From: an uncultured Bacteroidota bacterium
GTDB lineage: Bacteria; Bacteroidota; Bacteroidia; Bacteroidales; VadinHA17
Direction: 5' to 3'
DNA length: 44,194 bases
NCBI GenBank assembly: GCA_903844815.1
Contig: CAIMVD010000046.1
Span: 1-44,194, forward strand
Shown: positions 1 to 44,194 of the stretch, piece after piece
Position numbering within the stretch: the first letter of the stretch is position 1
Layout of the letters: the number at the start of each line of letters is the position of its first letter
The notes under the pieces: generated by a model
The model's input: the letters and a program-made list of their open reading frames with translations, nothing else
Databases searched by the model: none
Told to the model about the DNA's origin: nothing
Position numbers and translations under genes: made by a program

Positions 1-1
1 G

Positions 2-148
2 TATGATATGTCGTTTAAAGCCTGTCAGGCATCAAAAACAAGAGAGCCAACAACCAGAAGAAACAATATTAGTCATTTCATTCGATCGATGGATTCGGTA
101 GTTTGCAAAAAAATGTTAAAACTACCGGTTGCCGATTCACAAGTTTGA
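2..148 (+). other. open frame running off the left edge, unrecognised
   Basis: A reading frame is open from the window edge to a TGA at 146-148, giving about 48 codons with no stop. It could be the 3' end of a gene lying to the left. I do not recognise the peptide and its composition is not convincing. A second short open frame (213-356, ending in TAA) follows in another frame, so the region may be decayed coding DNA or simply non-coding. Nothing else is visible in 1-333. Confidence 0.2.
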
Positions 149-333
149 TAAGAAGACCTGTTTCTCCCAATGAAGGCCTCAGGAGATTTCGAATTCCGTT
201 AGATCATCCTGACTATTAAGTCATTCAAAAGCCGGAGATTTAAGTGATAAAAATGTTATTATCAGGAAGGGATCGGACGAGGGAATGATTGTATATCTGA
301 GTGCTCCTGAAAATTATGAAAAATTCAGGCTTG

Positions 334-371
334 TAAAACTGAGGCCCCGGGAGTAACTTAAACGGGACCTC
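334..371 (-). terminator. Rho-independent terminator after the Gfo/Idh gene
   Basis: The 9-bp arms 341-349 and 363-371 are complementary; read on the minus strand the single imperfect pair is a G-U wobble. The second arm is followed on the minus strand by AGTTTTAC. It lies 15 bp past the stop codon at 387, as expected for the end of the minus-strand transcript. Confidence 0.6.
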
Positions 372-386
372 AATTCAACTTTGGCT

Positions 387-1862
387 TTACAACGACCAGC
401 CCTTACGATATTCATAATGGAATAAACTGTTTGCTTCGGGAAGATTGGTGATTTTCATGTTTACCGAATCATATTCCAGTTTAATATCCATTTTCTGATT
501 AAGTATGGCAATGTTTGTCAATAACATGATTTCAGTCAGTTTTGACGATATTGAAAAATCATTGCAGGACTTGGTTCCATTCTTAATAGCTCCGATCCAA
601 TCCTCATATATATTGCCTGTTCGTGGCATCCAGGGATTCGGGCCTTTAAAATCCTTATTTGCGGGTATCAGCTCGGGAGCAGCGCCATGACTGGCATGCG
701 TCATGATACCTTTGTCTCCATAGTAAGTTGTATAACCCATATTGTTGGTAGCCAGCTTTCTTCCCGGTTCCAGTCCTTCAGGAAGCGGAGGTCTGAGTCC
801 ACCGTCAACCCAGGTCAGAGTCACCGGAGGCATGTCTCCGCGTGCAGGGAATTCATAGATTACCCACTCAGCTGCAGGCAGATAGTCAGTGCTATAAGGG
901 GAAGAACTTGCCTGGATTCTGCCTGGCATACCAAGGTTAAGAGCCCAAACCGGGACATCCATTATGTGTGCTCCCATATCGCCCATTGCACCAGTGCCAT
1001 AGTCCCACAGGCCACGCCATTTTCCGGGTATAATTTCCGGGCTATATGGTTTTTCAGGGGCAGGGCCCAGCCATACATCATAATTTAAAGTAGGAGGGAC
1101 GGGCACTCCTTCAGGACGTTTCAGGTCACCTTGCACCCAGCCCCCGCCTCTAGGACGGTTAGTCCACATATGCACTTCCCTTACGAGTCCGATTACCCCA
1201 CTCTGTATCCATTCAACACTTTGCCTGCTGCCATCTGCCGCATGGCCCTGATTGCCCATCTGGGTAACAACATCATACTCTTTTGCGAGTTCAGCAAGTT
1301 TCCGGCACTCAAAAATTGTCTTACACATGGGTTTTTCAACGTACACGTGTTTCTTCTCCCTCATGAAAGCTGCAGCAACAGGTGCATGACTATGATCGGC
1401 ACAGCCAATAACGACTGCATCAATAGATGATTTTTCCTTGTCAAGCATTTCACGCCAGTCAGTATAGACTTTTGCTTTAGGATAACCCTTAAATGTATTA
1501 CCTGCTCTTACCGAATCAACATCGCACAAGGCATAGATGCTGGCAAGTTTTACCGGTTCTCTGGGCGCAGCCGGAGCGTTGGCGGATTGCGCAGGATTTT
1601 GTGGTCGGGCGTTATTCCTCTGGGCAGAGGGCACAATGACATCAGGATCGCATAGTCCCCTGATATCACTGGCACCTCTTCCTCCCACTCCAACTCCCGC
1701 AACATAAACCGTGTCGCTCGGGGCCGAATAACCCTTTCCTCCAAGTACATGACGCGGTATTATTGTAAATGCTGCAGCTGCCGAAACGGTAGTCTGTAAA
1801 AATTTTCTCCTGGTAAATTCATTACCTTTTTTACTATTTTCTGTGAAGTTCTTTTTTGCCAT
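387..1862 (-). CDS. Tat-exported Gfo/Idh/MocA family oxidoreductase
   Basis: This is a 491-residue NAD(P)-dependent sugar oxidoreductase of the secreted Bacteroidota type. The N-terminus has a twin-arginine signal (RRKFLQ at 18-23 followed by an Ala-rich hydrophobic stretch). A glycine-rich Rossmann loop lies near 56-63 (GVGVGGRG) and the family motif EKPM at 176-179 supplies the conserved lysine K177. A Pro/Asn/Ala/Gln-rich insertion (about 80-102) interrupts the Rossmann fold between the first strands, which is unusual. Export with cofactor bound fits the Tat route. The gene lies 164 bp downstream of a DUF1080 gene on the same strand. Members of these two families cooperate in 3-keto-glycoside chemistry: the dehydrogenase oxidises a sugar at C3, making the glycosidic bond labile. 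The exact substrate cannot be read from the sequence. Confidence 0.88.
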   Translation of the reverse strand: MAKKNFTENSKKGNEFTRRKFLQTTVSAAAAFTIIPRHVLGGKGYSAPSDTVYVAGVGVGGRGASDIRGLCDPDVIVPSAQRNNARPQNPAQSANAPAAPREPVKLASIYALCDVDSVRAGNTFKGYPKAKVYTDWREMLDKEKSSIDAVVIGCADHSHAPVAAAFMREKKHVYVEKPMCKTIFECRKLAELAKEYDVVTQMGNQGHAADGSRQSVEWIQSGVIGLVREVHMWTNRPRGGGWVQGDLKRPEGVPVPPTLNYDVWLGPAPEKPYSPEIIPGKWRGLWDYGTGAMGDMGAHIMDVPVWALNLGMPGRIQASSSPYSTDYLPAAEWVIYEFPARGDMPPVTLTWVDGGLRPPLPEGLEPGRKLATNNMGYTTYYGDKGIMTHASHGAAPELIPANKDFKGPNPWMPRTGNIYEDWIGAIKNGTKSCNDFSISSKLTEIMLLTNIAILNQKMDIKLEYDSVNMKITNLPEANSLFHYEYRKGWSL

Positions 1863-1920
1863 GATTAGCTGCCTCCAACTTTGATAAATTCTAAGTATTA
1901 ATAGAATAAATTTATAAATC

Positions 1921-1961
1921 CGGAGAATACAGGGATCCGGGTTAATGGATCCCCTACTCCG
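1921..1961 (-). other. long stem-loop between the DUF1080 and Gfo/Idh genes
   Basis: The arms GGGATCC (1932-1938) and GGATCCC (1947-1953) are extended by outer arms CGGAG (1921-1925) and CTCCG (1957-1961), with a small internal asymmetry. There is no T-run after it on the minus strand, so it is a weak terminator at best. A processing or attenuation hairpin between two cotranscribed genes is equally possible. Confidence 0.4.
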
Positions 1962-2026
1962 TAAACAATAGTTATCTCAAAAAATGTATTTATAGGAACT
2001 GTTTCCTGAGATTTCTGTTTGGCAAA

Positions 2027-2854
2027 TTAAAGTTCTCTGATCCAGATATTTCTGAAAGCAATTGGATTGCCATGCTGCTGCAGCATTATTCTTCCTGGTC
2101 CGTGTTTCTTAATAAGATATTCAGGAATTCCAACATAAGTAGTGGGCCCGCGCAAAGCAACATTGTTTTGAATTATCATTCCATTGTGGAAAACGGTGGC
2201 TCTTGGGGGAGTGAAATAAGTTGTGCTGTCTTTGCCAAAGGTAGGAGCGGTGTACACAATATCGTAACACTGCCATTCTCCCGGCTTTCTGCTTGCATTT
2301 ATCATTGGAGCATACTGCTTGTAAAAAGCACCGGCCTGACCATTCCTGTATGACCGGTTATGCCAGCTGTCGAGTATCTGAAGTTCATACAGATCCTGTA
2401 AATAGACCCCGCTGTTGCCCCTGCCCTGGCTGTTGCCGGTAATTATAGAAGGGGTTTTCCATTCTATATGCAGCTGGAAATTACTAAAAACACGTTTAGT
2501 TCTTATGGAGCCGGAACCCTGTATCGACTCCATTGCGCCATCCTTAATGATCCAGGTAGCAGCCTTTACCACACCTCCTCTTCCAGTCTCTTCCCACTCT
2601 GAATGAATGTTCTTCCCATCAAATAATATTATGGCATCGGCCGGAGCATCGCCAATTTTTTCGGCCGGCTGAACCATTGGGATCTCAGGATTCCAGATTT
2701 CTGTCTGAAAGTGAGTCATCCTGATCGTTGAGTCTTCGACCGGACGCTGGCGCTGAGCGCCGGGAACTTGTTGCTGCTGACCTGCAGGAGGTTGTTGAGC
2801 GAAGATTAATGCACACATTGTCAGCATTAATCCTGAAATAATAATTTTTTTCAT
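2027..2854 (-). CDS. DUF1080 family protein (3-keto-disaccharide hydrolase-like)
   Basis: This 275-residue protein is exported. A signal peptide (residues 1-20, ending in Phe-Ala-Gln) is followed by a Gln/Pro-rich linker (about 20-40). The DUF1080 hallmark AIILFDGKN lies at about 74-82, followed by the usual W, GN-GV and FRNIWIREL-type C-terminal signatures of this concanavalin-like fold. Characterised members cleave the glycosidic bond of 3-keto-glycosides. The downstream Gfo/Idh gene would supply the oxidation step, so the pair probably forms an extracytoplasmic oxidative glycoside-cleavage module. Upstream, a terminator separates it from the SusC/SusD operon, so it may have its own promoter. 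The family call is firm; the reaction is inferred from relatives. Confidence 0.85.
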   Translation of the reverse strand: MKKIIISGLMLTMCALIFAQQPPAGQQQQVPGAQRQRPVEDSTIRMTHFQTEIWNPEIPMVQPAEKIGDAPADAIILFDGKNIHSEWEETGRGGVVKAATWIIKDGAMESIQGSGSIRTKRVFSNFQLHIEWKTPSIITGNSQGRGNSGVYLQDLYELQILDSWHNRSYRNGQAGAFYKQYAPMINASRKPGEWQCYDIVYTAPTFGKDSTTYFTPPRATVFHNGMIIQNNVALRGPTTYVGIPEYLIKKHGPGRIMLQQHGNPIAFRNIWIREL

Positions 2855-2979
2855 TTAATAGTACTGTTAGTGAATGGTGTCAATATTGATTAATAAATAA
2901 ATTCAAACACTTAGCCTGATCTGAAAAGTCATTTTTAGCCACCAGGGCGCAAAGGCATACCAGGGTAATTTAAAAATGA

Positions 2980-3036
2980 AAAGGGAGTCCTCAGCATGCT
3001 CCGATGAATATCTTATCGTGGCTTTGGACTCCCTTT
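2980..3036 (-). terminator. terminator after the first SusC/SusD operon
   Basis: Perfect 11-bp arms 2980-2990 and 3026-3036 (AAAGGGAGTCC / GGACTCCCTTT) enclose a 35-base loop. Read on the minus strand the second arm runs into TTTTCATTTTT. It lies about 50 bp past the SusD stop codon. Confidence 0.7.
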
Positions 3037-3088
3037 ATACTTATCCTATACTGGATTTTTAACAAAACAAAAATCAGTTTCCGCTATA

Positions 3089-4615
3089 TTAGTACCCCGG
3101 ATTCTGGGTTAGTAATGGATTTGCATCTATTGCAGTTTGTGGAATTGGGAATAATAAACGGAATGAAGGAAGAGCCTTAGGTCTCCAGTTTGGAATTGGA
3201 TTCAGGAATGTACCAAACCTGATCATATCCTGGCGTCCCCAGTTTTCCCATGCAAGTTCAAAACGACGTTCCATGCGAACATCCTCCAGAGTAACGCTGG
3301 TTTTAAGTTTGGAAGGATCTGTGAAAACTCTTTTTCTGAGTTCATTAATAAGCCTTGTTGCTTCAGTATTATCCTGTCCGAGCCTTACAAGGCATTCGGC
3401 TTTCATAAGGTATACATCGGCAAGCCTGTAAATTGCGCAATCATTTTCCATTGCTGTAACACCTTTCTTAAACTCCCATTTATTGCAGCGTGCGCCGTCT
3501 TCCTGTTCTGTCTGGCCCCATCCGTCTGCATCAATAGCGTATTTCATTGTAACATCAACGGTATGAATAAGTGGTCTTCCGTGAGCCGTAATAAGCTGTT
3601 TTCCGGTAGTAGCACTAATCATTGGTCCGATAAGGAAACTTCCAAGATAACGTTTATCATCAGGGTCAAATGACTTCACATAATCAGGATTTGCACAAAT
3701 TCCGTTATTTGCACTTCCGGGAATTCCCAGGGCCTGAGGATCAAGGTAATGTAATGTATAGCCGCGGGCAGGAAATGAATTGGATATATTGTTTACGGCA
3801 ACCAGAATAGCCTCCTTGGAAGCATCATTCGCAGCACTAAACTGTTCTTTCCAGTTAGGTTCAAGTGAATAGGGAAGGGTCATAATAACACTGCAGGCTT
3901 CAGCACACTCAGCCCATTTTGCACCGCCCGCAGGGTTCCATACCTCCGCGTTCAGATACATTTTGGCAAGCATAAAGTATACTGATCCCTTTGTAAATTT
4001 ACCATAACTCGATGCGGTAACATCAGCCCTGATTTTATCTTTAATATCGAGAAGTTCAGAAAGAACCCATGCATAAACCTGTGCACGTGGTGTTGTTACT
4101 GGTTTGGTCAGATCGGTAAAATCAGTTACAAGCGGAACATTCCCGTAGAAATCGATCAGCTCCATGTATCTCTGAGCCCTGGCAGCCCTGACCTGGCAAA
4201 GGTAAGGTTCCTTATCGGTAATCGCCGGACTGGAATTAATGAGATAAATAATCTGGTTGAAGTTTGTAATACGGGAATAACTTGTATTATATGTACCAAT
4301 AGCAGGGCTGGTTTGTGGTCTCCATGTACCCTGTGCCATCTCTTTATAAGCGCCGCCATCCCACCAGTCACCACCTCTGCGGGTGGGAGTTAATGACATG
4401 TCTGTGCTAGTTTCTTTCGGTGCAGGGCTGGCTACGCAGTTAAAGTCCCTGAGACGGGTGTAGATCGGAGCAACAAGGGAGTTCACCTCTGATGCCGTAG
4501 TACCATATGAATCCATTGGCAGTTGGGAATATACCTTTTCATCAAGTTTGGTACATCCAACCGTCAACAATCCCATGAGCATGATCAATGCTAAGTATAG
4601 TGTTAACTTTCTCAT
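3089..4615 (-). CDS. SusD/RagB family outer-membrane glycan-binding lipoprotein
   Basis: A 508-residue SusD-type lipoprotein that caps its SusC partner and captures oligosaccharides at the cell surface. The signal peptide ends in a lipobox with the lipid-attachment cysteine at residue 21 (LTVGC). The C-terminal region carries the RagB/SusD signature of alternating helices, an ELRKRVF segment and a RRFELAWENWGRQDMIRFG motif, and ends in the typical QNPGY. Length is normal for the family. It follows the SusC gene after 18 bp and is probably cotranscribed with it. The glycan specificity cannot be determined from sequence. Confidence 0.95.
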   Translation of the reverse strand: MRKLTLYLALIMLMGLLTVGCTKLDEKVYSQLPMDSYGTTASEVNSLVAPIYTRLRDFNCVASPAPKETSTDMSLTPTRRGGDWWDGGAYKEMAQGTWRPQTSPAIGTYNTSYSRITNFNQIIYLINSSPAITDKEPYLCQVRAARAQRYMELIDFYGNVPLVTDFTDLTKPVTTPRAQVYAWVLSELLDIKDKIRADVTASSYGKFTKGSVYFMLAKMYLNAEVWNPAGGAKWAECAEACSVIMTLPYSLEPNWKEQFSAANDASKEAILVAVNNISNSFPARGYTLHYLDPQALGIPGSANNGICANPDYVKSFDPDDKRYLGSFLIGPMISATTGKQLITAHGRPLIHTVDVTMKYAIDADGWGQTEQEDGARCNKWEFKKGVTAMENDCAIYRLADVYLMKAECLVRLGQDNTEATRLINELRKRVFTDPSKLKTSVTLEDVRMERRFELAWENWGRQDMIRFGTFLNPIPNWRPKALPSFRLLFPIPQTAIDANPLLTQNPGY

Positions 4616-4633
4616 AGTTATTCAATTTTAAAG

Positions 4634-7609
4634 TTAAAAAGTTACATTTATGCCCAAGATATAGGTCCTTGTTTTAGGATAATACTCCCTTCCTTCGATG
4701 CCGGGATCAAGTCCGCCCATTGGTACTTCAGGATCAACACCCTTATATTTGGTAAACGTCATAAGGTTATGAGCAGTTGCATAGAACCTTATTTTGCTCA
4801 CACCAAGCATGTCTTTTGGCTGTAATGCATAGGCAAATGTCAGGTTATCAAGTCTCGCGAATGAACCTTTCTCAATGTAAAAGCTGTTATAGAAAGGACT
4901 CTGTTTTAATCCCATAGTTAAAGCTGAAGCCAGTACGTTTGCTCCCGGCAGCCACTGTAAGTTGGCATATGACATTTTTGAAAAATTCAAAACATCATTA
5001 CCATACACGCCCCTGATGAAAAATGACAATTCGAAATCTTTGTATGTGGTTGTACTATTGATACCATAGGTCAGTTTTGGTTGAGCTTTCCCGATGTATG
5101 TGTAGTCAGTAACCGTAAATCCGGCTATACCGTCGACCATGTCATCTATGATATACTTACCTGTTTCATCTATTCCAAGACATTTCGGTCCGTAGAACTG
5201 ACCAACCTGGTAGCCTTCCTGAATAATATGGGTTGTATTGGTTGAACCGCCTCTTACCCATGCACTTCCTGTTTTAATTGAGGAAGTAGTAAACTCCTCA
5301 TTCGAAAGTGAAAGGATTTTGTTCTCGTTATGGGCAGCGTTTACTGAGATAGTCCATCTCAAATCGGCTTTCCTGATGACATCTCCCGAAAGAGTAAGTT
5401 CAATCCCCTTGTTTTCCATTGATCCGACATTGGCCATCATGTTTGCATACATATAAGGAGGAACAGGAACCGCATAGTTGTAAAGAAGGTCGTCGGTAAC
5501 TTTGTTGTAATATTCAATTGTTCCATTCAGTCGTGATTTGAAAATACTGAAATCAACTCCAACGTTGAACATGGATGTCGATTCCCATTTCAGATTCTGA
5601 TTTGGATTCTGACTTACGCCATAGGCTGTGTGCCATGCTCCGTTGTCATAATACAATCCCGAAGAACCATACAATGATAATGACTGATAAGGAGCAAGTC
5701 CGCTCTGGTTTCCCGATACTCCGTAACCAACACGCAATTTTAATTCATCTACAACACCCTTAATACTTTGCATAAAAGGTTCGTCAATTATTCTCCATGC
5801 ACCTGATACTGACGGGAATGTACCCCATTTGTTGTCAGCACCGAATTTAGATGAACCATCACGGCGTAAAGATGCCGAAACGATATAACGATCAGAAAAT
5901 GAATAGTTTAATCTTCCAAAGAAGGAGATTAATTTATTCATGGATGCACTCGAAGCCACATCACCTGTTAACAATTGTTCTCCGGCACCAAGGTTGTTTG
6001 GACCGAAAAGATTTGTAACAAAAAACCTGTTTTGTGCAAATGCTGACTGGTAATAATAATCCTCATAAGAATAACCGGCAAGGAAATTGACATCATGCCT
6101 GCCAAATTTCTTTGCATAATTAACTGTTGTTTCAAGCAGATTTTTATCACTTGTTGAAGACGAACGCGAAGCAGTACCATTGGATGCTCTTCCATAACGG
6201 GTCCGTGAATCAAGATAATCACTTGCATCATATGAATTACGTTCCTTATATACGTTTATACCTGCTGACAGTGCATTTGTAATTTTCAGATTAGCTTTTC
6301 CGTTTATAAAGATCAGACTGCTTTTTCTGGGAGCACTGTTGTATGTCATATTCCTGACGGGATTTCCCTGATCATATTCATCAGAATCCCACCATGATCC
6401 GTCTGCATTTTTTACCGGAATAGTAGGTAAAACGTTATAAGCGAGAACGAAGTTTCCTGTTGCGGTAGCCTGATAGTCCCTTTGATTGATACCACCCGAT
6501 ACTGACAGATCAAGATGATCTTTCAAAGCTTTCTGATTCATCGAAAACCTTGTATTGATACGTTTCTGGTAGTTGTCCATCATAACGCCTTCCTGATCCA
6601 GATATGAAACAGAAACCCTGTAGTTATTGGTTGCTCCTGCTCCGGAAACTGAAAAATCATGGTTCTGGCTCATACCCGTTCTCATGATTTCGTCAAACCA
6701 GTTAGTGTTTGCTCCCTTGTCAAAAACGCTGACATCAACATTGTTGTCGGTAGCCCATTTTCTGTATTCATCAGCAGTAAGTACGTCAGGCTTATTGCTT
6801 ACTATGTCAAAAGCAGCATACCCGTTATATTCAACTGTAGTCTTATTCTGAAGTCCTTTTTTGGTGGTGATAAGAATTACCCCACTGGCTGACCTTGAAC
6901 CATAAATAGCTGAAGCCGAAGCATCTTTCAATACGCTTATTGATTCAATATCCTGAGGAGCAACTGAGCTTAAACTCAAGCCGGGAACACCATCTATTAC
7001 TACGAAGGGTTCGCTGCTTCCTGTTAATGATGAGGTACCTCTTAATCTCATTGTCTGTTCAGCAGTTACATCACCTGTTGAAGTTGTGATAGTTAACCCT
7101 GCGACTTTACCCTGAATAAAATCAGCTGCTGTTCTTGTGATACCCGCGTTAAAATCTTTTTCGCCAACCTTGGTTACTGAACCCGATATAGCCCTTTTCT
7201 GCTGGGTTCCATAACCAACAACAACGATCTCGTCGAGGCCGGTAAGGCTCTGAGCAAGTGAAACATCTATAGTAGATAGTGTTCCTGTTGCCTCTTCTTT
7301 TGAAATATATCCTATAAAAGAGAAAACGAGAACAGAGCTTGGAGAAGAAACAGTTATGGAATATTTCCCGTCTGTATCTGCTATAACTCCATTAGTTGTA
7401 TTCTTTTCAAGAACATTAACTCCTGGCAGGGCTGCCCCGCTTTCGTCAGTAATCCGTCCCTTCACAATTTTTTGCTGATCATTTGTTAATGACCCGGCAA
7501 AAATCTGGACTGATCCTGACAATAACAGAACTGTTGTTAGGCTCATTACCAGACATATTCTTTTAAGGCAGAATAGTAATGAGACAAAATGCATAAGTCT
7601 TTTTGTCAT
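4634..7609 (-). CDS. SusC/RagA family TonB-dependent outer-membrane transporter
   Basis: This is an oligosaccharide importer of the SusC class, about 991 residues from the chosen start. The frame stays open to 7690, but the ATG at 7609 begins a normal signal peptide (MTKRLMHFV, then hydrophobic to about residue 40), so I prefer it. After the signal come a carboxypeptidase-regulatory-like domain (KGRITDESGAALPGVNV), a TonB-box-like VVVGYGTQQKR, the plug (FVVIDGVPG, LKDASASAIYGSRSASGV) and a long beta-barrel ending in the typical aromatic strand LGINVTF. SusD follows after 18 bp. No ECF sigma/anti-sigma pair or hybrid two-component sensor accompanies it in this window. Confidence 0.95.
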   Translation of the reverse strand: MTKRLMHFVSLLFCLKRICLVMSLTTVLLLSGSVQIFAGSLTNDQQKIVKGRITDESGAALPGVNVLEKNTTNGVIADTDGKYSITVSSPSSVLVFSFIGYISKEEATGTLSTIDVSLAQSLTGLDEIVVVGYGTQQKRAISGSVTKVGEKDFNAGITRTAADFIQGKVAGLTITTSTGDVTAEQTMRLRGTSSLTGSSEPFVVIDGVPGLSLSSVAPQDIESISVLKDASASAIYGSRSASGVILITTKKGLQNKTTVEYNGYAAFDIVSNKPDVLTADEYRKWATDNNVDVSVFDKGANTNWFDEIMRTGMSQNHDFSVSGAGATNNYRVSVSYLDQEGVMMDNYQKRINTRFSMNQKALKDHLDLSVSGGINQRDYQATATGNFVLAYNVLPTIPVKNADGSWWDSDEYDQGNPVRNMTYNSAPRKSSLIFINGKANLKITNALSAGINVYKERNSYDASDYLDSRTRYGRASNGTASRSSSTSDKNLLETTVNYAKKFGRHDVNFLAGYSYEDYYYQSAFAQNRFFVTNLFGPNNLGAGEQLLTGDVASSASMNKLISFFGRLNYSFSDRYIVSASLRRDGSSKFGADNKWGTFPSVSGAWRIIDEPFMQSIKGVVDELKLRVGYGVSGNQSGLAPYQSLSLYGSSGLYYDNGAWHTAYGVSQNPNQNLKWESTSMFNVGVDFSIFKSRLNGTIEYYNKVTDDLLYNYAVPVPPYMYANMMANVGSMENKGIELTLSGDVIRKADLRWTISVNAAHNENKILSLSNEEFTTSSIKTGSAWVRGGSTNTTHIIQEGYQVGQFYGPKCLGIDETGKYIIDDMVDGIAGFTVTDYTYIGKAQPKLTYGINSTTTYKDFELSFFIRGVYGNDVLNFSKMSYANLQWLPGANVLASALTMGLKQSPFYNSFYIEKGSFARLDNLTFAYALQPKDMLGVSKIRFYATAHNLMTFTKYKGVDPEVPMGGLDPGIEGREYYPKTRTYILGINVTF

Positions 7610-7690
7610 AGTGGTAGTTTTTAATTTTAAAAATGTCGATAGGTTGGTAAACGAAAAATGTAACAGGAGCTGAAACATACAAATTTTCAC

Positions 7691-8054
7691 CCCTTAATGG
7701 ATTCGTGTTTTTTCATAGGCAGAGAGGTTCGTGATTAAACATTTATTAATTATTAAGATTTTAGCTCAAATAAACTTTCTGAAAGTTATTAAACTACTTT
7801 GTGAAAAAGTTAATAAAAACCTTAATAAAAGTTAAAAGCCCGGTGCTTTTTTTTAAGAACTGCGGACAACAGAATGATTTTCACGTATGAAGTTGTTATT
7901 AATGAGATCATAAACTGAAAGCAAAAAACAGACAACTCCTAATATCAACTATAAATCCTATTTTTGAAATCAAATCGCATGTGTCAGCAATATCAGTTTT
8001 CTGCCACATCTATTTGTTACATATTGTAATCTATTAAGTCAAAAAAGTTTTAAA
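7691..8054. promoter_or_regulatory. divergent intergenic region
   Basis: This A+T-rich gap separates the minus-strand SusC operon from the plus-strand FG-GAP gene. A TATTTTTG at 7959-7966 matches the Bacteroidota -7 box TAnnTTTG and could start the FG-GAP transcript, but no good -33 TTTG lies 19-21 bp upstream. For the SusC side, CAAATAAA at 7767-7774 (TTTATTTG on the minus strand) matches at seven of eight positions. I see no gene or strong hairpin here. Confidence 0.3.
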
Positions 8055-11000
8055 ATGAAAAGGTCAGCTACTATCATATTAATTCTGTTAATGATTTTCT
8101 CCTGTAAACCAGGGAAATATGAAAATGGTGAAATGAAAGAATTGTTTACATTATTGTCATCTTCGGGAACCAGGGTTGATTTTATTAATCAGCTGACGGA
8201 AAACGAGCAGTTTAATATGATACAATATCTGTACTTCAATAACGGAGCAGGGGTTGCGGCCGGGGACGTCAATAACGATGGACTGGCAGACCTGTACTTC
8301 ACCTCAAATCAAAATCCGAATAAATTATACCTCAACAAGGGGAATCTTGAATTCGAGGATATTACGGATAAGGCAGGAGTTGCAGGGAAAGGTGACTGGA
8401 AGACGGGCGTGACGATGGCTGATGTGAACGGGGATGGTCTTTTGGATATATATGTTTGCCAGTTAGGGAATTACAAGGTTGTTCACGGTAAGAACCAATT
8501 GTTCGTTAATCAGGGTGATCTTACCTTTAAAGAGGAGGCAGGCAATTACGGGCTTGATTTTCAGGGATTCTCTACTCAGGCAGCTTTTTTCGACTACGAT
8601 CTGGATGGAGACCTTGATATGTACCTCCTGAATCATTCAGTACATTCAGACCGCAGCTATGGCGCTTCAAATTTGCGTTACGAACATGATTCCCTGGCAG
8701 GTGACAGGTTATACAGAAATGATGCTCTTGACGGGAAACGGTTTTTCAGGGATGTTACTACTCAGGCAGGTATTTACAATAGTCAAATTGGGTTTGGGCT
8801 GGGAGTAAATATCAGCGATATCAACAATGATGGTTTTCCTGACATCTATATCTCGAATGATTTTCATGAAAATGATTATTTGTATTTCAATAACGGCAAT
8901 GGAACTTTTTCAGAGCGATTGACTGAATCAATTCAGCATACAAGCAGATCCTCGATGGGAAATGATGTTGGAGATATCAACAATGATGGCCTCCTGGATA
9001 TAATTGTACTTGATATGCTTCCGGAGGATGAAAAAATCCGGAAACAATCAGGGGGGGAAGATGATTATGAGCTTTTTAAGCTGAAACTTGAACATGGTTA
9101 TGGTAACCAGTTTGTGCGAAATACACTTCAGTTGAATTTAGGCGGAGGGGTGTTTAGCGAGATCGGCCGGTTGTCGGGCGTATTCGCTACCGACTGGAGC
9201 TGGTCCCCGTTATTTTGTGATGTGGATAATGATGGTTGGAAAGATCTTTTTATTACAAACGGTATCTACAGGCGAGCCAATGACCTTGAGTATGTTAAGT
9301 TCCTTACGAAGAATAGCTTTTTTACCTTAGAGAGCAATAAGAATGCTCCTGACAAGGATTTATATGAGAAAATGCCACTCTATCCAAACTATAATTATAT
9401 CTATAAAAACAACGGTGATCTCACATTTTCAAACATGGCAAAAGATTGGGGATTTAACACCCTGTCATATTCCAATGGCTCAGCTTATGCAGATCTTGAT
9501 AATGATGGAGATCTTGATCTTATTTCGAATAATATTAATGAGGAGGCGTATATATTCAGGAATAACGCTTCAACACAGAATGGCAACCATTTCCTGTCGG
9601 TAGCATTTAAGGGTAGCAGTTTAAACACTCATGGCATTGGAGCCCGTATTACCTTATATTACAATGGTCAGAAGCAGGTAGGTGAACAATTTCCCTCAAG
9701 GGGTTTTTTGTCTTCTTCCTCAGATGTTTTGCATTTTGGACTGGGAAGTGTCAGTTTAGTCGACTCTGTACTTGTACGCTGGCCTGATTTAACAGAACAA
9801 GTATTAAAAGATGTTCCTGCAGACAAGCTCATTACTTTAGAAGGAAAAAATGCATCGAAACCAGAAAAAGGAAATGCAGAGGACAAAGAGGGGCTGAAGT
9901 TTTTTTCACAGGCCCAGCTTCCGGGCATAGAGTACACACATGAGGAGGATCCTTACGATGAATACACGCTGGAACGACTTATTCCGCACAGTCTGATAAC
10001 AGAGGGACCAGCCCTGGCTGTTGCTGATTTAAACGGTGACAAGAGGGAAGATCTTTTTGTCGGCGGTGCAAAAGGACAGTTATCAATGATATTTTTTCAG
10101 CAAAATGACGGAACTTTCAAACCCTATGAAGCCCCTGTTTTTATAAAGGACCTTTACTCCGAAGACGTAGATGCTGAAGCTTTCGATGCAGACGGCGACA
10201 GTGATCTTGATATCTATATTGTCAGGGGTGGCAACGCAGTGATGGTTGGAAATCCTTTGCTTGATGACAGACTGCTTATTAACAATGGAAAAGGGGAATT
10301 TGCTGAGAGTGAAAAAGGATCATTGCCCTTTACGGCTAATAACGGATCCTGCGTCAGCCCGTGCGACTTTGACGGTGATGGTGATATTGATTTGTTTGTC
10401 GGCTCAAGATCAGTTCCGGGAATTTACGGATTGGATCCCAGTCAGTTGTTGCTTGAAAATGATGGCAATGGTCATTTTAAGGATGTGACGGATCTTAAAA
10501 TGAAAAACCAGAAAAAAATCGGGATGGTTACTGATGCCTGCTGGATGGATTACGACAGGGATGGCGATAATGACCTGATCCTGGTCGGTGAATGGATGAA
10601 GGTAAGCATTCTCAGAAATGACAAGGGATCTTTTACAGACGTAACTGACAAAACAGGCCTTGGCGAAACCTCCGGATGGTGGAATTGTATAAGTGCAGCT
10701 GACGTTGACGGTGATGGAGATATGGATTTAATAGGAGGGAATTTAGGACTGAATTCAATGCTTAAGGCTTCCGTAAAGGAACCTGTCGAAATGTACCTGA
10801 ATGATTTCGATAATAATGGATCACTCGATCAGATAATCTGTTCATTTCAGGATGGAATCAGTTACCCCGTGGCTTCTCCCGATGAGATGATAAGCCAAAT
10901 GCCTTTTCTGGGAAAGAAGTTCCCAAACTATTCCGATTTCGGCGGCAAGACTGTGGAGGATATCTTTGGTAAAGGTGCAATTATCAAGGCCGAAATAAAA

Positions 11001-11381
11001 AGAGCAGAACTGTTTGAAAGTTGCATATTCCTGAACAAAGGGGATGGCACATTCGAAATTAAGAAACTGCCAGTGTTAGCCCAGGTTTCTCCTGTCCGCG
11101 ATATTCTGGCCAGTGATTTTAATCAGGACGGAAAGACTGATCTGGTACTGGTTGGAAACGAATACGGCATAAGGCCATCGATGGGGCGATATGATGCAAG
11201 TTACGGCTGGTGCCTGCTGGGTGATACCGGTAAAGGTTTCAAACCATTGATGCCTGCCATAAGCGGTCTTAAAATAAAAGGAGATGCAAGAAGAATACTC
11301 CCCATCGATGTTCTTGGAAAACATTATCTGGTTGGTGCCGTAAATAACGGCGACCTCCAGATATTTGAGCAGTTAAAGTGA
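8055..11381 (+). CDS. giant FG-GAP/VCBS repeat lipoprotein with ASPIC/UnbV domain (CRTAC1-like)
   Basis: This is an 1108-residue predicted surface lipoprotein of unknown function. The signal peptide ends in the lipobox IFSC, with Cys17 as lipid-attachment site. An N-terminal block (about 66-500) and a C-terminal block (about 650-1035) carry at least fourteen calcium-loop motifs of the DxDxDG type, for example DVNNDG at 71, DLDNDGDLD at 480 and DFDGDGDID at 771. They suggest two beta-propellers. Between them an ASPIC/UnbV segment lies at about 527-596 (GIGARITLY, RGFLSSSSDVLHFGLG, VRWPD). The family is often labelled RNA-binding or CRTAC1, without evidence that I know for this type. Position between SusC/SusD loci and two paralogues in the window suggest a role in glycan binding or processing at the outer membrane, but that is inference. 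Confidence 0.9.
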   Translation: MKRSATIILILLMIFSCKPGKYENGEMKELFTLLSSSGTRVDFINQLTENEQFNMIQYLYFNNGAGVAAGDVNNDGLADLYFTSNQNPNKLYLNKGNLEFEDITDKAGVAGKGDWKTGVTMADVNGDGLLDIYVCQLGNYKVVHGKNQLFVNQGDLTFKEEAGNYGLDFQGFSTQAAFFDYDLDGDLDMYLLNHSVHSDRSYGASNLRYEHDSLAGDRLYRNDALDGKRFFRDVTTQAGIYNSQIGFGLGVNISDINNDGFPDIYISNDFHENDYLYFNNGNGTFSERLTESIQHTSRSSMGNDVGDINNDGLLDIIVLDMLPEDEKIRKQSGGEDDYELFKLKLEHGYGNQFVRNTLQLNLGGGVFSEIGRLSGVFATDWSWSPLFCDVDNDGWKDLFITNGIYRRANDLEYVKFLTKNSFFTLESNKNAPDKDLYEKMPLYPNYNYIYKNNGDLTFSNMAKDWGFNTLSYSNGSAYADLDNDGDLDLISNNINEEAYIFRNNASTQNGNHFLSVAFKGSSLNTHGIGARITLYYNGQKQVGEQFPSRGFLSSSSDVLHFGLGSVSLVDSVLVRWPDLTEQVLKDVPADKLITLEGKNASKPEKGNAEDKEGLKFFSQAQLPGIEYTHEEDPYDEYTLERLIPHSLITEGPALAVADLNGDKREDLFVGGAKGQLSMIFFQQNDGTFKPYEAPVFIKDLYSEDVDAEAFDADGDSDLDIYIVRGGNAVMVGNPLLDDRLLINNGKGEFAESEKGSLPFTANNGSCVSPCDFDGDGDIDLFVGSRSVPGIYGLDPSQLLLENDGNGHFKDVTDLKMKNQKKIGMVTDACWMDYDRDGDNDLILVGEWMKVSILRNDKGSFTDVTDKTGLGETSGWWNCISAADVDGDGDMDLIGGNLGLNSMLKASVKEPVEMYLNDFDNNGSLDQIICSFQDGISYPVASPDEMISQMPFLGKKFPNYSDFGGKTVEDIFGKGAIIKAEIKRAELFESCIFLNKGDGTFEIKKLPVLAQVSPVRDILASDFNQDGKTDLVLVGNEYGIRPSMGRYDASYGWCLLGDTGKGFKPLMPAISGLKIKGDARRILPIDVLGKHYLVGAVNNGDLQIFEQLK

Positions 11382-11382
11382 C

Positions 11383-11625
11383 CTATTCAAGCTTATAGAC
11401 AGCGGCCGATACTGGTGGCAGCAGAATTGTGTCAGTCCCTTTCTTGCCTGGTTTGTAAGTACTTTTCGGATTATTCCCGATAGTTAATATAGCTTTGCCC
11501 GTTCCCTGCGAAGAAATAACTGCCTCCACTTTTTTGTCGGAGGGATTAATTGCGATTATATATTTTTCACCTGCAGCCGAGCGCATGAAAATCAAGGGAT
11601 AAGGTTTGTTAACGTCGCTTATTTG
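11383..11625 (-). pseudogene. 3' remnant of a GH13-type amylase/trehalose-synthase-like gene
   Basis: An open frame of about 80 residues starts directly after an in-frame stop (11626-11628) and ends 1 bp from the convergent FG-GAP gene. The peptide contains PYPLIFMRSAAGEKYIIAIN, NPSDKKVEA and a final LLPPVSAAVYKLE. This resembles the small beta-sandwich C-terminal domain of alpha-amylase-family enzymes, where a 'YPLVY-R--G-EK-LIAVNPS' strand pair and a '-LPP-S-AVY-L' end are usual. The catalytic barrel is absent and the only possible start is TTG at 11595. The adjoining palindromic repeat (11654-11814) occupies the place of the missing upstream part. I read it as a truncated gene, though a very small independent protein is not excluded. 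Confidence 0.5.
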
Positions 11626-11653
11626 TTATCTGATTGGTTCGGACAAAACGAAA

Positions 11654-11814
11654 GGAGGCTGTTTTAAAAGTCCTCTGTGGATCTCTGTGATCCTCTGTGA
11701 TCCTCTGTGATCTCTGTGTAAGTTCTTACTTAGTTGTTACACAGAGTTACACAGAGATCCACAGAGTCACACAGAGAAAAACAAAATGTAATTTTTGACT
11801 TTTAAACAACCTCC
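11654..11814. repeat. 161-bp imperfect palindrome with CTCTGTGATC tandem units
   Basis: The outer arms (GGAGGCTGTTTTAAAAGTC and its near-complement ending at 11814) enclose inner arms built from repeated CTCTGTG / CACAGAG units. On the left, about 11671-11720, a 10-bp CTCTGTGATC unit repeats several times in tandem. The centre is near 11734 (GTGTAA ... TTACAC). The element sits between the end of the SusD-associated lipoprotein gene and the GH13 remnant. It could fold into a long hairpin and end transcription from both sides. Confidence 0.8.
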
Positions 11815-11838
11815 GTTTCTAATTACCGGAATTATTGA

Positions 11839-12642
11839 CTATGGATTCCTTGTGAAGGTAAACTTATAAGTTCCCTGGCTCCCGTATGCCCCAAGAGAGA
11901 TATCAAAGTTCATAATGTACGAACCTTCACATGAACTGTATACACCGTTGCCTGAGTATGAAATAGCTCCATAGCCCCAGGCATCGGACGCCACGGCCTC
12001 ATTTGGAACAGTAACATTAAAGGTACCCGGATTTATATACATTACCAGGGGGCCAAGATCTTCCACAAGACCTTCTATCTCCTCAAGACCTCTCACATAT
12101 ATTTTATACGGATCGGAGGCATCAGCGGTCAGTGTAATATTTCCCTCTGAATTCCAGTCAGGTGATAAAGAATGATAGCTGCCGGCAGCAAGATCGGACC
12201 TGTATGCACATGCAACAGGAACAAACAGTGAAGCAATTGATCGGGTTGTTATTCCATTGGCAAGCGTTAATAGTTCAACGGTGAATACATCACCGTTTTT
12301 AATTGTATTCAGCTGAATGCCTAGCTTTTGAGCTATGTCAGAAGAGAGGATCTTTACAGTTGCAGGGAATGTGGTTACCTCTTTCAGGACTATCCTTTCG
12401 TAGTTATCCTGGTATGAACCTACAACTGAAATTTTCTCCACCATTGTTCCTTCGGGTATCGTTATTTTGAATTCGATATATGAGTTCTCAAGATCCTTTG
12501 AATCAAAGATCCCCGGATTGACATCAGTAAGGGCTGGCACAACAGCGATTCCCCTCCGGCCTGCCGGGTCGGGTAATTTATCACAACCTGAAATGATCAT
12601 TATAAGTATAACGATCAGGCTTGTTTTCTTTATATTTTGCAT
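11839..12642 (-). CDS. SusD-associated surface lipoprotein, unrecognised family
   Basis: A 267-residue lipoprotein with signal peptide and lipobox IISGC (Cys20). I recognise no catalytic motif; the sequence is rich in beta-strand patterns and ends in an aromatic/basic strand (YKFTFTRNP). It is the third gene of the SusC-SusD operon, 35 bp after the SusD stop. In such operons this slot usually encodes a surface glycan-binding protein of the SusE/SusF or SGBP kind, which is the role I infer. Its small size suggests one or two immunoglobulin-like beta domains. Confidence 0.75.
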   Translation of the reverse strand: MQNIKKTSLIVILIMIISGCDKLPDPAGRRGIAVVPALTDVNPGIFDSKDLENSYIEFKITIPEGTMVEKISVVGSYQDNYERIVLKEVTTFPATVKILSSDIAQKLGIQLNTIKNGDVFTVELLTLANGITTRSIASLFVPVACAYRSDLAAGSYHSLSPDWNSEGNITLTADASDPYKIYVRGLEEIEGLVEDLGPLVMYINPGTFNVTVPNEAVASDAWGYGAISYSGNGVYSSCEGSYIMNFDISLGAYGSQGTYKFTFTRNP

Positions 12643-12677
12643 CTTTTGGTAGTTTTATTGTTAAAAATTAAGAAAGC

Positions 12678-14123
12678 TTAACGTGTGCCTCCGGCCCACA
12701 TCACATTTTCGGAATAGACATAGGTTCCATCACCATAGGCTTCCCGGATATTCACGTTAGTAGTCTGATCTTCGGAGCCATACGAAAATCGCAACGGGAA
12801 TCTGTTTGTATTCAGAGGGTTAACCAGGTTGACAACATTGTTGCCCATTGCTTTTAATCTCCTGTAATCGTTATATGCTTCTATTGCCTCCTCTTCATAA
12901 AATGCGATGTACTTCTGATTCATTACCTCCGACAGAGGATCGGCCGTGAATTTTGACCTGACAACTGTTTTGAAATAATTAAGGGCATCGGAGGCATTCA
13001 GTCCGATATTTGTTTTGCTGAAGGCTGCAGTGACAGCTTTTCGTAATGAGGTATCTGCCAGTGCCAGATTGCCATTCCTTACATATGCTTCTGCCTTGAG
13101 AAACTCAATTTCATGATAACTTAAGAGATAGGTAGGGGCAGTAGCAATACTGATGGCAGAAACCGAATATGAGCTTTGAACCTGGTTTGCCATGCCATTT
13201 GGTGCAAAAACCAATTCTCCCCCGACATCGGGATGTGCCCTGAAGAAAACGTTATCGCGGGGATCACTCCTTGCAACCAGCTTTTCATGCAGGCTTTGAC
13301 TTGCCCCATAATAATCGCGGTCGCGGAACATGCAGAAGAAGGGACTCTGAGTGGTACTTCCGTTATAAGCAAAGAGCGCCTGTTGGCTGGCAGAAGTGAA
13401 GGACTGGTTGGCAAAATTGATAACATCAGTATATCCAGGTTTCTTTAATGATAAACGCATTGTATAGCGCGCTTTCAGTCCAAAGGCGAACTTTTTCCAT
13501 AGTTCGTTATTTCCGGCATAAATAAGATCCTGGTTTGCAAGCGAAGGATATATTGTTTCCTTGTCAAGATTGGCAATCGCATCGTCAAGCAGACTAAAGA
13601 TATCATTGTATATGGCTTCCTGTTTATCAAGTACAGGAGTGAAGATTACACCGGGCTTGAGAGCCTCTTTCCAGGGAATATCACCCATTACATCGGTCAG
13701 AATCGCGAGGTTATAGGCAGTGAGAATCTGGGCAATTCCGAGAGTATGGTTATTGCCCTCTTCAGAGCCGCCTGTGGAACATTTATCCCTTATAAGCTTC
13801 AGGGCATAAAGATTCCCGTAGGTCGCATCCCAAGAATTATTGTAGGTAGATGAACTTGAAGGCTGAGTTGACCTTATATCAGCATTATAGAACTGGCCCC
13901 ATGTTCCGGTATTGTGTTCAACGTAAATTGATGCATAAAAGGCAAAGTCACCACCGGTAACAGAGAAAGCACTTGCGGTCATGGCATCACTTATTATCAG
14001 TCGCGATGAAATATCGCCCGGGTTATTTACATCCCTGTTGATCTCTTCCATAACCGACTCCGAGCATGATAAGAGTGAAATGGCCTGGACTGCTGTAAAC
14101 AATAAATATATAAATTTTCTCAT
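12678..14123 (-). CDS. SusD/RagB-like outer-membrane lipoprotein (SusD-like type 2)
   Basis: A 481-residue lipoprotein (lipobox ISLLSC, Cys20) of the divergent SusD branch that starts with an NxxVNNPGDI-like segment after the lipid anchor and contains NNSWDATYGNLYALKLI in its first TPR-like region and a YHEIEFLKAEAYVRNG helix near residue 330. It would form the surface lid of the SusC encoded 11 bp upstream. The difference from the other two SusD proteins of the window points to a different ligand class, but the ligand is unknown. Confidence 0.9.
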   Translation of the reverse strand: MRKFIYLLFTAVQAISLLSCSESVMEEINRDVNNPGDISSRLIISDAMTASAFSVTGGDFAFYASIYVEHNTGTWGQFYNADIRSTQPSSSSTYNNSWDATYGNLYALKLIRDKCSTGGSEEGNNHTLGIAQILTAYNLAILTDVMGDIPWKEALKPGVIFTPVLDKQEAIYNDIFSLLDDAIANLDKETIYPSLANQDLIYAGNNELWKKFAFGLKARYTMRLSLKKPGYTDVINFANQSFTSASQQALFAYNGSTTQSPFFCMFRDRDYYGASQSLHEKLVARSDPRDNVFFRAHPDVGGELVFAPNGMANQVQSSYSVSAISIATAPTYLLSYHEIEFLKAEAYVRNGNLALADTSLRKAVTAAFSKTNIGLNASDALNYFKTVVRSKFTADPLSEVMNQKYIAFYEEEAIEAYNDYRRLKAMGNNVVNLVNPLNTNRFPLRFSYGSEDQTTNVNIREAYGDGTYVYSENVMWAGGTR

Positions 14124-14134
14124 GATTCTTTATA

Positions 14135-17100
14135 TTAGAAGGTTAAGTCAAGATTAAGGCCAAAGCTTGTTGTCTGGGGCACCGTGAACCTTTCGAATGC
14201 CCCGCCCATATTTGTATTCCCCTGGCTTGATTCGGGATCCAGATTCGGAAGAGCTGTCCAGATGAGAATATTTCTGGCGAAAACTGAGATCCCCAGATCA
14301 ACTTTCCCGAATATCTTCTTAGCTGTCTGATATTTGAGGGAGAGTTCCCTAAGCTTGACAAATGAATTATCGTAGATGTAATACTCATCAATATTTGTAA
14401 GCACATTTGTATGAAGATTTTGCAGCGCATATGGATCATTGGGGCCACCCCTTGCTATATCATTGGGTGTGCCGTCGCGTTTGACACCATCGTAAATGAA
14501 AGTGGATTCACGATCCTCAGTCTTCTTCGACAACCCGTAATAGTCAAGCATCCCGTTGCTGCCACTGTACATTTTCCCTCCCTGTTTCCATTCAAGCAGG
14601 GCATTCAACGATAAACTCCTGTAAGAAATGCTTGAACCTCCACCCAGGATGAAGTCGGGTGATACCTTCCCTATAACAGCCGGTTCGCCTGTAAGGGGGA
14701 ATCCGTAATTCGGAGAGGATGGGTCGTCTTCAACAACTATTTTCCCTTCATCGTTTCGCAGAAATGAATCCCCGTAAATGACCGGGTACGTATCTCCAAT
14801 ACTGGCCCGAACCTGGGGCGTTGAATAACCTCCGATAAAAATGTTTTCAACTCCCTGTGCAAGCTCATCAACATAGTTATCAATTTTCGAAAAATTGAAA
14901 TTAATATCCCATCTCAGATTCCTGGTTTCAAGAGGCGTTAAATACAGTATCACTTCATTGCTGACTGTGTGGACCTTTCCGCCGTTCATAACCAGGGCCC
15001 TTATTCCTGTTGAACCTGCAAGCGGCACCGAGAAGATTTGATTTATTACATTCTGGCGTGAGAAGGTATAGTCGATACCCAGACGGTTCCTGAAGAACTT
15101 TAATTCAACTCCTGTTTCATATGATTTTGTATTCTGAGGTACCAGCTTAGGGTCATACTGAATATTGTTAGGTATGTATGAATTTATTCCGCCGATTGGA
15201 TACTGGATAGGGGATCCCGTCCACCAGCCACCTGAATAATCGGGAGTAGTGTAGTAGTTATTAACATATTCTCCTGCCTGCCCTACTTCAGCATATGAAA
15301 GACGGATTTTAGCAAATGAGATCCAGTTAATATTTTTTACAGTGTTCAGTTCAGATGCCATAAAGCTGAAAGCAGCAGAGGGGTAAAAGAATGACCTGTT
15401 TTTCGGCGGCATTGTAGATACAACATCATTTCTTCCTGTTGCAGTAAGGAAGATTAATGATTTCCACTGAAGGGTCATGCTTCCGAAGGTGCCGACTGTC
15501 CTGTTTCGTTTCTGAGATTCATTGGCAGTTACAATATTTGCATTCCTGATATGTGCCCAACCTCCGAAATTGAATTGTTCTCCATGTTCCGAATAGGTCT
15601 TCAGACTGTTTTGGTCGAATTCATTGCCTATCATCGCTCCGAAGGTCAGATCATTGGCGATATCCCAGCCGAAGTTTGCAGTAAAGAGCGAATTAACAGT
15701 AAATGAGGTGATTCCGTAGTTGTCTATCATCCCTGTTGAACCTGCATGCCCATACTCAAATATGTCCTGGAAATTTGTTGTGTAAGCATCCGCACCAATC
15801 TGGTATCGTAGTTTAAGATCTGTTTTTTCACTCAGCTTACCCTGGTAGCTAATATGGCCGTTACCGAAAAATCGGTCAGTCTTTTCCTTGAATACTGTAT
15901 GTTTTGCCGACCAGTAGGGGTTGTCCCAGCTGCCTCCGCGATAGTAGATCTGAGAATAAGTATCGCCCGGACTATTGGAAGGATAATCCCTCAGATTATA
16001 GGATAACGGAGCCCCCAAAACACCTGCCAGGGCAGCGTCATTGGCCGTGGGCAGCTTATTGATGTCGGTTTTAGAGAAGTTGGTATTAAATCCGGTTGTA
16101 AAATTCTTCCCTAATTTCCTCTCAGCAGATGCCTTCCCGTTCCAGCGATTCATGCCGGATGCGAGAGCTATTCCTGATTGCGTTGTCTGACTGAAGCCAA
16201 GTGCATAATTGCCACTCTCCACCGCCTGACTTACAAGGATGTTATTGGTTGAGGAATATCCGGTCCTGAAATATCTTTTCCAGTTATTAAAAATCTGTGG
16301 AGTAACCCATGGATCACCGGCCTGACCGGCTTCAATCTGCGGAACATAAATCATGCCGGGATGACCGTTGGAATTGCCTCCGTAAGTCGCATCATCTGGC
16401 AGATCAACGATTTTTGGGCCCCATGACAGTGAAGAGTTAGGAACATAATTACCACTGGTTCCCTGGGCGTAGGTAGTCTGGTAATCAGGTGTACGGGAAA
16501 CTCTTGAAAATGCGCTGGTATGTGATATTGATATGACTGGTTTCCCAAGGACATTGTTTCTTCCGCTTTTTGTCGTGATTAATATAACCCCGTTTGATGC
16601 GCGGATTCCGTAGAGTGCTGATGCAGCCTGACCTTTAAGGATGTTGACACTTTCAATATCGGCAGGATTTATATCTACCGCACGGTTGGAAATGTCAGAT
16701 CCTGTTACCCCGTCTCCCGCAACTGAAAAGTCTCCGTTCGTCCCGGACTGAATATCTGATGTGGAGGCAACAGGCATTCCATCAACAACATAGAGAGGCG
16801 TATTATTCCCTGTAAAAGACCGTGCTCCGCGGATCACAATTTGTGAGGAAGCACCCGGCATACCGCTTGAAGGCTTAATATCCACACCGGAGATCTTCCC
16901 CTGGATAGCACTTGCAAAGTCGGTATTACCCGTGCGCTTTAGAACATCATCCTTAACATCCTGGACAGAATATCCGACAGCTTTTTTCTCCCTCGATACC
17001 CCTAAAGCAGTGACCACCACTTCTTCAAGACCCATAAGATCGGGTTCCAGTACTGCGTCAATTACCGTACGGTTGCCTATCTCAACTTCAAGCTTTTTCA

Positions 17101-17335
17101 TTCCGATATATGAAAAAACAAGAGTAACAGCATTGCCTGGTACAACAAGCAGATACTTTCCATTCAGGTCGGTATTGATCCCAACTGTAGTGCCTTTCAC
17201 TGCAATAGAAGCGCCTGTCAGGGCTCCTTCTCCAGGAACCGAGGAAGTGACGGTTCCGGATATTGTCTTTTGCTGAGCTTTGGCATCCACCATAAACCCG
17301 CAAAAAAACATGAACAATACTAGAATTTTTCTCAT
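14135..17335 (-). CDS. SusC/RagA family TonB-dependent outer-membrane transporter
   Basis: A 1066-residue SusC-type importer. A signal peptide (residues 1-20, ending AKAQ) is followed by a carboxypeptidase-regulatory-like domain (SGTVTSSVPGEGALTGASIA), the TonB-box-like EEVVVTALGVSREKKAVGYS, the plug (NTPLYVVDGMPVAS, NILKGQAASALYGIRASNGV) and a barrel ending in FGLNLDLTF. The TALGVSREKKA variant is the one that commonly pairs with SusD-like type 2 proteins, in agreement with the downstream gene. The upstream 520-bp gap contains no obvious TAnnTTTG box for it. Confidence 0.95.
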   Translation of the reverse strand: MRKILVLFMFFCGFMVDAKAQQKTISGTVTSSVPGEGALTGASIAVKGTTVGINTDLNGKYLLVVPGNAVTLVFSYIGMKKLEVEIGNRTVIDAVLEPDLMGLEEVVVTALGVSREKKAVGYSVQDVKDDVLKRTGNTDFASAIQGKISGVDIKPSSGMPGASSQIVIRGARSFTGNNTPLYVVDGMPVASTSDIQSGTNGDFSVAGDGVTGSDISNRAVDINPADIESVNILKGQAASALYGIRASNGVILITTKSGRNNVLGKPVISISHTSAFSRVSRTPDYQTTYAQGTSGNYVPNSSLSWGPKIVDLPDDATYGGNSNGHPGMIYVPQIEAGQAGDPWVTPQIFNNWKRYFRTGYSSTNNILVSQAVESGNYALGFSQTTQSGIALASGMNRWNGKASAERKLGKNFTTGFNTNFSKTDINKLPTANDAALAGVLGAPLSYNLRDYPSNSPGDTYSQIYYRGGSWDNPYWSAKHTVFKEKTDRFFGNGHISYQGKLSEKTDLKLRYQIGADAYTTNFQDIFEYGHAGSTGMIDNYGITSFTVNSLFTANFGWDIANDLTFGAMIGNEFDQNSLKTYSEHGEQFNFGGWAHIRNANIVTANESQKRNRTVGTFGSMTLQWKSLIFLTATGRNDVVSTMPPKNRSFFYPSAAFSFMASELNTVKNINWISFAKIRLSYAEVGQAGEYVNNYYTTPDYSGGWWTGSPIQYPIGGINSYIPNNIQYDPKLVPQNTKSYETGVELKFFRNRLGIDYTFSRQNVINQIFSVPLAGSTGIRALVMNGGKVHTVSNEVILYLTPLETRNLRWDINFNFSKIDNYVDELAQGVENIFIGGYSTPQVRASIGDTYPVIYGDSFLRNDEGKIVVEDDPSSPNYGFPLTGEPAVIGKVSPDFILGGGSSISYRSLSLNALLEWKQGGKMYSGSNGMLDYYGLSKKTEDRESTFIYDGVKRDGTPNDIARGGPNDPYALQNLHTNVLTNIDEYYIYDNSFVKLRELSLKYQTAKKIFGKVDLGISVFARNILIWTALPNLDPESSQGNTNMGGAFERFTVPQTTSFGLNLDLTF

Positions 17336-17480
17336 AGGAGTTAGTTTAAGTAAAAAATATATTAATAGTCGATGTCTGCTTTTAATTATTTAAAAAAACT
17401 ATGACATCGCTTTAAAAAATTAAGTTATTAAACTATATGCACTTTCATTATGTCAGTTTCCGGATTGTACAAATGAGTTG

Positions 17481-17630
17481 ATGAATGGCTTAAATCGGGA
17501 AACGGTTTACCCGTTAACGGTCTGTAAGAAAGTAATGCACCAGACGGCACTTAAAAAGATTAAATTGAATCTTCATTCAGATGACGGATTGACTGATGAT
17601 CATCACGGTGAGCATCATCATAGCCACTAA
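17481..17630 (+). CDS. possible small protein with histidine-rich tail
   Basis: A 49-residue open frame (ATG 17481, TAA 17628-17630) lies in the 520-bp gap upstream of the esterase. Its frame is open further upstream to a TAA near 17430. The middle is Lys/Leu-rich (ALKKIKLNLH) and the tail DDHHGEHHHSH could bind metal ions such as zinc or nickel. I recognise no family. It may be the conserved 3' end of a lost gene or a real small protein. No good promoter or ribosome site decides this. Confidence 0.25.
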   Translation: MNGLNRETVYPLTVCKKVMHQTALKKIKLNLHSDDGLTDDHHGEHHHSH

Positions 17631-17688
17631 GATTTTTAAACAAAAGACAATTTTAAAATTTCGGGGTTGCCTAAAAGTTGAAATCCAT

Positions 17689-17790
17689 TAAACGCAGAGA
17701 GCGCAAAGCTTCAAAGCAGAGGTCGCAAAGAGTTATATATTATTGTTATAACTTTGCGTCCTCTGCTTAACTCTGCGTCCTTTGCGTTTA
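17689..17790. repeat. 102-bp imperfect palindrome of 'CGCAGAG/CGCAAAG' units
   Basis: The left half (TAAACGCAGAGAGCGCAAAG...) and the right half (...CTCTGCGTCCTTTGCGTTTA) are near reverse complements, centred on an A+T-rich TTATATATTATTGTTATAA. The arms are made of alternating CGCAGAG and CGCAAAG words. A related degenerate fragment with GGGCGCAAAGGCA lies near 2945-2957. The style is like the 11654-11814 palindrome but the words differ. Confidence 0.8.
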
Positions 17791-17834
17791 AAACCTGACT
17801 TTTTCCACTGCCCTTTTTCTTTCTCTCCTTTTTT

Positions 17835-17851
17835 GTACCTTGGTCAGGTAC
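17835..17851 (+). promoter_or_regulatory. stem-loop immediately before the esterase start
   Basis: GTACCT (17835-17840) and AGGTAC (17846-17851) form a perfect 6-bp stem with a TGGTC loop, 4 bases before the ATG at 17856. It would cover the translation-initiation region if the upstream start is used. With the alternative ATG at 17871 it would lie about 19 bases upstream. Confidence 0.4.
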
Positions 17852-17855
17852 CAAA

Positions 17856-19850
17856 ATGTTAATCAAAAAAATGAAAAAGCAGGTATTCAGTTTATTGTTT
17901 ACAGTTTGTTTTTTTCTGGCTGCACCCGGCGTAAATTACAGTCAGTCAGTACCAGATACGATACCTCATTTCCCCGGAAAGAAATCAGAATGGAAGGGAT
18001 TTGCCAGATATGATTTTGATTTTAACGGCAGGGCATGCCGTGTCGTTTGCCCAGTCAAAGCTGCTACAGGTAATCCATGGATCTGGAATGCCCGGTTCCC
18101 CGACTGGCATACCGAAATTGACAGCATACTGCTTACCAGGGGATTCTTTGTTACTTATATAAATACGGATGAGTTTAACGGGAGTCCCGAAGGCGTTAAG
18201 GTCTGGGATGAGTATTTCAGATATCTGACAACTACATTCGGATTTGAAAACCAGGTTGCACTCGAGGGAGTCAGCAGGGGAGGACTCTATGTTTATAATT
18301 TTGCAAAGAAATACCCATGGCGCGTAAGTTGTATCTATGCCGAGGCTCCGGTTTGCGATTTTAAAAGCTGGCCCGGAGGATTTGGTAAAGGTAAGGGTAG
18401 CCCTGCTGACTGGCAGCTCATTTTGAAGGCTTATAATTTCAGGAATGAAGCTGAAGCAAAGAATTTCAGCGATAATCCTGTTGACAATCTTGATAAGCTG
18501 GCAGCTGCTAAAGTGCCAATTCTTCATATGATAGGGCTCAATGATGAAATTGTTCCTCCGGAAGAGAATACTTTTCTGCTTGTTGACAGATATATTAAGC
18601 TTGGCGGAATAGCCACTGTAGTGCCTTGCACAAGGGGCAAACAGGAACTTGAAGGCCATCATTTTGATATTGAGACTCCGTCATATGCGGCTGATTTTGT
18701 AATAAGGAATACCAGGGCTTTCCGGACAAAGCTTCCTGTATCGGCTTTTCATAATTACAGGGGCGGGTTATCAGAATCGGCCGATGTTTTTATGCGGGAG
18801 AAAAAGTGCAGAGTTGCATTTCTTGGCGGGTCTATCACTTTTGGACATGGGTGGAGAGACTCAGTAAGCAGTTTCATTGCAAAGAAGTTTCCCGGGACTT
18901 CTTTTGAGTTTGTTAATGCCGGTATCCCTTCGTTCGGTTCCCTTCCCGATGGTTTCAGGTTTTATCAGGATGTGCTTTCAAAAGGCAGAATTGATCTGTT
19001 GTTTGTTGAGGCCGCAGTTAACGACCGGACAAACGGTTATCCGGTAACTGAACAGGTCAGGGCCATGGAAGGGATTGTACGACAGGCAAGAACGGCTAAT
19101 CCTTTAACTGGCATTGTCTTCATGTATTTTGCCGACCCTGATAAGATGAGTGATTTTAACCATGGTATCATCCCTGCTGAGATTGTCAATCATGAAAAGG
19201 TTGCTGCTTATTACAAGATTCCGGCCGTTAACCTGGCAAAGGAGGTTACCGAAAGAATCAATAATAGGGAGTTTACATGGGAGGGTGATTTTCTCGATCT
19301 TCACCCGTCACCCTTCGGTCAGCGGGTCTATTACGAATCAATATCAGATCTTCTTAAACGATGCTGGGAGAAGGATGATTCTGATGCACCTTCATTGCAG
19401 CCTCTTGCCCCTGCCATTGATCAATTTAGCTATAATCGTGGCCGTCTCGTTGAAGTACAAAAGAAGAATACTTCTGACGGATGGTCTTATACCCCTGTCT
19501 GGACTCCTGACGACAAAGCATCAACCAGGGATGGCTATGTAAATGTTCCGATGCTTACTGGAAAAGAGCCGGGCAAGATTTTGAAATTTAGCTTCAAAGG
19601 ATCTGCTGTAGGTATTGCTGTAGCAGCCGGTCCCGATGCAGGAATAATCGATTACAGCATCGACGGGAAAGAATGGAAAAGCGTCGATCTGTTTACTCAA
19701 TGGAGCGGATGGCTTCATCTGCCCTGGTACCTTACCCTTGGTGATGGACTTAAAAATGGATCGCACGTATTGCGTATCCGGTTAAGTAATTCGAAGAATG
19801 CAGAAAGTGTCGGGACAGTATGCAGAATAAGGTACTTTTTCGTGAATTAG
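17856..19850 (+). CDS. two-domain secreted esterase: alpha/beta-hydrolase plus SGNH hydrolase
   Basis: A 664-residue exported protein (signal peptide to about residue 30; the ATG at 17871, residue 6, gives a more ordinary signal start). Residues about 45-290 form an alpha/beta-hydrolase with nucleophile motif GVSRGG (Ser140), acid candidate Asp230 (GLNDEIVPP) and His268/269. Residues about 315-505 form an SGNH/GDSL hydrolase: block I GGSITFG (Ser326), block II Gly near 356 (NAGIPSFG), block III Asn389, and the end block LDLHPS with His483. The acid there sits two residues before His rather than the usual three. A beta-rich C-terminal domain (about 520-664) follows. It probably removes acyl groups (acetyl or similar) from plant polysaccharides outside the cytoplasm. 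Two catalytic domains suggest two kinds of ester bond. Substrate is inference. Confidence 0.82.
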   Translation: MLIKKMKKQVFSLLFTVCFFLAAPGVNYSQSVPDTIPHFPGKKSEWKGFARYDFDFNGRACRVVCPVKAATGNPWIWNARFPDWHTEIDSILLTRGFFVTYINTDEFNGSPEGVKVWDEYFRYLTTTFGFENQVALEGVSRGGLYVYNFAKKYPWRVSCIYAEAPVCDFKSWPGGFGKGKGSPADWQLILKAYNFRNEAEAKNFSDNPVDNLDKLAAAKVPILHMIGLNDEIVPPEENTFLLVDRYIKLGGIATVVPCTRGKQELEGHHFDIETPSYAADFVIRNTRAFRTKLPVSAFHNYRGGLSESADVFMREKKCRVAFLGGSITFGHGWRDSVSSFIAKKFPGTSFEFVNAGIPSFGSLPDGFRFYQDVLSKGRIDLLFVEAAVNDRTNGYPVTEQVRAMEGIVRQARTANPLTGIVFMYFADPDKMSDFNHGIIPAEIVNHEKVAAYYKIPAVNLAKEVTERINNREFTWEGDFLDLHPSPFGQRVYYESISDLLKRCWEKDDSDAPSLQPLAPAIDQFSYNRGRLVEVQKKNTSDGWSYTPVWTPDDKASTRDGYVNVPMLTGKEPGKILKFSFKGSAVGIAVAAGPDAGIIDYSIDGKEWKSVDLFTQWSGWLHLPWYLTLGDGLKNGSHVLRIRLSNSKNAESVGTVCRIRYFFVN

Positions 19851-19987
19851 TCTGTCGAAATATCAACATACTTTTCGGAGAGGATTCAAATATTTAACCA
19901 TTACAAATTAATGGCGTTTAGTTAAGGAGTATTATTACAGACATGGAAGGAGTATTTTACCACCGAAACCTCTCTACCTTCTTGGAT

Positions 19988-20052
19988 TTTTACCCCCCAA
20001 GCCCACAAGGGGGGATTTAAGAACACCCCCGCTGGAGGGCAGTGGGGTAAAA
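19988..20052. repeat. G/C-run palindrome between convergent genes
   Basis: TTTTACCCC (19988-19996) and GGGGTAAAA (20044-20052) are perfect outer arms. Inside are further complementary runs (CCCCC/GGGGG near 19994-20014 and CCCCC...GGAGGG near 20026-20039), giving a cruciform-like element. It lies between the convergent esterase and reductase genes and may stop both transcripts. Nothing else is visible in 19851-20194. Confidence 0.7.
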
Positions 20053-20194
20053 TGTGGGAGTAAGAAACTGATTACCCGGGCTTAACTAAACGACATTGAT
20101 TTGTTAATTATTATATATCGGTAAATCCTGCCGGAATTGTCCTCTTTCGTTAACAGAAATGTCAGCGAAGCATACAGAATATTTCCGGTAATTT

Positions 20195-20875
20195 TCAGAA
20201 ATAGACCTCGGTGATGATTTTGTCTGCCATAATGCCCTTCTCATTCAGGATATGAAAAACTTCATATATCATATTGCCATTGCCACAGAGGTAAAACAGC
20301 ATGTCGCCAGTAACCCTGAATTTTGTGAGAAACCCGGTAACTCTTCCGCTTCTGCCCCTGACTTTTTCCTTTGAAGTGCACAAAATGTACCTGTTCTGAT
20401 CATACTCCTCATTTTCATAAGCTTCCTTGCTAAAACGGACTCCGTGAATCAGGGTATAATTGAGGTCGGGATAGGATCGGACCATGCTGTGAAAAGGTGA
20501 TATTCCGGTGCCTGTAGAAATGAAAATATGTTTTTTAGAACGCATATCGAATTTTTCAATGCCAAAGGAACCAAATGGTCCGTTAACATCTAATAAATCA
20601 CCCTCTTTGCATTGTTTCAGTTTGGAAGAGATGTTCCCGTCTTTCACCTCCTTTATAAGAATTTCAAGATAATCGTCATCTTCACCGCTGTAAATTGAAT
20701 ACTCTCTTTGGTCCATTTCTCCTTTAAGCCCTGCAATAATGTGTTCACCGGCTCTGAACTGCATGTTGTTGCGCGTAAACTTCAATACATAAGTGCTTTC
20801 TGTCAGATTCCGTATCTGTATTACTTTGTGAAGGTTCTCGTTTTTTATGCCGGGAGTTTTTTCTGTATTTGTCAC
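20195..20875 (-). CDS. ferredoxin/flavodoxin-NAD(P)+ reductase-like flavoprotein
   Basis: A 226-residue cytoplasmic oxidoreductase of the FNR superfamily. The FAD-binding motif REYSIYS lies at 57-63, the phosphate-loop/NAD(P) motif STGTGISPF at 120-128, and the second nicotinamide motif CGNGNMI at 197-203. The C-terminus ends EVYF, with an aromatic residue as is common in ferredoxin-NADP+ reductases. There is no iron-sulfur cysteine cluster and no signal peptide. It stands alone, convergent to the esterase and separated by 362 bp from the next gene, so the electron partner cannot be told from context. Confidence 0.85.
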   Translation of the reverse strand: MTNTEKTPGIKNENLHKVIQIRNLTESTYVLKFTRNNMQFRAGEHIIAGLKGEMDQREYSIYSGEDDDYLEILIKEVKDGNISSKLKQCKEGDLLDVNGPFGSFGIEKFDMRSKKHIFISTGTGISPFHSMVRSYPDLNYTLIHGVRFSKEAYENEEYDQNRYILCTSKEKVRGRSGRVTGFLTKFRVTGDMLFYLCGNGNMIYEVFHILNEKGIMADKIITEVYF

Positions 20876-21237
20876 TGTGATCCTATATCTTTTATTTAAA
20901 ATGTAAGAACAATGGCAGGGACCTATTGTTCAAACATTAACATACAGAACCTGGCAGGTTCAAAAACCTATGACAAATATTACCAGGACTATTTTAAAAA
21001 TCAGACTACACATTTTTTCTGTTGGTTTGCATTGGGGATTCAGGACTACATTTAATGAATGGGGAAATTACCAATAAAGAATAGAACGCGGATGACACAG
21101 ATTATACTGATTTTCACGGATCTGATCGGTGTAATTCAGCATAATCCGACCCAAGTACCGGGGAGTGGAATGCACAGATAGCTTATCCGCAGATTGGCCG
21201 GCTCTTTCAGAAATACAAGCATGAATTCAGGAGTAAA
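20876..21237. other. 362-bp intergenic region
   Basis: This gap lies between the reductase start and the end of the second FG-GAP gene. It contains an AATATTTG on the minus strand (about 20973-20980), a seven-of-eight match to TAnnTTTG that could start the reductase transcript, and a repeat-like segment at 21085-21133. I see no gene. Confidence 0.3.
21085..21133. repeat. dispersed repeat-like segment (AACGCGGATGACACAGATT type)
   Basis: The segment is built of alternating words GCGGATGAC, CAGATTATACTGATT, TTCACGGATC and TGATCGG. I have seen this kind of word pattern as a dispersed intergenic repeat in Bacteroidota genomes. Only one copy lies in this window, so its status as a repeat rests on recognition, not on comparison. 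Confidence 0.35.
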
Positions 21238-24200
21238 TTAAGGATTAATTGAAAAGACCCCCGGGGTGTCGTTATATTTCGATACTACTACCATTTTCCT
21301 TCCATTTTTGAATGACAATAATCCCATATCACGGATATCACCATTGAGCCAGAATGGAGAGAGGAGATTGTTCTTTACTGACAATGAATCGTTGGAAAAT
21401 TCAAGCAAAGTACCCATAGAAGCATCGCTCATGCCGATTTTCGGATTAAACGGATAAAAATTCCCCGCTGCTAATATTTCTTGTTTGCCATCGCCGTCAA
21501 AATCGTAATTGAGAAATGCGTTTACACAGGAAAACTGAACCAAATCAGGTAATTTCCTTAATACGAGCACTCCGTCAACATTCTCAATCCAGCACGATTC
21601 CATGATATATGCGCTCAATTTAAGCGACTTATCCAGTAATTTCCGGTCGAACATATCATTGATTGTCGCGTCGGCAAATGACAGGTAATCGGGAAACTTA
21701 TTGCTCAGTTGATTTATTTGCTTCAATAAATCATCACGTGAACTCATTGGGTAACTTTTCCCCTGAATAAAGTAGCATAAGACCGGATCGAGTCTGCCAT
21801 CATTGTTAAAATCGTAGGCATATAATTCGACAGGCTCATTAGCCGATGCCTTTATCTGAGAATTCAAACCGGCATTTCCTGCCAGGTAGTCCATATCTCC
21901 ATCACCATCGAGATCCGATTGACGGATTGTTGTCCACCAGCCTTCACTTTTCTCTAATGATGGCATAAGCTGTTCAATTAGTTTTCCGTTCACATTCCGG
22001 AATACATTAATTCCCATCCATTCACCCACGATAATAAGGTCGGGCCAGCCGTCTTTATCATAATCAGTCCATTGCGCATCAGTAACCATTCCGATATGGC
22101 TAAGGGAAGAATTGATTTCCGGAGTTGCATTTACAAATTTTATATTATTCCGGGCAGACTCATTCCTGAGAATGAAACTTTCAGGACTGTGGGGGTATCC
22201 GGGTCCAAGGTGCCTTCCTCCGACAAAAATATCCAGGTCACCATCCTTATCATAATCTGCCGTAACAGCGCAGCTGCCACTCACGTATTCAGCCGGCAAA
22301 GCACTTGTAATGTCGCGGAATACTCCCTTCCCGTCATTAAGGTATAGTCTGTCCTGGGACTGAGGGCTGTTGGATTCAGGTGCGTTTCCTCCGCTGACAA
22401 CATATAAATCAAGGTCCCCATCGCCATCTGCATCAAAGAAAAGGGGCTTCATGTCTTCTGAAGGGCCTTTAACAGACCAGGGTTGGTTCATACTTAACGT
22501 GAATGTGCCTTTATCTGTACCGTAATATAATTCAGCAGATTGGCCAGCGGCTCCTCCAAAAAATATATCATCGTTGCCATCATTATTTACATCACCAGTG
22601 GCAAGATGGCCTCCAAGTTTGGATAATTGATAATATAAAAAACCCTCATTTTTAAAATCCACAACATCTTTTGCTGCAGATCTGTATTTAACACCTGAAG
22701 AAAGAGTTACATCAGAAAGTAATGTCTTATTCGGGAGAGCCAGATCTGAGTTGATTTCAAACTGAGATTCGGGATAAACCATTTTAATAAGCTGGTTTGG
22801 GACCTGATCGTTAACTAATGTTTGGCGGCCATCGGGCCATCTCACCTTTAAAGACTTTATGTGTTCCGAACTGCCAATGCCCAGGGTAATAACAGGTTCA
22901 GAACTTGAAAGATAACCTCTTGCTGTGTAGGCTTCCTGGAAAATGGTCTTATCTTCTGTTTCGAGCCAGATTTTTGCACCGGTTCCCTGTGAATTAAGTT
23001 TACTGCCTGTCAGTTTAATCCTGACGAAATTATTTATCAGCTTTTCACTCTGATTGTTCCTTAAGACAGTAACCTGCTGGTTAAGATTATTTGTAACGAG
23101 GTCATAATCGCCATCATTATCGAAATCAGCATAGGCAGCGCCATTTGAAACTGTTTTCTGATTAAGTCCCCAATCATCTGTCTTATTGATGAATTTAATC
23201 CCGGTTGAATTCTGATAAACATAATTTTGCAATTTTGAGGAAGGCAGTTCTTTGATAAGTTTAAGATAATCAACGTTTTCTTTGTTTGAAGCGGCTTTCC
23301 TGTAAACCTCTGACGTATGGGTCATCTGATCCATATTTGTAATATCCCTTAAATACCCGTTTGTGATGAATATGTCTCTCAGACCGTCATTATCGAGATC
23401 CACAAGCAAAGCCGACCAACTCCAATCGGTATTTGAAATTCCTGAAAATTGTCCTATTTCACTATACCGGGGAAGGCTGTCGGATGCTAATCCCCTGTTT
23501 AATTGCAGCATATTGCGCAAATACTGATGATGGAAACCACTGTCGACGGCTAACTGATATCTTTCATAATTGTCTTGTCCTCTCAGTAGTTTTTGGCGGT
23601 GATTATCCTCAGGGAGCATGTCTAATACAAAAATATCAGCATAGCCGTCGTTGTTTATATCAGCAATATCGGAGCCCATACTTGATTTCGACATATGGCC
23701 CAGAATGTCGTGAGATACTTCCCTGAAAGTTCCGTTTTTGTTATTTATATAACAGTAATCCTGTTCATCATAATCATTGGTCACATAAATATCAGGCCAG
23801 TTGTCCATATTTATATCAGAAAGAGAAGCACTTAACCCAAAATTGAGGCCACCTCCATGGATTCCGGCCTCTTTACTTACCTCCATAAACTTCATATTGT
23901 CGTTCCTGTAAAGTTTATTTCCGAAATATGGATGCCTGAGGTTACGCAGTCGTTTAGTGTTTATAAACGGAGCATAAAATGTATTTGCATGGTTCAATAA
24001 AAACATGTCAAGATCTCCGTCAATATCGTAATCGAAGAAGTAGGCCTGGGTTGAAAATGTACCTATCGCATCTACCCCATAATCTTTTGCACTTTCTTTA
24101 AAGACCGGCACTCCTCCCGGCTCACAGCCTTTGTTAATGAACAACTGATTTGCACGTTGAGGCTGATTTCTTATTACAGCCTGGTTGTAGCCTTCACCGG

Positions 24201-24630
24201 GAGTATTACCCGAGTAGCAAACATAGATATCAAGCCAGCCATCACCGTTTATGTCAACCATTGAAACCCCTGTAGTCCAGTCACCTCTGCCTTCTGTTCC
24301 GGAAGGAGCGGAAATATCTTCAAATTTCCAGTTTCCCTTGTTTAAATAAAGTTTATTACTAACCATATTCCCGGTGAAATATACATCAGCGAGCCCGTCA
24401 TTGTTAATATCTCCTGTTGCAACACCGCCGCCGTTGTAGTAATACTCGTTTTTTAAAATATTGTTTTGCATTGATTCCTGAATGTCATTCCGGAATCCTA
24501 TCCCGATTTTACCAGGATCAAGAGTGGTAAACTGTTTATCAGATGAGGATGTGTTGCACCCGTATAAGGCCATGAAGGCGCCGGTAATAAACAGAATTGT
24601 GTATTTATATGTTTTTTTATTTTTCATCAT
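21238..24630 (-). CDS. giant FG-GAP/VCBS repeat lipoprotein with ASPIC/UnbV domain
   Basis: A paralogue of the protein at 8055, about 1130 residues from the first ATG (24630); the longer frame needs a TTG start. The lipobox is ALYGC, with the lipid-attachment cysteine at about residue 25. An N-terminal FG-GAP block begins with YYYNGGGVATGDINNDG, an ASPIC/UnbV segment (GTGAKIWLE, ARGYLSSSEPVITLGIG, VRWPDGRQ) lies at about 550-630, and a second FG-GAP block follows. It ends with the conserved motif of this set (GNFYPFNPKIGMSDASMG). It follows the third giant gene after about 50 bp, so the two probably form one transcript. Function is unknown; a surface role with the SusC/SusD system upstream is inferred. 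Confidence 0.9.
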   Translation of the reverse strand: MMKNKKTYKYTILFITGAFMALYGCNTSSSDKQFTTLDPGKIGIGFRNDIQESMQNNILKNEYYYNGGGVATGDINNDGLADVYFTGNMVSNKLYLNKGNWKFEDISAPSGTEGRGDWTTGVSMVDINGDGWLDIYVCYSGNTPGEGYNQAVIRNQPQRANQLFINKGCEPGGVPVFKESAKDYGVDAIGTFSTQAYFFDYDIDGDLDMFLLNHANTFYAPFINTKRLRNLRHPYFGNKLYRNDNMKFMEVSKEAGIHGGGLNFGLSASLSDINMDNWPDIYVTNDYDEQDYCYINNKNGTFREVSHDILGHMSKSSMGSDIADINNDGYADIFVLDMLPEDNHRQKLLRGQDNYERYQLAVDSGFHHQYLRNMLQLNRGLASDSLPRYSEIGQFSGISNTDWSWSALLVDLDNDGLRDIFITNGYLRDITNMDQMTHTSEVYRKAASNKENVDYLKLIKELPSSKLQNYVYQNSTGIKFINKTDDWGLNQKTVSNGAAYADFDNDGDYDLVTNNLNQQVTVLRNNQSEKLINNFVRIKLTGSKLNSQGTGAKIWLETEDKTIFQEAYTARGYLSSSEPVITLGIGSSEHIKSLKVRWPDGRQTLVNDQVPNQLIKMVYPESQFEINSDLALPNKTLLSDVTLSSGVKYRSAAKDVVDFKNEGFLYYQLSKLGGHLATGDVNNDGNDDIFFGGAAGQSAELYYGTDKGTFTLSMNQPWSVKGPSEDMKPLFFDADGDGDLDLYVVSGGNAPESNSPQSQDRLYLNDGKGVFRDITSALPAEYVSGSCAVTADYDKDGDLDIFVGGRHLGPGYPHSPESFILRNESARNNIKFVNATPEINSSLSHIGMVTDAQWTDYDKDGWPDLIIVGEWMGINVFRNVNGKLIEQLMPSLEKSEGWWTTIRQSDLDGDGDMDYLAGNAGLNSQIKASANEPVELYAYDFNNDGRLDPVLCYFIQGKSYPMSSRDDLLKQINQLSNKFPDYLSFADATINDMFDRKLLDKSLKLSAYIMESCWIENVDGVLVLRKLPDLVQFSCVNAFLNYDFDGDGKQEILAAGNFYPFNPKIGMSDASMGTLLEFSNDSLSVKNNLLSPFWLNGDIRDMGLLSFKNGRKMVVVSKYNDTPGVFSINP

Positions 24631-24681
24631 ACAGCGCAATTTAACTCAAATATAATTCCTGTTTATTCTTGCATTATGCAT

Positions 24682-27600
24682 TTACAAATGCATTTGCAAT
24701 GATGCCGGATCGATATTTCTTGATTTGCCGTTGAACCCATGAATAATTATTTTTTCAACATTGCCGGGTATTGAAACAGTTCTGGTTGACTGGGTCAGAT
24801 AACCGGCGCCGAAATAGAATTCTACTTTTTCAGTCTGACCGTTTTTATAAACCAACTCAGCCCAGCTGTCGGAAGATAGCGGTTTATAAACTTTCATTTC
24901 ATTATCAGCCCTGACATTTTTAACATAAATCATCAGGCTATCCTTATTCTGCGTAGCTATAAACAAGTCGTTCAGCTTGCTATTCAGGCGGGAAAGTGCT
25001 TTTGCATCTCCAGGCACTAAAAACCCGCTTTGCATACTCGATAAGGTACTGAATTCTCCCCTGCCATCTCCTAAGAGGACGGCGCCGTTTAATGCATCGT
25101 ATCTTCCTGATATTATTTCATTGCCGAAGTCATTTCCAACAAGTATCAGATCAAGATTGCCATCGTTGTTTATGTCATCCGTTTGTAATCCGTTTACAGG
25201 AGCATACTGGGTTACCATTGGCAAGGGTTTTAATGTAAATTTGCCATTTCCCAGATTTTCCATATAGCTGGTCAAGGGGTAGTTAGCCTGCAGTTGCAGT
25301 AAACTGTCGGTATGATATAGTGATAACAGCTGTTTCATTGTAGTTTCTCCAAACTTACTATAGGTTGGAAACTGATTTTTCAGATTTGGAATCTGGCCCG
25401 ACAGCATATCCAGGGAGTGAACGGGATACTCGACCATTTCTCCTGTATTGGATTTAAAATAGCAGCTTAAAATAGCATCGATGCTGCCATTATTGTCGAA
25501 ATCTTTGGCATAAACACGGAGTGGTTCTTCAATCGAAATATTATAATTATTGTTGAGTCCCAGATTACCAACAACATAATCTGTATCACCATCTTTGTCA
25601 AAGTCGGCACCGGTGATACTATTCCACCAGCCCGAGTACTTTTCTATACCTGAATTTTTTGCTTTTATCAGAACCGATCCTGTGTTTTTATAGAGCGTAA
25701 TTGCCATAAATTCACCTACTGTAATAAGGTCAATTGTACCATTGTTATCATAGTCGGTCCAGATAGCATCAGTTATCATTCCGCCTGCAGACAGGGAGCT
25801 GCAAATCTCTCTGGTTGCATCGGTGAATTTGCCGCCATCGTTCCTTAAAATATAGCTGGGGGGAGAAAAAGGATAGCTTCCGGTAATTACCCTGCCTCCT
25901 ACAAAAAGATCCAGATCGCCATCGCCGTCAAAATCGGCTGCTCTGACACACGAACCACTTGTTGTTTCATCGGGTATGAGACCGGCACTTAATGAAAATT
26001 TACCTTTACCATCGTTCAGATAGAGCCGGTCTTTGTATCGTTCATTGCCGGCAGGAGATTCATAACTTCCGCTTACAACGTATAAATCCAGGTCATTATC
26101 ATTATCTGCATCAAAAAGCAAAAATCCTTCATCTTCGTTGTATTTTTCAATTCCCTTAACAAGTTCCGACTGGATAAATTTCCCATTTTCATTCTGAGTA
26201 AAAATTGTTGCGTTATAAAATGAAGAGCCTCCGACTATAAAGTCCTCCAGATCATCTCTGTTAATATCGCCAACTGCCAGACCAGGTCCTGACTGGGAGA
26301 ATTTGTGGGGAAGTGTTCGTTGAATATAATAGTCAATCTGATCCATCTCATAATGTTTATAAGAGATCCCTAAACCTGAAGTTATTTCTTTAAAATACTT
26401 TTGTTCCGGGTCTTTTCTTAGGGATTCATCAGTTGGTTGTGGCACTTTCGCATCGTTATAGTCAATTACCAACAACTGATCTGCCTTAATATCCTGCATA
26501 ACCTGGGTATTACCATCAGGCCAGATTATTTCAAGTTTACTTACTGAAGTATGATTTCCCAATCCGAAATGCACAAAATTCTCCATCGTTGACAAATAGC
26601 CTCTGTATATTGAATAATCGCAATATTGTTTTTTGCCATCTTCAGTGAATAAAGTAATTTTTGTTCCCAGTTCGCCTCCTTTGAATTTGCCATTCAATTT
26701 TAATCTTAAATAATGAGGGTCGGATTTTTTTGACCTGTGAGAATAGAGAGTGTTTTCATAAAGATGAACCTTATCATCAATATTAGTTACTATATAATCC
26801 AGATCGCCATCGTTATCGAGATCGGCAAAAGCAGCACCATTTGAGTAAGAGGGAGTACCGAGGCCCCACTTTAGTGAATTATCCGTAAAAGTTAAATCAC
26901 CATTGTTCTTATAGCCATAGTTAGGTAATTTCAACTCGGGAAGAACACTAATCAGTTGATGTGATTTGGTAAACATTCCCACATCATTTTTAAATCTTAT
27001 ATAATCTATATTGGTTAGATCTTTTGGAAACCCTGTAGTTATCAATAAATCTTTATTACCGTCATTGTCAATGTCTAAAAACAAGGGAGACCATGACCAT
27101 TCTGTCTGATAGAGACCCAGCATCTGCCCGATTTCACTAAAAGGAGCATCTCCATTATTAATTTGGAGCATATTGCGCATATACTGGTATTCGTAGCCCA
27201 GTTTTTCAGTGCTTGTATAAGTCATGTAAGAACCACCACCGTCAACAGAAGTTTTCTTCCGGTAATTAGTTGACGGAAGCATGTCCAGTGTGAAAATGTC
27301 GACAAGTCCGTCATTATTTATATCAGAAATGTCGTTCCCCATTGAGAAGCGGGCTTGATGTTTCATTCTATACTTTGCCTGGTTTGAAAAAGTGCCATCC
27401 TGGTTATTGATGTAAATAAGATCATTTGTTATGTAATCATTCCCTATATAGATATCGGGATAGCCATCTAAGTTGATATCAGCGATTGCAATTCCCAATC
27501 CATAGCCTTCATATACTATTCCGGCTTCAATTGTAACATTAGTAAAGGTATAGTCACCATTATTCCTGTAGAGCTGATCATTATTGTCTGCTGAACCATC

Positions 27601-28227
27601 AGTGATCTTTGGGTGGTAAGTGGCTGGTCCGTTAATTCCTACATAATTTGTAAGTACATAGAGGTCCAGATCACCATCTTTGTCATAATCCAAAAATGCG
27701 GCATTTTGACTATATCCAAATTCTTCCACTCCAAATTCTTTTGCCATATCTTTAAACACCGGGATTCCCTGCTTGTTAAGGCCTTGGTTTATAAAGAGCG
27801 AATTGGGTCTTTTGGTTGAATCGCTGTTCCCATTGGTACAGACGTAAATATCAGGCAGGCCATCGTTGTTTACATCTGCAACAGCTGAACCGGCATTCCA
27901 TCTGCCTTTATTTTCGATTGCGGCAATTTCAGAAACGTCCTCGAATTTAAGATTCCCCCTGTTAAGATAGAGTTTGTTGGAAACCATGTTGCCGGTGAAA
28001 AACAAATCACTCAGCCCGTCATTATTGAAATCACTAACTGATACCGATGCCCCATTATAGAAGTACTCATATTTAATGACGTTTAATGAGTCGGAAGCGG
28101 TAAGTGAATTTTGGAATTCGATTCCTGATTCGGAGGAAGGGATTAGCTTTAAAAGAGTATGGTTCCTATCGCAGGATGCTGCAAATAATGAAAGAGCCAC
28201 ACAAAGAAACAGTCCTGTTTTCTTCAT
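24682..28227 (-). CDS. giant FG-GAP/VCBS repeat lipoprotein with ASPIC/UnbV domain and ASPIC-like tail
   Basis: An 1181-residue lipoprotein (lipobox FAASC, Cys19), the largest of the three paralogues. FG-GAP calcium loops run from about 66 to 490 (DFNNDGLSD, DVNNDGLPD, DYDKDGDLD, DLDNDGDLD). ASPIC/UnbV lies at about 519-590 (GTKITLF, RGYLSTMENFVHFGLG, IIWPDGNTQ). A second FG-GAP block covers about 650-1085. The last 60 residues (about 1119-1175) again look ASPIC-like (AELVYKNGQ, GAGYLTQST, HGFNGKSRN). That tail is missing from the paralogues. The gene starts 194 bp downstream of the third SusD, beyond a strong terminator, so it probably has its own promoter. No promoter box is evident. Confidence 0.9.
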   Translation of the reverse strand: MKKTGLFLCVALSLFAASCDRNHTLLKLIPSSESGIEFQNSLTASDSLNVIKYEYFYNGASVSVSDFNNDGLSDLFFTGNMVSNKLYLNRGNLKFEDVSEIAAIENKGRWNAGSAVADVNNDGLPDIYVCTNGNSDSTKRPNSLFINQGLNKQGIPVFKDMAKEFGVEEFGYSQNAAFLDYDKDGDLDLYVLTNYVGINGPATYHPKITDGSADNNDQLYRNNGDYTFTNVTIEAGIVYEGYGLGIAIADINLDGYPDIYIGNDYITNDLIYINNQDGTFSNQAKYRMKHQARFSMGNDISDINNDGLVDIFTLDMLPSTNYRKKTSVDGGGSYMTYTSTEKLGYEYQYMRNMLQINNGDAPFSEIGQMLGLYQTEWSWSPLFLDIDNDGNKDLLITTGFPKDLTNIDYIRFKNDVGMFTKSHQLISVLPELKLPNYGYKNNGDLTFTDNSLKWGLGTPSYSNGAAFADLDNDGDLDYIVTNIDDKVHLYENTLYSHRSKKSDPHYLRLKLNGKFKGGELGTKITLFTEDGKKQYCDYSIYRGYLSTMENFVHFGLGNHTSVSKLEIIWPDGNTQVMQDIKADQLLVIDYNDAKVPQPTDESLRKDPEQKYFKEITSGLGISYKHYEMDQIDYYIQRTLPHKFSQSGPGLAVGDINRDDLEDFIVGGSSFYNATIFTQNENGKFIQSELVKGIEKYNEDEGFLLFDADNDNDLDLYVVSGSYESPAGNERYKDRLYLNDGKGKFSLSAGLIPDETTSGSCVRAADFDGDGDLDLFVGGRVITGSYPFSPPSYILRNDGGKFTDATREICSSLSAGGMITDAIWTDYDNNGTIDLITVGEFMAITLYKNTGSVLIKAKNSGIEKYSGWWNSITGADFDKDGDTDYVVGNLGLNNNYNISIEEPLRVYAKDFDNNGSIDAILSCYFKSNTGEMVEYPVHSLDMLSGQIPNLKNQFPTYSKFGETTMKQLLSLYHTDSLLQLQANYPLTSYMENLGNGKFTLKPLPMVTQYAPVNGLQTDDINNDGNLDLILVGNDFGNEIISGRYDALNGAVLLGDGRGEFSTLSSMQSGFLVPGDAKALSRLNSKLNDLFIATQNKDSLMIYVKNVRADNEMKVYKPLSSDSWAELVYKNGQTEKVEFYFGAGYLTQSTRTVSIPGNVEKIIIHGFNGKSRNIDPASLQMHL

Positions 28228-28357
28228 TTTTACAAGGTTACTTTTTATTTCTTTAAATCAGGGCCAATTTATTATAAATTGAAATAAGTTACAACTACAC
28301 TGCCGGGGTAAAATACAGGGTATTTTATTGAAGGAAATCAGGAACAGACGATATATT

Positions 28358-28391
28358 AAAAAAATCATCCGGTCAGTGTTCTGACCGGATG
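28358..28391 (-). terminator. strong Rho-independent terminator after the third SusC/SusD operon
   Basis: Perfect 11-bp arms (CATCCGGTCAG at 28366-28376 and its complement at 28381-28391) enclose a TGTT loop. Read on the minus strand the hairpin is followed by a run of about seven T. It lies 30 bp past the SusD stop codon. Confidence 0.85.
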
Positions 28392-28421
28392 AAATTCTAA
28401 AAACTAAAATGATTTTTTTGC

Positions 28422-30200
28422 TTAGTAACCAGGATTCTGGACCAATAATTTATTACGGTTCATTTCGTCCTGTAAAATGGGCAGGAAGTTGGTTCTTTCA
28501 TTCCATCCACGGACCTGACCAACCTCACGGGTAGCATATTCTACTCTTCCGTCAGAAAATTCGTCAATAACGATACCTTTGGTTTGTTTATTCTGTGTTG
28601 TTGAGCCAATTAACCAACGTCTTACGTCGAAGTAACGTGACTGTTCAAAAGCCATTTCTATTCTTCTCTCATTTCTGTATCTCTGTCTCAGGGCATCACC
28701 TGTTTCGGTAATGGCAGGCATACCTGCTCTGGTACGAAGCTTATTGATATATAATTTTGCTTCTGTATCCTGATTAAGCTCGATACATGCTTCAGCATAG
28801 TTCAGATAAATTTCTCCAAGACGGAAGAAAGTCCAGGGAACTTCCTGGTTTGCTCCATCATATACAAATTCAGGATCGACAGTAATATCAATTGCTTTAC
28901 GCAGGTAGTATCCTGTATATCCGCCGTTCCATGTTTGCTGCGGGCCTTCACGTGTATCCAGACCCGGGGTCTTGGCACTGTTTCTATCTAATCCTGCATA
29001 TACGGTTCTGATACTGATTAACCCGATAGGATCGTTAGCAACCAAAGTTGCAGGGCGTTTACGCCATGGTGCTTTGTCGTAAAGAATAGTAGCATAGAAA
29101 CGTGGATCGCGATTCACGTATGGAGCTTTTGCTTGTGTTGGGTTGCTCCAGCTGAATTTTGTTCCGTCTTTCATTTCATAATCGTCGACCAATGCCTGAA
29201 TAGGAGTATTACCGGCCCATGCAGCATAACCGTTTGGTCCATTGAATAATGGTGAGTGGGTGTTGCTGTCTTCTGAATCCCAGCCATTTGATTTAATGAA
29301 ATACCTGCTGAAGATATGTTCAGGACTGGATTTCTTAATAAAAAGAGCTGTATAATCGGTGAAAGGATCACCTGTTGTTTGCTCAAGTGAAAACGCATTC
29401 AGGTCAATAACTGCTTTGGCGGCATCCCTGGCTGCAGTCCATGCGGCTGCCCTGTCACCGGGAATAGTAACATACTCAGGATTTGGATAGCTGCTATACC
29501 AAGCAACATGGGTTAAATCACTTGCAGCCCAAAGTAATATTCTGGACTTAATAGACATTGCAGCTGCCTTGTTTGCTCTTCCAAGAGCTGCACCTTCCTG
29601 CTTAACAGGTAATAGAGCAGAAGCCTCATCGCAATTTTTGATGATATAGTCTACGCATTCTTTCAGGGAATTCCTTGGAACTTCAAATTTATCAGTCAAA
29701 CCATAAGTTTTAGTTATGATTGGAACGCCACCATGGGTTCTGACAAGGTTATGGTAGTAAAAAGCAATCAGGAAATGAACTTCGCCTTTTAACCTGTTTC
29801 TCCATTCTTCATCTTTAAAGGGAACCTTATCGATATTTTCGAAGAACATATTAGCATTTCTCAAATAGCCGTAAACATTAGGCCATCTGTATGCATTCTG
29901 GTTATCGGCTGACCATTGACCTATGTCGGAAGGAGTTATAAGGGAAGCCACAACCTGGTTTGTTCCATAATTATGGATAAAGTGACTCTCATCGGTCATT
30001 GAACCAACTTCGCATTCATGATGTCCGTGGCCTATGCCGCGGTACATCTCATTCACAAACAGCTCAACAAGGTTCGGATCAGACCATACGGCTGTCTGAC
30101 TAAGACTGTTGGCCGGCTTTGTGTCGAGAAAATCCTGATTACACGCGTTGATCAGAAACGCTAACAATACAATAGGTAGTATTTTTGAAATAATTTTCAT
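28422..30200 (-). CDS. SusD/RagB family outer-membrane glycan-binding lipoprotein
   Basis: A 592-residue SusD-type lipoprotein, lipobox LINAC (Cys20), followed by the usual DFLDTKPANSLSQTAVWSDP start. It carries the RagB signature near the C-terminus (YLNYAEACIELNQ, NKLRTRAGMP, RRIEMAFEQSRYFDVRRW) and ends QNPGY. It follows its SusC after 13 bp and is closed by a strong terminator. At 592 residues it is longer than the first SusD, with the extra length in the middle. Ligand unknown. Confidence 0.95.
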   Translation of the reverse strand: MKIISKILPIVLLAFLINACNQDFLDTKPANSLSQTAVWSDPNLVELFVNEMYRGIGHGHHECEVGSMTDESHFIHNYGTNQVVASLITPSDIGQWSADNQNAYRWPNVYGYLRNANMFFENIDKVPFKDEEWRNRLKGEVHFLIAFYYHNLVRTHGGVPIITKTYGLTDKFEVPRNSLKECVDYIIKNCDEASALLPVKQEGAALGRANKAAAMSIKSRILLWAASDLTHVAWYSSYPNPEYVTIPGDRAAAWTAARDAAKAVIDLNAFSLEQTTGDPFTDYTALFIKKSSPEHIFSRYFIKSNGWDSEDSNTHSPLFNGPNGYAAWAGNTPIQALVDDYEMKDGTKFSWSNPTQAKAPYVNRDPRFYATILYDKAPWRKRPATLVANDPIGLISIRTVYAGLDRNSAKTPGLDTREGPQQTWNGGYTGYYLRKAIDITVDPEFVYDGANQEVPWTFFRLGEIYLNYAEACIELNQDTEAKLYINKLRTRAGMPAITETGDALRQRYRNERRIEMAFEQSRYFDVRRWLIGSTTQNKQTKGIVIDEFSDGRVEYATREVGQVRGWNERTNFLPILQDEMNRNKLLVQNPGY

Positions 30201-30213
30201 ATTAACCGTTTTT

Positions 30214-33200
30214 TTAGAAAGTTAAATTAAAGCCCATATTAAACAGCCTTCTCTGTGGATAAGCAGATCCTGAATTATCGGCATTTTCCGGGTCAAATAC
30301 TTTATACTTATCCCAGGTAAACAGGTTCATTGCACTAATAAAGACCTGAGTATATTTAATACTGGCTTTTTTAAGTAATGTCTCAGGCAAAGTATAGGAT
30401 AATCTTACGTTTTTTGCACGAAGGTAGTTTGTACTTCTCATGAAATGTGTATTATCTCCTGAAATCCAGTATTGATCTTCACGGTTATAGGCGCGGGGTT
30501 TTGAAGAATTCGGATTAGCGGTAGTCCATCGTCCGTCGGCAAAATCGTGAAGATAGTTGCCAAATTCACCTGAAGGAACCTGAATGTACTGCTCAGCTCC
30601 TGTTGAACCTTGCATAAGTATGTACAATTCCAAACCTTTCCAGGCCATGTTAAAATTAACACCTCCAACGAAGGTGGGGAAATTACTTTTTGTAGTTTGT
30701 ACCCTGTCGTCAACGGTTATTGCACCGTCCTTATTAACATCCTCAAACCTGATATCACCCGGACGGGCGCCTGGCCAATGAGGATAAGCATCAACAGCTG
30801 CCTGATCTTTGAATACGTCAAGGGCGTTGTATAACAACTGGCCGCCCATTGGCTTGCCTGTTGATACCTGCCAATCAAGTCTTCCGGCCGGCTCATCCCA
30901 GAAAAGGACTTTGTTTTTAGCATAACCTCCGTTAAAACCCAGGCTCCAGCTAATATCTGAACCAATAGTATTTGTATATGACAACGATAAGTCAAACCCC
31001 TTGTTTTCAACTTCTCCAATGTTCTGATCAGGAGGTGAAAAACCAGCTGACAATGGGATAGAAGCATTAGCAGGATACAAAATATCGGTACGCAGGTTCT
31101 TGAAAAGGTCAATTTCAAAATTTACATGATTATTAAATAATGATCCTTCAAGACCTATGTCACTATTGTGAGCAATTTCCCATGATACACCCTGATTTGC
31201 TACCGATGAAGGACGCAAACTTTTGGTATTGGTGTTCTCGTTGAAGATGTAGCTTCCTCCAAATTCAAATAATGCCAGATACTGATAAGGGTCAATTTTA
31301 TCATTACCCATTGTACCATATGATCCCCTTAATTTTAGTCTGTTAACAAAGGAAACATTAGCCATGAAATTTTCTTCACTCAGTACCCAACCTACTGATA
31401 CGCCAGGGAAAAATCCCCAACGGTATGCAGGGTCAAATATTTGTGAACCATCATACCTCCATACAAACTCAGCAAGATATTTACTCTTATAATCATAATT
31501 TACCCTTCCAAAATAATTCAAACGAGCTCTTTGTTCCATCGATCCGTCGTTGGTCTTGCTTGTATTGTTAGCTCCGAAGCGAAGTTGTTCCAACTGGTCA
31601 GTTACAAACTCATTTCTGTATGCGCTAAACCAATATGAATCAATTGTTTGTCTCTCAATACCTGCCATGATAGCCACGTTGTGGTCACCGAATTTCTTAA
31701 CATAGTTGGCACGCATGTTACCGGTAAATGACTTGCTTCTTGAACTATTCTGCGACAACTGCGGAGCTGCAATACCTTTGTTTGATCCAACCAGATCAGG
31801 CTCGCCATTTGCATTCATTGTAACCTTGTCCCAGGTATATAAGGTCCATGGTTTTTTCCAGTTCTTATATTCTCTGAATGACTGGTCAAATGCTGCGTTT
31901 GCAACAATTGAAAGACCTTTCACGGTAAACAGGTCAGTAAGATCAATTCCAATATTGCTCTGGAAGATGTAGTTGTTATCATGGTCATAACCTGTAATAT
32001 CAGTAGATGTAACGGCAGGGTTCTGTCCTCCTTCAAAGTCAGGTCCGGGCAGACGTGTTTTGTCAGTACTTCTTTGTGGCCAGAAAGCAGGCTCAGTAGG
32101 CTTCATTCCTATTAAATATCTGAATGTGCTGCCGCCACGTGTTTGAGTGTATTTCCTTGCTTCCTGTCTTCCTGATACGTCAAATCTCAGTTTAATATTT
32201 TTTCTGATCTTAGCATCAATGTTCGACCTGAAGTTATATTGGTTGTAACCAACTGAACTGTTTTTGAAATAGCCATCTTCCTTTGTTGTTCCTCCGGAGA
32301 TAAAATAAGTTACACCGTCTGCATTACCACCTGATAATGTAATGTTTGTATTGTTCTGTGGTGACCAGGGTTTGATTGTCTCACCATACCAGTCAGTATT
32401 CGGATGACCGAACGGATCAGAGCCATCACCAAATTGTTTAATATCCTGAGCGGTATATCTTGCAACCCTTCCTGAGTATTCATCGAGTTCATTCAATATG
32501 GTTGCATATTCCTGTGCATCAAGTACGCTTGGCAATCTGGTCGGCTGGTTCATACCATAATTCATCTGAACGCCAATTTCAGGAGCGCCTGCTTTACCAC
32601 GTTTGGTTGTTACCATGATAACACCGTTTGCAGCCTGTGCGCCATAAATAGCAGCAGAAGCATCCTTCAGAATAGTTATCGATTCTATATCATTAGGATT
32701 AAGTCTGGCAAAACCGCCATCCCTGTTTGCAATACCATCAATTACAATAAGGGCTGTGGAATTATTCAGAGTATTAATACCCCTGATTCTTAGATCGGAA
32801 TCATCGGCACCGGGTTCACCGGAACGGTTAACAACCATCAAACCTGATATTTGACCTACCAGTGAGTTTGATATGTTGTTCGTTGGAGCTTTTTTAAGAA
32901 TAACACCCTGTACAGCGGAAACTGCACCGGAAATTGTTGCTCTTTTCTGAACTCCATAACCTGTAACAACTACTTCTCCCAATTCGCTTACGTTTGGAAC
33001 AAGTACAACATCTACTGTTGTTTGTTTACCAACAGTAATTGACTGAGGTAAATATCCAATAGATGTGAACACAAGGATTGCATCAGGGCCGGGAACTGTG
33101 ATTGTGTATGTCCCGCCCATATCGGTCATAGCACCTGTTACAGTACCTTTTACCACGATATTTACTCCGGGGAGGGCGCCCTCGGAAGCAGATGATACTT

Positions 33201-33312
33201 TTCCTTTAATAGTACTTTGTTGGGCATTGGAAATACCGATTCCACAACAAATGAGAAGAAGTATTAATAAACTTCTCCTCCAGATAAATAAAGAGTCTCT
33301 TAGATTTCTCAT
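30214..33312 (-). CDS. SusC/RagA family TonB-dependent outer-membrane transporter
   Basis: A 1032-residue SusC-type importer. The signal peptide covers about residues 1-30 (ending SNAQ). A carboxypeptidase-regulatory-like domain follows (KGKVSSASEGALPGVNIVVK), then GEVVVTGYGVQKRATISG, the plug (STALIVIDGIAN, TILKDASAAIYGAQAANGV) and a barrel ending in NMGFNLTF. A candidate promoter lies 130 bp upstream (33444-33474). It forms an operon with the SusD gene downstream. Confidence 0.95.
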   Translation of the reverse strand: MRNLRDSLFIWRRSLLILLLICCGIGISNAQQSTIKGKVSSASEGALPGVNIVVKGTVTGAMTDMGGTYTITVPGPDAILVFTSIGYLPQSITVGKQTTVDVVLVPNVSELGEVVVTGYGVQKRATISGAVSAVQGVILKKAPTNNISNSLVGQISGLMVVNRSGEPGADDSDLRIRGINTLNNSTALIVIDGIANRDGGFARLNPNDIESITILKDASAAIYGAQAANGVIMVTTKRGKAGAPEIGVQMNYGMNQPTRLPSVLDAQEYATILNELDEYSGRVARYTAQDIKQFGDGSDPFGHPNTDWYGETIKPWSPQNNTNITLSGGNADGVTYFISGGTTKEDGYFKNSSVGYNQYNFRSNIDAKIRKNIKLRFDVSGRQEARKYTQTRGGSTFRYLIGMKPTEPAFWPQRSTDKTRLPGPDFEGGQNPAVTSTDITGYDHDNNYIFQSNIGIDLTDLFTVKGLSIVANAAFDQSFREYKNWKKPWTLYTWDKVTMNANGEPDLVGSNKGIAAPQLSQNSSRSKSFTGNMRANYVKKFGDHNVAIMAGIERQTIDSYWFSAYRNEFVTDQLEQLRFGANNTSKTNDGSMEQRARLNYFGRVNYDYKSKYLAEFVWRYDGSQIFDPAYRWGFFPGVSVGWVLSEENFMANVSFVNRLKLRGSYGTMGNDKIDPYQYLALFEFGGSYIFNENTNTKSLRPSSVANQGVSWEIAHNSDIGLEGSLFNNHVNFEIDLFKNLRTDILYPANASIPLSAGFSPPDQNIGEVENKGFDLSLSYTNTIGSDISWSLGFNGGYAKNKVLFWDEPAGRLDWQVSTGKPMGGQLLYNALDVFKDQAAVDAYPHWPGARPGDIRFEDVNKDGAITVDDRVQTTKSNFPTFVGGVNFNMAWKGLELYILMQGSTGAEQYIQVPSGEFGNYLHDFADGRWTTANPNSSKPRAYNREDQYWISGDNTHFMRSTNYLRAKNVRLSYTLPETLLKKASIKYTQVFISAMNLFTWDKYKVFDPENADNSGSAYPQRRLFNMGFNLTF

Positions 33313-33443
33313 AATTTAATTCTCTCTTGGTTAGTGAGGGTTGACTAATTAGATTAATTGTAATGTTGGTTAAGGAAATTATTGATGGTTAAACTAATAA
33401 ACTAAAAGCAGGGTATCGTCCAAGACGGAGACTCTGCATGTTT

Positions 33444-33474
33444 CAAATATATGCCAATCTTTGAATAATAAAAA
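33444..33474 (-). promoter_or_regulatory. candidate Bacteroidota promoter for the third SusC/SusD operon
   Basis: On the minus strand TATATTTG (33444-33451) matches the -7 consensus TAnnTTTG exactly. A TTTT (three of four to TTTG) lies 19 bases upstream (33471-33474). Transcription would begin near 33437, giving a leader of about 125 bases. Confidence 0.4.
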
Positions 33475-33548
33475 CTTTATCTTAAAAAAAATTAACTTTA
33501 TTTTAATTTTTGCCTTGTTTAGTATTGCATAGTCCCAATTCATCAGGG

Positions 33549-33580
33549 TTTCCGTGAAGGCTTAAGGTGATATAATTTTG
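33549..33580 (+). promoter_or_regulatory. candidate Bacteroidota promoter for the serine hydrolase and downstream genes
   Basis: TAATTTTG (33573-33580) matches the -7 consensus TAnnTTTG exactly. TTTC (33549-33552, three of four to TTTG) precedes it with a 20-base spacer, which is the usual distance. It lies about 95 bp upstream of the start at 33678. Confidence 0.45.
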
Positions 33581-33677
33581 TTTGCAGGGCAGGAAACTAT
33601 ACAATGAAGTTAAAAAAAACCGATCTTACTCAAATGAAAAAGACAACATAAAAACAACTTTTAAAAAGTAAAAGGAT

Positions 33678-35294
33678 ATGAAAAAATTCATTGCAGCATT
33701 CCTGTTAATCCTTATATATTCAGGGTGTCAGCCGGAAATTAAGGGCCAAAATATTGAAAAATTGCCGCGAAGCATTCCCGAACTGGAAGGAGTTCTGTCA
33801 TCGGGGATTAACGATTTTTTAAATGCAATAGATACCGGCCGGCAGGAGATCCATAGCTTTATGTTTATAAGGCACGGAAAAGTCATTGCCGAAGGGTGGT
33901 GGGGTCCCTATGGTCCGGAGTACAGGCATATTATGTATTCTGCCAGCAAAACTTTCACTGCAACAGCTATTGGTCTGGCTGTTACAGAAAACAGGTTGAA
34001 ACTTACCGACAAAATAACTTCATTCTTTCCCTATTCATTGCCCGATGCGATCGGAAATAATATGAGAGAGCTTACCGTTGAGAACCTCTTAACCATGTCT
34101 GTGGGTCAGGATCCTGCTGGTATGGGAGGAGGCAGCGAAGAAGACTGGATTGCCAGCTTTATTGCAAATGAGCCTGTACATAAACCCGGAACGGTTTTCA
34201 AATATAATAATATGGCAACTTTTATGCTCTCGGCAATAGTTCAGCAGGTAACCGGGCAAAACCTGTTTGACTACCTGATGCCAAGAGTTTTCAATCCTCT
34301 CTCTATCCGCGGAATAGACTGGGACAGAAATCCTCAGGGGATTGATATGGGAATGATAGGACTAAGGCTTCGAACCGAAGACATGGCAAAATTCGGACAA
34401 TTATTAATACAGAAGGGTAAATGGAATAACAAACAACTTATTCCTGAGTCATGGGTAAAAGAAGCTACATCTTTCAAAATCGAAAGTAATGATCCTTCGA
34501 ATAAGGCTCCAAAAGAGCTCAACGACTGGGCACAGGGTTATTGTTATCAGATGTGGAGGGGAAGGAATAACACAGTACGGCTCGACGGAATGGGAGGCCA
34601 GTTTGTAATCATGGTTCCTGATAAGGATGCAATAGTTGTTCTTACATCAAATGCAAGAAGTACACAGGAAGAGCTGAATATGGTGCACAAATATCTGATT
34701 CCTGCTATTAAATCGGATAAGGCTGTTACTCCTGATCCTGAAGCTTATAATAAACTGAAGGAACGGCAAAAGGCTTTGACTTTGAGGCCATTGTCTGTCG
34801 TAAAACCCGAATCGGAGATAATGAAGGAAATATCGGGCAAGGAATTCATCCTTTCTGTTAACGATTTTCAGATTCAATCGGTCTATTTTGATATTGATAA
34901 CAATGTTTGCAGCTTTGGAGTGAAGAGAAATAACCAGGTGTCATACATTAAAGCCGGTTCAGGAAGCTGGAAAACAACAAACTCAAAGCTTACATCCCTA
35001 CTGACTCTTTCCAGAAATGTGCAGTCGAAATCCATTGATGCCAATTATTCAGTGCCACAGGGTACCGTTAAAGTGGGAGCAAGCTATACCTGGACTGATC
35101 CCAGTACACTTGAGATAACAGCACGGTATGTAGAAGAAAGTCTTGGAAGCCAGACAATAGAATGTAAATTTTCGAAAGTGAACGGAACTGTCGGAGTTAC
35201 TTTAGGTGCCAAAGCAGTACCGGTAATGACAGGTGCCCAGGGAAGAACTCAAGTGCCTGCTATATTAAGAGGAGTCATGGTAGAACTTAATTAA
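33678..35294 (+). CDS. serine hydrolase lipoprotein (beta-lactamase/class C-like fold)
   Basis: A 538-residue lipoprotein (lipobox IYSGC, Cys17). The penicillin-binding-protein-like catalytic motifs are visible: SASK at 88-91 (Ser88 and Lys91 of SxxK) and YNN at 176-178 (YxN). The third motif is replaced by a GMGGQF segment in the region RLDGMGGQFVIMVPD. This pattern is common in esterase-type members rather than true beta-lactamases. A C-terminal extension of about 170 residues, probably beta-rich, follows. It is the first plus-strand gene before the apiose cluster and 129 bp upstream of the apionate-lactonase-like gene. It might remove ester groups from a pectic substrate at the cell surface; membership of the same pathway is inference. 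Confidence 0.85.
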   Translation: MKKFIAAFLLILIYSGCQPEIKGQNIEKLPRSIPELEGVLSSGINDFLNAIDTGRQEIHSFMFIRHGKVIAEGWWGPYGPEYRHIMYSASKTFTATAIGLAVTENRLKLTDKITSFFPYSLPDAIGNNMRELTVENLLTMSVGQDPAGMGGGSEEDWIASFIANEPVHKPGTVFKYNNMATFMLSAIVQQVTGQNLFDYLMPRVFNPLSIRGIDWDRNPQGIDMGMIGLRLRTEDMAKFGQLLIQKGKWNNKQLIPESWVKEATSFKIESNDPSNKAPKELNDWAQGYCYQMWRGRNNTVRLDGMGGQFVIMVPDKDAIVVLTSNARSTQEELNMVHKYLIPAIKSDKAVTPDPEAYNKLKERQKALTLRPLSVVKPESEIMKEISGKEFILSVNDFQIQSVYFDIDNNVCSFGVKRNNQVSYIKAGSGSWKTTNSKLTSLLTLSRNVQSKSIDANYSVPQGTVKVGASYTWTDPSTLEITARYVEESLGSQTIECKFSKVNGTVGVTLGAKAVPVMTGAQGRTQVPAILRGVMVELN

Positions 35295-35321
35295 CTAACC
35301 TGGCAAAGCGGGATTGTGAAA

Positions 35322-35344
35322 GTGGTTAGGGCTCCCCTAACCAC
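35322..35344. other. perfect stem-loop between the serine hydrolase and apnL-like genes
   Basis: GTGGTTAGGG (35322-35331) and CCCTAACCAC (35335-35344) make a perfect 10-bp stem with a three-base loop. No T-run follows on either strand, so this is not a classic terminator. It could be an operator palindrome or a transcript-processing hairpin. Confidence 0.5.
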
Positions 35345-35423
35345 GTAAAAGCGTCACTGGCTTTATCCAGGAATTGAAATTGTATTATCAGAGGAATTTG
35401 CTTTAAACCGACCGATAATTATA

Positions 35424-37367
35424 ATGGGAAATATTAGAGAATTCGTTACTTCCTTACCAGGTGAGACCCGGTGGCATGGAAACCATAAAGAATCAGGCAA
35501 CCGGATGGTCCTTAATGCCGGGAATATATCATTGCTGTATGAAAATGGGAATCTGAGATATATTTCAGTGAATAAACTCGAAATCCTCAGGATGATTTAT
35601 TCTGCCGTGCGCGGCAGAGAATGGCTGACTATCAAACCTGTAATTTCAGGGGAGGAGTTTGATATACAGAAGGATTCATTCAGGATAAAATTTGAGGCGC
35701 ATTACCTGATGGGAGAGATAAACTTTCAAGCCCATTATTCAATTATTGGCAATTCTGACAACTCTTTGATCTTCAAATTTGAAGGTGAAGCTTTGAATTC
35801 TTTTGAGAAGAACAGGATTGGTTTGTGCGTACTTCATCCTGTTGAATCAGTTAAAGGAGAGAAATGTGTGGTTGTTCATACTGACAATAAACCGGAAGAG
35901 CTTGTATTTCCTTATTATATAAGCCAGCATCAGCCATTTAAGGATATAAAATCGATGATATGGAATAGATCCGGTTTTAAATGTTCAATCGATTTTTCCG
36001 GTGATGTTTTTGAATCAGAAGACCAGCGTAACTGGACAGATGCCTCGTATAAGACCTATTGCACCCCGTTGGAACACCCTTTTCCTGTCAGGGTTGGAAA
36101 AGGCGAAAGAATTTCTCAGAAAATTGAGTTAAAAGTTCTTGCAGCAGATTTTTCTGACGGAAATGTGTCGGATGAGATTTCAATGTCAATCAACCGTGAA
36201 CCAATTCTGCCGGTTCCCCGCATCGGGATCGGACGTTCAAGCCGGCCTCAGCCCCTGGAAGATGAAGAGGTAAGTTTATTGAGGCAAATTAAATTCAGCC
36301 ATTATCGTATTGATGTTTATTTGTTTAAATCCGATTGGGAATCAGAACTTGAAAACGGTTTAAGGGAAGCTGCTTTACTCGGTTACAAAACTGAGCTGGC
36401 TCTTTTTCTGGATGATAATTTTTCAGTTCATATTCAGGAATTCTTAAAAGCTATTAGGAGGTTAAAATATGATATTGATATTGTCCTGCTTTATCATAAA
36501 ACAAGTTTGTCATCACCCGACAGCATAACTGACATTGTTGTCCCGCTTCTAAAAACTGCTTTGCCCGGGGTCATTATCTGTTGCGGAACAAATGCAAATT
36601 TTGCCCAGCTTAACAGATGCAGGCCTGAATCGGCCTTTTTCGATAATCTCTGTTATTCAATTCACCCGCAGGAACATGCTTCAGACAACCTTACGCTTAT
36701 TGAGAACCTTCAATCCATGAGGGATACAGTTGAGAGTGCCGGATCGTTTTCCCCGGACAAGGGAATATGGGTATCCCCGGTCAATATTCAACGGAGATTC
36801 AATGCGAATGTTACAGCATATGAACAGCCTGATAAGGGAATGAAATTTCCGTTGCAGGCTGACAGCCGCCTGATGTCATTATTTGGCGGATGCTGGGCAG
36901 CCATTAGTCTTAAATATCTCATTCATGAAGTTGTTAACGGGATAACATATTTCGAAACAGTTGGTGAGAGAGGTATCATTCAGGGCGATAATGATTCACA
37001 GTGGCCTGGTGAATTTCAGACGTGTAAGGGCATGATTTTCCCTGTTTATCATGTATTTAAATTTATACTTGGCAATGAAAATTACGGTCTGGTCTGGTCT
37101 GCTTCCTCACACCCATTGCAGGTGGATTCTTTGGTAATGTCTGATAATGACCGTCTGAAAATGATATTGGTGAATTTTTCAACTGTGGCAGAAATAATAA
37201 GCATAAAAGGATGGCAGGGGGAACTAAATGTAAAAACATTGAATGAGTTAAGTTATATTGAAGCTGTATGTGATGCTGACTGGCTGGCAAATGTTGAATC
37301 AATTATAGTTAATTCTGGCAAGCCTCTTTTTTTGGAACCCTGTTCTATAAATTTCATAGAAGGGTAA
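35424..37367 (+). CDS. apnL: D-apionate lactonase-like protein
   Basis: A 647-residue protein without a signal peptide, hence cytoplasmic. The layout fits an N-terminal beta-sandwich (about 1-240), a TIM-barrel-like middle (about 260-560) and a C-terminal beta domain. Segments such as GNLRYISV, NRIGLCVLHPVE, YISQHQPFKDIKSM and EHPFPVRV remind me of the ApnL family, which hydrolyses D-apionolactone to D-apionate in Bacteroides. I call it mainly on this resemblance and on the neighbours (GH140 apiosidase, Gfo/Idh dehydrogenase, oxidoisomerase-like and decarboxylase-like genes). A general TIM-barrel glycoside hydrolase is the main alternative. The GntR gene starts 42 bp downstream. Confidence 0.6.
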   Translation: MGNIREFVTSLPGETRWHGNHKESGNRMVLNAGNISLLYENGNLRYISVNKLEILRMIYSAVRGREWLTIKPVISGEEFDIQKDSFRIKFEAHYLMGEINFQAHYSIIGNSDNSLIFKFEGEALNSFEKNRIGLCVLHPVESVKGEKCVVVHTDNKPEELVFPYYISQHQPFKDIKSMIWNRSGFKCSIDFSGDVFESEDQRNWTDASYKTYCTPLEHPFPVRVGKGERISQKIELKVLAADFSDGNVSDEISMSINREPILPVPRIGIGRSSRPQPLEDEEVSLLRQIKFSHYRIDVYLFKSDWESELENGLREAALLGYKTELALFLDDNFSVHIQEFLKAIRRLKYDIDIVLLYHKTSLSSPDSITDIVVPLLKTALPGVIICCGTNANFAQLNRCRPESAFFDNLCYSIHPQEHASDNLTLIENLQSMRDTVESAGSFSPDKGIWVSPVNIQRRFNANVTAYEQPDKGMKFPLQADSRLMSLFGGCWAAISLKYLIHEVVNGITYFETVGERGIIQGDNDSQWPGEFQTCKGMIFPVYHVFKFILGNENYGLVWSASSHPLQVDSLVMSDNDRLKMILVNFSTVAEIISIKGWQGELNVKTLNELSYIEAVCDADWLANVESIIVNSGKPLFLEPCSINFIEG

Positions 37368-37409
37368 TTTTTTGTTTTTAGATTTTTGCATCAGAAATTT
37401 ATCCGATCC

Positions 37410-38420
37410 ATGGCAATCAAAATAAAAATATCAGACCAGACAAGTATCCCAAAATACGAACAGCTTGCCAATGAGATTATAAGACATATCCGGGCAGGAC
37501 GCCTGGCGTTGGGCGATAAGTTGCCATCTATTCATGAAGTCACCTATAATTATGATATTTCGAGGGATACCGTTGTGATGGCCTATAAAGTACTTAAAGA
37601 ACGAGGCATCATAAGTGCTAAACACGGCAAGGGTTTTTACGTTTCTTCCACAACATTTTCAGGTAAACTGAAAATATTTCTGCTTTTTGATGTCATGAAT
37701 GGATATAAAGAGGTGCTGTACAGATCATTAGTTGATTCCCTTGGACCGGATTACCAGGTTGATATCTATTTTCATTATTATAATATTAAGGTGTTTGAGC
37801 AGTTAATCGCCAACAATTTAGGCAAATACGGATTTTACGTCGTTATGCCTCATTTTAATGAAGATGTGTCGGAGGCTGTAAATTTAATTCCCAGGGATAA
37901 ATTGCTCATCATTGATAAAGATATTTTATCGGCTGAGTCAGATTATGCTGCTGTATACCAGGATTTTGAAAATGATGTTTACGATGCTTTGAAGGAAGCG
38001 GGCCCTTATCTGAAAAAATATTCCAACTTAAAGTTTATTTCCAATCATAATTTCCAGTTCATACCTGATGGAATGGAACGTGGATTCAATAATTTCTGTC
38101 GTGAACATAAAGTAAAGCATAAAGTATTTAATGATATAGATTCATCCGTTCCATCAAAAGGAGATGCATTTCTTGTTGTTTCAGATCATGACCTTATCGA
38201 GCTTATTAAGATCTCATTGAAGAAAAAATGGGAGCTTGGGAAGGATATTGGTATTGTGTCATACGACGATACCCCATTAAAAGAAATCCTCTCGGGTGGT
38301 ATTTCTGTAATTTCCACAGATTTCAGGAAAATGGGAGAAACTGCTTCCGGAATGATTAAAAACAGAACATTCATCAGGAAGGCAAACCCGTATATTTTCA
38401 TTCAGAGAAATTCATTATGA
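37410..38420 (+). CDS. GntR-family transcriptional regulator with sugar-binding-like C-terminal domain
   Basis: A 336-residue regulator. The frame extends upstream to a TTG at 37386, but the ATG at 37410 begins the conserved KIKISDQTSIPKYEQLANEI segment and is the likelier start. Residues 1-75 are a GntR winged helix (GDKLPSIHEVTYNYDISRDT, LKERGIISAKHGKGFYV). Residues about 85-330 resemble the LacI/periplasmic-binding-protein sugar-sensing domain (KIFLLFD, IGIVSYDDTPLKEILSGGISVISTD). The DDTP-LKE-L--GI-VISTD pattern is typical of LacI-type dimer cores. It lies inside the apiose cluster, just before a permease gene with its own candidate promoter and palindrome, and probably controls that cluster in response to apiose or an intermediate. 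Confidence 0.88.
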   Translation: MAIKIKISDQTSIPKYEQLANEIIRHIRAGRLALGDKLPSIHEVTYNYDISRDTVVMAYKVLKERGIISAKHGKGFYVSSTTFSGKLKIFLLFDVMNGYKEVLYRSLVDSLGPDYQVDIYFHYYNIKVFEQLIANNLGKYGFYVVMPHFNEDVSEAVNLIPRDKLLIIDKDILSAESDYAAVYQDFENDVYDALKEAGPYLKKYSNLKFISNHNFQFIPDGMERGFNNFCREHKVKHKVFNDIDSSVPSKGDAFLVVSDHDLIELIKISLKKKWELGKDIGIVSYDDTPLKEILSGGISVISTDFRKMGETASGMIKNRTFIRKANPYIFIQRNSL

Positions 38421-38513
38421 CAGTTTTGAATTAAGCTGTTGCGTTCACATCCGAAATAAGGTGAGCGGATAAAATAATTTTTACTTAATAGTGAGTTTTA
38501 TTTGTTTTCTTTT

Positions 38514-38553
38514 TATATTTGGCATAACAGTACATAACACTTATAGTGCTGTA
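38514..38553 (+). promoter_or_regulatory. candidate promoter -7 box with overlapping/adjacent operator palindrome
   Basis: TATATTTG at 38514-38521 matches TAnnTTTG exactly; a good TTTG at -33 is missing. Directly downstream, CACTTATAGTG (38538-38548) is a perfect inverted repeat around a three-base centre, nested in a wider ACAGTAC...GTGCTGT pair (about 38527-38552). A repressor bound there would block transcription of the permease and downstream genes. The neighbouring GntR protein is the obvious candidate. Confidence 0.45.
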
Positions 38554-38591
38554 TAAAAAGGATATATTTATTAATTACTCAATCTTATTTT

Positions 38592-39593
38592 ATGGTATTG
38601 GTTCAGAACTATACTTTAGCCGTTTTTCTCTGCGCCCTTGCTATGATTTGCTGGGGTTCATGGCAGAACACTCAGAATCTTATCGGAAAGTCCTGGAGGT
38701 TTGAACTTTATTACTGGGATTTTTCATTTGGGATTCTGCTGTTTGCGTTACTGATGGCATTTACCTTCGGAAGCATAGGTAGCGAAGGAAGGAGTTTCAT
38801 TCCCGATCTGAAACAGGCTGATGCAGAAAGCCTGTTATCTGCAGCGATAGGAGGTGTCATATGGAATGCAGGAACCCTTATGCTTGTAGCTGCCATCTCA
38901 GTTGCCGGGATGTCAGTGGCCTTTCCGATAGGTGGCGGAATAGGATGGACCCTGGGTATTTTAATTAACTATTTAAGTAAGCCGGAGGGAAATCCTGTTT
39001 TTCTGTTTGGAGGTACTGCATTTATAGTATTGGCAATTTTTTTAAGTATGATTTCGTACAGGAGACTTGCAGTTCATCAGAAAAAAACAACTTTCAAAGG
39101 GATACTTCTTTCTCTCTCTGCGGGGTTGTGTATTGCTTTCTTCTACAGGTTTGTCGCTTCTGCGCTTGCTTCCGACTTTACACCTGCCGATGCCGGAAAG
39201 ATCAGTTCGTACACTGCCGTTGTATTTTTTTCTGCAGGTGCCCTGGTCTGCACAGGTTTTCTTAACCCGGTATTTATGTCACGACCCGTTCAGGGTCCCC
39301 CGGTAAGGATGGCCGATTGGTACAAAGGCGGACCGAAGACTCATCTGCTCGGCATGCTCGGCGGTGCAATATGGTGCCTGGGTAATTCGGTAAGTTTTAT
39401 GTCGGTGGGAGCAGCAAGTCCGGCTATTTCGTACGGGCTGAGTAATTCTGCCCCTGTTGTAGCGGCAATTTGGGGAATTTTTGTCTGGAAAGAGTTCCGC
39501 GGCGCTCCAAAAGGCACCAGCCTGATTCTTGCGCTTATGTTTGCTTGTTACCTGGCCGGACTGGTGTTAATTGTATACTCCAGATTTGCATAA
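38592..39593 (+). CDS. DMT-superfamily sugar permease (GRP/RhaT/ureide-permease-like)
   Basis: A 333-residue integral inner-membrane protein with about ten hydrophobic segments. It starts with a [13 protein letters not shown] motif in helix 1, contains [13 protein letters not shown] after helix 4 and [32 protein letters not shown] in the second half, showing the usual two-fold repeat of DMT transporters. Bacteroidota proteins of this kind are annotated as GRP-family or ureide-permease-like transporters. It lies 19 bp upstream of the GH140 gene and within an apiose-degradation cluster, so uptake of D-apiose (or an apiose disaccharide) across the inner membrane is the likely role. Substrate is inferred from context only. 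Confidence 0.8.
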
Positions 39594-39612
39594 TACATTT
39601 AATAAGATTGTT

Positions 39613-41046
39613 ATGAAGAAATTATTTATTTCAGTTCTCATTTTTCTGACTTCAGTGGGAGCGCTTAAGTGCCAGGATAAAAAATGGCTGGGACCATCGG
39701 TCGATTTAAAGCACGGAAGTTTAAAGGTTTCAGGGAACAAGCACTTCCTTGTATTTGAAGACGGAACTCCCTTTTTCTATCTGGGCGACACAGGATGGGA
39801 ACTTTTTCATCGTCTTAATAAGGAAGAGACTGAAAGATATCTTGAAAACCGGCGTGCAAAAGGGTTTACGGTAATTCAGGCTGTGGCACTTGCAGAACTT
39901 GACGGACTCAATACTCCAAATGCGGAAGGGAATAAACCTCTCATTAACAACAACCCGCTTACACCAAATGAAAAGTACTTTGAGCATGTTGACTGGGTAA
40001 TAAAGAAGGCAGAAGAAAAAGGAATTTTCATCGGGCTGCTTCCTGCCTGGGGCGATAAATGGAACAGGAAGTGGGGTGTGGGACCTCAGGTATTCCATCC
40101 TGAAAATGCAAGGGAATACGGGAAATTCCTGGGGCAACGCTATAAAAATTATCCAAATATTATATGGATTATGGGAGGCGACCGTCCAATTGAACTGGAA
40201 ATACACAGACAAACGATTGCTGCTATGGCTGAAGGGTTACGTGAAGGCGACGGAGGCATTCACGTAATTAGTTTCCATCCTACGGGAGGATCAGGTTCAT
40301 CGCAGAATCTTCATAATGAACCCTGGCTCGATTTCAATATGCGGCAGAATGGTCATAGTCTGAGTTACACTGAGAGATATTACATGACAAATGAAGATTA
40401 CAAGGTCGAACCCTCAAAGCCGGTTATTGATTCGGAACCTGTTTACGAGGACCATCCTGTAAATTTTAATGCGGATGCAAACGGGCATTCCACGGCTGCT
40501 GATGTTCGCAGACCACTCTACTGGGACCTTTTCAGCGGAGCTTTCGGACATACCTATGGTCACCATTCGGTCTGGCAGATGTGGACCCCTTCACGTGAAC
40601 CGATAAATCGTCCCCTTATGCCATGGTATGAGGCCATCGATCAGCCCGGAGCGGGACAGATGACGTACGGTCGCCTTTTGATTGAGTCGCGGCCGTTCCT
40701 TACAAGGATTCCGGATAACTCAATCATTGTGCCTGATAAGATAACATCTGCTGTGCCTGGTAACGGACTGTACAGGTATGTTGCCACACGCGACCAGGAA
40801 GGGACTTACGCCATGATATATGTTCCGGTGGGCAGGGAATTTACTGTACGGATGGATGCAATAAATGGGAAAGAAATTGTGGCATGGTGGTTCAATCCCC
40901 GGAACGGAGAAGCAACCGGAATCGGGAAATATCCGAACACCGGCACGCAAACATTCAATACTCCAACGCCTGGTGAGAATCTTGACTGGATCCTCGTGCT
41001 CGACGATGCCTCCCGGAAATATCCTGCTCCCGGCTCAAGTAAATAG
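39613..41046 (+). CDS. GH140 family apiosidase (DUF4038)
   Basis: A 477-residue exported glycoside hydrolase. The open frame begins earlier (39571), but the ATG at 39613 starts a proper signal peptide ([17 protein letters not shown]), so I use it. The catalytic TIM barrel has the DUF4038 opening [20 protein letters not shown] and barrel motifs [11 protein letters not shown] (Asp190) and [10 protein letters not shown] (Glu275); these two acids are the likely catalytic pair by analogy with the characterised GH140 enzyme BT1012. A C-terminal beta-sandwich follows (about 385-465). GH140 enzymes release D-apiose from pectin (rhamnogalacturonan II). The gene opens a tightly packed run (gaps of 5, 5 and 8 bp) with three enzymes for apiose breakdown. 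Confidence 0.85.
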
Positions 41047-41051
41047 TAATT

Positions 41052-41861
41052 ATGCAGTTAGGCTTATCATCATATACTTATACCTGGGCAGTTGGAGTAC
41101 CGGGCTCACCACCCGAAAATCCTCTTACTCCCAAAGGACTTATTGACAAGGCATTCAATGCCGGGATAAAACTTGTTCAGATTGCCGATAATATGCCCCT
41201 TGAATCGATTGGAGAAGATGAACTCATCAATCTTGAAAAATACGGTGCGGGTAAAGGGGTAAAAATCGAGATGGGAGGCCGCGGCCTTACTCCTGAACAT
41301 ACTATGAAATGCCTTCTGGCAGCAGATTTTCTTCACTCTCCGATACTAAGAATGGTGATCGACTCAGCAGGTTTTGAACCCGGATTAGATTCAGTTACCG
41401 GAATTATAAGTGATCTGTTGCCTGAATTCAGGTCGAGGAAAATCAGGCTGGCAATTGAAAACCATGATCGTTTCAGGGCACGCGAATTTGAAAAGATCAT
41501 CAAATCTGCTGACAGCGAATGGGTGGGGATCTGCCTTGACTCTGTAAATTCCATGGGCGCCGGCGAAGGATTTGAAGAGGTAGCCAGGATTTTGATTCCT
41601 TATACAATCAACCTTCATATTAAAGATTTCACGATCCGAAGGGTCTCTCATAAAATGGGACTTCTGATTGAGGGTACCCCGGCAGGAAAGGGAATGCTTA
41701 ATATCAGTGAACTGGTGGAAAAGCTTTCAATTCAGGGAAGTTGCAACAGTGCCATTCTCGAGCTTTGGACACCTCCTGAAAAAAGTATTGGGGAAACTAT
41801 CATTAGGGAAGACGCATGGGCCTGTGAAAGCATTGAATATCTTGAATCTATCTTAAAATAA
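41052..41861 (+). CDS. oiaC: xylose-isomerase-like TIM barrel, probable 3-oxo-isoapionate decarboxylase
   Basis: A 269-residue cytoplasmic protein of the sugar phosphate isomerase/epimerase (AP endonuclease 2-like) superfamily. The four expected metal ligands are visible: Glu136 (LAIENHDRF), Asp163 (GICLDSVNS), His189 (NLHIKDF) and Glu237 (AILELWT). OiaC, the 3-oxo-isoapionate decarboxylase that yields L-erythrulose, belongs to this superfamily. Its place between GH140 and the apiose-dehydrogenase-like gene, with 5-bp gaps on both sides, favours that role. Alternatives are a sugar epimerase or the isomerase-like partner of 3-keto-glycoside pathways, which is also found next to Gfo/Idh genes. 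Confidence 0.65.
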   Translation: MQLGLSSYTYTWAVGVPGSPPENPLTPKGLIDKAFNAGIKLVQIADNMPLESIGEDELINLEKYGAGKGVKIEMGGRGLTPEHTMKCLLAADFLHSPILRMVIDSAGFEPGLDSVTGIISDLLPEFRSRKIRLAIENHDRFRAREFEKIIKSADSEWVGICLDSVNSMGAGEGFEEVARILIPYTINLHIKDFTIRRVSHKMGLLIEGTPAGKGMLNISELVEKLSIQGSCNSAILELWTPPEKSIGETIIREDAWACESIEYLESILK

Positions 41862-41866
41862 GAAAA

Positions 41867-42901
41867 ATGGCTAAACTGAAATTTGCAGTTCTGGGTTGCG
41901 GTTTCTGGTCGAAATTCCAGATCGGAGCCTGGAGCGAACTGGAGGATGCAGAACTCACAGCAGTCTATAACCGGACACTTACAAAAGCAGAAAAAATTGC
42001 TGAATATTTTAAAGTGCCACGTGTGTATGATAACCCGGAGGAGTTGTTTTTAAAAGAAAAACCTGATTTTGTCGACATTATTACTGACGTTGATACTCAT
42101 GCTCATTTTGTTGAAATGGCAGTACGACACGGAGTTAAATATATTATCTGTCAGAAACCCATGGCTCCGGATTTTGAGACGGCTAAGAGGATGGTAAAGA
42201 CCTGCCATGACGCCGGAGCAAAACTATATATTCATGAAAACTATCGCTGGCAGGCTCCTGTGAGAAGATTTAAACAGATAGTTGATTCAGGAGTCATCGG
42301 AAAACCATTTAAGGCAAGAGTCTCTTTTCTTTCCGGATTTCCGGTATTTGACAACCAGCCCTTCCTGAGAGAACTCGATCACTTTATTCTTACCGACATG
42401 GGGTCACATGTACTCGACGTGGTCAGGTATCTGTTCGGGGAATGTGATGAATTATGGTGCAGGATCAGGGCCGTAACTCCCGGCATTAAGGGAGAGGATG
42501 TTGCTGTAATAATGATGGATATGAAAAACGGAATGCCGGTATATACCGAAATGTCGTATGCTTCTATTGTTGAGCATGATACCTTCTCAACTCTGAATAT
42601 TTTGGTTGAAGGAGAGAAGGGATCGGTATTTCTTGGGCCCGATTTTGAGATCAGGACAACTACCCGTACGGGAACTGATTCTGAGTTTGTCAGGTTCCCT
42701 TCATACCCGTGGGCTGATCCGGCTTATATTGTCAATCATGAAAGCGGAATTCATATCAATAAAAATATTCTGGATGATATCAGCGGCAGAATAGTAGCGG
42801 AGAATACCGGTGCAGATAACCTTGAAACAGTGAGGCTTATCTGGGCAAGTTACAGGTCTGCTGAATCGGGCATGAAAATTAGGATTGAGGATTTTAAATA
42901 G
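41867..42901 (+). CDS. apsD: Gfo/Idh/MocA oxidoreductase, probable D-apiose dehydrogenase
   Basis: A 344-residue cytoplasmic NAD(P)-dependent dehydrogenase without signal peptide. The N-terminal Rossmann fold has GCGFWS (10-15). The conserved lysine lies in CQKPM (Lys97), and the second-domain catalytic pair is Asp177 and His181 (TDMGSHVLD). Unlike the exported Gfo/Idh protein at the left end it has no Tat signal and no low-complexity insert. Known D-apiose dehydrogenases (apsD, forming D-apionolactone) are Gfo/Idh proteins found with apionate-pathway genes, which fits this neighbourhood. Family call is firm; substrate assignment depends on context. Confidence 0.75.
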   Translation: MAKLKFAVLGCGFWSKFQIGAWSELEDAELTAVYNRTLTKAEKIAEYFKVPRVYDNPEELFLKEKPDFVDIITDVDTHAHFVEMAVRHGVKYIICQKPMAPDFETAKRMVKTCHDAGAKLYIHENYRWQAPVRRFKQIVDSGVIGKPFKARVSFLSGFPVFDNQPFLRELDHFILTDMGSHVLDVVRYLFGECDELWCRIRAVTPGIKGEDVAVIMMDMKNGMPVYTEMSYASIVEHDTFSTLNILVEGEKGSVFLGPDFEIRTTTRTGTDSEFVRFPSYPWADPAYIVNHESGIHINKNILDDISGRIVAENTGADNLETVRLIWASYRSAESGMKIRIEDFK

Positions 42902-42909
42902 ATAAAACC

Positions 42910-43743
42910 ATGAAAAGGATAAAAGTTACTTTAGTTGGTGCAGGCGGAAAAATGGGAATGCGTCTGACGCATAACCTGCATAACTCAGATTATGAGATGT
43001 CTTATCTTGAAGTAAGCCAGCAGGGGATTGAAAAACTTAAGGTGAAGGGAATTTCAGTGTCAGACGCGGCCTCTGTTATTCCTGTGGCCGATGCGGTAAT
43101 ATTTGCTGTGCCCGATGTTGCCCTGGGAAAAGTTACTGCAGAATATATTCCACAAATGAGAAAGGGAGCCCTGGCAGTGACTCTCGATCCGGCAGCAGCA
43201 CTTGCCGGCAAGCTTTTCGAACGGGCAGATATTGCTTATTTCATAACTCACCCTACCCATCCCTCTGTTTTTAACTGGGAGCCCGTTGAGGAAAACATGA
43301 ATGATCATTTCGGAGGAGTTGCGGCAAAACAGTCCATAGTCTGTGCCCTGATGAGCGGCATAATGGAAGATTATATCCTTGGCGAAGAACTTGCCTCTGC
43401 TTTTTACGCACCTGTTTTACGGTCGCACAGGATTACTGTAGAACAGATGGGGCTTCTTGAACCCGCCCTCGTTGAAACACTTGCGTCAACTTGTATTTAT
43501 GTCATAAGTGAAGGGCTTGGCGAAGTTATAAAAAGAGGCGTTCCTGCTGAGGCCGCAAGAGACTTTCTGCTCGGGCACCTTAGAATTCAGATGGCAGTAT
43601 TATTCAATGAACTTCCGGGTGCAGTTTTTTCAGATGCTGCAAATAAGGCCCTTCAGAGAGGGCTAAAGGAATTTATTAAGGATGACTGGCGGAAAGTGTT
43701 TGAACCTGATAATGTTAAGGATCAGATAGAATCAATAACTTAA
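42910..43743 (+). CDS. apnO: Rossmann-fold dehydrogenase, probable D-apionate oxidoisomerase
   Basis: A 277-residue NAD(P)-dependent protein. A GAGGKMG nucleotide-binding loop lies at 10-16, followed by a helical C-terminal domain in the manner of the 6-phosphogluconate dehydrogenase-like superfamily. The motif THPTHPSVFNWE (about 113-124) with paired histidines and the later HRITVEQMGLLEPAL stand out as likely active-site elements. I assign it to D-apionate oxidoisomerase, which turns D-apionate into 3-oxo-isoapionate, because of fold, length and the flanking apsD-, oiaC- and apnL-like genes. It follows the dehydrogenase gene after 8 bp. Confidence 0.65.
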   Translation: MKRIKVTLVGAGGKMGMRLTHNLHNSDYEMSYLEVSQQGIEKLKVKGISVSDAASVIPVADAVIFAVPDVALGKVTAEYIPQMRKGALAVTLDPAAALAGKLFERADIAYFITHPTHPSVFNWEPVEENMNDHFGGVAAKQSIVCALMSGIMEDYILGEELASAFYAPVLRSHRITVEQMGLLEPALVETLASTCIYVISEGLGEVIKRGVPAEAARDFLLGHLRIQMAVLFNELPGAVFSDAANKALQRGLKEFIKDDWRKVFEPDNVKDQIESIT

Positions 43744-43817
43744 TTGATTCCCGGGGATATTTTTTATACTGCTAATTCTGATTGATTCAGTTTTCTTGAA
43801 AATTTCTTAAATAATTC

Positions 43818-44194
43818 ATGATGAAAAAAACTTTGCTTATCGGACTTCTTGTTGTTTATTCAGGGTTACTGTCGGGACAACAAAAGCCATTTGAAGTAGA
43901 CCTGAAGGCTGACAGCAAAGTATTAATGACCGATTCCATACAATCTGCCATTGACAGGTGCGCTGCCGCAGGGGGAGGAATTGTCCGGTTTAATGAAGGG
44001 ATTTATCTGACAGGAGGAATTCAGTTGAAAAGCAAAGTTACGCTGCATCTGGAAAAAGGTGTTGTTCTTCAGGGAAGCGATAAATATACTGATTATAAGA
44101 ACGATGCTTTTATCTATGGCCGTGACATTTCTGAAATTGCAATAGAGGGTGAAGGAGCTATTGACGGAGTGGATTGTTACAATCCGAAAGGAGA
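43818..44194 (+). CDS. GH28-like pectinase / pectate-lyase-superfamily protein, 3' end beyond window
   Basis: The first 125 codons of an exported protein (ATG 43818; a second ATG at 43821 is equally possible). The signal peptide runs to about residue 20 (LLSGQ). Then comes the beta-helix opening typical of glycoside hydrolase family 28: IQSAIDRCAAAGGGIVRFNEG, YLTGGIQLKSKVTLHLEKG, then SDKYTDY and IAIEGEGAIDGVD. These strands correspond to the first coils of polygalacturonase-like enzymes. The catalytic aspartates lie beyond the window. It starts 74 bp after the oxidoisomerase-like gene in the same direction, and a pectin backbone hydrolase would match the apiosidase. Confidence 0.8.
   Translation, partial: MMKKTLLIGLLVVYSGLLSGQQKPFEVDLKADSKVLMTDSIQSAIDRCAAAGGGIVRFNEGIYLTGGIQLKSKVTLHLEKGVVLQGSDKYTDYKNDAFIYGRDISEIAIEGEGAIDGVDCYNPKG

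Follow-up and report, generated by a model that had tools for sequence, protein, structure and literature searches.

The analysed window, the whole stretch of 44,194 nucleotides, carries in its ORF list seven consecutive ORFs, all on the + strand, which span 35424-43743 (Table 1). These seven genes had been assigned to one pathway by a sequence-only reading of the same DNA, and all the ORFs were found at their places with families that match; that reading also had the cluster headed by GH140, which is in fact the fourth gene. The intergenic gaps are 5 bases between the GH140 and TIM-barrel genes, 5 between the TIM-barrel and Gfo/Idh genes and 8 between the Gfo/Idh and PGDH genes, a spacing that is operon-like. 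Two upstream candidates, a SusC/SusD pair (28422-33312) and a serine hydrolase (33678-35294), were rejected as parts of the cluster since neither has a relative in the 14 sister contigs surveyed. A hairpin at 35322-35344, 5' of the ApnL gene, was rejected as an operator and is taken as the terminator of the preceding gene.

Table 1. Genes and other features of the putative apiose cluster, with positions in the window
Feature	Position	Strand	Basis
Putative ApnL-type D-apionolactone lactonase, distant homologue, 647 aa	35424..37367	+	NCBIfam NF049900
GntR-family regulator with LacI/periplasmic-binding-like sensor domain, 344 aa	37386..38420	+	PF00392, PF13377
Candidate operator CATAACA-N3-CATAACA, 10-bp direct repeat, immediately 3' of TATATTTG box	38523..38539	+	exact copies in relatives
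RhaT/ureide-permease-type (DMT) sugar carrier, 333 aa	38592..39593	+	PF07168, PF06800
Predicted GH140 apiosidase with C-terminal Collagen_bind_2 domain	39616..41046	+	PF13204, PF12904, PDB 8t9w
Xylose-isomerase-like TIM barrel, candidate OiaC, 269 aa	41052..41861	+	PF01261, neighbourhood
Putative ApsD-type D-apiose dehydrogenase (Gfo/Idh/MocA), 344 aa	41867..42901	+	PF01408/PF22725, PDB 5uhw
Putative ApnO-type D-apionate oxidoisomerase (PGDH_C Rossmann enzyme), 277 aa	42910..43743	+	PF16896, PDB 5t57
GH28-like pectinase gene, 5' part; truncated by contig end	43818..44192	+	3' open; sister protein match

For the GH140 protein, PF13204 (Apiosidase) scores 400.7 bits against a cut-off of 26.5 and is covered from 3 to 319 of its 320 positions, while PF12904 scores 86.6 bits; these Pfam scores were taken on the frame from 39571, and the gene starts there or, likelier, at 39616. 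The best PDB chain is 8t9w, named “Apiosidase” (E 6.3e-139), and the alignment with it retains the Asp of GGDR and the Glu of EPxYED, which we take to be the GH140 catalytic pair. With the family cut-off passed and this structural match, the protein is probably a GH140 apiosidase, as had been proposed. Compared with the GH140 apiosidases in PDB (8t9w; 3kzs/5msy), it matches over the full length and adjoins downstream oxidative enzymes. By eye, its N-terminus resembles a signal peptide. The DMT carrier, which is also in the cluster in sister contigs, scores 90.7 bits with PF07168 (Ureide_permease) and 35.5 bits with PF06800 (Sugar_transport), and is presumed to be the apiose importer. The GH28-like ORF, an eighth gene after the seven, runs open to the contig end; the fragment itself has no Pfam match, but it shares 69% identity with a sister-genome protein (L025, 3862-4854) which matches PF00295 (Glyco_hydro_28).

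The ApnL-like protein matches the NCBIfam D-apionate lactonase model over residues 18-593 with 233.1 bits (E 6.1e-69), which is below the curated cut-off of 750, so that it is a homologue possibly working like ApnL and not an ApnL equivalog. An Ensifer protein that scores 816 bits with the same model has ApsD-like and ApnO-like genes, and annotated OiaX, in its gene run. In the window protein, none of the 36 columns identical across 34 other aligned family members is changed, and of the 66 columns with 90% conservation 63 are kept and three differ. Position 395 is Gln in this protein and Glu in 27 of 35. Its AlphaFold2 model (pLDDT 91.3) has glycoside-hydrolase-like folds as its nearest in PDB, with a best TM of 0.41 by query length and an identity of 7-11%, and this comparison yielded no mechanism.

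The Gfo/Idh enzyme has its best PDB match in 5uhw (E 2.1e-71), far ahead of the next chain (9.1e-24), and its AlphaFold2 model (pLDDT 94.9) compares with that structure at a TM of 0.95 and 37% identity. The title of 5uhw is an oxidoreductase from Agrobacterium radiobacter; presumably it is ApsD. K97, D177 and H181, the presumed catalytic Lys, Asp and His, are invariant in 26 sequences, the window one included. The last of the seven genes encodes a protein with PF16896 (PGDH_C, 198.4 bits) and a best PDB match to 5t57 (E 9.1e-85), which we take to be ApnO. It shares 51% identity with an Ensifer protein from within an ApsD-ApnL-OiaX cluster, and the neighbours of that protein are ApnL and OiaX by NCBIfam. 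These family and structure matches agree with the names given in the sequence-only reading, with the ApsD-like and ApnO-like enzymes probably assigned correctly and the ApnL-like one probably a distant homologue. Family HMMs, to which that reading had looked for all four enzymes, cover them in part: NCBIfam models are present for ApnL, OiaK and OiaX, and the ApnL model matched below its cut-off, while the relatives of ApsD, ApnO and the TIM barrel among 10 proteins scanned matched no NCBIfam model so named.

The gene set recurs in sister genomes and across phyla, and the gene order is conserved in the sister contigs. A GH140 relative (at least 52% identity) adjoins the TIM barrel in 11 of 14 contigs from other TIM-bearing genomes of the family. 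At E 1e-30, 12 of 117 family genomes contain both TIM barrel and ApnO, 3 the TIM barrel alone and 3 ApnO alone (Fisher p 2.5e-11, not corrected for kinship). We also kept 80 loci from a genome scan, found via the TIM barrel. It turned out that an ApnO relative lies within 10 kb in 60 of 80 and within 3 kb in 58, an ApsD relative within 10 kb in 43, an ApnL relative in 43 and GH140 in 29. At least one of ApnO, ApsD and ApnL is found in 67 loci, and none of the three in 13. An oxidative apiose pathway, which we infer from gene content, is well supported by the recurrence in sister genomes and by these 67 loci, and the pathway reading made from the window alone gains from the same conserved neighbourhood.

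The GntR regulator contains PF00392 (52 bits) and PF13377 (38.6 bits). An ATG at 37410 is a possible start of its gene. The exact CATAACA-N3-CATAACA occurs before the permease gene in L068, L071 and L078. These are all 3 of the relatives in which GntR lies directly upstream; of the 9 loci in the set of 80 that bear GntR, no others have the exact repeat. The window copy has no second perfect match in the 6.37 Mb genome. The direct repeat is a candidate GntR operator.

The TIM barrel, which had been called OiaC-like, is assigned with lower certainty than the other enzymes, and its role as 3-oxo-isoapionate decarboxylase is the weakest link of the route. The protein scores 57.6 bits with PF01261, it has no NCBIfam match, and a single-sequence search found no PDB relative at E 0.001. 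What favours the role is the neighbourhood, with its gene one gene apart from the ApnO-like gene, and a conserved putative metal site: E136, D163, H189 and E237 are identical in 84 of 84 alignment rows. In the sister genomes G032 and G033, which contain ApnL-permease-GH140-TIM, ApnO has no match and ApsD none at E 1e-40. This was rejected as evidence against OiaC, because G058, with the same short cluster, keeps the ApsD/ApnO pair on another contig, so that loss from draft genomes is possible for the other two.

Taken as a whole, the cluster is likely a regulated unit for scavenging and oxidising D-apiose, a rare branched plant sugar, with a route to L-erythrulose. GH140, probably with the GH28-like enzyme, would free D-apiose from pectic material outside the cytoplasm, and the DMT carrier would import it. 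The Gfo/Idh enzyme would convert D-apiose to D-apionolactone, the ApnL-like protein would open the lactone, the ApnO-like enzyme would turn D-apionate into 3-oxo-isoapionate by oxidation and rearrangement, and the TIM barrel may decarboxylate this to L-erythrulose. GntR, bound to the direct repeat in the promoter, would repress the operon from permease to ApnO until an inducer is present. Points against this reading are the ApnL score below its cut-off, the 7 of 80 loci that also have OiaK-like and RuBisCO-like genes, the 13 loci with none of ApnO, ApsD and ApnL, the Rhizobium and Paracoccus relatives described below, the short clusters of G032 and G033, the Dak1 kinase not found in the genome and the exact operator in no more than 3 of 9 loci. 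We infer every reaction, the substrate and the direction of regulation; the reaction names and their order come from known apiose biochemistry.

An oxidative apiose route is also compatible with a TIM barrel that acts as an isomerase or epimerase on apiose, 3-oxo-isoapionate or erythrulose, with decarboxylation being spontaneous or done by another enzyme, which we regard as unlikely. PF01261 includes many isomerases and epimerases, and a profile search of solved structures gave Art22 (E 9.7e-12) and, weakly, UlaE L-ribulose-5-phosphate 3-epimerase (6e-4) and other sugar isomerase/epimerase chains. In 7 of 80 loci the TIM barrel is accompanied by OiaK-like and RuBisCO-like genes, which would be superfluous beside a mere decarboxylase, and all three are in one gene run in the 4 loci examined gene by gene. 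The loci found include ones from the cultured genera Dyadobacter, Larkinella and Flexithrix, and Flexithrix has an OiaK-like gene as well. However, the RuBisCO-like proteins of these mixed loci (5 of 7 scanned) score 451-492 against an OiaX cut-off of 700, like a Cupriavidus protein (473), and may therefore be a different branch run in parallel. In Rhizobium and Paracoccus the TIM-barrel relatives have an SDR and transketolase halves as neighbours, joined in Paracoccus by a dihydroxyacetone kinase gene, and ApnO is annotated in neither; this again fits an isomerase or epimerase. Against it stand the window genome, with no RuBisCO-like protein found, and the cluster on plasmid pPAT9B04 of Pantoea sp. 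At-9b (L008), where the annotation of a 16.8 kb stretch has neither OiaX nor OiaK. There a TIM barrel lies immediately 5' of an ApnO relative, a neighbourhood that resembles the window; it is only 27% identical to that of the window, follows genes for a Dak kinase and a triosephosphate-isomerase-family protein, and is near rpiB, and unlike in the window no GH140 is annotated in the stretch. The TIM barrel by an ApnO relative, the kinase, the isomerase-family protein and rpiB, with neither OiaX nor OiaK, are what a decarboxylase branch would be expected to have. A broader idea is that the TIM barrel marks an undescribed apiose catabolism across several phyla, either with a step other than simple decarboxylation, given that some operons retain OiaK-like and RuBisCO-like genes next to it, or with free L-erythrulose fed straight into transketolase without a dedicated kinase, as the transketolase-linked relatives suggest; this is speculative and rather improbable. 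The Pantoea kinase, isomerase and RpiB and the Rhizobium transketolase halves had no Blast match at E 1e-10 in 84 loci. When the unassigned neighbours present in at least 4 loci were clustered, the groups comprised parts of ABC transporters, regulators (by eye), an SDR and others; one was an FGGY kinase, seen in 4 loci of which none has a Bacteroidota label.

It is very improbable that the cluster degrades another branched or furanosidic pectin sugar through apiose-family enzymes shifted in specificity. The distance of the ApnL-like protein from its curated family, the 37% identity of the Gfo/Idh enzyme to 5uhw and the wide variation of substrates among Gfo/Idh enzymes would fit such a shift, but GH140 is close to a chain named for apiosidase activity and accompanies the TIM barrel in most sister contigs, and the catabolic families recur together in the 80 loci. 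That the genes are chance neighbours or a remnant without joint function is barely credible: the contig does end inside the next gene, and in one sister genome (L027/L068) the GH140 frame is split in two, yet the conserved order, the recurrence across phyla, and the tight spacing and intact reading frames of the window all speak against it.

For the end of the preferred route to L-erythrulose, we searched the window genome (G000, 97.81% complete). RuBisCO_large (PF00016) had no match there, which speaks against an OiaX/OiaT route in this genome, and neither had the Dak1 kinase (PF02733). LerK is of the Dak type. With no Dak1-type kinase found among the proteins of the genome, the last steps of apiose breakdown are still missing, a route end that the earlier wording “near-complete” overlooks.

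The proteobacterial oxidative D-apiose routes reportedly run through ApsD, ApnL and ApnO, and then through OiaC, or through OiaK with OiaX/OiaT. The RuBisCO-like branch is described in PMC6302742, and a Rhodobacteraceae example with growth on D-apiose in PMC11747546. The window resembles these pathways in that relatives of ApsD, ApnL and ApnO cluster together and a TIM barrel takes the place expected of OiaC. It differs in its Bacteroidota host, in the GH140 and the DMT-type carrier inside the operon (the proteobacterial stretches examined have ABC or TRAP importers), in a regulator of GntR/LacI type, which has a direct-repeat operator candidate of its own, and in a genome in which no RuBisCO-like protein or Dak1 kinase was found. 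An open-literature full-text search, judged by title and the start of the abstract, gave no oxidative apiose route in Bacteroidota among its best matches, which is not proof of absence. The cluster illustrates a pathway of a known kind well and is not a new one. It ties the enzyme that would cut apiose off plant polymers to those that would burn it, in an apparent single regulated Bacteroidales unit, and offers a compact locus for direct study of the TIM-barrel role, the fate of L-erythrulose and the ligand sensed by GntR.

In 395 sampled Bacteroidota genomes, GH140 is present in 40 and ApnO in 2, so 38 of the 40 GH140-bearing genomes are without ApnO at E 1e-30 if both counts share the same 395 (the handles agree). 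On these numbers, far fewer Bacteroidota seem to use apiose oxidatively than carry GH140.

The sequence-only reading, which saw at the contig end a near-complete D-apiose catabolic cluster headed by a GH140 apiosidase, turned out to be mostly right: its seven genes lie where it had placed them, they form a well-formed oxidative apiose cluster of an already known kind and the decarboxylase assignment is likely, while the downstream end is missing. The novelty is modest; what deserves following up is the operator candidate, the scarcity of the route in Bacteroidota and the mixed TIM/OiaK/RuBisCO-like operons, all described below. The contig (C46) belongs to a 6.37 Mb genome of 411 contigs (97.81% complete, 3.78% contaminated), several of whose nearest relatives, judged by the TIM barrel, are named Bacteroidales MAGs. 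The fragment of an eighth gene has no Pfam match itself but shares 69% identity with a protein from the sister contig L025, and that protein matches glycoside hydrolase family 28.

Features of the window, with positions and strands
Feature	Position	Strand	Remark
Seven-gene apiose cluster	35424-43743	+	
Eighth gene, 5' part	43818-44192	+	open frame, runs off contig end
GH140 frame as taken	from 39571	+	runs into permease gene
GH140, ATG	39616	+	gives signal-peptide-like N-terminus (by eye)
10-bp direct repeat	38523-38539		CATAACAGTACATAACA, right after TATATTTGG, in GntR-permease gap
Serine hydrolase, beta-lactamase fold	33678-35294	+	just upstream of cluster
Long protein	8055-11381	+	
Long protein	21238-24639	-	
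Long protein	24682-28227	-	
Gfo/Idh protein adjoining PF06439 protein	387-2854	-	PF06439, 3-keto-disaccharide hydrolase
Fusion protein	17856-19850	+	Peptidase_S9-like and GDSL lipase/esterase parts

The GH140 protein matches PF13204 (400.7 bits) and PF12904 as well as PDB 8t9w, named Apiosidase (E 6.3e-139); no other PF13204 match was found in the window genome. The Gfo/Idh protein matches PDB 5uhw (E 2.1e-71; next chain 9.1e-24), on which its AlphaFold2 model (pLDDT 94.9) superposes with TM 0.95 and 37% identity; we take 5uhw to be ApsD, the D-apiose dehydrogenase, and its title gives no more than Agrobacterium radiobacter oxidoreductase. The PGDH_C enzyme matches 5t57 (E 9.1e-85), presumably ApnO, the D-apionate oxidoisomerase, of Cupriavidus. 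For the lactonase, no Pfam match was found and ApnL is the only NCBIfam match, at 233.1 bits where the cut-off is 750; an Ensifer protein within an ApsD-ApnL-ApnO-OiaX gene run reaches 816 bits, above that cut-off, and shares 27% identity with the window lactonase. All 36 columns identical in the 34 other aligned ApnL-family sequences are kept by the window lactonase, as are 63 of the 66 columns conserved at 90%. We class it as a distant homologue that probably works like ApnL. Residue 395, which adjoins the invariant N397-R398, is Gln in the window protein, as in 7 further sequences, and Glu in 27 of 35.

The TIM barrel has no NCBIfam match and, in a single-sequence search at E 0.001, no PDB match. 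An alignment of 11 relatives served as query for a scan of the genome collection; 261 stretches fit a pattern, 210 code for a relative, and the best 80 of these 210 were kept as loci (L074 and L075, both among them, have identical TIM barrels). Within 10 kb of the TIM barrel, these best 80 of 210 contain relatives of ApnO (60 loci; 58 within 3 kb), ApsD (43), ApnL (43) and GH140 (29). One or more of ApnO, ApsD and ApnL occur in 67 loci, and all three are absent in 13, 4 of which are on pieces shorter than 6.2 kb. The hosts include Bacteroidota, Balneolota, Chloroflexota, Verrucomicrobiota, Acidobacteriota, Actinomycetota, Armatimonadota, Planctomycetota, Pseudomonadota and Bacillota. Residues E136, D163, H189 and E237, presumably the metal ligands of the superfamily, are invariant in all 84 aligned rows, which comprise the 80 loci, three plasmid relatives and the window, and so are Q43, D46, R100, C161, N166, K191 and W239.

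The TIM barrel is likely the 3-oxo-isoapionate decarboxylase OiaC, with L-erythrulose as product. A Pantoea plasmid has a TIM barrel of 27% identity flanked by a triosephosphate-isomerase-family gene on one side and an ApnO relative on the other, close to a Dak kinase and rpiB, which is the gene set expected for decarboxylation to L-erythrulose; its kinship with the window protein is unsure because the Pantoea row sits on a very long branch of the TIM-barrel tree. The alternative branch, through OiaK and the RuBisCO-like OiaX, is unlikely in the window genome, since no RuBisCO_large match was found there. What speaks against OiaC is that OiaK-like and RuBisCO-like genes also occur in 7 of the 80 loci (L079, L080, L098, L110, L117, L121 and L126), all three genes sharing one run in L079, L080, L098 and L110, the four listed gene by gene; L107 has the OiaK-like gene alone besides the TIM barrel. 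Five RuBisCO-like proteins scanned from these mixed loci reach 451-492 bits where the OiaX model has its cut-off at 700, and two of the OiaK-like proteins 412 and 541 bits, also against 700. Since the former resemble the Cupriavidus protein (473, likewise below the cut-off), they may represent the transcarboxylase/hydrolase branch. Such mixed apiose clusters are seemingly redundant in gene content. Also against OiaC, the Rhizobium and Paracoccus TIM-barrel relatives have SDR genes and split transketolase genes next to them and no ApnO annotated, and genomes G032 and G033 hold ApnL, permease, GH140 and TIM barrel but lack an ApnO match, and an ApsD match at E 1e-40.

Consumption of L-erythrulose by transketolase is a guess by analogy with the Rhizobium and Paracoccus neighbourhoods; a search of the 84 loci turned up no relative of these transketolase halves. 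The kinase search, which covered the Dak1 family, gave no match in the window genome, and two RpiB-family matches were found. Shouchella (L128) has, close to its TIM-ApnO pair, a kinase that passes the ribulokinase cut-off; this kinase cluster is seen in 4 of the 80 loci, and none of the four carries a Bacteroidota label.

Among 117 genomes of the same family (E 1e-30), the TIM barrel is found in 15, ApnO in 15 and both in 12. The remaining TIM-bearing family genomes yielded 14 contigs; in 11 of them a GH140 relative (at least 52% identity) stands beside the TIM barrel, and 8 of these 11 also have the ApsD-ApnO pair. In genome G058 this pair is on a different contig from the TIM barrel. One of the 11 GH140 genes is cut by the contig end; another, in a single sister genome, falls into two frames (L027, 5680-6989; L068 is on the same contig). 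Between its TIM barrel and Gfo/Idh genes, L027 carries an extra gene that matches glycoside hydrolase family 5 weakly. In 395 sampled Bacteroidota genomes, ApnO occurs in 2 (G235 besides the window genome itself) and GH140 (E 1e-30) in 40, both ApnO carriers among them; 38 of the 40 thus lack ApnO if both searches sampled the same 395 genomes, as their identifiers suggest.

The repeat between the GntR and permease genes is an operator candidate. With up to one mismatch allowed, the 84 loci (1.2 Mb, both strands) hold the pattern three times, where simple shuffles expect 0.6, and all three (L068, L071, L078) are exact and precede a permease gene with GntR directly upstream. Because the motif came out of a comparison of the window with L068 and L071, the three do not count as independent tests, L078 being the more independent one. 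The 80 loci have 16 permease genes, of which 15 were compared (L077 has no upstream sequence). The exact site precedes 3 of 3 that have a same-strand GntR directly upstream; it is absent before both genes with a divergent GntR and before all 10 that have no GntR relative (3 or more mismatches). These 10 include L076, whose 200 bases contain 85 Ns, and L094, where the frame is split and the upstream stretch may be intragenic. Speaking against the operator, GntR relatives (>200 bits) occur in 9 of 80 loci, 3 with the exact site; in the other six, GntR has 44-46% identity and the arrangements differ. One of the six, L082 (Balneolaceae), has by eye TATATTTG together with a direct repeat of AATAACA ahead of GH140; we take the TATATTTG box to be the Bacteroidota -7 element. 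The window genome holds a single perfect site plus two sites that carry one mismatch, and the reversed control pattern gives two. In L096, where the GntR gene sits directly upstream of the TIM barrel, TACTCTACTG appears twice by eye as a 10-bp direct repeat ahead of the GntR gene, just upstream of 8931.

Elsewhere in the window, the serine hydrolase beside the cluster scores 352 bits with the NCBIfam 3-succinylated cholic acid synthase model (cut-off 800). The pair of Gfo/Idh protein and PF06439 hydrolase suggests a separate 3-keto-glycoside route. The three long proteins look alike, with repeated DxNxDG-type motifs (FG-GAP/VCBS-like, by eye), and sit among three SusC/SusD-like pairs, also by eye.
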